From assembly GCA_037974665.1 (NCBI GenBank), contig CM075773.1:53916917-53980916 (forward strand): a stretch of 64,000 nucleotides of DNA, written 5' to 3'. A model generated the notes under the pieces. That model was not told the origin of the DNA, did not search any database, and saw nothing but the letters and a program-made list of their open reading frames with translations. Numbering within the stretch: position 1 is the first letter of the stretch; every line of letters starts with the position of its first letter. This document shows positions 1-64,000 of this stretch, piece by piece. A program made the position numbers and the translations under genes. Source of the DNA: Ehretia macrophylla (Eukaryota > Streptophyta > Magnoliopsida > Boraginales > Ehretiaceae).

Positions 1-321
1 TTTTTGTGTTTTCGCATAGATTTTCTTTAACTTTTCTAATCACTCTAGGTTTCTTTTTCCTTCTTTGTCTTAATTCTTTTTTCTAATCTTGTTCCCATTT
101 CTTAGAGTCCTATTTTCCAGAACCTTTGTTTGTCAAAAAAAAAAAAAATTCAGTTTCCGTGACAGAATTATTTTCGCTGCTTAGTTCTTCTTGATAGTAT
201 TGATTAGTTTCAAACAAACTAAAGGGAGGATACGAGAGGAAAAAGGCAGAGTGTGAGATTATTAGAGGGTAAAAGCCAAGTTGAATTTGAGTGAAACACG
301 TGAGGGAGTGTAATTTCAACC

Positions 322-1101
322 ATGTCTCAAACTCAAAGGGACAACACAAACGAAGAAGGTCAACAAGTCGCTGTTTCGAACTTACAAATGCAAGCTTTGT
401 TGGGAGAGATGAGACGGATGATGAGAGCTGAATTTGAACAAATACATGAGAGGTTTGAAAGAAAATATAAGGTCAAGCCCGAGTCCAAACAATCCACCAA
501 TGCCACGACCTCCCAAGGTAAATCAGCTTCTACTACGCTTCAATCTCATGATATTAAATGTTTTACATGTCAGGGATGGGGACACATAGCAAGCCAATGC
601 CCAAACAAGCGAGCAATGGTAGTCTTGGAAAGTGGTGAGATTGAATCTAAAGACGAAACATATTTTGATGACATGCCCATACTAGAGGACACCGTAAAGG
701 GAGAAGAAGAGTTTGGGGCAAATAATGGAGAGATACTTGGACTAGTGGCACAACGAGCCTTAAGCCTGCATGCTAAAGAAGAGGAAGAGGTAGAACAACG
801 TGAGAGCATCTTTCATACTCTCTGCCACGTGAAAGATAAGTGGCTGAATGCTTGTGGTGAGGAAGGGGTTACAAAACAAGTTGTGGTGCTGTTTCGAACA
901 GGAAAGTATAAAGATGAGGTATTGTGTGATGTGGTACCAATGCATGCCGGACATCTTCTCTTAGGAAGACCATGGCAATTTGATCGACGTGTGCAACATG
1001 ATGGTTTCACCAACAAGTACTTATTCATGTTCAATCAGCGGACAATAACTCTAGTTCCGATGACACCAAAACAAGTTTATGAGGATCAAGTGAGGTTATA
1101 A
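322..1101 (+). pseudogene. gag/protease-region relic of element A
   Basis: A 259-residue reading frame. Residues 25-50 are a charged helix typical of gypsy gag. Cys80, Cys83, His88 and Cys93 form a CX2CX4HX4C zinc knuckle of the nucleocapsid type (about 559-600). The last 50 residues (LLGRPWQFDRRV and following) match the segment that normally comes after the aspartic protease in gypsy polyproteins. The protease core itself is not evident. Part of a degenerate retroelement, not a host gene. Confidence 0.75.
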
Positions 1102-1519
1102 AAATTGAGTGATCAAAAGAACTTGAGTGAACAAAAGAATTTGAGTGATCAAAATAATTTGAGAGAGCAAAAGAATGAGAGTGAAAAGAAAAGTAAGGCC
1201 GAATCTGGAGAGGAGGTAAGGAGAGAAAAGAACTCGGCCAATGAGTTAAAAACAGAGAGAAAACAAAGTAATTTTTATGCAAAAGTAAGTGAGGTTAAGA
1301 GAATTTTGATCTCAAAATGGCCAATGATTGTACTCATGTACAAAGAGGCTCTTTTAAAATTTAACCAACTTGACTCTGCATTGCCTAGTGTTGTTGTTTC
1401 TCTCTTGCAGGATTTTGAGAAAGTGTTTCCCGAGTACATGCCACATGGTCTACCACCAAGGCTGGTCTTTGAACCTGGAGGATTTGAGGACAAATCCTTC
1501 TCAAGAGGGGGGGGAATAA

Positions 1520-2272
1520 TGCAAACTAGCCATCCACATTCATTGCACCATTTGGATGAATTTTCAGCAAAGATTCAAGTCAAGATTTTATTTTCAAGAT
1601 TCAAGAACTTCAAGATTCTTCAAGAAGTTTCAAGAAGATTCGACGATTTAGTCAAGATCTGATTTCTTTGTAATTCTATCCTAGTTTTAGTTTTCAATTT
1701 TAGTTTAATTCCCTATGGATGAATTTAGGTGTTCACACTAGGAAAGAGACTTTCTTGGGCTGCAAGATTAGATGTTCACACTAGAAATGAGCTTTTCTTG
1801 GGCTGCAAGTTTGCTTCATTTTTAGTTACTATTCACATCACTATTCACGTGAATAGTTAATAGGAGTCTTTTCTTGGTCTCCAAGTTTGTTTCCTTTGAC
1901 CTAGTTACTATTCACGTTTTTCTATTTCAGCTAGGGTTTAAGAGTCTTTTCTAATTAGGAAACTTATTTGTTCTTTGCCTATATAAGGCTGATTTGCAAC
2001 AAATAATAGGAAGAGAACTTTGATATTAAATTTGTGAGATTATTCTCCTTAAGTTCTCAAGAACTTTTCGAACTTATCAAGATTATTCTTGTGGCGTTCA
2101 CCTTGACTTATCAAATGAGACTCCCATCCTTGTTTGTGGCGTTCTCAACTATACCAAGGTTCTAGCTTTGCTAAGTATAGGGTCGCGGTTCCATCTATTC
2201 CTGAAAGGTCTTGGGGTCGTTTGTCATATTTGGTGTTGGGTCGCGTCACATGTTGGCGTGGTTCGTATCACA
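1520..2272 (+). repeat. 3' LTR of element A
   Basis: Begins with TG just after a G-rich polypurine tract and ends with CA at 2271-2272, about 753 bp. It contains a TATA-like TATATAAGG near 1980 and short internal repeats around 1730-1870. The exact left edge is uncertain by a few bases because the partner LTR is outside the window. Confidence 0.65.
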
Positions 2273-2292
2273 TTTGACCTATGGTCATAACA

Positions 2293-2467
2293 TTACCTCC
2301 CCCTTTTGAGAGAACCTTGTCCTCAAGGTTCAGATTGAAAACATGCAGATTATCCCCGAAAAGTTTAACTTGAGCTGTTGTTATGTCATCCCAAACTCCA
2401 ACGAATGCTTCGAATGTGGCCCTTGTTGCATCTCGCAGAGTTGAAGTAACAATGAGAGCACCTTGTT
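2293..2467 (-). pseudogene. Pol C-terminal relic and purine tract of element B
   Basis: After the UGT piece the frame reads into RDATRATFEAFVGVWDD and NLNLEDKVLSKGGGNV. The last motif resembles the end of chromovirus polyproteins, where it follows the chromodomain. Element E in this window has NLEDKVLIEERSDV at the same place. A purine tract (minus strand, 2305-2293) follows and the 3' LTR starts at 2292. The left junction with UGT is approximate. Confidence 0.5.
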
Positions 2468-3104
2468 GCATAGCTTCCCTTGCCAAATATTTCCATTTCT
2501 TAGCATTCTTTCTCAACTCTAGCCCTCTCTCGCCACCATCTGAACCCCGAAAAGGTTCAGATTCACTTGTTGTCAGTCTAACCTCTGTCCTCCACACATC
2601 TTGGAGCAGCTTTGCATTTTTCCCTTGATCTGTCCAATGAGGAAGAGCCACCACCGGTACCCCACAAACTATGCTTTCTAGTGTAGAATTCCATCCATAG
2701 TATGACACAAAACAACCCAAAGAGGGATGTGTTAGAACCTCAAGCTAAGAACACCACGGCCCTATCATTCCATTTTGTTCCAATTCTTCCATGCAACTCA
2801 ATTTCTCGTCGTCCTCCTTGTGTTCTTCTCCATTTTTATTCTCTCTTGTCACCCACAAAAATGGCCTACCTGTCTCTACCAACCCTCTTGCAATCTTCCC
2901 CATTTGCTGTTTTTCCAGATTCAACAGATTTCCAAATGATACATAAACAACTGATGATTCAGGCTTTGAGTTTAACCATTCCATATAATCTTTCGAGTTT
3001 TCGAAAAGATCACCGCCAAATGAAGTGTCTGAAGGATATTGACCGTCCAGGAAAGATGACGGAATCAATGGTCCTACCCCAATCAATTTGTACTTGTCAA
3101 TGAA
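2468..3104 (-). pseudogene. UGT75-like glycosyltransferase fragment captured in element B
   Basis: Matches the C-terminal half of plant family-1 UDP-glycosyltransferases: IDKYKLIGVGPLIPSSFLDG, EWLNSKPESSVVYVSFGN, GRPFLWVTRE, then the PSPG donor-binding box (PWCS, then HPSLGCFVSYYGWNSTLES and VPHWTDQG-type sequence), then KNAKKWKYLAREAM. The closest remembered group is UGT75 (crocetin, anthocyanin 5-O and similar glucosyltransferases). The N-terminal acceptor-binding half (about 230 residues) is absent. The conserved His of the PSPG box is Tyr, and the frame is interrupted, so it is not an enzyme. The piece ends near 2468, where retroelement-like sequence resumes. Confidence 0.85.
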
Positions 3105-3242
3105 AGCACCTTGCCACTTTTCATGGAATTGCAGAAAAATATGAAAGCAATTACAGTAAAGAAAAGTAAATAAGATGATAGTTGATAGCTTTTCATCGAA
3201 GGAGATACCACATGCTTCACCATCGTCTAGTTTGGTCACCAA

Positions 3243-3395
3243 ATGCTTTCTTTTGCCATATTCTTCCTTCCGACCATAGACATTTTTATATCCGTCATAT
3301 CGGCATCCATCAGAACAGCCAACATTAGCCTAGTAACACTCGCAGTACTTTTTTAAGCACATAGACTTCTTGCAATTGCACCCTCTTTTCACACT
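3243..3395 (-). pseudogene. Tesmin/TSO1-like CXC domain fragment captured in element B
   Basis: KRGCNCKKSMCLKKYCEC is the first half of the CRC/CXC domain of TSO1/tesmin-like DNA-binding proteins. Homology continues in the following bases (ANVGCSDGC, then NVYGRKEEYG) to about 3250. Intact family members bind CHR-like promoter elements and act in cell-cycle and floral control (DREAM-type complexes). Several cysteines of the second half are replaced and the piece is interrupted, so it is a relic. It is fused directly to the EF-hand-type fragment at residue 346/347 and leads on toward the UGT fragment. Confidence 0.72.
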
Positions 3396-4085
3396 ATCAT
3401 CTGCATCCAACATTTTTAGAGCTTCACTTGTGATTTTGTCCATCTGATCAACTGCACCTATGGGTGGCAAGCCAGCTGAGGGGGCCATAATATAAAGTGC
3501 AACGCGCAAATATTCCTTTGACATTTTCCCATGGCGATCTTTAGGAACACCTTCCACAGCAGAATCCAGCATCTTATCTAATTCAAACTTGTTAGACAAC
3601 AATCTCTGGATGCCATTTCCATCAAATGTGTTCGCACTATGTGCAACAATCACATGCTGCTCCTTGAGATGCTGTGCCACACTCTCTGCAATGTTTTTGA
3701 ACTTAACGAAAAATGTCTCTTGTGAAACAGGATGCTCGGGAACATCACCATAATATTGCAGCGCAGGTTCAACAATGTTGCTCATTACCCAAGGATCTGA
3801 GGCAGGAGACATCCCCTGCTCAACTGTAAGCTTCTCAAAGGCCTTGATAATATAATGTCGGAGCGACCAATCAGGAAATTCTATCGCAGAGAAAATGGAG
3901 AGCATCTCTAGTTCAAAACTTGGGCTGTTAAGAAATTCAACAAGATCTTCGCCATCTATACGAAGTATTACATCAGGGTCTCGTTTTAACCCAGCAGCCA
4001 TGCCTATTAGAATATCTGAAAGAACCTCTTTAAACTCAGTCTTGCTTACTTCTTGTTGTTTTCCGTGAGTGAACTCATTAAGATC
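3396..4085 (-). pseudogene. EF-hand-type plant protein fragment captured in element B
   Basis: Residues 117-346 of the same open frame. The segment from KTEFKEVLSDILIGMAAG to SEALKMLDADD resembles the C-terminal two-thirds of a conserved plant calcium-binding EF-hand-family protein of unknown role (GMAAGLKRDP, WVMSNIVEPALQ, HSANTFDG and APSAGLPPIGAV are the recalled hallmarks). It runs 230 residues with no sign of an intron, and the frame stays open on both sides. That is consistent with a spliced RNA source. The identification rests on memory of the family, not on a search. Confidence 0.6.
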
Positions 4086-4433
4086 CTCGGAGTAGATGTG
4101 ATCAGAATCAGGAAGTAACCCCTTGTTTGCCATTTCTTGAACAAAATTCAAAGTTTCCTCTATTCTACCTTCTTCACAAAACCCGTGAATCACAACATTG
4201 ATCAACAATATAGAATGCACATCTTCGATGAATTTCAACTTATTCCCATCAACAAGAACATCCAACAACAAATAATAACTAAACGTCCCGGGTTTAAACC
4301 TAAATTCCTTCTCCGTAACATCAAGTATACGAACAATTTCATTATAAAATTCGAATTTTGCATAACATTCGATGATGAAGAAGAAAATACTGTCACTTGC
4401 GTTAACATCTGAACCCTGCTTCATGTCATTCAT
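4086..4433 (-). pseudogene. PPR-protein fragment captured in element B
   Basis: Residues 1-116 of a 367-residue open frame. Segments such as INVVIHGFCEEGRIEETLNF, followed by MANKGLLPDS, fit the 35-residue pentatricopeptide repeat (helix A 'NVVIHGFCEEG', helix B 'EETLNFVQEM', then 'G..PD'). About two to three degenerate repeats are visible. In intact plants these proteins bind organellar RNA. Here it is only a fragment fused in frame to EF-hand-type sequence, so no PPR function is expected. The donor gene cannot be named. Confidence 0.6.
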
Positions 4434-4442
4434 GACTAGAAA

Positions 4443-4987
4443 CTATTTGCCGAAAAGCTCAACCCAGAGAATGTTCGAATTGCTTATGATGGGCTTGCGT
4501 TGATCGTCACCGTCGTTTGAAGGGATCTCGTCGTCGATCATCTGTCCCGAAGTATCCTCGTCGGATTTTATTACAACATCGTTGCACGAGATATGGTCTT
4601 CCGACGTAACAACATTTGGTGGAAGAACTTGAGTATCCATGATAGTGGTGATTGGAGAATTCTCCGATGAAATAGGCAGAATTATCAGAGCTATCTCGTG
4701 GACGAAACCCGGAGGGGTAGTAGGTGTTGTCGCCGATGATGGTTTGGAAGGTGTTGTCATCACCGTTGACGAAGTGGGCACCAGAGATGGTAGAACTCCA
4801 AATTTGTCACTTAAGAGCGCAATATATCGTTCAAATTTGGCGTCAAGAATCGTGAGCATAGAATTGAGAGTGCCTAAAGTTTGTTGATGGTCATCGAGCC
4901 ATTGAGAATGCTCGGCTGCAGTTTGCTAGAGCTTCGTCACCATCTCCTCCACAGCATCACAGCAGCAAGTGTTGTTCCGTCCGCCAT
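4443..4987 (-). pseudogene. gag N-terminal relic of element B
   Basis: Starts MADG, a common beginning of gypsy gag. It includes LTILDAKFERYIALLSDKFG, a coiled-coil style gag segment, then a Pro/Thr/Ser-rich stretch and an acidic tail ending about 4443. It is broken and short compared with a full gag (usually several hundred residues plus a zinc knuckle, which is absent). The following frame begins ten bases downstream with host-derived PPR sequence. Confidence 0.55.
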
Positions 4988-5012
4988 GAAAGAAGCTCAA
5001 CGAAAGCACCAA

Positions 5013-5348
5013 TGTACTGGTTTGGATTTTAGGGAGATAATATTTCAGCAGAAAAAAATAAAGCAAATTGCAGGAACAGAGATTTGTTACTGATGCAGAA
5101 AACAAAATTACAGAAGAAAGCTAAATGATAGTGTTTTGCTTAGCCTCTCATTGATGCCTTCACACTCTATATATGCTTACTCATTACAACTCACACCACG
5201 AGCCTAACCAACTATCGTTATAACATATTTGACACGTAATCCCTCATGTGGACAGGCTGGGCCCTGGCTCGAATATTCCGCTTTGAGCTCGCTTCACTTA
5301 TATTCTGATCTTTTAACAGCTGAGTTCATTAGACATGTGATCATAACA
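5013..5348 (-). repeat. 5' LTR of element B
   Basis: 336 bp, read from 5348 down to 5013, bounded by TG and CA. It has a TATA-like TATATAGAG on the minus strand near 5170. The sequence just inside (TTGGTGCTTTCGTTGAGC) resembles the primer-binding leader seen in many dicot gypsy elements, and an ATG follows at 4987. Confidence 0.65.
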
Positions 5349-6959
5349 TAGAACTCTTTAGCATTTCGATTTGTTGACCAAAACAAAAAAAGAAAAAAAA
5401 AAACATTTCGATTTAAGTGCATAAATTTCAAGTGTTAACATTGTGTGAAATTAACGGAAATCGTACTTTTTTTTTTGGGAATCGTACTCTTTCTTTCTTA
5501 AGTTTTTTTTCAAAAATAATGTTTATAACTAGTAGTTTATTTTTAATAAGGCATTGTGATTGAGATCCCTACTACGGAAGAACAAATATGACTGTTAATA
5601 AAATTACCAACTTTCATATTTTCTTTATCGAAATAATTGAAGTTTAGTAAATCCATCTCTTGAGCAACTAATTTCATAGCTTGGAATTGCAAATTTCACC
5701 TTTTGAGTAAATTTAGATAAAGTTTGAATAAATTCAAGATTTATAAATCTTGAATTTTTAATTTTTTGAAAAGGTGTTTCTAAATTAAATTTGCAAATGA
5801 GTTTTACAAAATTTTATGAAATTCATTCTTTTTAAATGGTATGTAAGAATATGTTTTTCGCTGTCAGTAACTAAAACAGATGAGGATTACAAAAATTATG
5901 TTTGTTTGTTAATTAACTCCCATAATGAAGAATTCAATATATAGTTGTTATATCTTTCTCCAATTTAGAGCCACCACACTCCAATTATTTTCAGCGTATA
6001 TGATTTTAATTTTATTATCAATATAGTGGGCTAAACCCCACAGGCTCAGGACTTGCCTACCTGCTTTACTTGCCAAGGCCCTTCATTGGGGTGGTCCAAA
6101 ACAACAGGGAAGCCCAAGGTCAAGGCCCAATCCCCCAAGCAACGGCTATCAAGCCTAAGAAAGGAAGGAATTCAGAAACGTAATCTGGGGAAACAGACAG
6201 GCGTCGAAGCCCAAGGTCTTTGCCGACAGCCGCCTTTTTAAACAGGGGGTAAGCACCCCAAATAGGATCATCGTCATGTAAGCCCAAAACACTACTCTAC
6301 CCGCAATATAATCAATCACAAACCCCAAAAACCTCTGTCATTATCCACTTATCAAGGCCCGCTGTTAACAAAATGGATCTAGAGTTTTCTCTGGTCTTAA
6401 TTGTAAATTTTGAAAGTTCACAGAGAACCATTACAATATTTAGATAACATATTTAGTATTTCAATTCTGCAAATGACTCCAATACAATATAGTATAATCC
6501 ATTATCCAAATCGAAATCAACAAGATTACCCTTGAAATACTAGGTCAAAATAGGTTGTGCAGAGTGAAGAAATTTAGATTTAGTCTTCTTAATAGTACTA
6601 TTTGTAGATCTTGAAGAATTAGTGATAGCATCTTGGCATAGATTGAAATTGAGGGTAAACATTCTTGGTTGATCCACTGTTTGTTCATTGTAAGATTGTT
6701 GTAAAGATTTTTGTATTAATACAATCATTTTCTTACATAGCAAAAAGGATAAAAATAAAAGAGCATGACAAACCCTTTTTTTTTTTTGTTCGTTTATCTA
6801 ATGATCTTAACTAATTATTTAGTATCGAGCGAGGTTTACACTGCCCAAAAACGGGTCTTCCAATCTTACATATTAGCAGAAATGGAGAAATGAGAGAGTA
6901 TACAATAATACTAAAGTTAGCCAATCTGGTTCTAAAAAATCCTTCTTGAATAAATATGC
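5349..6959. other. AT-rich spacer with one GC-richer patch
   Basis: No gene is supportable. 5349-5990 is AT-rich. 5990-6420 is visibly richer in G+C (CCCCACAGGCTCAGG, AAGGCCCAATCCCCC) and may be an unclassified retroelement piece, but it shows no ends and no coding similarity. 6421-6959 is AT-rich again. Confidence 0.5.
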
Positions 6960-7430
6960 CAAGGAAGTAGCTGATCCCTGGGACATCCAGGAAAATGCAA
7001 GATCAGTGAGAACTTCACGATAATTGGTTCAGATTGGTTGGGAAAAACCTTATAAGGGATGAAAATTGAATGTAGATGGTTGTTCAAAAGGTATCTCGAG
7101 ACTTATTGGGATTGAAGGTATTTTCCGAGATGAAAATGGAGAATGGATAATGGGTTTTGCAGTAAACATGGGGAAAGCTACCCATAATTTGGCCGAGATA
7201 AGAGCTTTATATGAAGGTTTGATCAGAGCTAAACCGCTAGGGCAGAATGTGCTTGACATTGAAATGGATTCACAATTAGTCGTCGACCTTATTAAGAGCC
7301 AGGATACCACCACTTGGCCCGCTACTTTGATGCTTGCAAAGACATCCTTCGCACAGAACCGTTGTACAACATTCAACACGTAGACAGGGAGATTGTACTC
7401 ATTATCATAATTTTGTTTTGGTCATCACCT
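6960..7430 (+). pseudogene. RNase H-like (RVT_3) fragment
   Basis: From 7060 the frame reads KLNVDGCSKG, GIFRDENGEWIMGFAVNMG, ATHNLAEIRALYEGLIRAK and LDIEMDSQLVVDLI. These carry the D, E and D positions of the plant 'reverse transcriptase-like' RNase H domain, which is found at the end of plant L1 LINEs and in many host pseudogenes. The frame shifts near 7345, since ILRTEPLYNIQHVDREI continues in another frame, and there is no start or full-length protein. Most likely the tail of a dead LINE or a retrocopy of one. No poly(A) tail or target duplication was found. Confidence 0.65.
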
Positions 7431-7439
7431 ATCACATAT

Positions 7440-7905
7440 AATATTAATCGTAAATCTTTAAAATATTATTTTTAATTATGTTGTTTGAAATTATTTTGAA
7501 GTACAACGGAAAATAATTAACAAATTTTTTAAATTTACTATGATCAATAGCAAAATTGAGGTATTCATTTGAAATGATAGTAAATTTCAATTAATGGTAT
7601 GCAGTGGTCTTGATTATAAAATTCTTTTAAATAATCTATTTTTTCTTCTCTATTTTTTTATAATATTTTATCTAATGTCATTTTTAATACTCTTATATTT
7701 ATAATTTTAAAATTTTAGTACAAATATAAAGCTAAATTTATAAAAATAATTATACATGTATACAGGGCGGGATATGTGAAGCGGAAAATACTTATTTCAA
7801 CACCCCGCCCCGCCCCGTTTGGGGCAGGAACCCACAAGTGAGGTGGGGAGTCATCGCTAACCTTTTTAGGATTGTAAGCGGATCTAAATCAATAGATTTT
7901 TTTAT
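7440..7905. other. AT-rich spacer with CCCCGCC-rich patch
   Basis: No gene seen. A short C-rich stretch at about 7795-7850 (CACCCCGCCCCGCCCCG) stands out from AT-rich surroundings. Confidence 0.4.
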
Positions 7906-7909
7906 AGAG

Positions 7910-8272
7910 AAAATGTCACAAATAGTCCCTATTGTTTCGTCTGAATTTCATATTCGTTCATATTATTTAAAATTAATTAATTTACTCTCTATTATTTTTT
8001 AAATATTTCAAATTCGTCTTTATTATTAAAATTAACCAATTTAGTTTCTTTTATTTTCCAAAAAATTTCAATTTAGTCCCCAAATAGGATTACATGTAGG
8101 CACTAAATTGAAACTTTTTAGGAAATAATAAGTACTAAGTTTGTTAATTTTGAACAATAGAGACAAATTTAAATTTTTTTGAAAAATAATAGAAAATAAA
8201 TTGATTATTTTAAATAATACAGACAAATTTAAGATTTTTATGAAACAATAGGAACCATTTGTGTAATTTTCC
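7910..8272. mobile_element. Fold-back MITE, unclassified
   Basis: Terminal inverted repeats: the left end reads GTCACAAATAGTCCCTATTG and the right end, reversed, ACACAAATGGTTCCTATTG. Complementarity continues inward (AATTTAGTCCC versus its reverse), so nearly the whole 363 bp folds back. No coding sequence. A target duplication could not be fixed. Related fold-back copies occur at 17826-18200 and in degraded form at 12880-13080. Confidence 0.6.
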
Positions 8273-8387
8273 TTATCTCCGATATGAAAATATCATCTTG
8301 TAAAGCTATTTTTATTTTTATTTTTATTTTTTTAACCTTCTATCATCTTTAATGTGTTGAACTCTTTTAGGAATTGATCTAAATTCA

Positions 8388-8885
8388 ATGGCCAATATCG
8401 CAAGAGCAGGCCTCTCTCTTCTCGGAATAGGAAGAAGGTTTGAAGAACCCATTGCTGACCATTCGCCACTCGCAATTGTCTTACTTGTTGGAGATTTGGT
8501 ATTGAACTTTTTGCAGTTGAAATATCAAGGCAAAGACGTGTGACATTATTTGATACACATCCAAAATCCATGTACATTTCAATTACTAGTGTTCTGGGGT
8601 ATTTCGTTGCTTGTGATGTTGAGGAAAGTCTTTCATTGAGGCAGGTCAACCCAGGTTGCGCATACATTGCTCGTCTTTATACCTGGTTTTTCGGGTACCT
8701 ATCCATGGCATCATTGGCATCAGTCAGTCGATCCAAACTCGTTTATTTTTGTTCCACATTTGCTGTGCTTCACCTACTCTAGAATCAGAGAATGGCATTT
8801 TCAAGAAACGATTACGCTCGTCTTGCACTTCTTCGCCGGTCTTTGGAGGCGCATTGTTGAATTTGGTAAATGTATAACCAATTAA
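8388..8885 (+). pseudogene. Broken paralogue of the four-helix membrane protein (copy 3)
   Basis: Starts MANIARAGLSLLGIG, like MANDLRGGLPHLGIG of the intact copy at 12164-12796. An intron-acceptor-like CTCTTTTAG lies 17 bases upstream, at the same place as in the intact copy. FLQLKYQGKD is followed by a frame change near 8538, after which LFDTHPKSMYISITSV and TWFFGYLSMASLAS continue in a second frame. A second change near 8780 moves REWHFQETITLVLHFF into a third. The Arg/Leu-rich N-terminal part is also shortened. Opposite in orientation to the other two copies and much more diverged, so an older duplicate. Not functional as it stands. Confidence 0.75.
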
Positions 8886-9010
8886 ATGAGGGAAGGAAAT
8901 GAAGAAGCTGAAGCTGGTAGACTTTAACCCAGTGTTTCCTTAGGTATCTCCTTAGATATATGCCGAAAGAACCACATTTACTTGGCGCATGAAGTCCTGT
9001 AGCGTGCGGT

Positions 9011-9279
9011 TCTTAAGTAACCATCTCATTTAAAAGTTTAAAATTGTTAGAGGGTGGTTTATTATATTATATATTTCTTCAACACGCCCTCGCAAGTGCG
9101 GGCGGAGTTAGTTTTTTAGCCTTACACTTAGACAATTTTAATATTTTAAATGGGTGGTAGTGAGTTTTGAACTAAAGATCTTTTAGTACCGAGACTCTAA
9201 TACCATGTTAAGTGATCACCTCATCTTAAAAATTATACTGTTAGAGAGGAGTTTATTATATTATATATTGTGTTCAACA
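9011..9279 (-). mobile_element. TRIM-type miniature LTR retrotransposon, 269 bp
   Basis: Two 74-bp direct repeats (9011-9084 and 9206-9279) share TTTATTATATTATATATT and CAACA ends. Read on the minus strand, each begins TGTTGAA. The left copy is the 3' LTR. Just inside the right copy is TGGTATTAGAG (9205-9195), close to the initiator-Met tRNA primer site. Before the left copy lies a purine-rich GCGAGGGCG. Flanks GCGGT (9006-9010) and GTGGT (9280-9284) look like a 5-bp target duplication with one mismatch. It has no coding capacity, as usual for TRIMs, and looks structurally complete. Moderate LTR divergence suggests it is not recent. Confidence 0.72.
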
Positions 9280-9284
9280 GTGGT

Positions 9285-9689
9285 AATGTTTCATGCTACT
9301 ACTGTTCCTCCAAATCTAGTTCAATAATCTCTAGTGTTGAGAACAATTTTGTAAGTAATATTTTTTAATAAGTATTGTACAATTAATTTTTTATTTTTTA
9401 TTTTTTATTTTATGTCATCCTGCTAATTGGACATTTTAAAGCATCTAACAAATATGCGACTTGAGAGCCCTTGGAAGTGAATAAATTGTGGCAGAATTTA
9501 TTTTTGACAATGGGATCTTTGTAAATGCCCTCTCAAAATCTTTCCTTTTATTTAAACTTTCTTTCTGAAATGCTATTTTATTGTATTTGAAACGCTTCTA
9601 TTATTGGTTCGTTCAAACACATTAGGTATGTGGTGTGTTTAATTAATTAAAGCGTGTCTCTTAATGGACGTAATTATTCGTATTTGTTT
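9285..9689. other. Spacer before the tandem duplication
   Basis: AT-rich, no gene or repeat recognised. Confidence 0.4.
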
Positions 9690-10544
9690 TTTCAATAAAT
9701 ATCTCTGAAGAAGTTTTTAAGGAATTCATCCAATTTACCTTACCGACACAACATATTAAGAGAGTACAATGTCCTACAATTATTATTGTGTAGCGAAAAT
9801 AAGTTGTCAATTTTTATAACTTCTTTTATAACTGACGAGAACAACATAAACAACGATAGAGAATAACATTTTTACGATAAATAATAGTAAAACATAAATA
9901 ACTAGTAGCAATTGGTATAGTATGGCATCAATTCTCTAACACTACGAAAAGAAAGGGGAAAAGACTTTTTCTAAAGGCTTGCTAAATTAGTTACTGAAAT
10001 CAATTAAGATTGATTTAGAAAAAAAAATTGAAAAAGTTGGTAATTTAATTAAGTCCAAACTTGCTATGTAGAATGTATGATACAAGTAGGAGTTTAGAGC
10101 CCACAAGTCATGTCATCGTGAACTTACCCTTTACATCATAAAGAAAAAAAATATATAATAAAAGTTTTTATTTTATTGAAAAACTTGAAATTAGAAAGTG
10201 GAATAAAAGTAGAAAAAAAGAAATTTAAAATATCAATATGTTTCAATTAAATTATAATATTTAGCGGGTGGAAGAAAACGTTGTCTATTATGTAAATATT
10301 CAAAAAAAAAAAAAAAATTGAATGTATGCCATAAGTCGTGACGTGGCACATATTTTCTCCCTTGAAAAATAAATAAATAAAAACGACAAATAAACAGAAG
10401 AATAAAGGAAATCTGGAAAAATACAATTAGGTGGGGTTGGAGAGGTTTCGGAAGCTTTCCAAGTCAAGATGAAAACCGCGTTGCGGTGGAGTGCGGTTGG
10501 GTGGGGCCACATATGCGGGAGAAAGTGGGAAAATGTCGCGTAAA

Positions 10545-10810
10545 ATAGGAAGAGGGCAGTTTCCGGGAAGCTTCTCGTTTTTTGACAAAGTTGGCCTCAG
10601 AAATTTTAAGTGGCCGATGTGAAATATCATGCCACCAAAAAGCCCTTCTGGACAACCAGTACAGATCAAAAAACAACTATAAAAGGGATTGCTCCACAGT
10701 TTATTTGATTTTGAAGTGTCGTTTCGTTGGCGCAAAAGAAGCTATCCTTGGTGAAGAGAAATAGGATATCCAGAACTAGAGGCTCTGGCCAAATGAAGAG
10801 TGTGGCTGCT
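10545..10810 (+). promoter_or_regulatory. TATA-containing conserved block, possible promoter
   Basis: A block starting GGAAGAGGGCAGTTTCC recurs at 14920-14990 and twice at 42737-43099. Only this copy continues into CTATAAAAG (10678-10686), followed by a transcribed-looking leader with short ATG frames that end quickly (for example ATG at 10794). No protein of any length follows, so a promoter is only a guess. Confidence 0.2.
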
Positions 10811-11237
10811 CAAGAGTTGTGATGGGATTATTGTGAAGATAATCAAACAGGGATCTCATCGAATCGGGCATTCATTTTTTTTTTTTTTTTTTGGGGTAAA
10901 AAATGGGCATTCATGTTTTGAATCGTGTATTTTCATTCTTTCTGTCATCTTTTTTTTTTTTTTTTTTTTAACGCATCTCGTGGAGCAGGGCTGATCTTTA
11001 TCATGTTTTTCAGAATCTGTTTCTAGTCATATGAGTTTGAAGTCGTGGTTGAAACTTAAAATCACGGATTACAATGGATTACGTCTTATCCATTTCATTT
11101 CAACTCTTAATTAGGTTTTGTAAAATAACATTATTATATATTACTCTACTTTTATTATTTAAATTTCACTTCTTATATAGATATTTAGTTGACATGTTAA
11201 AATAATAATTTTTTTAATTTTTATTTCTTCTTTTAGT

Positions 11238-11401
11238 ATGTCAACTAAACATACACATAAGAAATTATATTTAAGTGATAAATCTAAAGTAATATATAGC
11301 ATTTCTATTTGTAAAATTTATGTCAACTAAACATACACATAAGAAATTATATTTAAGTGATAAATCTAAAGTAATATATAGCATTTCTATTTGTAAAAAT
11401 T
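11238..11401. repeat. Two-copy 82-bp tandem repeat
   Basis: 11238-11319 is repeated almost without change at 11320-11401 (starts ATGTCAACTAAACATACACA). Unit 2 of the large duplication has a single copy at about 15798-15880, so the repeat arose after the large duplication. Confidence 0.85.
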
Positions 11402-12163
11402 TTTTCCATTATTAAACTTAGCAATGTGAATTTAGTCGAGAATTGATTTAAATCTTTTTTTTTTGATAACTTAGAAAAATATTTCCACTCAATCCGTTCA
11501 CGAGACATAAATTAGCTTGTGAACCATGCTAGAGGATCCTTCGGACAGTATTTTCCACCTCTTACATCGAGATAGACACGGGTTGTCCACCCAGAAAGTT
11601 GCAGCAATATAATTAGATTAACCTCTTAATTGTTAGCGGAAAAAAATAAATAAATGACTTAACACCCTTCTCCAATTTTGGAGACGAATCTATTGGCCCG
11701 GCTTCAAAAAGGAGACGATATTTATTTATTTTATTTTATTTTTTACATTATTTTATTTTATCTTTTTTATTTTTTTATATTTATTATTTTATTTTTGTAT
11801 TTTACTAAAATTGCATAATGCACCCTTGTATTTTATAAATAAATAGATTATCTCTTTGTGTTTTAAAAATATAGTACCTTTTATGTTTTATCAACTTAAT
11901 AGCTATGTTTTGGCAAAATACAAGGTGTTAAATGTATGACTTCATTGGCAAAAAAGCAACTGATGAGGTGGCTCTAAGCCCAGTAACATTTGTAAAAACT
12001 TTCGAGAAATTGATAAAGAAAGGAAGGAAGCATATTAGTAACTTTGCTAATCCAAATTACATCACGACAAGAGGGATAACTTCTCGAGTCACCTAGAGGT
12101 TGGTGAAGAATCACTGTTAATCCCTTTAAAAAAAAAAATTAGAACACTTCACCAATCAACCAT

Positions 12164-12796
12164 TCAACTGAGATCTTGTGCAGCTTCTTCATCTCTTCCC
12201 TTCATTAAACTGGGCAGACGTTTACCAAATTTAACAATGTGCTTCCAAATCCTGGTGAAGAAGTGCTGGACAAGCATAACCCCATCTTGAAAATGCCATT
12301 CTCTACGTTGTTCCATTCTTAAGTACATTCCATATGCCAACTCGACTATTGCAAGTGTGAAATACAACAAATATGGAACGAAAGTAATCCAGTTCGAAAA
12401 CAACAAAGAAGCGGATGATGCCAAGCATATGTACCCGAAAAACCAAGTACAAAAATGAGCAATGTTCTTCATAAGTGGACGGAACTGCCACGCACGATGT
12501 CTTCGCTTAGCATCGTAAGCATAGCAATATGCTAGATAAGTAGCAATTGCCAGATACGTGGATATAGGATGTGTGTCAAATAATGTCCTGTCTTTACCTT
12601 GATATTTGAGTTGTAGAAAGCCCAATAATACTGGAACGACAAGCAAGAGAGTTGGGTGTGGAGAATTACCCAAATCGCGTTCTTCGAACAAGTTGAAAAA
12701 CCGAGTCACCAAGGCCAAATCATTACTGAAGATTCTTGCCAAGCTTGTTCCTCCTATTCCAAGATGAGGGAGGCCTCCTCTTAAGTCGTTAGCCAT
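12164..12796 (-). CDS. Four-helix membrane protein of unknown function
   Basis: A 210-residue frame with the ATG at 12796. The frame is open 17 codons further up, but CTTTTCAG, an intron-acceptor-like signal, lies just before, and the same arrangement precedes the paralogue at 8388. MANDLRGG is therefore the likely start and a 5'-UTR intron is likely. Hydrophobic segments at about 48-64, 78-94, 112-133 and 136-157 predict four membrane helices. The N-terminus is Gly-rich. The C-terminal 50 residues are basic and amphipathic (FFTRIWKHIVKFGKRLPSLMKG). Conserved family features are QLKYQGKD, LFDTHP, TWFFGY and REWHFQ. No family name is recognised. It is the only copy of three without frame breaks, but expression is unproven. 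Confidence 0.6.
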   Translation of the reverse strand: MANDLRGGLPHLGIGGTSLARIFSNDLALVTRFFNLFEERDLGNSPHPTLLLVVPVLLGFLQLKYQGKDRTLFDTHPISTYLAIATYLAYCYAYDAKRRHRAWQFRPLMKNIAHFCTWFFGYICLASSASLLFSNWITFVPYLLYFTLAIVELAYGMYLRMEQRREWHFQDGVMLVQHFFTRIWKHIVKFGKRLPSLMKGRDEEAAQDLS

Positions 12797-12829
12797 TGAC
12801 GCCTGATCAATATATACCTGAAAAGATTG

Positions 12830-13100
12830 AACTGAGATTAATTCCAAAAATTAAAGTTGTCTTGACAAGGTAAAACATAAAAATATGAGGATAAAATTAG
12901 CTAATTTTGAATAATATATATAAATTCGAAATTTTAGAAAATAATAAAGATTAAATTATCTAATTTTGAGAGAGATGAATTTTAAAAATTTAGGAAAAAG
13001 AAAAATTGTAAAACTAGTTTTTATTATTTTTTCAAAATTTTAAAGATTAAATTAATTAATTGTACAAATTCTTTTGAAAGTATGCTATTTAGAAAAAAAA
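12830..13100. other. Upstream region of the membrane-protein gene with degraded fold-back repeat
   Basis: AT-rich, with alternating sense and reverse copies of a motif like AAAATAATAAAGATTAAATT, resembling the fold-back family at 7910-8272. The 5'-UTR intron of the minus-strand gene probably lies here. The minus-strand TTAAATAG near 13215 could be a TATA box, but this is weak. Confidence 0.3.
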
Positions 13101-13323
13101 AAAAACTCTTCCAAACAACAAATTTTGACTCTCGCATGTGGGCCCCACACACAGGGTGGCCATGTGTTCGCCACCCATCTGATCCGCCGCTGTTGTGTGC
13201 AATACTTTTCCGCTATTTAACGTTTTCTCTTAGTTTTTGGTTTTTTCCTTTTTCAACTCTATTTCGCTTCTCACACGCTTCTTCACTGCAACCTGAACGC
13301 GCCGCCGTCATTGCACTCCAATT

Positions 13324-13361
13324 ATTACACTTGATCTTAGCCAAAAGGCCGAGAAAGGTAT
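13324..13361 (-). pseudogene. 3'-truncated U2 snRNA retrocopy
   Basis: On the minus strand, from 13361, the sequence reads ATACCTTTCTCGGCCTTTTG and then GCTAAGATCAAGTGTA. This is the exact 5' end of plant U2 snRNA for about 35 nucleotides as I remember it. Similarity stops at about nucleotide 35, next to the branch-point-pairing region. The 38-bp insert is flanked by 14-bp direct repeats, ATTGCACTCCAATT (13310-13323) and ATTGCAGTCCAATT (13362-13375), with one mismatch, as left by target-primed insertion. No snRNA promoter (USE/TATA) precedes it, so it is a dead fragment. Duplication unit 2 lacks the insert. Confidence 0.8.
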
Positions 13362-13379
13362 ATTGCAGTCCAATTGTTA

Positions 13380-14054
13380 ACTTCTTTTTATAACGATTAG
13401 TCTAGTTGGTGGTTATAAGATTTGAAATGTAAGGCTGGTGGAAGACGATCAGTGATGATGTTGTGGAAGACGATCAGTAATGATGTTATAATGTGCATAT
13501 CTTCTTCTTTTTGTGTACGTTGAGATTGGAGAATGTGAATTTGCATTCCTGGTTTAAAGGACTGTAGAGATTCATAAATAAAAGCAAAAAAAATCGCCGT
13601 CCTCAGATGTCTCGATATCATTGGCGTATTATTTCGTGAATCATGTGCTCAGACAAAACAAGATTTCGTACTCGAAATCTCAATCCCAAACGTAGCAAAT
13701 TCTTCAAAGAAGGAGTGTGAAGAATTACCGTAACTTAAAAGATATAAAGTGAAAGTACACTGTACACTTCACGTAGATTAATTGAAACTCATAATGAAAC
13801 TAGCTCACAAAGAAAGTGTAGGAATGTTACTGCTTAATAAAAGGGGAAACCTAATAGTTTTAATTAAAAGAATTTTTTTTTTTTTGGTCAAGTGAAGGGT
13901 TTTTTTTGGTCGGAAAGTGAATGGTGTTCACGGCTAGACCAAAAAAAAAAAAAAGGAGTTCAAGGAATAAGAAGCAGGCATACTACACTACGCGGAGTAT
14001 TTAAAGCCACCAAAAAAAAAAATCTAGAAACATTTACACCGTTGACTTGACGAG
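13380..14054. other. Right end of duplication unit 1, no gene
   Basis: Non-coding. It contains GATGTTATAATGTGCATATC (about 13477-13496), the unoccupied version of the site that holds two DNA transposons in unit 2. Long A runs at 13939-13956 and 14011-14022. Confidence 0.6.
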
Positions 14055-16598
14055 TTTTTCAATAAATATCTCTGAAGGAGTTCTTTAAGAAATTCATCCA
14101 ATTTACCTTACCGACACAACATATTAAGAGAGTACATTGTCCTAAAATTATTATTGTGTAGCAAAAATAAGTTGTCAATTTTTATAATTTCTTTTATAAC
14201 TAACGAGAACAACATAAACAACGATAGATAATAATATTTTTACGATAAATAATAGTAAGATATAAATAACTAGTAGCAATTGGTATAGTATGGCATCAAT
14301 TCTCTAACACTACGAAAAGAAAGGGGAAAAAACTTTTTCTAAAGGCTTGCTAAATTAGTTAATGAAATCAATTAAGACTGATTTAGAAAAAAAATGAAAA
14401 AAGTTGGTAATTTAATTAAGTCCAAACTTGCTATGTAGAATATATGATACAAGTAGGAGTTTAGAGTCTACAAGTCATGTCTTCGTGAACTTACCCTTTA
14501 CATCATAAAAAAAAAAAAATCTTATAAAAGTTTTTATTTTATTGAAAAACTTGAAATTAGAAAGTGGAATAAAAGTAGAAAAAAAGAAATTAAAATATCA
14601 ATATGTTTCAATTAAATTATAATATTTAGCAGGTGGAAGAAAACGTTGTCTATAATGTAAATATTCAAAAAAAAATTGAATGTATGTCATAAGTTGTGAC
14701 GTGGCACATATTTTTTGACGTGAAAAACAAATAAATAAAAAAGACAAAAAAACAGAAGAATAAAGGAAATCTGGAAAAATACAATTAGGTGGAGTGGGCG
14801 AGGTTTTCGAGGAAGCTTTCCAAGTCAAGATGAGAACTGCGTTGCGGTGGAGGTGCGGTTGGATGGGGTTCACATGCGTGAGAAAGTGGGTTAAATGTCG
14901 CGTAAAATAGGAAAAGGGCAGTTTCCAGGAAGCTTCTCGTTTTTTTGACAAAGTTGGCCTCAGAAATTTTAAGTGGCCGATGTGAAATATCGGGTTATTT
15001 TTATATGAGATATATGGTAAATTTATCACATGTATATAGATAAAAAGTGATTTAATTAGTTGACAAATATTAATTAATTATCATAAATAGAACATTATAG
15101 TAATTTATTTAAAACTCTCTAAGGCCAAATTAGTAAAAAGAGAAATGTTAGATATTCTGATATAACATATCTGCACGATACAAACTAATGTGGATTAATT
15201 TTATGGAATAATAACTTAACATGTGGCTGTGACAGATTTATCATATGCCTCATAGAAGAATTTTCCTTGACTTTGAAGTATCGTTTCGTTGGCGCAAAAG
15301 AAGCTATCCTTGGTGAAGAGAAAAAGGATATCCAGAACTAGGGCTCTGGCCAAATGAAGAGTGTTGCTGCTCAAGAGTTGTGATGGGATTACTGTGAAGA
15401 TAATCAAACAGGGATCTCATTGAATCGGGCATTCATTTTTTTTTTTTTTTTTTGGGTCAAAAATGGGCATTCATGTTTTGAATCGTGTATTTTCATTCTT
15501 TCTGTCATCTTCTTTTTTTTTTTTTTTTTAACGCATCTCGTGGAGCAGGGTTGATCTTCATCATGTTTTTCAGAATTGTTTGTAGTCAAATGAGCTTGAA
15601 GTCGTGGTTAAAACTTAAAATTACGGATTACAATGAATTACGACTTATTCATTTCATTTCAACTCTTAATTAGATTTTGTAAAATAATATTGTTATATAT
15701 CACTCTACTTTTATTATTTAAATATTATTTTTTACATAGATACTTAGTTGGTATGTTAAAATAATAATTTTTTTAATTTTTCTTTCTTCTTTTAGTATGT
15801 CAACTAAGTACACACATAAAAAAATGTATTTAGGCGATAAATCTAAAGTAATATATAACATTTCTCTTTGTAAAATTCTTTTCCATTATTAAACTTGGCA
15901 ATGTGAATTTAGTCGAGAATTGATTTAAATCTTTTTTTTTTTTGCTAATTTAGAAAAATATCTCCACTCAACCTGTTCACGAGACATAAATTGGCTTGTG
16001 AACTATGCTAGAGGATCATTCGGACAGTATTTTCCACCTCTTACATCGAGATAGACGAGGGTTGTCCACCCAGAAAGTTGCAGCAATATAATTAGATTAA
16101 CCTCTTAATTCTTAGCGAAAAAAAAAGTAAACGATTTAATACCCTTGTATTTTGTTAAAACTGCATAATCCACCCTTGTATTTTATAAATAAGTAGATTA
16201 TCTATTTGTGTTTTAAAAACGTAGTTAAATACCTTTTATGTTTTATTAACTTAATAGCTATGTTTTGACAAAATACAAGGTGTTAAATTGTATGACTTCA
16301 TTGGCAAAAAAGCGACTGATGAGGTGGCTCTGAGCCCCGTAACATTTGTAAAAACTTTCGACAAATTGATAGAAGATGGAAGGAAGCATATCAGTAACAT
16401 TGCTAATCCAATTAAAAATGACTGAACTTAACTTTCTTAGCAATTTAATCAGTGATAAAATTTGATTGAAAACCAGAGGAAGCATGCAAATTTGGGTTAC
16501 ATCATCTATCTTCAGCTTCGACAAAAAAAAAAAAAAAAAAAACTATCTTCAGATTTTTTATTTGCACCTCAAATTAGAACACTTCACCAACCAACCAT

Positions 16599-17190
16599 TC
16601 AACTGAGATCTTGTGTAGCTTCTTCATCTCTTCCCTTCATTAAATTGGGCAGACGTTTACCAAATTTAACAATGTGCTTCCAAATCCTGGTGAAGAAGTG
16701 CTGGACAAGCATAACCCCTTATTGAAAATGTCATTCTCTATGTTACATTCTCAAGTACATTCCATATGCCAACTCGATTATTGCAAGTGTGAAATACAAC
16801 AAATATGGAACGAAAGTAATCCAGTTTGAAAACAACAAAGAAGCGGATGATGGCAAGCATATGTACTCGAAAAACCAAGTACAAAAATGAGCAATGTTCT
16901 TCATAAGTGGACGGAACTGCCACGCACGAAGTCTTTGCTTAGCATCGTAAGCATAGGAATATGCTAGATAAGTAGCAAAATTGCCAGATACGTGGATATA
17001 GGATGTGTGTCAAATGATGTCCTGTCTTTACCTTGATATTTGAGTTACAGAAAGCCCAATAATACTGGAACAACAAGCCAGAGAGTTGGGTGTAAAGAAT
17101 TACCCAAATCGCGTTCTTCGAACAAGTTGAAAATCCGAGTGACCAAGGCAATTCCAAGATGAGGAGGCCTCCTCTTAAGTTGCTAGCCAT
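16599..17190 (-). pseudogene. Broken paralogue of the four-helix membrane protein (copy 2)
   Basis: The duplicate of the 12164-12796 gene inside unit 2. The ATG at 17190 is kept (MASNLRGGLL), but about 39 bases covering GTSLARIFSNDLA of the intact copy are missing and the frame changes soon after. Further small indels occur near 16975, 16740 and 16725. Nucleotide identity to the intact copy is high over the rest, including the upstream intron-acceptor region, so decay followed the tandem duplication. Confidence 0.8.
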
Positions 17191-17439
17191 TGACGCCTGA
17201 TTAATACCTGAAAAAGATTGAACTGAGATTAATTCCAAAAATTAAAATTGTTCATGACAAGGCAAAAAATAAAAGTAAAAATAAAAATAAAAGAAAATTT
17301 GATTTTTTTCCTTAAAGTTTAATATGTTAAAAACAGGGTAAATTGTCATTTTCTCTATGTACAATGATTAGAGAGCCGGCAAACGTATTTGTCCTATTAT
17401 AAATAAAGAAAAAAAGAAATGAAAATAAAATGTTAGACA

Positions 17440-18200
17440 TTGATAGTAGTGAAAAGTGCACAATCAATCTTTATTATTTTCCTAAAATTTTAAATTTATC
17501 TTTATTATTCATATAGTCAATTTAATTCATATTATTTTTTTTATAAAAAATTTGGCCTTATTATTTAAAAATAACCAATTTACTCTCTATAGTTTTTTCA
17601 AAAGATTCAAATTAGTCCCAATGGATCTAGAGCTAAGCCCCCTCCTATTATTCCCAAAAAAAATCAATTTGACCAATTTAGGCATAGACTAATTTTTGAA
17701 AAACATAGGGATGACTAATTTTGAACAATAGATATGAATTTGAAATTTTAGAAAATAATAAAGACTAAATTGATTAATTTTGAACAATAAAGATAAATTT
17801 TAAAGATTTAGTAAAATAAAAAATTTCAAAAATAGTCCCTACTATTTTTCAAAATTTTAAATTCGTCCATATTATTTAAAATTAGTCAATTTAGTCCTTA
17901 TTATTTTTTAAATAATTTAATTTAGTCTCTATTATTTTTTAAATAATTTAATTTAATCATTTTTTAAAAAATATTGAAGACCAATTTAAATTTATAAGAA
18001 AATAATAAAGACTAAATTGAGATTTTTTTCAAAAAATAAAAGGAACTTAATTAGTTAATTTTGAATAATATGTACAAATCTAAAAAAAATTAAACATAAT
18101 AATTAAACTAATTAATTTTAAAGAGCAAAAACGAATTCAAAATAACTAAATCATTTGCACAATTCCTCCTTTAAAGAAACAATAGGTACCATTTGCACAA
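17440..18200. repeat. Array of fold-back repeats (two or more nested units)
   Basis: Repeated pairs of opposed motifs such as TAGTCCCTACTATTTTTC and AAACAATAGGTACCATTTGC. The right-hand unit (about 17826-18200) has the same ends as the MITE at 7910-8272. Unit 1 has only about 200 bp of related sequence at the matching place, so this array grew after the duplication. No coding sequence. Confidence 0.5.
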
Positions 18201-18458
18201 ATTCTTTTGAAAGTACGCTATTTAGAAAAAAAAAAAAAAAAACTCGTTCAAACATCAACTTTGACTCTCGCATGTGGGCCCCAAGGATGGCCAATGTGTC
18301 TGCCACCCATTTTTGGTCGAAGTCTGCCACCATCTGATCCGCTGTTGTGTGCAATACTTTTCCGCTATTTAACGTTTTTTTTCTTTTTTTTTCAACTCTA
18401 TTTAGCTTCTCACACGCTTCACCAATGCATCAATGAACGCGCCGCTGTCATTGCAGTC

Positions 18459-18923
18459 TGTCAAGGTCGGAAATCTCGCAATTGAGGTTGGATGCTACGT
18501 GAGCCGAGCTGGATCCTTCAGGTTGTCCCCGAGCTGTATTTTCTGGGTCGGCTACCGGACCTGCACAAGAAAAAGAAGGAAAAGGCGGGGTGATGACCCT
18601 GATTTTCCCCTCGAACGTGCGAATGATTAGTATGTCCGAGCTGGCAAGGTAGCTGAGAGCATTTAATGACGAGTTACCTCCTTAAATGAAGAGGGTGGAG
18701 CTCTATTTATACTAAGTTCTGGTCTGACAGCATTTAATGCAGCGCAGCTTTATGTCCCATCAGTGCTTTATGTCCCATCGGAACAGCTGGAACTGAGGTC
18801 GGGGTTTCCTGGGTCGGGCCAGTCAACCTGGTTGGACATTCAGTTGAACGCGCTGACTTTGGCGCTGATTAGCCCGCCTCGGCTCGGGATGGATTCGTAC
18901 CTCAGCTCGGGAACCCCTCGTCA
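18459..18923 (-). repeat. 3' LTR of element C
   Basis: 465 bp, TG to CA. Contains a TATA-like CTATTTATAC (minus-strand GTATAAATAG) near 18711. Followed on the + strand by CCCTCCCCCCC, the complement of the polypurine tract. Confidence 0.9.
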
Positions 18924-19349
18924 ATTCCCTCCCCCCCAAGTCGAGATCGAGAGGGTGAGATCTAGAATTGGCAGTTCCTCCCGAGCTGTAGGTGTCCGAC
19001 CCCGAGAGAGTAGGGATGGCCATGTCAGCGGTGCATGCCCAACGGATGGCTGACACGTCACCTGGCGGTTCTGACGAGACGCGACGTTTGGGCTTCCCGA
19101 GGCGACTTTCAAGGGCGCCTATAAATAGGGCTTTGACATCCGAGATTCATTCCACACTTCGCTTTCAATCCCTCAAGAATTTTAGGTCGGACACCAGAGT
19201 GGTCGGAAGCAATTAGCTCGGAATGAATCTTCTCGGGATTTGTCAGCTCGGTGCCAGCTTGGTCGGTCGCCCTCTGCAATCAAGAGCAGTAGATATGTCC
19301 CGACTCTCTTTAGTCATTCCTGTTCATTTATATTTAGTCTGTAGACAGG

Positions 19350-21690
19350 ATGGGGAGGTCGGAGTCGGAAGATTCTCAGGCTATGGAAGTAAGGTCCTAC
19401 GGTGGAGATGAGAGTCCGTCGAGCTTGGAATCTACCTCAAATAGGGACCATGGTAGAGAAAGAACCAGTTCGTCTCCAGGGTCGGCTCAAAAATCCGGGC
19501 CTTGGGAGAGCGATGATGACTGCCAGGTTATTGGGGTCAGAATGGCGCAAGAAGAGGTCGAGGCAGATCCTTTGGACGACCTGGGAAACTTGGGAGATGG
19601 AGAGGACAACGAGCCATTGAACAAGTTGGAGGGGGTCGAGATACCACATGAGTACTTAGCTGGAGTTTCCGCCTCGGAGCCGACTGCAGCGGTCCCGATT
19701 AGGGCAGTCCGACCTCAGAGCTCAGCTACAGCCAGTGGTTCGTCAGGTCGAGGGAAGAGGATAGAGCAGTTATTCACTTGTTGCCAGCGCGAGTGTCATT
19801 CAACCATCGAGATGGCCAACGCTCCGCTGAGAGACTGGTCGGTGGACCGACACCACAAACTGAAGGTCCCTGGTCGGAATGACCCTGCCTGCTATCCTCC
19901 GCCCGATCACTTTATGATTTACGACCTCGCCTTCGATGTCGTCCGCCTTCCACTTCGCAGCTTCATTACAGGCATTCTAAACTACTTTGAGCTCAGCCCG
20001 GGTTAGATGTCACCAAACGGTTGGGCCATAATGGTGGCATTCTTCGTGTTCTGCCTCGAGAGGAAGATAGAGCTGACCTTGCACCGTTTCAGGCATTTCT
20101 TCGTTTGCAAGCCCAACCCGAAGCAGCTAGGCTGGTTCCACTTCGCAGCTCGGGTCAACAATGCCATATTCACCAAGTGGCACTCATCTAACAAGGGCTG
20201 GCATAACGACTACTATTGGGTCGAGTCGACAGTGAACCCAGGGTGCAGGATGGACTGGAATCTTTCACTGAAAAAGACTTTGAATGACAACCCTAAGCTT
20301 TCCAAAGAGGAACTCGCCGAGGTCAGCGTGCTGAGGCCCGAGCTGGGTATGCTGATCGACATCGATAGTGTCCTCAGGTGGGACAGGATATGGAAGTCCA
20401 AGTTATTCGGGAGAGAACCTGACCTGAGCAAAGAGCACCCACACTTACTTCCCGAGCCTGAAAAGAACGCTCGTTCCGACTCAGAAGAGGGTCAGTTCGC
20501 AGGATCAATGCCCGACCTCCCCGTCTCCTTGTTTGTCGTTGCTCTTCTCGATTGGTAATTGGTCATTTTTCACATTCTTTTCCTTTGTTTTTGCAGGCAT
20601 GGCAGATACGGTGAAGCTTGCGTATCTCCAGAGAAAGAGAAAGCCCGACGCCAGTGGCGAGGCGTCGGCTCGGTCCAGTTTTGGCTCCGTCTTTCAGGAG
20701 TAGAGGCAGCGGTTCGGGGGCCATGCGCGGGAGGTTGACGCAGAGGTCTCGTCGGGATCTCCTTTGACAAAGAAGGCGAGCTCGGGTGTGGTGATCCCCG
20801 AGCGCTCGGCATCCCGTCCTGACAACAGGAAGTGGCCCCGGCCCGAGTACTCCGGGAAGGGCAAGGCCGTGGAGGTGAGCCCTCCAAATAAGGATTTTGT
20901 GGAAGCTGTAAAGGTTGCCCGCGATCCCAAGTTGGGGTTAGTCCCGGCTGAGTAGCTTTCACTTGACCTGAGGACGGCCATAGTTACGGTAAGACATACC
21001 CAGACATGCTGTCATGGTTTCTTTTGTTGATTACTTTGACTGACCACTTTGTTTTCTTCCGCGCAGGCTGAGTCCCACATCCTTACGGTGCCTGGCCTAC
21101 TTGCCCGAGCCCAGACTTACTGTGTGGAGCTCGAGCAGCGCTACACAGATTCCCGAGCCGAGCTGGAGTCCTTTAGGACGGATGCGGCCCAGAGGCATAA
21201 AGCGGATGAGGCAGAGATCGCCCGGCTAAGGAAGGAGCTCGAGGCTGCGAAGTCCAGGCGCCAGGCCGCGGCCAAGGACGTTGAGCGCTACAAGCGGGAG
21301 AAGCGCAAGGCCGAAGCGAAGCATAAGGACCTCTTGGATCAGGTCGGCCCACTAGGGGAGAAGGCAGTGGAGGCCTTTAAGTCCAGCCAAAAGGTTGTGG
21401 ACTGGCTAGCCACTGAGGGTGGGGTGATTGCCCGGTACGTCGAGTTGGAGTACTACTTCCGAGGCCAGGTTGCAGCTCGCGAGAGGGCGAAGACCTTTTT
21501 CCCTGCTGCCAAGAACGATTATATCGAGATCTTGGAGGCCCCGCTCCCGAAATTCTGGGAGATTCCCGAGCTACCGGCCGACCTGACGTCCTAGGCCAAA
21601 GAGGTGCTAGCGTTCGTCGAGAAGGGTATGGACCAGGTCGGCGACGTAGCCGAGGCCACCACCTCCACCGCTGTTCCCAAATAATAATAA
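19350..21690 (+). pseudogene. Antisense gene of element C (putative gypsy-type transposon domain plus coiled coil)
   Basis: Lies between integrase and the 3' LTR, opposite to gag-pol. The first part (MGRSESEDSQ, acidic and Ser-rich) leads to a domain with WAIMVAFFVFCLERKIELTL, RHFFVCKPNPKQLGWFHFAA and WHNDYYWVES. This resembles the domain often annotated 'putative gypsy type transposon' in plants. The last part (about 21100-21590) is a long Ala/Glu/Lys/Arg coiled coil ending WEIPELPADL. Intron-like borders (acceptor TTTTTGCAG at 20596; GT 20989 to AG 21066) recur in element D. A TATAAATAG at 19120-19128 precedes it. Extra antisense genes are known in Tat-lineage elements, but their function is not. 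This copy is broken. Confidence 0.72.
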
Positions 21691-22319
21691 TTTCTTTTGT
21701 AAAGTCGCCCAGGTCGGGCTTTTATAATTCTGCCCAGGTCGGGCTTGTGTAATTGACATTAGTATTAATGAAATATCAATTTTATTTTTGTTTGCGTTTT
21801 GGTCGAGTTTGTACGCGTGTATCTTTCTCTTCTCAAATTTTTCTTAAATAACTGGGGTCAGACCAATTTAATGGACCATACAAACTTAAGCGTAATGAAT
21901 CGAGCTGGACGCGACTAGTGAATTAACACCCTAATCCGAGCTGGTTAATTGGGCAACTGTTTAATCGCCGCTGACCTGGACTCGTCAGTCCGATTTAAAA
22001 CTGGTCAAACTAATATTGACAAATGTTGAGCTCGAGTTCGGACCCCAAACTAACATACCGACCTGAAGCCGGATTAAACCGAGTTGGAACTCAATCCGAA
22101 CTGGCAGAACTTATCAAATTATTATTGATTATACCCTAGCTGGAACTTTGTCCAAGCCGGTTTTATTGATCATTAACTCGTGATCAAGCGTGGCCACCGC
22201 GTTAATCCGAGTTGGTAATAGATTTGTAGCTGAGGCAATTTGGGCCCGTGTCGGGAATTGCGCTGATTTTGTTTTGTTCCCAGGTCGAGAATTGTACTTG
22301 TATGTAAAGATGCATTGTA

Positions 22320-22450
22320 TTGAGTTTGTACAAGCAATGTCTTGGCCCGGGGCCTTTACAAGATTTCTCGGCTCGGGGCCGTTACAAAATATTTCGGCTT
22401 GGGGTCGTTACAAAGTATTTCGGCTCGGGGCCGCTAGACAAAATACTGCT
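22320..22450 (-). repeat. Short tandem repeats after pol of element C
   Basis: About four degenerate units of roughly 30 bp around the core CGGCTCGGGGCCGTTACAAA. The matching array in element D is at 49897-50005. Tandem repeats in this spacer are a known habit of Retand-type elements. Confidence 0.7.
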
Positions 22451-22499
22451 TCAGGTGTTCCGAGTGCCATGCGTTCTTCAATAGTTTCCCGTTCTTGAC

Positions 22500-25400
22500 G
22501 CGAAGGTAGAAGGTCCCGGGTCGGACTTCTTTCACGACTTCATAGGGTACCTCCCAAGTCAGGGAAAGCTTGTTACTGGAACGCGGCGAAAAGATGGCCT
22601 TCCTGAGCACGAGGTTGCCAACCTTAATAGGCTTAGGCTTAACCTGTTTGGCAAAGGCCCTTTGCTGGCTAGCATTCTGATTTGAGCTTTAGCTCGAAGC
22701 TCTTCAGCGAGGTCGAGCTCTTCACGGATCCGTGCTCCGTTTATTTCTGGATCACTGTGGAGGATCCTACTGGTCGGGGACCCGATCTCCATTGGCAGCA
22801 CAGCTTGAGTGCCGAAGGTCAGTTCGAAAGGCGATTCTCCCGTTGCCGAGCTGGTGTTGGTTCGTTGAGCCCACAATACCTTGGGAAGAATTGATACCCA
22901 ATGGCCCTCCGCTTCCTCCAGCTTGGTTTTTAAGCCCTACAAAATGATTTGGTTAGTCCTTTCAACTTGGCCATTACTTTGAGGGTGAGCAATAGAAGAG
23001 AATCTGAGGTCGATCCCGATCTCGGCACATTTGCCTCGAAAGTATACATTGTCGAATTGCTTGCCGTGGTCAGTGATGATGACCTTTGGCACCCCAAATC
23101 GACAAATGATGTTTTTCCAAACGAAATCCCAGGCTGCCTTTTCTATTATTCTAGCAACACCTTCAGCCTCGGGCCATTTGGTGAAGTAGTCTACAGCTAC
23201 GAATGCGTGTTTCTTTTGGCCGACACCGGTCGGCAATGGGCCGATGATGTCTAGACCCCACTGATAGAATGACCATGGGCTTATCATTACTGTGAGGTCT
23301 ACCGCAGGCTTCTTCTGCACATTGGCGAACCTCTGGCAGGTGTCGCACTTTTTTATATACTCTTTGGCATCTTGCTCTAAGGTTGGCCAGAAATAGCCTT
23401 GCCTTAATGCCTTCCGAGCCAGAGCTTTGCCCCCCAAGTGGTTTTCACATACCCCTTCATGAATCTCTCGGAGTACATAGTTTCCCTCTTCGGGTCCAAC
23501 ACATTTCAAGAGAGGCCAAGTGTAGGCTCTCTTATAGAGTTGCCCGGCTGTTATGACAAACCTTGGGGCCTGTTTCATGAGTTTCCGAGCTGCTTTTTCA
23601 TTTTTTGGGGTCATACCCCCTCCAAGTAGTCCACGATTGGCTTGGTCCAATCTGGGCTTAGATTGAGCTCGGCTACGGCTTGTACCCCCAGCTGAATACT
23701 GGGTTCGGATACTTCTTCCACATGGACCAGGGCAGGTCGGCTCTTGCCCAAGGCCAACCTAGACAGGGCATCAGCCTTCATATTCTCTTCCTTAGGAATC
23801 TGCTGTATCGTGAACCTTCTGAGCGCTGAGGTCAAATCCTTGACTCTGTTGAGGTAGGCCAGCATAGTACTGTCCTTGGCTTCGAACTCTCCCGATATCT
23901 GACTAGAAACCAATTAAGAGTCGGCTCAGGTCTACAGTCTGTGCCCCGAGCTGAGCTGCAATTTTCAGTCCTGCAATCACCGCTTCATATTATGCTTCAT
24001 TGTTGGACGCCGGAAAGGTGAACTTGAGGGAGTATTGGTGCTCATGCTGGGTTGGGTCGAGGATGACCACCCCAGCTCCGCTATCGGACTTCCCTGAGGC
24101 CCCATCCAAATGGACTTTCCATACGTCCTTCGGGTCATGCTCCGTTCGGCCAGTGCATTCTACAACAAAGTCCGCGACGGCTTGGGCTTTGATGGCTGTC
24201 CTGGGATGGTAGGTGATGTCGAATTGACTCAGCTCAACTGCCTATTTCAGTAGCCTGCCCGATGCCTCTGGCTTGTGCATGATAGACTTGAGCGGGGCAT
24301 CCGTCATGACCCTAATTGGATGAGCATCAAAATATGGCTTCAACTTTCTTGCCGCAGTGACGAGTGCGAGGGCGAGCTTTTCCAAGGAGGAGTATCTCAC
24401 CTCGGCCCCTTGCAAGGTTTTGCTAACATAATAGACCGGCCTCTGCTCCTTTCCTTCTTCTCGGACTAGTGCCGCTGCCATTGCTGTTCCCGAGCATGCT
24501 AAGTATAGTACCAGCTCTTCCCTCACCTCAGGTCGGGAAAGCAGAGGTGGCGAAGCTAGATACCTTTTCAGCTCTTGGAAGGCATTCTGACATTCCGAAG
24601 TCCATTCAAAGTTCTTAGGGTTCCTCAGTATTTTGAACAGATGAGCGCACTTGTCAGCCGACCTGGACATGAATCTGCTCAGCGCTGCGACCTTGCCTAC
24701 TAACACCTGGACGTCCTTCACGCAGGTCGGCGGCGCCAGGTCAAGTATCGCCTGGACCTTCTCCGGGTTGGCCTCTATTCCGCGGGCCGTGACCATGAAG
24801 CCCAGGAATTTGCCTGCCTTGACGCCGAATGCGCACTTTTCCGGGTTCAGCTTTATCCCGAAATGTTTCATTACGGCGAAGGCTTCAGCCAGGTCGGCTT
24901 CATGGTCCTCCGCCCTCCTGCTCTTAACCAGCATGTCATCTACGTAGATTTCCATGTTCTGGCCAATCTGATTTTTGAAGGCCTTGTTCACCATCTGAGT
25001 GTAGGTAGCTCCAACATTCTTGAGGCCGAAAGGCATGACCTCATAGTAGTAGAGTCCTTTATCGGTGGTAAAGGCAGTCTTCTCTTTGTCTCCGGGAGCC
25101 ATCTTGATTTGGTTGTAGCCTTTGAAGGCATCCATAAAGAAGAGTAGCTCGAACCCGGAGGTGGCGTCCACCATCTGATCGATCCGAGGTAAAGGGAAGT
25201 AGTCTTTAGGGCAAGCTTTGTTGAGGTCGGTGAAATCAATGCACAGTCTCCATCCTCCTGAGGACTTAGTCACCATCACCACATTGGACAACCAGGTTGG
25301 GTACTGTATTTCCTTTATGTGGCCGGCATCCACTAACTTATCCACTTTTTCGGCTATGATTTGTTGTTTATCATAATGGAAGTGCCTGCATTTTTGGTTT

Positions 25401-27706
25401 ACCGGATAGTGATTTGGGTCGGCATTCAGGTGATGCTCAATTACATCCGGGTCAATTCCTGTCATGTCAGAGGCAGACCAGGCAAATATATGTTCATTCT
25501 TTAAGAGGAATTGGCTTATACCTTTCTTGAGGTTGGCGGAAAGTTTACTCCCAATCCTTGCTCTCTTGGTTTCATCAGAAAGCTCCACCTTCTGAAGGTC
25601 TTCAGCCGGGCTTCCTCTCTTAGCATCTCTTTTTTCTTCGGGCAGATCCGGTCCCCAACCGACCTGATATTTGGGTCGGAGTGAATTTTCATAACACTCC
25701 CGAGCTGAGAGTTGGGCTCCACGAATGGTGGCCACTCCGGCCGGGGTTAGGAATTTCAGGGCTTGGTGGTAAGTTGAGAGGACGGCCCTGAAGTGATTGA
25801 GTGCCACCCGACCTAAGATCCCATTGTAAGTGGAGTTGCAATCTATTACTATGACGTTGGCTTGCGTCGATACCCATTTATCCCCATCTTCCAGCTTCAG
25901 CAGTAGGTTGATGACTCATTCGGCTCGGTGGGACTGCCCGGTGAAACCAGCTAAAGTGCCCCTCAATGGCCTGAGTCGGCTCCTGTCCAACCCCATTTGC
26001 TCAAAAGCGCTGAGGAATAAGACTTCTGCCGAGCTCCCAGTGTCCACCATCAACCTCTTGACGGTGAAGTTGGCTATCTCAGCGCTGATCACCAGTAGGT
26101 CGTCATGAGGCAATATCACCCCCTCCAAGTCTTCTGAGGAGAAGGTGATCTCTTGCACCCCCAGGGCTGGTCCCCGCATTGGTCCATACTCCCTCCCAGT
26201 ACGAACATAACCCTTCCTGCCAGCCGAGGTCTTGCCTCCTGACGCCAATCCTCCCGCAATGGTCTCGATCACAGCCAAGCGTCTGCCCCCAGCCTGGTGC
26301 CTGGGTGGACTCCTCTCCCTGTCTCTATGGTCGGAATTCAGAGTCAGCTGCGAATCCACATATCTCCGGAGGTGGCCTCGGGATATCAGTGCCTCAATCT
26401 CCTGTTTCAAGTCTTTGCACTCTTCTGTGGTATGGCCGTAGTCCATATGGTAGTGGCAATACTTGGTTCTATTGCGCTTCTCGGGTCGGCCTTTCATCCT
26501 TGGAGCTGGAGGCATGTAGTTCTAGTACTGGATCTCCATCAGGATCTCCTCCCTTGAGGTGTTAAGGGAGGTGAACATAGTGAACCGGGGGTTCTGCTTT
26601 GGCTGTTGAGGCTGCTTGCCTCGGTCGTTTTGCAATTTACCCCCAGGTTGGGCTCGGGAGGTCTCTTCCTTCTTGCTGGCCTCATTCTCCATGTCATCAT
26701 CCCTTTTCGCCTGATGGATTTCTTCCGAGTGTATGTACCATTCTGCTCGTACCATCAGCTCGGATACAGTGTCCACGGGGTCGATTGCCAAGGAGGATGT
26801 AAGTAGGCCCGACCTGAGCCCACTCTGGTAAGCCATCAACGCCATGGAGTCTTCGAGGTTGGGAATTTGGAGGGATTCTTCATTGAACCTGGCCGTGTAG
26901 GCCCTCAAACTTTCTCTTCTATGTTGCTTCACCAGCAGCAATGTAGAAGTATGGCGGGTGGCGTGCCGGCTTCCCACGAAGTGGGACAAGAAAGCCTCAG
27001 CCAGCTGGTAAAAGCTTGCAATTGAACCGGGATGAAGTTTCTGGAACCAATCCAAGTCATTGCCAACCAGGGTGGTCAGGAATGTCTTCGCCTTCATGAG
27101 AACTGGCATGTCATGCAGAGTCATGTGGTGATCAAAATTAAGCAGGTAGCTGGCTGGGTCTCCATCTCCGTTGTAGACGGTCAGGTTGGGCATACGGTTG
27201 CCAGTGGGCAGTGGCGTGGCCAGTACCTCAGGGGAGAGTGGGCTAACACCGAGCTGGTTGATGACCTTGGCTATGGCAGCTGCGGTCTTGGCCTGCTCGG
27301 GGTCGGCTTGAGCCGCCCTTTTACCTCTCGCCACGTCGGATCTGGCCATCGGCGCTAGAAAGCCCTCCTCGTCTTGTGCTCATTTTCGCCTTGACTCCGG
27401 GATGTGGAATTGCGGACGCGACGGCCGTGGCATAGCCTCTTGCGGAGCCAAGGGGCCCTCAGCTAGCCGGGTTACCTGCTCTTTAAGTTCCTCAAACATC
27501 CTCAGCATCATCCTTATCTCCGGCGATAGGCTGGAGTTGGGGTCTCCTTCTGCTGTGGGGTTGGTTTGAGTGGCTAAGTGTATACGTTGGCTCGTCCCAA
27601 CGTCGGCTTGGGTTAGGTTTTGGCTGGGCTCTTGCATGGTTTCGAGGTCCCCTTCCGGGTTGGGCGAATCTTCGACCGGTGTGCTGTGGCTTCTAGTTTG
27701 CACCAT
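22500..27706 (-). pseudogene. gag-pol region of element C
   Basis: Reads 5' to 3' from 27706 (MVQTRSHSTPVEDSPNPEGD). Gag has a Cys/His motif (YCHYHMDYGHTTEEC, about 26470). The protease has MVDTGSSAEV (about 26050). Reverse transcriptase (25400-24700) has IYVDDMLVKS. A retroviral-type RNase H follows, then the second, archaeal-type RNase H that marks the Tat lineage. Integrase (about 23560-22600) has an HHCC finger and a DDE core (ITDHGKQF, SNGQVERTNQ). Several interruptions make it a fossil. Sequence and order match element D closely. Confidence 0.88.
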
Positions 27707-27775
27707 AATGGTTTCTCAATGAGTGGGGAAGAGAGTTGATAAAATAACTCGTCGTTCCCATAGACGGCACCAAAT

Positions 27776-28239
27776 TGTCGAGGTCGGAAATCTTGCAATT
27801 GAGGTTGGATGCTACGTGAGCCGAGCTGGATCCTTCAGGTTGCCTCCGAGCTGTATTTTCTGGGTCGGCTACCGGACCTGCACAAGGAAAAGAAGGAAAA
27901 GGCGGGGTGATGACCCGGATTTTCCCCTCGAGCATGCGAATGATTAGTATGTCCGAGCTGGCAAGGTAGCTGAGAGTATTTAATGACGAGTTACCTCCTT
28001 AAATGAAGAGGTGGAGCTCTATTTATACTAAGTTTTGGTCTGACAACATTTAATGCAGCGCAGCTTTATGTCCCATCAGTGCTTTATGTCCCATCGGAAC
28101 AGCTGGAACTGAGGTCGGGGCTTCCGGGGTCGAGCCAATCAACTTGGTTGGACATTCAGTTGAACGCGCTGGCTTTGGCGCTGATTAGCCCGCCTCGGCT
28201 CGGGATGGATTCGTACCTCAGCTCGGGAACCCCTCGTCA
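27776..28239 (-). repeat. 5' LTR of element C
   Basis: 464 bp, nearly identical to 18459-18923. Inside it (minus strand, below 27775) lies TTGGTGCCGTCTATGGGA, the primer-binding site, equivalent to TTGGCGCCGTCTGTGGGA in element D. Confidence 0.9.
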
Positions 28240-28401
28240 CAGTCTAATTAGTAACTTCTTTCTATAACGATTAGTCTAGTTGGTGTCTGGTTTCTGATAT
28301 GATTAATGAGTCGAAGCTTCACATGCTTTGGTGGTTACAAGATTGAAATGTAAGGCTGGTGAAAGACGATCAGTTTCATCTTTCTGGTTTTGATGTTATA
28401 A

Positions 28402-29471
28402 GGCTATCCTCAATGGAGTCTCTATAATGGGTCTCTATCCATCATTTTAGAGACTCATATAGAGACCAAATAGTGTTTTAGAGACCCATTTAGAGACCAA
28501 TGTAAAAAAACTATTTTAAAGACCCATTTGGAGACTAAGATAAAAAAAATATCCCCAATGACGGTCTCCATAATTAATTTTTTATCGTGTGTTACGTTTA
28601 TATTTGTTTTTTCTTCTTTATTTTATTCAATTAATTAATAAAATAACCTAAACTAAAAATAAAGTAGAAAATTTTATTTTTCCAACAAGCAATAATATTG
28701 GTTCAAAAAAAAAAAAACAAGTAGCAATAAAAAGTTTACCAAACAAAAAAAACTAAAATTAAAAATTAAAATAAAAAAAAAAAAAAGCAACAATATATTG
28801 TGTTAATTTTAATTTTATATAATAATTTAATTATGTGTTATTTTTTCTCGTATATTACTTAGTTTTAATTAATTATTATTTAGGTTATTTCAACTTTTTT
28901 AACGAATATTTCAAGCAAAAAATAAATAAATTGCGACGATCATAATGTTAAAAAAATTAAGATTACGTTTAACCTAAACTAAAAAAACATAAAAAAAATA
29001 ACATAAAGTAAAATAACATTAAAAAATAAAAAATAAAATCCTAATTAAATATATTAAAAAACTTAATTAAAAAAATAACTTAAATTAAAATAACATTAAA
29101 AAATAAATACAAAACTCTAAATAAAAATATTAAAAAATCCTCACCCACCCACATTTCCTTCTTTTCCTTTTTTCCCTGCACCTCCCCCGCCCCTTTCTTT
29201 CCCTGCGCACATACAAATACATACAAATATACACACACACACAAATCTATATACACACGCAAACATACAGCGGCACCCCTCCCCCCCTCTTCTTCTTCTT
29301 CTTCTTCTTCTTCTACTTCTTCCCCTTTTTTCCCTGCAACATCAGTGCCCCCCTTTCTTCTTCTTCCCCTTTTTTCCGCGCCCGCCCCCCCTACCCCCAC
29401 CCCCACCCCCACCCCCACCAACTTCTCCACTGCCACCCCACCACCGGCGAAACCACCTACACAAACTTTAT

Positions 29472-29511
<40 letters not shown>

Positions 29512-29931
29512 CAGATATGTGTTTACCTTTTTTTGTTGTTATTTGTTGAAAAAAATAATTGTATTGTAATTTTTTTTTTATGTTTGTTAAATTTTTTTGT
29601 TGCTGTTTGAGCTCGTTTTTTTGTGCTTTTTTTTTTTCCAGTTCTGACGATGTCAGACAATTTGACATCATCAGATCTGATATTATTTTTTTTTTGAGAC
29701 TCATTTTTGTCTTTTTGTATAGTCTCTATTTTTTTCAACAAATTTGTTAAAAAAAATAGAGACTATGTGCTATTTTGGAGACTCAAAGCTTGAGTGATGT
29801 CATGATTTAGCCAAAAATTATCAAATAGTGTTTTAGAGACCCCCATTGATAATGAATTTTGATCAATGAAGTCTCTAAAATAACAATCATTACTGTTTAG
29901 AGACTCTTTAGAGACTCCATTAAGGATACCC
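28402..29931. mobile_element. PIF/Harbinger-like non-autonomous element
   Basis: 1.53 kb. The left end GGCTATCCTCAATGGAGTCT and the right end, reversed, GGGTATCCTTAATGGAGTCT form imperfect terminal inverted repeats. It is flanked by TAA at 28399-28401 and 29932-29934, the 3-bp target duplication of PIF/Harbinger. No transposase is seen. The interior has TTC repeats (29288-29318), a CCCCAC array (29390-29420) and a run of 39 T (29473-29511). Same family as 55833-58947. Duplication unit 1 has the empty site at about 13477-13496. Confidence 0.8.
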
Positions 29932-29934
29932 TAA

Positions 29935-30220
29935 GAGCATCTCCAATAGGAGACACTATTTATAAAAATATACCATTTTTGGCAATTTTTAAAAATTGGG
30001 TCTCTAAATTTAGAGTCAAAATACATGGAACCCGTCACTTTTATTAACTTTTGGGTCTCTAATTTAGAGACCTAAAAATTAATTGGGTCTCTATTTTAGT
30101 CAAAAAATTGATAAAAGTGACAGGTTCCATGTATTTTGACTCTAAATTTAAAGACCCAGTCTCTAAAAATTGTCAAAAATAATATATTTTTATAAATAGT
30201 GTCTCCTATTGAAAAGACTC
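29935..30220. mobile_element. Tourist-like (PIF/Harbinger) MITE
   Basis: 286 bp, an almost perfect palindrome. The ends are GAGCATCTCCAATAGGAGAC and, reversed, GAGTCTTTTCAATAGGAGAC. TAA flanks both sides (29932-29934 and 30221-30223). The left TAA is shared with the right target duplication of the neighbouring Harbinger-like element, so this MITE used that TAA as its target. Confidence 0.88.
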
Positions 30221-30223
30221 TAA

Positions 30224-31818
30224 TGTGTATATGGACTTCACAGACGTGTGAAGTCAACACATATGACACACAAACTATTGTCAACGTTATCAACGTCACA
30301 ACAGGTTGTCATCACCATCACAGTCACCGAACATGGTTGGTCGTGGTGGTCATCACGATCCTCCTTTTTTTTGCTAGGATTCATCCTCTTCTTTTTGTGT
30401 ACGTTGAGATTGGAGAATTTGTTTTTGCTCAAATAACGTAACGCTCTAGAAAAATTGATAATTTGTAAGGTTTCCAGATATTGATGTGTCTTAAAATTAG
30501 TCAATAAATTTACACAACTATTAATTTTACAAAAAAATGACATAACTAAAAATCATTGTCGCATGCTGAGATTGGAGAATTCTTTTCTTGCTTGTTGTGT
30601 ACTTTGAGATTGGAGAATGTGAATTTTTGCATTCCTTTTTTAAAGGAATGAAAAGATTCATAAAAATAAATAAATAAATAATTCGTCGTCCTTCCCAAAC
30701 GTGGCAAATCCTTCAAAGAAGATGAGAGTGAAGACTTACCGTAACTTAACAAAAAATAAAATAAAGACTTACCGTAACTTAAAAGATGTAGCGGGAGTTC
30801 CAGGAACAAGAAAGCACATTTAAAGGCAGAACCCCCCTCCCCCCCCCTCGCGGCCCGTGTTGCATTTAGAGGCCCCCACCCCCTGTTCCAACCGCAACAA
30901 AGAACGGGTCAATCGTTATCTTTTTCAGTGAGGTCAGGATTTAAGTAAACTCTAATGATGTAATTGGAATTATAAAACATAAACAGTATCCTATAATGTT
31001 GAGATTTTAAGAGCTCTGGTGATCTCGACCTGAGAGACATCCGAGAGGTCGAGGCCCGAAATTCGACCATTTTCGAATCTAATAACTAAGTTACAAAATT
31101 CTTCAAAATTCAGAAAATGTGTCAAAAGAAAAGGTATAAATAAGGGAATTACATACTCTCAAAAAATATAATTGATCATTCACATATTATACATTATATT
31201 TTTCAAATTATTACCATTCTCAAAGAAAATAGTAACTTAAACATTGGAGTGTTTACGTGGACAACCCCCACACCCATTTCTTTTGTAAATTAATTCGAAA
31301 GGCATCCGACTAGTTTTAATCATTAACACTATGCTATCCTATAAGTTTTGTATCCCATACCTTATTCTGGAGAACTTTTTCCCTTTTCTTTCTCACGCCC
31401 TATATTTGAAAAAGAGAGAATGATTTCTATTCACTTCTTATCCTCTTTTATTATTTTATCTTATTTTTTTCGATTATTTTATATTCTTTGTATATTGTAA
31501 TTTTTTTTGTTTTAATTATCTAATTACAACAAAAGTCACAAAATTTACAATTTCGATTTTATTTATATTTCATTTTATCTCAACTTCATGCACTATATTT
31601 TTGATAAAAACTATCTTTGTGTACAAATATGCCCATAAAACATTATTAAAATATAATGCTATTTCAGTGTTTGATAACCTTTTTTTTTTTTTTTTTAACG
31701 TTCATGATGAATTAGAAAAACGGTAGAAAATATATGATCACTGAGAATATAGGTAGAAGAAAGATAAATGATCATTGCAAATAAAATGACTTTTCAAGAA
31801 CCTAAAGTTGAGACGTAA
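30224..31818. other. Non-coding end of duplication unit 2 and AT-rich spacer
   Basis: No gene. 30390-30830 matches the end of duplication unit 1. 30830-30900 has C-rich stretches. 31000-31818 is AT-rich. Confidence 0.5.
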
Positions 31819-31827
31819 AAATTAAAA

Positions 31828-32281
31828 GGGTGAAGTGCATCAGATCCCCTTATAGTTTAGTGAAAGTGCACAACACCCCCCCATAGTTTAAAAACCCCCT
31901 GAACTAGTCCCTATGTTTTTTAAAAGTGCACAACGTCCCCCTACCGTTAAAAAATCCGTTAAATTTAACGGAGAGTGTACTTCACACTCGTTAAGTGAGA
32001 TTTTTTTTTAATTTTTAACGAATTTATTAATTAAATAATTATATGAATTGACCAAATTACTTTTTTTTTTTTGGCCTAAACAAAACAAAAGAGAGAAATA
32101 AAAAAAAAATGAGGGTATTTACGTCTTTTTTACAAAATCCGTTAAATATGACGGATTTTTTAACGGTAGGGGGTGTTGTGCACTTTTAAAAAACATAAGG
32201 ACTAGTTCAGAGGGTTTTTAAACTATAGGGGGGTGTTGTGCACTTTCGCTAAAGTAGAAGGGGGTCTGGTGCACTTCACCC
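31828..32281. mobile_element. Mutator-like MITE with long inverted repeats
   Basis: 454 bp. The left end GGGTGAAGTGCATCAGATCC and the right end, reversed, GGGTGAAGTGCACCAGACCC begin inverted repeats of about 145 bp with few mismatches. Direct 9-bp flanks AAATTAAAA (31819-31827 and 32282-32290) match perfectly, as for Mutator superfamily insertion. The 150-bp centre is AT-rich and non-coding. Confidence 0.88.
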
Positions 32282-32290
32282 AAATTAAAA

Positions 32291-32918
32291 AGTTAAAAGA
32301 TAGTAAAACTAAAAATAAAGTATTACTTTTTTTTGGTTAAAATGGGGAGTACGGATGGTAAATTGAAATTAAAACAAATAATTCCTTGAAGTATAAAGAA
32401 AAAGAACATTTCAGCCCTTTTAATAGGAGGTAAATTATAGAGTGCAAAAAACAAATTATAGAGAATCTGTTGGAGATGATCTAAATTCGTTAAATATATA
32501 TTGTACTTGTTGCCGTTGATGAGTATGTGGAGGTATTAGGTCGATGATAATGGCATTGCACATCGAGAAAGATATTTTCAATATATGCTGGTGGAAGAAA
32601 TTAAGGTAGCTATTATTAACTAATTAATGAATTGTAAATGGCGATTTGTTAATGATATATGATTGGAGTACATAGGTCAAGGCTGCGTTTATTCGCCGTG
32701 ATTTTTTTTTTGAAAAATGTTTTTTCAGTTTTCATGTTTAATAACAATGTGAAATAAATCAATCGAAGAACATTTTTCATGAGGTGAAGTGTACAATATA
32801 TTTCCACTCTCAAATACATGTGTGATATTCATATATATATATATATAATACATATAAGAATATGAAGGGTTAAAATTGTCTAAGCATGCATATTTGTAGG
32901 TCGTCACTGCTTTAGAGT
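32291..32918. other. AT-rich spacer
   Basis: No gene. A (TA)n microsatellite lies at 32830-32847. 32690-32760 resembles the GGCTGCGTTTATTCG ends seen in hAT-like repeats, but no partner end was found. Confidence 0.4.
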
Positions 32919-33436
32919 GCTTGTACTATATTTTAATATTATTTTACTTTTTATTTTCTAGGACCATAATGTCCAGGGACAAAATCGTCCAAGAGGTCAT
33001 ATTTGTTGGTTGTCAATGCAAAAAACGAATTGTACCGTGTGCTAATAATATTATACAGTTTATTGTATGACTATATTGTCCTTAGTGGAATCTGACCACA
33101 TCTTTCATCTTCACACGTTCTCTCTCACAAATAGACAGATCAACCTAGAAGCTTCTCCAGATTTTTCTCTTTCTGGTAAGCTCTCTTTCTCTTTTTTTTT
33201 TTTCTCTCTCTACACACTCATACACACTACATGCTATGTAGTTACTTTTCTTCCTTTTTTTTTTTCTCATCAAAGCGCCAAACTCTCATCCCGTGACTGT
33301 GTGCACGGTGTATGTGGGTGATGGTGGTGATATTGGTGGCGGTGTTGATCGGTGATGGGTGGCGGTGTTAGTGGTGTCAATGAGTGTTACGAGGCATCCT
33401 GTTTCCTTTGACAACAACAGTCATCAATGGTGAAGG

Positions 33437-34749
33437 GTACTTGGTGATGGAATTATTTGCAAGCCCAGAAGAGATAAATGCCATGAGAAGATAATGAAGA
33501 AATTGCTTGATGAATTTGACCCTTCTTCTACTGTCTCCATTTTCTCCACCAAGAACCAGTTATTTCGTTTTGAACTCAATCATTTACTTGAAATATTGTT
33601 AGATAGCTTTTTATCATTTCTTTTATTTAAGTCTCCTTATTTTTGCAGCAACAATTAATTGATGACGACTTCTATGAGAATACTGAGAATATTTCCTATT
33701 TCTTCGAAGGTACTTTTGGTTTATTAGTTTTGACTCGCTTATTAATTCCATTTATTTTTTTGTATCAGCTTTTTACTATTAGTTGATTGATTAGAGTTTT
33801 TAATAAGTTGCTAAAGACTAGATATGATATTCAAAAAGAAAAAAGAAAAAAAAAACTTGACAGATCGTGGTCTATTGTTTACTAATTATAAGGACTAAGA
33901 TTAATGAAAACGAGGATGTGTGAGCTTCAAGAAACCTTTCATTTGCTTATTGTATTTTATTATTTTAGAGTGTAATGGATAATGGTTCAATTTTGGTTTA
34001 GAGTTGATACATCGTTATCTTTTTTTGAATTTTGTGTTGATTTCTCAGTAGAAGTGGGTCTAACTTCGATCGACACATTAATAAATCTTATCACGTGAGC
34101 TTTCATGTGTTGTGTTCTCATTTAGCTTGTTGTAGGTTCTACTGAATCACTTGGTTTTGTTCAACATGGTTTATATAATGTATCATCATCTACAGGGTGC
34201 TATTTGAATAAATCCAGCCAACATTATCTCTCTTTGCCTCTTAATGTTTTGGTACATTTAGCTTCATAGAATTTGGTCAAAATTTCTATATTATGTATCT
34301 ACATCTTGCTAAATTTAACTCTATGCTAAGTGTATAGGCTTATGATTGGTTTGTGGACAGAGAAAACTTTTGATAATGAAAGCAACCAAAACAACTCTCG
34401 ATCAACAAAGTTGGGCATGGTATGCTTCCACTCAGTCCTTTCAATAAGAAGTTTGGAGAAAAATTCATGTTATGATACAATTCTTCTTGACTCGAAACTG
34501 TGTTTTTTGTGTTGTTACCTATTATGAGTTTTGAATTAAATTATTGGAGATATGGCCTGTAATTATGTAGAAGTTCATTATTCAATGCTGCTTATGGTAT
34601 TTTTGTTTTCTTGTGCCTTTATTTTGCATCTTTACACGAGCTTGATCCAGTATTTAAGGAATTTTCTTACTCAAGAGAGATTTTCAAGATTTGTAAAATC
34701 ATTAGGTTACAAGGAGCCAGCAATCATTCAATCTGTGTACATCTTTAAG
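33437..34749 (+). pseudogene. Phytanoyl-CoA dioxygenase-like gene fragment (exons 1-4)
   Basis: Exon 1 (about 33437-33566) reads GEGYLVMELFASPEEINAMR, then, after a 1-bp loss near 33482, KKLLDEFDPSSTVSIFSTKN. Exon 2 (33649-33709, after TTTTTGCAG) reads QQLIDDDFYENTENISYFFE. Exon 3 (34361-34419) begins EKTFDNE, then shifts frame to KQPKQLSINKVGHG. Exon 4 (about 34630-34749) reads DPVFKEFS, then, after another shift, FVKSLGYKEPAIIQSVYIFK, with a donor at 34750. The exon 4 acceptor is lost. Intact plant PhyH-domain proteins are Fe(II)/2-oxoglutarate dioxygenases. The following exon with the HxD metal ligands is missing. A dead, partial copy that keeps its introns. Confidence 0.85.
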
Positions 34750-35145
34750 GTATTACTACTTATATTTGTGATATACGATAATGTGGATTTACTTCCAATG
34801 TCTTTATTATGATCTTTAACCATGTTCTCTGGTTGATATTTTAAGGTACTTGAAAATATTTTGGTAAGGTAAATTTTCAAATCTCAAATTAAAACTTAAG
34901 CTTAATTAATCAATTTTAACTATTAACATCAGAGGAAATTGCATATGTATTTTCTGACTAATCGTACTGAGTAGTAACATATTATTGCAACATTACAATT
35001 TGTCAACTATTTTTTTCATATGAACAGGTAGCAAATTTCAGTGGCATAACTTTCTTTTCATTTGAATCATAACTAAGAACACAAAGTAAAACAATGCAAT
35101 TAGTGTCGCCTTATGCATTTCACATACTATTTAGATTGACTATTA

Positions 35146-35343
35146 ATGTTTGAGTGGTGTAATGACAATTATGAGGATAAAGTGTGTGATAAATTGTTAA
35201 AACTTGCTAAACCTTGTTCATTAGCAGGAACTGATGGGGAACTTTTTACTTCAAGCTCTTCGAAGTTTGTTGACGATCCTTCTTCATTTGAACATCCCAA
35301 TGTTCATGAAGATGCTACTGCAAAAAAGCAAAAGTTTCAATAG
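35146..35343 (+). pseudogene. Unidentified coding-like fragment
   Basis: A 65-codon frame (MFEWCNDNYEDKVCDK, then SSKFVDDPSSFEHPNVHEDA and KKQKF) with protein-like composition, unlike the AT-rich spacer. Further exon-like pieces on the same strand are 35650-35724 (MDSPPTDSNFRVVLISYR before GTAATC) and about 35790-35847 (DENDEDFTFLDAINFDG before GTAAGG). They could come from one unrecognised gene. No family is named. Confidence 0.4.
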
Positions 35344-36299
35344 GAAAAAAAAAACACTTTAATCTTTTTGCATAGATGCATTAAAATCCTTAAATAGGAT
35401 TCAGTTAGATAGTTCTGAAAATGGCCACTATATTTCTAAAGGTACATTTCAAATGGCCATTTTTTCGGATTACTTCTTGCTAACTCTCATTATCCAAAAT
35501 CCTTACACACCATCTACTAGGCTACTTTTTTGCTAATAGCCACTCTCTGTAAGGATAAATTCCGAACATATGTTTCAATAGGTGTTTTACTTTTGGTTGT
35601 ATTGCTAATTGTTACAAATCATACTTAGTTGCTTTTGTATCTTAGTTGTTCACTTCAGAATATGTCATCATGGATTCCCCTCCAACTGATAGTAATTTTC
35701 GCGTGGTGCTTATCAGTTACAGAGGTAATCTTATTTTTTCATGGCAGCTGGGACAAGAATTTCGTTTTAGTTGACAACAACTGATATTTGAAGATGCAGA
35801 TGAAAATGATGAAGATTTTACTTTCTTAGATGCAATAAACTTTGATGGTAAGGTGTATGGTATAATATTTCCAACCTATAGTTTAGTGTATGCTGATTTT
35901 GCAGATCCTAATCTTTGTTTTAGAAGATTGATAAGAGTTGAATCACTTGCTAATTTGTTGTCACACATCTCTACTACCTGTGGTTACCTGGTTGAATCTT
36001 GCAGACAACTTTTGTATATACATAAAACTTGCATTAGCCCGCAGGTGATGAACTTCCAAATCTTTCATGCCAATATCGTAAAACTTGCATTAGCCCATAG
36101 GTGATCAACTTCCAAATCTTTCTGCATTGTAGCTTGATTCCTTCATGTTCAACCAGTGAAGCCTCTGTGTTCTTCTACAAAATGCGAGTGTTTTAGTTGG
36201 TTTTGATAAATGCCACAGACTTTGTTTTGTTTGAATGTATTTGCTGCTTATGCTTTTTGTCTAAAGTTTGAAGTTGTGGGTTCATGCAGGAAAGGAGAC

Positions 36300-36377
36300 T
36301 ATTACTGGTATTTACCAGAGTTTAAGATTGGGAATGAGAGAAGGGAGGTTGCTGATCAGTCACTCAAGGCATATCAG
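36300..36377 (+). pseudogene. 14-3-3 protein gene, single-exon fragment
   Basis: After TTCATGCAG, 78 bases encode [20 protein letters not shown] and then ADQSLKAYQ, followed by GTTTCAG. This is the 14-3-3 segment KGDYYRYLAEFK...ADQSLKAYQ. The Arg of the phosphoserine-binding RY pair is Trp here, and Ala is Pro, so the piece is no longer under constraint. The preceding and following 14-3-3 exons were not found nearby. A captured exon inside the Helitron. Confidence 0.82.
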
Positions 36378-37826
36378 GTTTCAGCTGTTGGCATATGCTT
36401 GAATCTTTTTCCTTTCTCTTTGTTTTTTGTTTTTCTTAAAAAATTTACTTTGCTTTTTTGCCTGATTAAGCTGTATGAAATTGCTTTAAGCATGTCATTG
36501 TTCTTAAAGGTTTCATTTACTAATTTAGCTAATACTGTAGGATGCAAATAGTTGGTGCATGTTGATATGATGTTGATTATGATCTGTTCAAAGCTCACAA
36601 ATTGCTAGATTGTTCTTGTTGCATCTGAGGCATTATTTATATTAGGTGGAGGATGATTTATTGGCATTTTAAGGGCGATTATTGGCATTTCTAATTGGAT
36701 ATTGGTTACTCTTTTTTTCACAATGCATATGCACGGATGATATACTGACATTGGTTCAAACTCCTCAAATAGTTCACACAATGTCTAATGCCCTTGCATT
36801 TAAGAATTAACTAGGGGCATAAGCATATTACCTTTTTTTGAAATTGAAAACAGAAATGAATTACACACATAATGTGGAGAACATCGTACAGCTACTATTG
36901 CAGAACCACATGAAAATGATGGAACCCATCCCATATGCCCACACAGCTCGAGATGCAGATAAATGATAGCTGGTTAACTTTGGATGTTGCCTCGTCTCAT
37001 GATAAACAATTGCAGAGTAGTTGTGACATAGTTGCCTCATGTTAGCGAAGTTGCGCATGTGGTGCCAACTTATGCTGGTGAGTTTACAATTGCAGCTTAT
37101 TGAATCCCTAACTTTGTTTATAGACCCAAAAATTAAAAGATTATTAAAATTAGAGCTGTGAATTTTAGTATAAGAATGCTAATTTAATTCAATTTTATTT
37201 GTTATGTTTATGATCTTAGCTTCCAATTTAAAGAAAGAACGAAATTTTGTTAATTCTACAATGAAAATGCTCATTTATTTGACATAAGTTAGAGATACAT
37301 TTTCAGTAATTTGGATAGCATTCCATGTTTTTAATATATTACTGTTTGACACTTTTGAAGTAGACATAAACTTTGCTGCAAAAATCCCTATGCAGACAAT
37401 TGTAAATGCTTTACAGGGTCAAGAGTCTGAAAATTCTCAAGAAGCCTCGAGAGTCCTGGATATATATAATTTTGAGGCAACATGTCACAAAATGGTAAGT
37501 CTCAATCCAAAAGCTTAGAATATATACAAACCACAAAGCTTCAAATGCTAGAACATCAAATCATAACCCGGTCTGAGACGCAATTGCATAGCAAAGGAAA
37601 CGGAAGAAACTGCACTACATACTAAACTGCTGAATCTCATATAATTACAACGTTACACGAAATTTAAGATTGAATACAATCTACAGATAGATATGGCAAA
37701 CCATATTATATGAGGCATACATTTTGAAAAAGATGAAGAAAAATGAAAGTGAAGTTGTATGCATTTCGCCTACCTAGCTTTGGATGAAACAGGTATAGGA
37801 TGGTTGTTCCTCTTCAAATGTGTGCA

Positions 37827-38003
37827 CTAAGTAACACGAATAAGTAGCACGACCATAATAAAGATGCATGTCATAATTAAGTAGACAAGCCAAGTGAAGC
37901 ATGAAGTCTTCCAGCTCTGCGAGTATACATTGACAGCCCGAGTATTTGCATGCCCCGTGCTTGTCAAGCTTTGCTCAACTGCTTTCTCTGTTGACTCAAG
38001 TAC
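37827..38003 (-). pseudogene. USE1 SNARE gene, last-exon fragment
   Basis: On the minus strand, after AACTGCAG, the exon encodes [38 protein letters not shown] and [15 protein letters not shown], then TAG at 37829-37827. This is the C-terminus of plant USE1, a Golgi-to-ER retrograde SNARE: the end of the SNARE helix and the tail-anchor membrane helix. The reading frame is intact through the stop. The upstream exons should lie to the right, but the Helitron ends only about 500 bp away and none are seen. Opposite in strand to the other captured pieces. Confidence 0.85.
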
Positions 38004-38490
38004 CTGCAGTTCATTTTGTAATTACAGTATGAGACAAGATCATTGTTACATATATATTCACGCACGTATGCGTCTACTGTATCTGTCTTAATATATTCTT
38101 TTGTGAATGTGTATTACGAATATGTATCTTAATATTGAATTTGTGATACACTACAATAAAAATAATATTTTGCAAATGCAATTCAAGCAGATTATAATCT
38201 GGGTAGCATCTTTTGTGCCTTCCCTACTGTAAATGTGTGTTTATATATGTGTTTATGTTCTAATATGTTATTGTATCTTGTTTACTATTATATGGATAAT
38301 ACTATTTATCCAACAATTTCATTTAATCAATACAGGTTGATTTTTATTGTATTAAATTTTAAAACGTTTATTATAATTTTTAGAAAAAGGTAATCACAAT
38401 TAAAAAAAAAAAAACTTGCAACTTGTATAATGTATATCTCATTTAAAAATTTCATATACAACATTTGTTTCAATATACATTGGGTTCAGT

Positions 38491-38520
38491 CCGTACATTT
38501 GTACGGGCAAACCTAACTAG
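38491..38520 (+). repeat. Helitron 3' terminus (hairpin plus CTAG)
   Basis: Stem CCGTACA/TGTACGG (7 bp as drawn, with a TT centre; 6 bp if a 4-base loop is allowed) at 38491-38506. Then the 10-base spacer GCAAACCTAA, CTAG, and a T in the flank. This fits the family rule of a small hairpin about 10-12 bases before CTRR, with insertion between A and T. Confidence 0.82.
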
Positions 38521-41040
38521 TATGTACATATATATGTGTGTGTGCTTGTGTATCTATTAAAAATTTCTCATCCAGAAATATTTTTCCCTATGAGTTAAGC
38601 ACAAAAAAAATTCTCCAAATAAATATTTTTCCTTACAAATATTTTCTGCTAACATTTTACGAAAACAAAGGAACCCAAGTAAAATATAGTTGCCATGTTG
38701 TAGGGCAATTTCTAAACCGCGTTTTGTTTTTTTGGGTCGAGTAAACGTCTATAATACGTTTTTTTTGGGGTTAGGTGCAGCCCCTGACTAGAAATAGTCT
38801 GTTGTTGTATGAGGTTTCCTCGAATTTTCATGGGTCCTTTTTTTTGGTGATATTTTTTTTTTTCACGCGTTCTGAAAGATAATTATTTACTGAAGAATTA
38901 TTTCCAGTGACGGTGTGCTGCTAGAAATTTCCGTTGTGTTTCGTGGAACCTTCGAGTTCCTCTTGATGGATTGTTTCTTAGAAATTTCAAGTGGTCTGAA
39001 TCCAAATTTATAAAAAAGTCGTTAAAAACAACTTTGATCCCTGTTTACCAATTTATCCCTCCTTTCTTTTTTTATATTTAACAATTGAGTTAAATCAATG
39101 AATGAGAACTCATCAATTCATTGATGGGTTTAGATATTTTAGAATATAATTAATTATTTTTTTGTCAAATAATCACACATCTATACAATATGATTCAATA
39201 CCATTAGATACTTGAAACTATTTTCCGTTTTAGCTTTAGAGAGTTCTCAACAACAAATTCCTCACCCTAACATTAGAAATTCATAGAACATTTTTTTTTT
39301 CTATTTAATTATATATTGCTATCTATTACAACACAAAATAGGCTCTTAGAGCTGCTGTGTACACAACAGAAAAAACGTAAAAACAGAACATGATACACTT
39401 GGATTGGCAAAGGACGGAGAACATCGAGGCTGTGGATCAGGGGGGCAACATTGGAGCCGGCAGTGGCCATCCAGATGAAGCAACCCGAAAAGCGCCGTGC
39501 CATTCTCCAGCGAAACAATTGTCGGCAAGAGCCCTGAAATCATCTCAGAATAGGTGGTTGTTGCACTTGTAGGTCGGCAGGTAGTTGCTCCGGCGGCGTG
39601 GCTTTCTCCAGGGATTGCTACGGCAACGCCGAACCAGTTGGCTGTTGTTTTTGGTGATGTATTTTGAGTTTGGGTTTTGTTACTTGTCAAATATGGCATT
39701 AGTTGAACTCTCTCTTAGTGTGTTTTTACAGACACCGGAAAGATTAGTACTTTAAGGGAACTGCAGGTTCTGTGGGTTTTATTTTTAATTATTTTTTGGT
39801 GAATCAAGGCCAGGGCATTGTAAAAAATAAGAGAAAATTCAATATACTGTCATACTTCTTTTCTAACCAAAAAAATTTGAGTGTGTCTATGCCCACGCAC
39901 ATGTTAATGTGACTTCACAGCTATGGCTTGAGCATGAATTGTTTAACGCAAATTACAAGTCTATACTAATAAGAATAATTCACGGAAACAACATGAAATT
40001 AATGTTGGAGATAAATCTTTATTGAAGAGAGAATTTATTAAAATGAACATATTCTCCCTCTGAGTCTTCTTCATCCGATCCAAACGCTACACCGCTCTGA
40101 TCCTCACCATTAGCCCTCTGGACATACTCTCTGCTGCTTCTATTCTTCTAACAAAGGAAAGCATCTACAGCCCTTCTAAGAGTTTGAGATATCTAGCTCC
40201 ATGGGAGCTATTGTATGTCGGGAGAATTTGCTTTTGGCGTCTATTTATAGGATCCTTGATGTAAGTTTGGTGGAACTTCCATATTTACTTTTTCGAATTT
40301 ATTTTCTTTTATTTTTTGAGTCAATAATATTAACCACACTAATTGGCCCTGGACCCACCTCCATGGCTTTTGGAAACTTCTTGGAAGTCTCCCATCACCT
40401 AACACCCCCGCCCCCCCCCCCAAACTGTCTCACGTATATATATTTTTGAAAAATATAATATGGATAATGGGTGTAACAGTGTAAGGTGTGTTTGGGGTGG
40501 GGGTGGGGGCGGGGAGGGGGGGGGCGCGGCGAGGGGGCGAAAAATGGAAAAAAAAAATATTTTTTACTTCTTTTAACTAATTTTTTTAACCAAATAATAT
40601 ATTGTCATTGACCAATTTTTTATTACTACCAAATACCAAAATATTAAAAAATATATTTTTCAAAAAAATATTTTACGAAAATGGACAGAGCCTTAATTCT
40701 ATAATTTTCTCCACTTATCAAATTCTTAAAATACATTTTCATAATACATCAAAAACCAACAAAGCATAAACTTGTCTTTATAAAACTTTACTTTCAGAAC
40801 TTAGACAAAAATAAACTCATAATGATGTTTCTTCTTTGATTTTTTTTTTTAAAGGGAGAGTTAATTTAATATTACATTACACACCGAGAATCGATTTAAA
40901 AACTTCTCGCACACCAAGTAAAAATTACACCTCTAGAGTAAATGGCCAGTGGTTCTTAATTGAAATAAGGTAAAGTATTTCAATACAACATATTAATACT
41001 ATATGTCGTAAATTATTAGTATATAAGATTAGTAATATTC
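38521..41040. other. Spacer with no recognised gene
   Basis: Mostly AT-rich. 39309-39699 has a 117-codon minus-strand frame (KTTANWFGVAVAIPGESHAA and on) and overlapping frames of mixed composition that match nothing I recognise. A minus-strand TATAAATAG sits near 40240-40248, upstream of the block 40060-40200, which could be LTR-like. 40494-40540 is a G-run array. TCTATACTAATAAGAA at about 39959 resembles a Helitron 5' end, without a partner. Confidence 0.4.
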
Positions 41041-42328
41041 ATTCTTTTTGGAGCCGCATATTTATCCTTCCTAAAGGCAGTCTTGAAGATATTGAGAAGA
41101 TTCAAGATTCTTGCAGCTTTCTTATGGTCTGGTTCGGAGAATATGGGCAAAAAGGCTAAAGTTGCATGGGATGATGTTTGCAAAAGAGTCGATGAAGGGG
41201 GGCTTGGTATCACTCATTTACAGGATTGTAATCAAGTAGCCATTATGAGATACTTATGGATTTTACACACAAAACAGAAATCTATTTGGTGTAGGTGGGT
41301 TTATGCTAATTATCTCCGAAGGTTTGATGTTTGGGATCTCCCAATGCCTAGCAACCCCACTTGGGCGTGGAGGAAAATCTTACAATTGAGGCATTTGGCG
41401 AGATCTTTTATGGTTCACAGAATCGGCAATGGTCTTAATACAAAGTTTTGAAAAGATCGTTGGCATCCAATGGGCATCTTAGTTGATGTTTTGGGAGAGC
41501 AAACTATTCTGAATTCTGGCCTTAATCCAAATGCACTGGTGAACGACTACATTTCCAATGATCAATGGAATTGGCCTTCGAATGTCCCCATCCTCAATCA
41601 GATTTTTCACCAGTTAGAGGATATTACTCTTGATCCTAATCCTCATGATGGTATTTTCTGGATTAACTCTCCTCAAGGAAATTACAGGTCGCGTTAGGCT
41701 CTTGAGCTTATCAAACCTCAATTTCCTTATGTCGAGTGGCATGGTTCTATTTGGTTCAAACAAGCTATCCCTAAACATTCTTTTTGTGCTTGGCTTAGTT
41801 GGATTAACAGGCTCCCTACTAAAAGTCGACTCCTTGCTTGGGGGATGTCCATTGATCCTCTTTGCGTTTTTTGTCGAGGTAGCTTTGAAGATAGATAGCA
41901 TTTGTTTGGCACTTGTTCATTCTCACGTAGGCTCTGGACCAAATGATGGAAGTTGTGTAAAGGGTCCCTTCTATCAACAACTGGCAGAGAATGGAAGATT
42001 GGATTAACAGTATTGCTACATTAGACTCTTTTCAAGCCATCTCCATGAAGCATTTCTTTGGAGCATACACCTATCACTTGTGGAAAGAAAGAAACAGGAG
42101 ACTCTATAGTAATGAAGCATTATCTGAGGAAGATATTTTTGTTAATATTAGCTTTGATGTTAAAACTAAATTGTGCAAGGCTAAGAAAGTTAAATATTCT
42201 CTTAAGAACCACGCAATCTGTAGAGCCTAGAACTTAGATGATCACAATTTTTGGTAGACTATTACTTATCTTTTGTAAATATTTTTTGTGATTTATACAA
42301 CCGCTTGCTTTTAGCAAAAAAAAAAAAA
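41041..42328 (+). mobile_element. 5'-truncated L1-type LINE
   Basis: The 3' end of a plant L1. FWSRIFILPKG and, in a second frame, KAKVAWDDVCKRVDEGGLGI are the end of reverse transcriptase. WRKILQLRHLARSFMVHRIG follows, then a zinc-binding RVT segment: WHGSIWFKQAIPKHSFCAWL, NRLPTKSRLLAWGM and DPLCVFC. The tail after 42240 ends in 13 A at about 42316-42328. At least four frame changes or stops (near 41090, 41450, 41697 and 41900) show it is dead. No target duplication was identified. The endonuclease and most of the polymerase are missing, as usual for 5'-truncated insertions. Confidence 0.82.
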
Positions 42329-42736
42329 TTGTGTCTTACTACTCTACCACTCAAAATTTAACTTTTAATTTCAACAAATTATGTAATAATCCTTATATTT
42401 ACCGATTGAGAAATTCCTCATTCTTTTCCTTTCCTTTTCTCCTTTGTCTTTTCCTCTTTGTCTTTTCCTCTTTTTATCTACTTTGTTTCCACAAGTCAAG
42501 AGTTAAACAATGGGCCACGGTGATTCAAAAAAAATAAATAAACAAACTATTTCTAGAAATAAAACTAAATCAAAATTGTAGATACTTTCCTTCAGAGGAC
42601 CAAAACATAAAAATTATTTTCTTTTGCAAGCATGCTCACACGTAAGAAAGATATCACATAACCCAATCAATCAAAACAATGAATGAAAGAAAGAATGCAT
42701 AAAAAAACATTTCCATTAAATAACCATCACCACCCT

Positions 42737-43099
42737 GAAGTGCACTTGAAGCTACATAACAACAACAAAAACAAAAACAAACAAACGGCGTTGGGGAAGA
42801 GGGCAGTTTCCAGGAAGCGTCTGCTAGTCAATGGCGTACATTTTTGACAAAGTTAGCCTCTCAAATTTGAGTGGCCGATGTGAAATATCATGCCACCAAA
42901 AAGCCCTTCTGACCAGAAGTGCACTTGAAGCCAACATAACAACAACAACAACAACAAAAAACAAACCAACCGCGTTGCGAAAGAGGGCAGTTTCCAGGAA
43001 GCTTCTGCTAGTCAATGGCGTACATTTTTGACAAAGTTAGCCTCACAAATTTGAGTAGCCGATGTGAAATATCATGCCACCAAAAAGCCCTTCTGACCA
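42737..43099. repeat. Two-unit tandem repeat (179 and 184 bp)
   Basis: Units 42737-42915 and 42916-43099 both start GAAGTGCACTTGAAG and end CCCTTCTGACCA. Each contains a CAACAA-rich tract and the block GAGGGCAGTTTCCAGGAAGC through GATGTGAAATATCATGCCAC. That block also occurs at 10545-10660 and, in part, at 14920-14990. Confidence 0.85.
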
Positions 43100-43472
43100 A
43101 TAAGGACCCTACAATTGTATGATGGTTATTGGCTGAAACAGCATATGTTAAAACATGACATTCTACACGTCTCCACGCACACCACTAACATCACTATGAC
43201 CATGATGTATTTCACGCACAACAAATCAATTTTGCACGACTAGTCAACTGCTCACGTTTGAAGACATGATTCAGTTAGCTCAGCTTTTGTTTGCCATTTA
43301 CCTTGTTGTTGTACTTGATATATGATATATAATATTTTTAATATATAAATGAAATTGTGGTGCTCCACTGGTCAATAGAGACCATTATACGAAAAACTCA
43401 AATTTCATCTTGGTATCTCGGAGCCAAGGCCAACGCCATAATGAGTCATGAAACCCCAGTAATTCATTTGGT

Positions 43473-43900
43473 GGTGTCGATCACTACAAAAAAATTAAAT
43501 TTTGTGAGAGACGATTCCTCTTATCATGTCGTTGCCAATTTAAAATTTACGACGGCACAGTGAGGGAAACTTTCTGTTAGATATGAAGTTGTCGTCAAAA
43601 TCGTTCCCCTCACCAAACTGTCACCAATTTGGCAACGGCAGCCAAACTATCTCCATCCCGTCTCCAAATTCTCCATCACCAAGCCCTGGCCATCATTTCC
43701 CGTCTCCAGGCCGTCATTACATTTTGCTGTCATCGAGCCCTCCTCAACTGGTGCCGTCCCAAATCTGTCACCAAATTTCTCATCGCCAAGTCCTCGCCAA
43801 TCTTTCCCCTCACCCGCCCGTTACCAATTATTATTGTCACCGAGCACTCACCAACTGAACCCCTCACCAAACCGTTACCAAAATTTGTGTCTCCAAGCCC
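43473..43900 (+). other. CACTA-like end and CACCAA-rich low-complexity stretch
   Basis: CACTACAAAAAAATTAAA at 43473, followed by GTGAGAGACGATTCC, resembles a CACTA (En/Spm) terminus and sub-terminal region. No opposite end was found. 43600-43900 is C-rich, built from degenerate repeats such as CCAAGCCCTC and CACCAA. Open frames here are of repeat origin, not genes. Confidence 0.3.
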
Positions 43901-44088
43901 TCCAATCTTTCCTCTGGCCAATCCGTCACAAACCCTTCCCTTCACCAAGCCGTCACCAAGCCCTCACTAACTTAACCATTCCATTGACTTGAACTTCTCA
44001 TAACTCTTTCACTAATTTTGAAATATCATCCCAAAGTTAACCTGTTTGATATGTGAAATTCATTTCAAATAATGTCGAAAATACCATA

Positions 44089-44540
44089 TGACGAGGGGTT
44101 CCCGAGCTGAGCTAAATGAGCCGGCCTTCTGAGCAGAGATGGGTTAATCCGCGCTCCGTCAGCAGCTCGTTCAGCTCAATGTCCAACCTAGATGACTGAC
44201 CCAACCCCGTTAACCCCGACCTCAGTTCTAGTTGTTCCGATGGGACATAAAGCTGCGTCGCAATAAATGCTGTCAGACCTGAACTTAGTATAAATAGAGC
44301 CCCACCCCCTTCATTTGAGGGGATCTCGCTATTAATTGCTCTCAACTGCTTTATCAGCTCGGACATACTAATCGTTCGCACGCCTGAGGGGAAAATCCGG
44401 GTCGTCACCCCGCCTTTTCCTTGCTTTCCTTGTGCAGGTCCTACAGCCGACCAAGAAAGTGCAGCTCGGAGGCGGACCAGAGAAGTCCAGCTCGGCCAAA
44501 GCAGCTCCCAAATTCAACTGTGAGACTTTCAACCTCGACA
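44089..44540 (+). repeat. 5' LTR of element D
   Basis: 452 bp, TG to CA. TATA-like AGTATAAATAGAG near 44289. Immediately followed by the primer-binding site. Confidence 0.92.
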
Positions 44541-44609
44541 GTTTGGCGCCGTCTGTGGGAAACGACGAGTTCTTTTATTACTCTCTTTGCCACTCATTGA
44601 GAAACCATC

Positions 44610-46399
44610 ATGGTACAAACGAGAAGTCACAACATACCGGTAGAGGATTCGCCCAACCTGGAAGGGGACCTCGAAACCGTCCAGGCGCCCAGCCAAAACC
44701 TAACCCAAGCCGACGTTGGAACGAGCCAACGTATACACCTAGCCACTCAAACCAACCCCGCAGCGGAAGGAGACCCCAACTCCAGCCTATCACAGGAGAT
44801 AAGGATGATGTTGAGGATGTTTGAAGAACTTAAGGAGCAGGTAGCCCGGTTGGCCGAGGGCCCCCTGGCGCCGCAAGAGGCCGTGCCGCGGCCATCGCGC
44901 CCCCAGTTCCACATCCCGGAGCCTAGGCAAAAACGGACGCAGGAAGAGGAGGGCTTCTTAGAGCCGACACCAAGATCCGACCCGGCGAGAGGTAAAAGGG
45001 CGGTTCAAGCCGACCCCGAGCAAGCAAAGACCGCGGCTGCCATAGCTAAGGTCATCAACCAACTCGGTGTAAGCCCACTCTCTCCCGAGGTACTGGCCAC
45101 GCCCCTACCCACTGGCAATCGAATGCCAACCTGGCCGTCTACAATGGAGACGGAGACCCTGCCAGCCACCTGCTCAATTTTGATCACCACATGACTATGC
45201 TCGACATGCCAGATCTCATGAAGGCGAAGACATTCCCGACCACCCTGGTTGGCAATGCTTTGGACTGGTTCCAAAAGCTTCGTCCTGGATCAATTGCAAG
45301 CTTCCACCAGCTGGCGGAGGCTTTCCTATCCCGCTTCGCAGGAAGCCGCCACGCCACCCGCCATACTTCAACATTGCTGTTGGTGAAGCAACATAGAGGG
45401 GAAACTTTGAGGGCTTACATGGCTAGGTTCAATGAAGAGTCCCTCCGAATTCCCAACTTGGAGGACTCCATGGCTCTGATGGCTTACCAGAGCGGGCTCA
45501 GGTCGGGCCTCCTCACATCTTCTTTGGCGATCGACCTTGTGGATACCGTGTCCGAGCTGATGGTGCGAGCAGAAGGGTACATACACTCGGAGGAGATCCA
45601 TCAGGCAAAAAAGGATGATGACAAGGAGAAAGAGGCTGGGAAGAAAGAAGAGGCCTCCCGAGCCCAGCCCGGGGCCAAAGCCCAGAACGACCGAGGCAAG
45701 CAGCCACAACAGCCGAAGCCAAACCCCCGGTTCACTATGTTCACTCCCCTTAACACCTCGAGGGAGCAGATCTTGATGGAGATCCAGCACCAGAACCACC
45801 TGTCTCCAACTCCGAGAATGAAAGGCCGGCCCGATAAGCAGAATAAGACCAAATATTGCCGCTACCACATGGACTATGGCCATACCACCGAAGAGTGTAA
45901 AGACTTGAAGCAGGAGATTGAGGCACTGATAGCCCGAGGCTACCTCCGGAGGTATATAGATCAACAGCCGACCCAGAATCAGGAACAAAGGGATAGGGAG
46001 AGGAGTCCGCCCAGGCGCCAGGCTGGGGGCGGACGCTTGGCCGTGATTGAAACTATTGCGGGAGGATTGGCGTCGGGAGGCGAGACCTCAGCAGGCAGAA
46101 AAGGTTATGTTCGTGCGGGGAGGGAGTATGGACCAGTGAGGGGACCGGCCCCGGAGATGCAAGAGCTCACCTTCTCTTCAGAAGACTTGGAGGGGGTGAT
46201 ATTGCCTCACGACGACCCCCTGGTGATCAGTGCTGAAATAGCCAACTTCACCGTCAAAAGGCTGATGGTGGACACCGGGAGTTCGACAGAAGTCTTATTC
46301 CTCAGCGCTTTTGAGCAGATGGGGTTGGATAGGAGCCGACTCAGGCCATTGCGGGGTACTTTAGCAGGTTTCACCGGGCAGTCCCACCGAGCCGAATGA
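44610..46399 (+). pseudogene. gag and protease region of element D
   Basis: Begins MVQTRSHNIPVEDSPNLEGD. A gag core follows (about 45191-45560: TFPTTLVGNALDWFQKL, YQSGLRSGLLTSSLAID), then a Cys/His motif YCRYHMDYGHTTEEC (about 45857) and the aspartic protease active site MVDTGSSTEVLFLS near 46264-46305. The region is not one continuous frame. Fossil. Confidence 0.85.
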
Positions 46400-46441
46400 G
46401 TCACCAACCTCCCGCTGAAGCTGGAGGATGGGGATAAATGG

Positions 46442-49400
46442 GTGTCGATGCAAGCCAACTTCATTATAATGGATTGTAACTCCACCTACAACGGGATCTT
46501 AGGTTGGGTGGCGCTTAATCATTTCAGGGCCGTCCCCTCAACGTACCACCAGGCCCTAAAGTTCCCGACCCCGGCTGGGGTAGCCACCATTCGCGGAGCC
46601 CAGCTCTCAGCTCGGGAGTGTTATGAAAACTCACTCCGACCCAAATATCAAATCGGCTGGGGACCGGATCTGCCCGAGGAAAAGAAAGATGCTAAGAGAG
46701 GAAGCCCGGCTGAGGACCTTCAGGAGGTGGAACTCTCCGATGAAACTAAGAGAGCAAAGATTGGGAATGAACTATCTGCCAACCTCAAGAAAGGTATAAG
46801 CCGATTTCTTTTAAAGAATGAGCATGTATTTTCCTGGTCTGCTTCTGACATGACAGGAATTGACCCGAATGTGATTGAGCATCACCTGAATGCCGACCTA
46901 AATCACTATCCAGTAAAACAAAAGCGCCGGCACTTCCATTATGATAAGCAACAAATCATATCGGAAGAAGTGGACAAGTTGGTAGACGCCGGCCACATAA
47001 AGGAAATACAGTACCCAACCTGGCTGTCCAATGTGGTGCTGGTGACGAAGTCCTCGGGTGGATGGAAACTGTGTATTGATTTCACCGACCTCAACAAAGC
47101 TTGCCCCAAGGACTGCTTCCCCCTACCACGAATTGACCAAATGGTGGACGCCACCTCTGGATTCGAGCTGCTCTCCTTCATGGATGCCTTCAAAGGTTAT
47201 AATCAAATCAAGATGGCTCCCGGGGACAAGGAGAAGACCGCCTTCACCACCGATAAAGGACTCTACTACTATAAGGTCATGCCCTTTGGCCTCAAGAATG
47301 CTGGAGCCACATATACTCGGATGGTGAACAAGGTCTTCAAGAACCAGATTGGCTTGAATATGGAAATCTATATAGATGACATGTTGGTCAAGAGCAGGAG
47401 GGCGGAAGACCATGTAACCGACCTGGCTGAGGCCTTCGCTGTAATGAAACACTTTGGGATAAAATTGAACCCGGAAAAGTGCGCATTCGGTGTCAAGGCA
47501 GGCAAGTTCCTGGGCTTCATGGTCACAGCCCGCGGAATAGAGGCCAACCCGGAGAAAGTCCAGGCAATACTAGACCTGGGGCCCTCGACCTGCGTGAAGG
47601 ACGTCCAGGTGTTGGCAGGCAAAGTCGCAGCACTAAGCAGATTCATGTCCAGGTCGGCTGACAAGTGCGCTCCCCTATTCAAAATATTGAGGAACCCTAA
47701 GAACTTTGAATGGACTGAGGAATGCCAAAATGCCTTCCAAGAGCTGAAAAGGTACATAGCCTCGCCACCTCTGTTATCCCGACCTGAGGTGGGGGAAGAG
47801 CTAGTAATATACTTGGCATGCTCGGGAACAGCGGTGGCGGCGGCACTAGTCCGAGAAGAAGGAAAGGAACAGAAGCCGGTCTACTATGTTAGTAAAACCT
47901 TGCAGGGAGCTGAGGCGAGATACTCCTCCTTGGAAAAACTCGCCCTCGCGCTCATCACGGCGGCTAAAAAGTTGAAGCCATACTTCGATGCTCATCCGAT
48001 TAAAGTCATGACTGATGCTCCGCTCAAATCCATCAAGCACAAGCCAGAGGCGTCGGGCAGGCTACTGAAATGGGCAGTTGAGCTGAGTCAATTCGACATC
48101 ACCTACCAGCCCAGGACAGCCATCAAAGCCCAAGCCATTGCTGACTTTGTTGTAGAATGCACTGGCCGAGTAGAGCATGACCCGGAGGACGTGTGGAAGG
48201 TTCATGTGGATGGGGCCTCAAGGAAGTCTGGAAGCGGAGCTGGGGTAGTCATCCTCGACCCAAACCGGCATGAGCACCAGTACTCCCTCAAGTTCACCTT
48301 CTCAGCGTCCAACAATGAAGCAGAGTATGAAGCGGTGATTGCAGGGCTAAAAATTGCAGCTCAGCTCGGGGCACAGACAATCGACCTAAGCACCGACTCT
48401 CAGTTGGTCTCTAGTCAGATATCAGGGGAGTTCGAAGCCAAGGACAGTGCTATGCTAGCCTACCTCAACAGAGTCAAGGATTTGACCTCAACACTCAGAA
48501 GGTTCACGATACAACAGATTCTCAGGGAAGAGAATATGAAGGCTGACGCCCTATCCAGGCTGGCCTTGGGCGAAAGCCGACCTGCCCTTGTCCACGTGGA
48601 AGAAGTATCTGAACCTAGTATCCAGTTGGGAGTACAGACGGTAGCCGAGCTCAACTTAAATCCAGATTGGACCAAACCAATCATGGACTACTTGGAAGGG
48701 GGTATGACCCCAGAGGATGAAAAAGTTGCTCGGAAATTCATGAAGCAGGCCTCAAGGTTTGTCATAATCGCCGGGCAGCTCTACAAAAGAGCCTACACCT
48801 GGCCTCTTTTGAAATGTGTAGGACCCGAAGAAGGAAACTATGTACTCCGGGAGATTCATGAAGGGGTGTGTGGAAACCATTTGGGGGGTAAAGCTCTGGC
48901 TCGGAAGGCATTAAGGCATAGCTATTTCTGGCCAACCTTAGAACAAGATGTCAAAGAGTATGTAAAAAAGTGCGACACCTGCCAGAGGTTCGCTAACGTA
49001 CAACGGAAGCCTGCTGTGGACCTCATAGTTATGATAAGCCCGTGGCCATTCTACCAATGGGGTCTGGACATCATCGGCCCCTTGCCGACCAGTGTCGGCC
49101 AAAAGAAACACGCCTTCGTGGCCGTAGACTACTTCACTAAATGGCCCGAGGCTGAAAGTGTTGCCAGAATAACAGAAAAGGCAGCTTGGGATTTCGTATG
49201 GAAAAACATCATTTGCCGATTTGGGGTACCAAAGGTCATCGTCACTGACCACGGCAAGCAATTCGACAGTGCATACTTTCGAGGCAAATGTGCTGAGATT
49301 GGGATCGACCTCAGATTCTCGTCTGTTGCTCACCCTCAAAGTAATGGCCAAGTTGAAAGAACTAACCAAATCATTTTGCAGGGTCTGAAAACCAAGCTGG

Positions 49401-49897
49401 AGGAAGCAAAGGGCCAATGGGCGTCAGTTCTCCCAGAAGTGATGTGGGCTCAGCGGACCAACATCAGCTCGGCGACTGGAGAATCGCCCTTCGAACTGAC
49501 CTTCGGCACTCAAGTAGTGCTGCCAGTGGAGATCGGGTCTCCCACCAGTAGAACCCTCCACCATGACCCAGAAATAAACGGAGCACGAATCCGTGAAGAG
49601 CTCGACCTCGCCGAAGAGCTCCGAGCTAAAGCTCAAATCAGAATGCTGGCCAGCAAAGCTGCAATGAAAAGAGCCTTTTCCAAACAGGTCAAGCCTAAGC
49701 CTATTAAGGTCGGCGACCTCGTACTCAGGAAGGCCATCTTTTTGCCGCGCTCCACTAACAAGCTTTTTCCGACCTGGGAGGGACCCTACGAAGTCATGAA
49801 AGAAGTCCGACCCGGGACCTTCCACCTTCGAGACAAGAACGGAAAATTGTTAAAAAATGCATGGCATTCAGAACATTTGAAGCGGTATTTTGTCTAA
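46442..49897 (+). pseudogene. pol region of element D (RT, RNase H, archaeal RNase H, integrase)
   Basis: A continuous frame of 1151 residues. Reverse transcriptase spans about residues 190-370, with YIDD at 310-313. The retroviral-type RNase H lies near 465-580. A second, archaeal-type RNase H lies near 595-720 (WKVHVDGASRKSGSGAG, EAEYEAVIAGLKIA, STDSQLV), diagnostic of the Tat lineage. The integrase zinc finger (HEGVCGNHLGG and CDTCQR) is near 795-850 and its DDE core follows (DIIGPLPT, VTDHGKQFDS, SNGQVERTNQ). It ends after a GPYEVMKEVRPGTFHL tail. Listed under pseudogene because the element as a whole is broken; this part looks well kept, which fits its young LTRs. Confidence 0.9.
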
Positions 49898-50005
49898 AAA
49901 CGGCCCCGAGCCGGAATATCCTGTCCACAGCCCCGAGCCGTAATATTTTGTAAGCGGCCCCGAGCCTAAGTATTTTGTAAAGGCCCCGGGCCGAAACATT
50001 ACTTG
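49897..50005 (+). repeat. Short tandem repeats after pol of element D
   Basis: Four degenerate units of about 25-33 bp with the core GGCCCCGAGCCGTAATATTT TGTAA (split here by a space for length). Homologous to 22320-22450 in element C. The sequence from 50006 to 50640 is non-coding spacer rich in AGCTCGG motifs. Confidence 0.7.
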
Positions 50006-50643
50006 TACAAATTCAATGCAATGCGATTTTGTAAACTAGTGCGATTCCCGACTTGGGAATAAGTACACAAACTAGCCCAATGCCCGACCCGGGCGCAAAT
50101 GCTACAACTACAAAATTACTCAAACTCGGATTAACGCGGTGGCCACGCTTAATCACGAGCAAACGATAAAGCAAACCAGCTCAGACTATGTTCCAGCTCG
50201 GGCATAATCGATAACAATTTGATTAGTTTGGCCAGTTCGGATTAAGTTCCAACTCGGTGCATTCCGGCCTCAGGTCGGTATATTAGCTTGGGTCTAAACT
50301 CGAGCTCGATACTTGTCAACATTAGTTTGACCAATTTCACAACGGACTGACGAGTTCGAATTGGTAACCATTATGAGTTGCCCTTATTATACCAGCTCGG
50401 ATTAGGATGTTAAAATCATTAATCACGTCCAGCTCGGATTATTGCGCCTAAGTTTGTAGGGTCCCTTAAATTGGTCCGACCCCACTAACTTGAGAAAAAT
50501 TTGCGAAGAGAAAAGTACACGTGTACGAACTCAATTAAAACGCAAATAAAGCCAAAACAAATATTTTATTAAAACTGAAAACTGATTACAAAGGCCCAGC
50601 TTGGGCAAGATTACAATAGCCCTACTAGGGAAACATTGCTAAA

Positions 50644-53131
50644 TCTATTTCGACGCAGCAGCGGAGGTGGCGGCCTCAGCTTCATCCCCAACTTGGTCCA
50701 GGCCCTTCTGGACAAACTCAGTAACCTCCTTGGCCTGGGATATCAGGTCGGACGGAAGCTCGGGGATTTCCCAGAATTCTGGCGGCGGAACCTCCAAGAT
50801 CTCAATGTAGTCGTTCTTGAAAGTCGAGAAGAAAGTCTTTGCTCTCTCCCGAGCCGCAACTTGACCTCGGAAATAGAACTCTATTTCCGCGTACTTCGCC
50901 ATGGCCCCGCCTTCCGTGGCCAACCAGTCCACCGCCGCGTCGCTGGACTTGAAGGCCTCCACTGCCTTCTCCCCCTAGACGCCGACCCGCTCCGCCAGTT
51001 CCTTAAACTTAGCCTCCGCATCTCGCTTCTCTCGCTTGTGGCGATCGACGTCCTTGGCCGTGGCTTCTCGTCGGTCCTTCTCTAGGTCCAGCTCCTTCCT
51101 TAGGTGCTCGACCTCCGCCATATCAGCCCTCTGCCTCTGAGCGGCCTCCTCTCTCACTGTTTCAAGCTCGGCTCGGGCATCCACATATCGTTGCTCGAGC
51201 TCAATGCAATGAGTTTGGGCCTTGATCAAGAAGCTGGGGGCAGAGAGGATGTGGGACTCGGCCTGTTCAGCAGAAAATAAAGCAATCAGCCGAGCTAAGA
51301 GTGCAACCTTAACAGAAGATGGATAAGGACTTACCGTGACTATGGCCGTCCTCAAGTCCAACGAGAGTTGCTCAGCTGGGACCGTCGCCAGCTTGGGGTC
51401 GCGATCCACCTTGGACGCCTCCATGAAGTGCTGGTCGGGAGGGCTCACCTCCGTGGCCTTGCCCTTACCAGAGTGCTCGGGCCGAGGTCGCTTTCTGCTC
51501 TCGGGTCGGAAGGAAGAGCGCTCCGGGATCGCTAGGCCCGATCCCTATTTCTTCGGCAAAGGGGACCCCGAAGCCCCTTTTGAAGAGACCTCGGGACTGA
51601 CCTTACGCCCTTGGCCGCTGGGGCGCTGCCTTTGACCTTGGCCAGTGACGCCCGGTCCTGACCGAGCAGAAGCATCGCCACTAACTTCACCCTTCCTCCG
51701 CACCTGGGCGTATGCAAACTTCCTCATATCCGCCATATCTGCAAAAAGTGGAGCAAAGGGGTTAAAAGTGAGTCGAAGACCCAACTAAAAAAGCGAAGCT
51801 AATAAAAGGGACGGGAGGTCGGACGCCAATCCTGCAAACTGACCCTCTTCCGAGCCAGTCCCGTCATCTCATTTCGGGTCGGGAATCAGGTGGGGATGAT
51901 CCCTCGAGAAGTCGGGCTCCTGACCAAACAACTTGGAATCCCAGATTTGCCCCCATTTTAGCACGCTGTCAATGTCTATCAACATCCCGGGTGCGGGCTT
52001 CAGCACTGCAACTTCTTTAAGCTCCTCCTTCGAGAGCTTAGGGTCCTCGTTCGCGGTTTTCCTCAGGCTTGGGAGCCAATCCAGCCTGCATCCAGGGTTC
52101 ACAGACGACTCCACCCAATAATAGTCGTTATGCCAGCCCTTGTTCAAAGAGTGCCATTTGGTGAATATGGAATGGCCGACCCGAGCTGCGAAGTGGAACC
52201 ACCCTGGCTGCTTCGGGTTGGGCTTACACACGAAGAAATGCCTGAATCGGCGCAAGGTTGGCTCCACTCCCTTCTCCAAACAGAACACGTAGAAAGCCAC
52301 TATTATGGCCCAACCATTCGGTGACATCTGACCCGGGCTGAGCTCGAAATGGTTCAGGATTCCAATGATGAACCCAGGGAAGAGGAGCTAGATGACGTCG
52401 AAGGCCAGATCGTATATGGTGTAGTGGTTGGCTGGGGGGTAACACGCCGATTCTTGCCGACCTGGAACCTTCAACTTGTGATGCCGGTCAACCGACCAGT
52501 TCCTCAGCCTTGCGTTCGTCATCTGCACTGTAGAATGGCACTCACGCTTGCAGCAGGCAAAAAGCTGCTCGATCCTCTTTCCATGAATTGAAGAAGCGCT
52601 GGCTGAAGCCGAGCTTCGAGGTCGAACAGCACTGACTGGGACGGCTTCGATCGGCTCGGTGGCGGAGACCCCAGCTAAGAACTCTTGGGTTATCTTGATG
52701 CCCTCCAGTCGATTCAGTGGCTCCTCGTCATCCGCGTCATCGAACTCTCCCAGGTCGGCCAAAGGATCCTCCTCTGCTTCCTCTCGCACCAATCTGACCC
52801 CAATAACTTGGCAGTCATCATTGCTCTCCTCGCGATTAGATTTTCGAGCCGGCCCTGAGGACGAGCTGGTGCTCTCTCCGCCGCGGATCGTATTCGAGGT
52901 AGATGCCGAGCTCGGCGGACTTTCATCTCCACCATAAGACCTTACTTCCATAGCCTGAGAGTCTTCTGATTCCGACCTCCCCATCCTGTCTACAGCAAAT
53001 ACAAATGTACAGGAATGACTAAAGGGAGTCGGGACGTACCTAATGCTCTTAACTGCGGAGTGTGGCCGACTAATCTGGTCTGAGCTGAATAATCCCGATA
53101 GTATTCTTTCTGAGCTAGTTGCGTCCGACAA
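50644..53131 (-). pseudogene. Antisense gene of element D
   Basis: Counterpart of 19350-21690 in element C, opposite to pol. From the minus-strand start near 52985 (MGRSESEDSQAMEVRSYGGD) it has the acidic, Ser-rich N-terminus, the domain with WAIIVAFYVFCLEKGVEPTL, FFVCKPNPKQPGWFHFAA and WHNDYYWVES (about 52327-51880), and the coiled coil (about 51240-50970) ending WEIPELPSDL. Intron borders match those in C: acceptor GCAG at 51742-51739, and an intron from 51334 (GTAAG) to 51263 (CAG). A minus-strand TATAAATAG lies at 53211-53203. Function unknown; this copy has a few breaks. Confidence 0.7.
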
Positions 53132-53407
53132 CTCTTGCGCCCGACCTAAATTCCTTGAGAAATCGAAAGTGAAGTGTGCAGTGAATCTCGGAGGAGGTGG
53201 CCCTATTTATAGGCGCCCGTGAAATTCGCCTCGGGAAGGCCAAACGTCGCGTCTCGTCAGAACCGCCAGGTGACGTGGCAGCCATCCGTTGGGCATGCAC
53301 CGCTGACGTGGCCATCCCTACTCTATCGGGGTCGGGCACCTACAGCTCGGGATTAACTCCTATCTCTAGATCTCACCCACTCGATCTCGACTCGGGGGGG
53401 GGGGAAT

Positions 53408-53877
53408 TGACGAGGGGTTCCCGAGCTGAGCTAAATGAGCCGGCCTTCTGAGCAGAGATGGGCTAATCCGCGCTCCGTCAGCAGCTCGTTCAGCTCAATG
53501 TCCAACCTAGATGACTGACCCGACCCCGTTAACCCCGACCTCAGTTCCAGCTGTTCCGATGAGACATAAAGCACTGATGGGACATAAAGCTGCATCGCAA
53601 TAAATGCTGTCAGACCTGAACTTAGTATAAATAGAGCCCCACCCCCTTCATTTGAGGGGATCTCGCTATTAATTGCTCTCAACTGCTTTATCAGCTCGGA
53701 CATACTAATCGTTCGCACGCCTGAGGGGAAAATCTGGGTCGTCACCCCGCCTTTTCCTTGCTTTCCTTGTGCAGGTCCTACAGCCGACCAAGAAAGTGCA
53801 GCTCGGAGGCGGACCAGAGAAGTCCAGCTCGGCCAAAGCAGCTCCCAAATTCAACTGTGAGACTTTCAACCTCGACA
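53408..53877 (+). repeat. 3' LTR of element D
   Basis: 470 bp. The extra 18 bp relative to the 5' LTR come from a local repeat of GATGGGACATAAAGC-type sequence, also present in both LTRs of element C, so the 5' LTR of D probably lost it. Preceded by a run of 13 or more G. Confidence 0.92.
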
Positions 53878-54621
53878 CCATATGATGTATATAATTAAAA
53901 TCCGAAACTATAATTTAAATTATTTACAAAAACCAAATACCCTGTACATAGAAGTGTATTGCCCTCACCAATCTTTCCTCTGGCCAATCCGTCACAAACC
54001 CTTCCCTTCACCAAGCCGTCACCAAGTCCTCACTAACTTAACCATTCCATTGACTTGAACTTCTCATAACTCTTTCACTAATTTTGAAATATCATCCCAA
54101 AGTTAACCTGCTTGATATGTGAAATTCATTTCAAATAATGTTGAAAATACCATATGATGTATATAATTAAAATCTGAAACTATAATTTAAATTATTTACA
54201 AAAACCAAATACCCTGTACATAGAAGTGTATTTAACATCAAACTTGAGGGTTAACATTATAACAAATTTTTCTCCATTTTCATCACTAGGTGAAGATGAA
54301 GAATGCTGCTCTTTAGGTTGAGCATATACTTTTTCATAAAGGACTTTCAACACATCGTTCTACTTCTTCAATTTGTTATTAAAGTTCATTAATTAACTCG
54401 TCTTAACTCTCGATCCACTTGTCTTGACGTTTGACGTGATTGGTTGTTACCATCTTGTTCTCCTCTTTCTGACAATTTCAACTGTACCTTCAGATTTGAT
54501 TTTGGCTTTTTGATGGTGGTCAATCGAAGTCCTCTTCTTCTTCTTCGATAGGCAGACAACATCACCAATGACATCATCCTTTAGTTTGATAACGTCAGCA
54601 ACACAATTTATTTTCTCCTCT

Positions 54622-54752
54622 CTCTCGCCAATGCAACTCTCTTTTGACACGTCGTTGTCTTCTCCCTCTTGCCAATGCAACTTTCTTTAACACGTCGTTG
54701 TCTTCTCCCTCTTGCCAATGCGACTTTCTTTAACACGTCGTTGTCTTCTCCT
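54622..54752. repeat. Three-unit tandem repeat of about 44 bp
   Basis: Units around CAATGCAACTTTCTTTAACA followed by CGTCGTTGTCTTCTCC, repeated three times with few changes inside relic F. Confidence 0.85.
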
Positions 54753-54995
54753 TCACGACAAAGTTACAACAACAACAGTTCGTGAATTGTTCATTTCCAA
54801 CTATTGCTACTATCAGCGCTACCGCTAATAACAATTTATATCCGTGTTCTCCTCGAAAATTGTGCCCCTATATCACAATATTGTCGCGCTGCCAACAAAA
54901 TCTCTATGGTGCATCCCTTCATTTTCTTCATTCCAATCCCCCGAATCGGGCTCTGATACCAATTTGTTAAAATTATGATCGTGTAGACACACATG

Positions 54996-55185
54996 GGCAA
55001 ATTTATTATTGGACTAGTGGGGCTGCAGCCCCTACTAATCCAAAAAAGTTCAAGAAATCTATGTATTTTTTTATATAAAATTAAATGTATATGTATTCTT
55101 AATTAAAAAGATTAATTAGTCCATGTTAAAAAAAAAATATTATATTATAGCCCCCATTGAGAAGGAATCGTGGATCCACCCCTGC
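54996..55185. mobile_element. hAT-like MITE, 190 bp
   Basis: Direct repeats ACACACATG (54987-54995 and 55186-55194) flank a 190-bp insert. Its right end, reversed, reads GCAGGGGTGGATCCACG, like the CAGGGGCGGATCC ends of plant hAT MITEs. The left end is less similar. An 8-bp duplication would fit hAT, and the ninth base may be chance. It sits within the LTR of relic F. Confidence 0.6.
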
Positions 55186-55832
55186 ACACACATGCATAGA
55201 ATAAGAGAAAAATCAATAAATTATTTTTAACATTGTTCAAGCCTCTGCCTACATTCACGACCCAAAGAAATGAAAAATCCATTATTCAATAATAATGGCT
55301 ACAATGCAACAGATATTTTAAACGAACTAAAATATTAACCCTCTCAACACTCACATGCTTACAATTTTAGGACAAAACTATAAAAACCCTCTCTCACACT
55401 TACATATGCATATATGCACGAAAAAGTCTAAACTCTCACCCGTAGAACTTTATATATGGGTAAAGTCTAAAACCTCTCCAGATCGGCTTTTTTATTTTAT
55501 TTTTGTCAAAAACATGAAAAATACTCTTAACACTCGAGTCACGCCTTCCACTAGGGATGACAACGGTAAGGTTTAAACCCGAATTCGATGGATATCTAAA
55601 CCAGTTATGAACCCGTTTACAAAACTGATACTGTATCAGTTAGGGTTTGATAATAGTATTTATAAAAATTTGAACCCGAAAACCAAATTATTAATTTAAT
55701 AAAAAATAAATAAATAACAATATCTATATATTCATATACATACACATATAATAAATTGTTTAAGAAAATAATAATTTTTTAATATTGGTCTAGTTGTTGG
55801 TCAAAATAATCTCTAAATCATTGCTCCTGGTT

Positions 55833-58800
55833 GGACATCCTCAATGGAGTCTCTAAAAGACAATTATTGCTATTTTTAAAGACTCTATTGATTAAAAAAA
55901 AAAAAAAACTAACACTAATGGGGTCTCTAAATCTGAATTTTACATTTTTTTGGTAAAATTATGACATCACTCAAGTTTTGGAGAGCCAAAATGTGCTAGT
56001 TTCTATTTTTTTCAACAAATTTATTGAAGAAAATAGAGACTATAGAAAAAGACAAAAATGTTGAACTAAAAAGTATAAAAAAATTCAACAAAAATAACTT
56101 AAATTCGGAACCCAAAAAACAAATAACATTTTAGGAACCCTAAAAAAAATCAATAAAAAAATTCCATCGGTCGAAACAGGTAAAAAAAAAAAAAAAAGGT
56201 TTCAAATCTAATTCGTCATATCTGAAACCGTTAAAAAAAATTCAACAAAAAAAACAACGGTCTAATCGGGTTAAAAAAAAAAAAAAAAGTCTGACGAATC
56301 AGGTCTGGAACCCGTAAAGAAAATATCAACAAAAAAATACACGAGAAAAAACCAAAAAAAAAAAATATTTCAGATTTGAAACTGTAAAAAAAAAAAAAAA
56401 AAAATAACCCGTTGGCAGAAAGAAAATCTAAAAAAAAAAAAATCGTTGATGGTGTTGGATACTCTATATGTGCAAGCACAAGTATCCAACACCACCACCA
56501 TCCAGAAAAAAACTCACAAAAAATCAAAAAAGGTGTTCAAAATTTTATTTAAAAAAAAATGAACAGGTTGTTGGCGGTGGTGGTTACGATTGTGGTGGTG
56601 TCGTGGAAGGGGAGTGCAGTGTCGGTGAGGGTGAGGGAAAAGAAGAATGCAACAGCGGTAGTGGAGGGAGGGAAAGTGCAGTGGCAGTGTAGGAGAGAGG
56701 AGGGAAGAGAGTGTGTAGCGACGGGCAAAGGGGGAGAAGGGAGAGTTTAGTGGCATGGGGAAAGGGGAATGGGGAGTGCAACGACGGTGGGGGGGGTTTC
56801 ATATGTTGTTGATTTGTGAAGGGGATGGGGTTTTTATATTTAGGGTTTTTTTTAGTTGTAATTATAGGTTTTTCTTTTTTGTTTTGATTGTAATTAAGCT
56901 TTTTTTATAGTTGTAGTTTTTTTTTTTTAATATAGTTGTAAATTATAGGTTTTTTTATTTTTTATTGTTTTGATTGTATTTAAGCTTTTTTTTTTATAGT
57001 TGTAAATTATAGGTTTTTTTTTTTTGATTGTAATTAAGCTTTTTTTATATAGTTGTAGTTTTTTTTTAATATAGTTGTAAATTATATGGTTTTTTTTAGT
57101 TGTAAATTAGGTCTTGTTTTAATTAGGGTTTTCAATTCGAGTTTTTTGGATTAAGGATTTTTAATTAGTTTTTTTCATTCAACTATATAATCATTAAAAT
57201 TGATTATAAATCAACCTAACTATCGTTTTTTTGCTTTTTAGTAGCTATGGAATGTACCAACTGAAGTACGAGGGGTCGTAATTTCACTCATGAAGAAGAT
57301 AAGGCTTAATGTCGGGCATACATCGCGATTAGTGAAGATCCTCTTATCGAGATAAACCAAACATCAGGAACAATGTGGAATTGAATTTTGCAAAAATTTG
57401 AAGAGTTTCACCCCTCCCTAAATCCAATTGAAAAGAGAACAAAAAAGAGCCTTAAATCTCGATGGACGCCAATAAACCAAAAGTAAACAAAATTTGCGGA
57501 TTGTATTGCTCAAATAAATATGAGACCAAGGAGTGGAACAAATGTTGTTGATAATGTGAGTTTTTAATACTGTATATTGTATTTATAAAGTATGTTATTA
57601 TTTTTATAAAGTATATTGTATTTTATATTTAACAATTTTTTAAATTAATTTTTGAGAGATGTTGAATTGTTTTATAGATGGATGATGCAAGACTCTTATA
57701 CTTTTCTATGGGTCAAAATTTCAGCCTCGGACACTGTTTGTCAATTTTACAACATCGTAAAAAATGAAGGTCAATTTTACAACACAGTAATATTTCAGAT
57801 TTGACAATGTCAGATCTAAAACCAAAAAAAAAAAAAAAATCGATCGGATCCCAAAAAAAAAAGGAATATTTCAGATCTGATAATATTGGATCTAAAATGC
57901 AAAAAAAAAAAAAAAAGTCGTTGGTGGCGTTGGATATTCTATATATGCAAGCAAGAATATCCAACACCATCATCTTCAACAAAAATCAACACAAAAAAAC
58001 CCTCAAAAGGTAAACACACAGTATTAAAAAAAAAAATTGGCGATGGGGGTGGTTTTGGCTGTGGTGGTTAACGTTTGATTGTGGTGGTGTGGTGTTGGGG
58101 GAAAAACCATGGCGGGGATGGGGGTTTAGGGGTAGGTGCAGCGGGGTGGGGGCAGCGGGAGTGGGAGTTTGAAAATGAAGGGGAGGGAATGAGAGGCAAT
58201 GGAAATGAGAATTTAGGAAGGGGGCGTTGATGTGTTTGGGTTTTATACTTAGGTTTTTTTTTGTTATTAGGCTTTTTTAATAGTTTTAATTAGGGTTTTC
58301 TTTAATTAGTTTTTTTTAATTAGGGTTTTTTAAAAATAGGTTTTATTTTAATTAGGGATTTTTAATTTGTTTTTTTTCATTCAATTATGTAATCATTAAA
58401 ATTGATTATAAATCAACCTAATTATCATTTTTTCCTTTTTAACAGCTATGGAATGTACCGACGGAAGTTCAAGGGGTCGCAATTTCACTCATGAATTTAA
58501 TTACTTTAAAAATTGAATAAAATAAAGAAGACAAAAACAAATATAAATAAATACAAGGCCGGAACATAAACCAGATGTAATTAAACGTAATCCTAATTTT
58601 ATAAATTTTATCTTTGCCAAAATTTATTTAATTTTTGGTTGAAATGTTCATTAAAAAAAGTTAAGGTAATATAAACAACAATTAATTAAAAAAAAATTAA
58701 CACACGAGAAAAAATAATATATAATCAAATTACTATGTAAAATTCAAATTAGCACAATATAGATACTCAATTTTATAGAGACCGTCACTGGGGATGGTTT

Positions 58801-58947
58801 TTTTTTTATGTTGGTCCCTAAATGGGTATCTAAAATAGTTTTTTTTATCTAGGTGTCTAAATGAATCTCTAAAATTTATTTTGCTCTCTATATGTGTCTC
58901 TAAAATAGTGAATAAAAACCCAAAATGAAAAATGTATTGAGGATAGC
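55833..58947. mobile_element. PIF/Harbinger-like element, composite, with ORF1 relic
   Basis: 3.1 kb. Left end GGACATCCTCAATGGAGTCT; right end, reversed, GCTATCCTCAATACATT, then TTA in the flank. The ends and the right 200 bp match the Harbinger-like element at 28402-29931 in reverse. The interior holds two related blocks (about 56440-57300 and 57900-58500), each with a GTTGGATA...TATCCAAC hairpin, a G-rich stretch and TAGCTATGGAATGTACC-like sequence, so it is a nested or internally duplicated element. Only the first block keeps ORF1 coding sequence. No DDE transposase is seen. Confidence 0.72.
57246..57765 (+). pseudogene. Harbinger ORF1 (Myb/SANT-like) relic, two exons
   Basis: Exon 1 (57246-57558) reads RGRNFTHEEDKA, CRAYIAISEDPLIEINQTSG, ILQKFEEFHPSLNP and EKRTKKSLKSRWTPINQK, the trihelix/SANT-like domain of plant PIF/Harbinger ORF1 (often annotated 'glutathione S-transferase T3-like'). 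A GTGAGT donor follows. Exon 2 (about 57678-57765) reads MDDARLLYFSMGQNFSLGHC. At least three in-frame stops (near 57260, 57308 and 57484) show it is dead. In active elements ORF1 helps the transposase bind DNA. Confidence 0.75.
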
Positions 58948-59840
58948 TTAGGAGGCGCCCTGAACCATCAGGAGACTAAAATTTACATTTTTCTGTCTGG
59001 CGAATATAAATTCACCTCTCTTTAAGCTGTGGTCTCGCGGAGCAGAAAAGAGGAAAAAAGGCCATCACTCAGAAGGTACACGGGTTGGGTTAGTAGTTAC
59101 TCTTCTTTCTTAACCTTATGTATATTGGTTTATTTGTTATATCATTACTAATCCAGTCATTTGAATTTAAAAATAATTTGTCCAAATTTATTTTATTTTA
59201 ATGTTTTGGCTTTGTGCACTGATGATTTAACCAATCAAACTAGCCCCTAAAAATGCCCATGTCTAACCATGTGGGTCTTATTCGATGTCACAACACAACC
59301 CCTCAGCGCTCGTAATCATCATCAGCTTGGGGAGATAAAAACATCCGCAGCAAGGTGAGACAATCGGTGGGGACTAATGGGACTTGGAAAGTATCGGGTC
59401 AGATTCAGAATATTTTCTCACTAGAATATGAATTTTTTTTTTGGTCAAACCAACGGGGCAATTGAGATGGCCAGATTGGCATGGTAGTGATGAGTTTGTT
59501 TGCCTGCTTGGTGAAGTGGGAGTGGTGGGTTTGCTGGCGACAAGTGGAGATTAGTTTGTCAGTAGAAACAGGGGTGGCGCTGCAAGTGGTGATGATGAGT
59601 GGTGTATTTCTTTTTCGGGTCGAAAAAGAGTGGGCTTTTTTTATTTTATTTTATAGGATATAATTAGTCAATGCCATCTTTATCAAAATCATTCTTTATC
59701 CATTTTTTAATTAACAAATAGACATCGATCATCTAGATAGCGGCAACGACGGTGTTATGGTCCTTGCCTAGGCAGCACAAGCCCTCGCATCAACATGGGA
59801 ATGGATTCGCTAGTTACGTAAGCCAGATCTAATGGCACTA
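58948..59840. other. Spacer, no gene
   Basis: Short frames only. Nothing recognised. The G-rich frame at 59481-59663 has low-complexity composition. Confidence 0.45.
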
Positions 59841-60320
59841 ACAGCTTGTTTGGTTTCACTTTTTTAATGAAAAATAAAGAAAGGAAAAGGAATAATGAAT
59901 CTCTCTCTTTATTTGAATTGCAAATTTGAAAGTAATAAAAAAAATAGAGAGGTACAATATTCCCTCTATTTTTTTTAATTGAATGGATTTTTCAACCATT
60001 TTAATTTGGGGTGTTTAGGAGAAAAATGAATGATTTCAATTAAAAAAGACTATATTGCTCTGATTTTTATTTTTATTTTAATAATTACCCTTATTACTTG
60101 TTTAACTTACTTTAAGTATGAAAAAGGACATTTAAGTAATTTACTATTTAAAATTGTCATTTCCTGTCCTTTCTTTTTCTAATCCAAACAAAGAATTATA
60201 AAATTTTTTCCTTTCCTTTCCATTATTATTTTTTTGCAATACAAACAAGGTAATTCATTTCCTTTATTTTTCTTCCTTTACTTTACTTTCCTTTCCATTC
60301 CTTTGTGCAATCCAAACACT
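59841..60320. mobile_element. Possible hAT-like MITE
   Basis: Left CTTGTTTGGTTTCAC and right, reversed, GTGTTTGGATTGCAC look like short terminal inverted repeats. The interior is partly symmetrical (CTTTATTTGAATTGCAAA near the left; TTTGCAATACAAACAAGG near the right). No convincing target duplication. Confidence 0.35.
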
Positions 60321-60340
60321 ATGTAAAATATAATTCAATT

Positions 60341-60655
60341 AAGGCTCCGTTTGTTTGCCATAAAATATTTTTTCAGAAAATATTTTTTTAATTTTTCTAT
60401 GTTTAATAATATTGAAAAATTAATTAATTATAAAATATTTTTTAGTAAACAATGGTGGCTACTTTTTTCTAATTTTTTTATGTTTAATAACACCAGAAAA
60501 TTAGTCAACTGTAAAATATTTCATGTCCTTTATGAGAAAAAAATATTTTCTAAAACTCACTGTACATCCAAACACCAGAAAATATTTTCACTATTCTATT
60601 TTTCAGAAAAATATTTGTTTGCTTCTACGAACCAAAACGCCCCTCAATGTGCGAA
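60341..60655. mobile_element. Possible hAT-like MITE
   Basis: Left AAGGCTCCGTTTGTTTGCC and right, reversed, AGGGGCGTTTTGGTTCG, with AAAATATTTT-rich arms, resemble widespread plant repeats beginning GGCTCCGTTTG. Flanks TCAATTA and TCAATGT are only partly alike. Also similar to 32690-32760 and 40600-40700. Confidence 0.35.
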
Positions 60656-61067
60656 CTTTCGAGATTTATTTTCATGCGTAAATTTTAAATGACATACAAT
60701 GATTTAGGCCTCATTTGAATTTATATATTTATATATATATATATATATATAAAGATATTCGACTTCGGCCTAATTTCATCAATTTAAAACTCGTTAAGCA
60801 TTAATTTGGGCTTAAGACTACTTGCCCGTGAAACTCATGGACCAAACTATTAGGCCCATTCATTCACACTACAAGAAAAGACCCTGGTACATAGTAGGCC
60901 AACACGATCCAGGCCCTAGCTTAAAATTTTGGTAATAACAATTAAAAATGTGCTCTAAATTTCAATCAATTTGGTGGCTAGGAAAAGATGATACTCTACC
61001 ACCTGACCTTTTGTTAATTTAGTGATGTATTCTTCACTATGAGTGTGAGAAATTTCGAAATTAATTC

Positions 61068-61256
61068 TTATAATTGATATTTTTTAATATGTATTATACG
61101 AGTTAACTCTCTAAAATTAGAAGAAAAAAAAAATGATGTTCTTGCAACCTCTTCAAAATCAGTTTCTAGGACAACTTTAGGGTAGCCAAACCCAAATGCC
61201 AAAATATAAGCATTCCTCGTTATTCTTAAACAAGAAAGTGGCAAGAGTGCTTCCAA
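61068..61256 (-). pseudogene. RNase H-like (RVT_3) fragment
   Basis: AYILAFGFGYPKVVLETDFEEVART matches the third strand/helix region of the plant RNase H-like domain (usual form 'A...GY.KVVLETDS.EV'; shown here in pieces AYILAFGFGY and KVVLETDFEEV). Only about 45 residues remain. Probably a LINE or retrocopy remnant. Confidence 0.55.
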
Positions 61257-61679
61257 GCACCTTCATTGACCATGGTGCCTTAGGTATCTCGATAGATGGC
61301 AGTTGAGACAACTTTGTACGATGATTACACAATATTTTTAAAGTTATTCGACCTTCTACTTATTTCCACAGCTCAAAATTGAGAAAGATTCATTATAATT
61401 ATTCAAATTTCGCAAATGACTTTTTAGACGAAAAAAGTCTATAATTTCTTTCACATGATTTTACGCACTGAAAAGTTTAAACTTAATTGTCAGAGGTTTT
61501 TATGCACTAAAAAGCTTAAATGTAGGCTTCTCACATACATATAAAAAGGTTCAACGAAGTCTTGTAGTTTCGAATGCGAAGTGTAAGACATTAAATAACT
61601 CAAGTGAAGGATTAGCCCTCCAATCTGGAGGAGATTACTTAGTCTAACACTTGTTATTCGATCACCCACCTTGTAATGA

Positions 61680-62042
61680 ATATACAGAGATCAAGGACTC
61701 AATTGAATTGTATTGAAGATTCTAAAATGAAAATTACAGGGAAATAAAAATAGTGCCAATTTTTAGAGAAGAAATTGGTAAATTTCCAAAACAGAGAACA
61801 ACAAGAGAATGAGCTAATATATGATAGATTCAATTTGAGCCTATTACTCCTATTTATAATATGTTTCTTCATGCTTTCCTCATTTTGTAACAAAGTCGTT
61901 CAGGAATGTTGGTTTCTTCTTGTTATGCAAGTCACGTCTCAGCTGTGATTTGTTAGCAAGATTCTGATGAATAACCGTTTGCTCTCTAGAATTTTCTTGG
62001 GGCTCTTTCTCGTGTGAGACATCTGGGTCGTTCATCACATCA
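61680..62042 (-). repeat. 3' LTR of element E (edges approximate)
   Basis: About 360 bp following the chromodomain end, with a minus-strand TATA box at about 61857 and AT-rich 3' part. Its partner LTR is outside the window, so both edges are inferred. Confidence 0.45.
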
Positions 62043-64000
62043 CTTCTCTCCTCAATTAGAACCTTGTCCTCAAGGTTCTGAAGCTGCTGTTCATCAACCC
62101 AAGTAGCTTCCTCTGCAGGCATACCCTCCCACTGAACTAAAACTTGTCGGACTGAACGATTTTGGCGTTGAACCATCCTCTGGGCTAAAATTGCAGCAGA
62201 CTTATGTACTGGAGATTAGTTAATAGTGTTTTCCGGAAGTGGAACTACAGTGGTGGGAATGTCACCTTTCACTCTTTTAAGTAGTGAGACATGAAAGACG
62301 GGATGAATTTTTGAAGTGTGTGGCAGGTGCAGTTTATAAGCCATTTGACCAATGCGTTCGACAACCTGGAAGGGGCCATAAAACCTTCTACGGAGTTTGT
62401 TATCCCCATAACCACGGAGAGAGAGAGCTGTCTATAGGGCTGCAACTTAAGCCAGACCATGTCACCAACCTCAAAAGTCTCCTCATGACGTTTCTTATCC
62501 GCATACAGTTTAATGCGAGTTTGAGCTTTTTGCAAATTATCACGAAATTGCTCAAGTACCCTGTTCCTTTGACTGAGCTCATGATCAACTGCGTCAATGT
62601 TTGTAGTGCCTGGTAAATAACGTTGAATGGTGGGGGGAGGTCTGCCATAAACGGCTTGAAATGGCGTCATGTTTGCTGAAGTGTAGTGCGAGGTATTGTA
62701 CCAAAATTCCGCCCATGCTAAGTACTTGGCCTAGTGACTTGGGCTATCAACAACAAAAACAACGCAAGTAAAGCTTCAAACTTCGATTCACTATTTCAGT
62801 CTGCCCGTCATTCTGAGGATGGGAAACACTACTAGTAGCCAAGGAAGTGCCTTGTAGCCGAAATATTTCCTTCCAAAAAGAACTGAGAAGGATCGGATCC
62901 CGATCGCATACTATAGTGCGCGGAAGACCATGCAGTTTGATGATTTCGTTTGTGAAAATGGCTGCAACCCTTGCACTAGTAATGGGATGTTGCATTGCTA
63001 TAAAATGTGCATACTTGGTCAAACGATCAACAACCACAAAAATAATTGTTCTGCCTCGAGACGGTGGAAGACTTGTAATAAAGTCTATGCTAATGTCCTC
63101 CCAAGACCTGCCGAATTTTGCTGAGACACCCTCATGGCTTGGCAGACTTGCCAGGCTTCCACAAAGGCTTTCACATCTTTCTTCATACCTTTCCAAAAAA
63201 AATTCGAAGCCATCCGTTGAAAAGTTCTTAAAGAGCATGAGTGTCCTCCTATAGGTACGGAGTGAAACTCATACAAAACCTTATGGTGGAGTGGAAAGTT
63301 AGTGGTGAGGACCAGGCGATTGTGGTGAGTCAGCAACCCATTCTGAATTGAGTAGTCCGTTTCATTGTGAGAAGAGCCCTGCAATATTTGATGCCGATGG
63401 AGCAATTCTAGATGGGATTCGAAGATGTCGAAGCAAGGTCGAGAAATCGCCATAGAACAGCCTGTAGGGACGTGAGAAAGTGCATCAGCCACTGTGTTTT
63501 CTTTTACTGGTTGATAAATGATTTCAAAATCATAGCCCAGAAGTTTGGAAAACCATTTGTTTTGCTTTAGCGTTTGTATAGTTTGGTTGGTAAGATTCTT
63601 CAAGCTCCTTTGATATGTTTTAATATAAAATTTGCGGCCCAAGATATAATGTCTCCATTTTTGGACAGCCATAATTATTGCCTGCATTTCTCGAGTATAG
63701 GTAGAAGCAGCTTGTAATTTAGCTAAAAGCTTGCGACTGTAGAAGGCCAATGGTTGGCCTCTTTGTTGCAAGACAGCACCAATACCTGTACCAAATGCAT
63801 CAGTCTCAATAACAAAAGGTATAGAAAAATCAGGAAGTACCAAAATAGGAGCTGTAGTTAAGGCCTGTTTCAGGTATTCGAAGTGCTGAGCTTGTTCTGT
63901 CCACTTGAAGGCATTAATTTTCAACAGATCAGTCAAGGGCCCTGTGATTGTGGCATAACCTTTGATGAACTTGCGGTAATAACCTGTTAATCCAAGAAAT
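61680..64000 (-). mobile_element. Ty3/gypsy chromovirus E (3' part; continues past the window end)
   Basis: Minus-strand element running off the right edge. From the right: the end of RT and RNase H (ETDAFGTGIGAVLQQRGQPL, 63936-63480), the integrase zinc-finger region and core (SWEDISIDFITSLPPS, VVDRLTKYAHF, NDGQTEIVNRSLK, about 63240-62750), a post-core region ([16 protein letters not shown], about 62450), and a chromodomain-like end (VRQVLVQWEGMPAEEATWVD, about 62150) with LEDKVL. A purine-rich GAGGAGAGAAG precedes the 3' LTR, about 62042 down to 61680 (TATAAATAGG near 61857-61848). A chromodomain places it among chromoviruses (Tekay/Del-like). Broken, with at least three breaks in view. 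Confidence 0.82.

Follow-up and report, generated by a model that had tools for sequence, protein, structure and literature searches.

Introduction

Can a single LTR retrotransposon carry pieces of several unrelated host genes in one reading frame, from its gag side to its pol tail, and how might such a chain have been put together? This question is raised by a locus of Ehretia macrophylla on contig CM075773.1, within a 64-kb stretch of DNA referred to here as the window. A first-pass annotation had described the locus as an LTR retrotransposon in which pol was replaced by a chain of four host gene fragments, labelled PPR, EF-hand-type, CXC and UGT. Our analysis indicates that it is probably the decayed copy of a Bs1-like, non-autonomous LTR element, the ancestor of which would have had one gag-host-pol fusion frame of approximately 900 codons.

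Anatomy of the element

On the minus strand, what is left of a non-autonomous LTR retrotransposon extends from 5348 to ~2271 (Table 1). Read in this direction, a 336-bp 5' LTR is followed by a primer-site-like motif, a gag-like start and the host pieces, and then by a pol tail, the purine tract and the stub of a 3' LTR. The 5' LTR is complete, with TG...CA termini; it opens with TGTTATGATC at 5348 and its CA end is at 5013. The 3' copy starts with TGTTATGACC at 2292, directly after the purine tract and the pol tail, and is interrupted after its matching bases. When the two LTR starts are compared downwards from 5348 and 2292, 18 of 22 bases are identical and the match ends at ~2273. Nowhere else on either strand of the 64-kb window is the LTR start matched at 17 or more of 22 bases. 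By BLAST alone the pair is weak (E 2.7), so the argument for the pairing rests on position, behind the purine tract and the pol tail. The matching LTR starts of the first-pass annotation therefore stand as a unique pair, with a 3' copy of 19 to 22 bases only, and its view of the locus as a single LTR element is supported. On the right, the element is flanked by TAGAA; its left end falls outside the window. The motif at 5012-4995 is presumably primer-site-like, a candidate label that we assume from its position.

Table 1. Features of the chimeric element and of the neighbouring insertion, in minus-strand reading order (window coordinates)
Feature	Position	Strand	Basis
5' LTR, 336 bp, TG...CA, TATATA stretch near the middle	5013..5348	minus	direct sequence reading; start repeated at 2292
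Primer-binding-site-like motif, directly after the 5' LTR	4995..5012	minus	position in sequence
ATG and gag-like N-terminal part; frame break after the start, then TAG at 4928-4926	4794..4987	minus	position
Open stretch without assigned family, 116 codons, no stop	4446..4793	minus	ORF reading; no Pfam match
PPR-gene piece	4107..4442	minus	PPR_2 E 7.6e-08; PPR chains in PDB
237-codon coding piece, predicted helical ('EF-hand-type' in the first-pass annotation)	3396..4106	minus	open frame
Probable CXC (TCR, TSO1/LIN54-type) piece, cut by TAG at 3332-3330	3255..3395	minus	Pfam and PDB, half before the stop only
T-rich linker, same frame open; 3' part may already be UGT	3096..3254	minus	ORF reading; weak UGT alignments to ~3170
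Primer-site motif repeat, 13/14 bases, at UGT start	3097..3110	minus	motif search
Plant UDP-glycosyltransferase (UGT) gene, second half, colinear, TAG at 2747-2745	2451..3095	minus	Pfam and PDB
pol C-terminal tail (NLEDKVL) and purine tract	2293..2450	minus	motif and DNA match to 62-kb pol
Purine tract	2307-2293	minus	direct reading, AAAAGGGGGAGGTAA
3' LTR, first 19 to 22 bases, then broken off	2271..2292	minus	comparison with 5' LTR start
Neighbouring LTR element with a zinc-knuckle gag; apparent insertion into the 3' LTR	1..2273	plus	zf-CCHC E 3.7e-04; LTR ends by direct reading

Beyond this stub the 3' LTR is absent, and the apparent cause is an LTR element of the plus strand that was inserted at this place. 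A candidate LTR of this second element, delimited by eye at ~1520-2273, apparently ends in CA at ~2273, and its other LTR would lie beyond the window. Such a nested insertion would interrupt the 3' LTR, a feature absent from the first-pass annotation, and would explain why only the matching start had been found there.

The window also contains several other repeats. Two relatively GC-rich LTR-type copies of ~9.8 kb (18459-28239 and 44089-53877) lie in opposite orientation and are 82% alike, with terminal repeats of ~465 bp each that are 96% and 95% alike. A large tandem-like duplication joins 9688-12885 and 14055-17277 in several blocks, ~89 to 93% alike. Three further stretches, at 31828-32281, 29944-30211 and 7909-8271 (~450, 270 and 360 bp), show matches of 76, 85 and 77%, respectively, to their own reverse complements and are perhaps foldback or MITE-type elements.

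Pol tail and a Ty3-type element in the window

The pol C-terminus and purine tract named in the first-pass annotation were readily located, with the NLEDKVL tail followed by AAAAGGGGGAGGTAA at 2307-2293, ahead of the 3' LTR as is usual for an LTR retrotransposon. A Ty3-type element with matches to RNase H, integrase and a chromodomain lies on the minus strand at 61880-63999; it is broken by stops and runs off the window. The motif NLEDKVL also occurs in its pol, at the end of the chromodomain match at 62.06 kb on the minus strand, and the two elements have in common both this tail motif and a 24-bp stretch of DNA (95.8%, E 5.6e-04 by BLAST). From its pol tail, and from that part only, the chimeric element is probably of the Ty3 type. 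The two differ in content: the 62-64 kb element keeps RNase H, integrase and chromodomain matches, its four searched ORFs giving matches of this sort or none, whereas no Ty3/gypsy-type reverse transcriptase or integrase was found in the ORFs searched in the chimeric element. This agrees with the earlier description of a pol reduced to its tail. As no retrotransposon enzyme domain was found in the ORFs of the chimeric element, any movement would have relied on the reverse transcriptase and integrase of a full relative.

Host gene pieces

Two of the host pieces can be named with confidence. The PPR piece exceeds the PPR_2 cut-off when searched alone (32.8 bits against a cut-off of 30) and reaches 29.5 bits within the whole ORF. 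The UGT piece consists of two halves that flank a TAG and are colinear in the PDB chain 6l8x (residues 199-332 and 334-438). Plant UGT chains match these halves with E 5.8e-20 and 4.9e-23, and in Pfam the second half is well above the cut-off of 19.5 bits (40.8 bits, E 1.7e-10), with the first half below it at 17.2 bits. Confident UGT coverage extends over ~3095-2451, and some alignments continue weakly back to ~3170.

The CXC identity is probable, judging from the first half of the piece. A TCR match at 3389-3333 covers model positions 1-19 of 38 and falls slightly below the cut-off (E 1.1e-04, 22.9 bits against 23.5), and a LIN-54 chain in PDB matches the same half with E 3.3e-06. The stretch after the TAG, which would be the second half, gave no TCR and no LIN-54 match, just a sub-cut-off GatD_N. 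The PPR, CXC and UGT pieces are all in the sense of the element, as had been noted, and pieces of at least two unrelated gene families (PPR and UGT, and probably CXC) are thus present in sense, as would be expected of a Bs1-like element.

The fourth piece is of a different kind. It is a coding-derived stretch of 237 codons (4106-3396) that contains no stop, where the other two frames have 14 and 24. Searched alone against Pfam and PDB to E 10, it has no credible relative. The hits, NusB (E 0.018, below its cut-off) and a mutase (E 1.3), lend no support to an EF-hand identity, and two models built without relatives were poor (mean pLDDT 40.5 and 40.3). The EF-hand label is kept as a lead. Of the four host fragments first described, PPR and UGT are firm and CXC is probable, but the EF-hand family could not be confirmed.

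Similarly, the gag label of the part at 4794-4987 is one that we presume from position. The gag-like region 4925-4446 has no Pfam match, so that the gag leader of the first-pass annotation was not confirmed as a family assignment; a search of the gag-like part against viral_contigs gave four pattern matches, none of which was confirmed. The T-rich linker at 3254-3096, searched alone, had no PDB match better than E 7.1. By eye it is open in frame and is without a clear acceptor, and it could be an intron remnant or a retained intron.

One reading frame across the interior

The 367-residue frame that had been said to join three of the pieces was recovered as ORF 4442-3330, which has 370 codons from stop to stop and 367 residues from the first Met. 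Beyond what had been noticed before, a single minus-strand frame spans the whole interior from 4985 to 2271, a distance of 905 codons with four stops, all of them TAG (4928-4926, 4445-4443, 3332-3330 and 2747-2745) and with neither TAA nor TGA. Over the same interval, the other minus-strand frames contain 58 and 69 stops, and the plus-strand frames 40, 32 and 51. The lowest of three frames never had fewer than 30 stops in any of 1000 dinucleotide-preserving shuffles, a generous null that overstates the surprise because exon-derived host pieces would be open anyway. The element thus has a hybrid reading frame of the Bs1 kind, interrupted by four TAG codons. Near its start there is also a frame break, since the first codons after the ATG at 4987 are in another frame. 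Of nine interior segments, which were set by eye and have approximate junction borders, seven have their highest G+C at codon position 1 of this frame and one shows a tie; the CXC segment peaks at position 3. TAG makes up 25 of the 127 stops in the other two minus-strand frames, giving a chance of ~0.0015 that four of four stops would be TAG, a bias consistent with the deamination of methylated cytosines in a CHG context.

The same chimeric element could have obtained its common frame by luck, if pieces that were open as exons happened to be joined in frame. We regard this as unlikely, even though a strict count gives a chance of 1 in 27 for the four pieces fixed by homology (PPR, CXC, UGT and pol tail), the finding was picked by a reader drawn to open frames, and the linker, with its 44 codons, could lack stops by chance. 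Counting six joins, the chance of a shared frame falls to 1 in 729. The frame is kept through nine segments, among them the gag-like part, the linker and the pol tail, and neither TAA nor TGA occurs over its 905 codons. The 116-codon stretch at 4793-4446, which has no assigned family, is free of stops, although its other two frames contain 11 among 230 codons (chance ~0.003).

Repeat of the primer-site motif

The primer-site-like motif recurs at the start of the UGT piece, and this repeat at 3097-3110 could be a strand-transfer point, the primer site of a second element, or ordinary UGT sequence. On the second of these possibilities, two related elements would have been joined there, one with the PPR, helical and CXC pieces and the other with the UGT piece behind its own primer site. 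The 13/14 match speaks for such a join, as does a comparison of U5 plus primer site with the linker, which only 2 of 2000 shuffles equalled under one gap scheme. Under two stricter schemes, however, the score was reached by 18 and 11 of 2000 shuffles and exceeded elsewhere in the window; some UGT alignments cross the motif to ~3170, so that it may be ordinary UGT sequence, and the motif was noticed after the fact. We therefore find a junction of two elements quite improbable. An internal copy of U5 in the linker was likewise considered and set aside: 1 of 1907 random stretches and none of 1000 T-matched stretches scored as high, but the result was not robust to scoring.

A third copy of the motif, at 2449-2462, differs at two bases and lacks significance, with four matches in the window against a chance mean of 1.16 and at least four in 4 of 100 shuffles. 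Elsewhere, the motif was found in 22 contig stretches of viral_contigs, a number near chance by rough estimate. Among the match rows between the element and these stretches, 15 of 16 were the motif itself, and a 250-codon stretch of the 62-kb pol had no match in them.

Origin of the chimeric element

A decayed Bs1-like element remains our preferred reading. Its anatomy, the orientation of the named pieces and the common frame are directly observed; only one copy was seen and the 3' LTR is nearly absent, and these two points count against it. Most of gag-pol would have been replaced by host pieces in sense, namely PPR, UGT, probably CXC and the long unnamed coding piece. These pieces may have entered in at least two steps, as spliced mRNA that was copied when the reverse transcriptase switched templates. 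Template switching between unrelated packaged RNAs is described in part of a review on the subject (PMC13317346), and transduced sequences are stated to be usually in the gag-pol sense in a passage of another paper (PMC7264820). The sense orientation and the unbroken frame fit capture from mRNA by this route, and we consider capture from spliced RNA by template switching to be plausible. The lack of visible introns is weak evidence for a spliced origin, because PPR and UGT genes are often intronless and the T-rich linker may itself be the remnant of an intron.

Least probable, and in our judgement hardly tenable, is that a Pack-MULE, Pack-CACTA or Helitron assembled the gene pieces and was then inserted in, or swallowed by, an LTR element: in passages of a maize survey, captures number 1194 for Helitrons, 462 for other DNA transposons and at least 189 for LTR elements (PMC2774510), but at this locus the named pieces all follow the sense of the element, the 905-codon frame has no intron break (the T-rich linker being the one doubtful place), and a search for inverted pairs of at least 14 nt found no Pack-MULE terminal inverted repeats around the cargo, since none of the four pairs, of 15 to 22 nt, had both arms at the cargo ends and one of them, 73% complementary, linked the UGT/pol-tail join to a place in the LTR.

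For the Bs1-like element, that the frame stays open across every join suggests that captures passed a filter for translation. The reason for keeping the frame, we propose, may be the better survival of element RNAs that have a long open frame, by escape from nonsense-mediated decay and through cis packaging by the gag part. It is possible, and we advance this tentatively, that the ancestor encoded a gag-PPR-helical-CXC-UGT-pol-tail fusion protein of approximately 900 residues and retained captures only if the frame stayed open. After silencing, the copy would have decayed, acquiring the four TAG stops by CHG deamination and the frame break near the start. In the last step, the second LTR element would have landed in the 3' LTR.

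Comparison with known gene-capturing elements

The maize element Bs1 is said to have been the subject of studies by Bureau (1994), Jin and Bennetzen (1994), and Elrouby and Bureau (2001, 2010). According to the part of a review that treats it, Bs1 holds segments of three host genes (an ATPase, a xylan endohydrolase and a glucanase) in a hybrid frame, and is reported to be transcribed and translated (PMC13317346). Bs1 and the present element are alike in being LTR elements with fragments of several host genes and a hybrid open frame, a likeness of description. They differ in that Bs1 has three donors and is reported to be translated, whereas the Ehretia element drew on different donors (two of them firm, one probable, and one or two without a name), continues its frame into the pol tail and is decayed in this copy.

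Host coding pieces inside LTR elements are also described in passages on other plants. In a maize survey, 425 elements carried gene fragments, which go back to at least 189 captures, and under its conditions none of them held more than one standard nuclear gene (PMC2774510). Captured genes number 672 in rice and 1,343 in sorghum in the passage that gives these counts (PMC3726574), and for pepper two or three genes within single elements are mentioned in the corresponding passage (PMC5664825). In contrast to the present element, a chain of pieces in one frame is not described in these passages (PMC2774510, PMC3726574, PMC5664825). No element with at least four donors in one frame is named in the titles and abstract openings from our literature search, and one may still be in print. 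Bs1-like gene capture is thus already known, and the Ehretia element perhaps has more pieces than its precedents; what distinguishes it is the number of pieces together with the single frame from the gag side to the pol tail.

Chimeric LTR elements have been proposed as a source of new plant genes. If other copies of this element are expressed, they would encode a candidate multi-domain protein, the present copy being broken. An element with many donors in one frame could be used to test whether capture is random or filtered by frame, which single-gene captures cannot do. If the tentative proposal of frame-filtered capture is true, selection would have made frame continuity a rule by which non-autonomous LTR elements capture genes, operating for example via nonsense-mediated decay.
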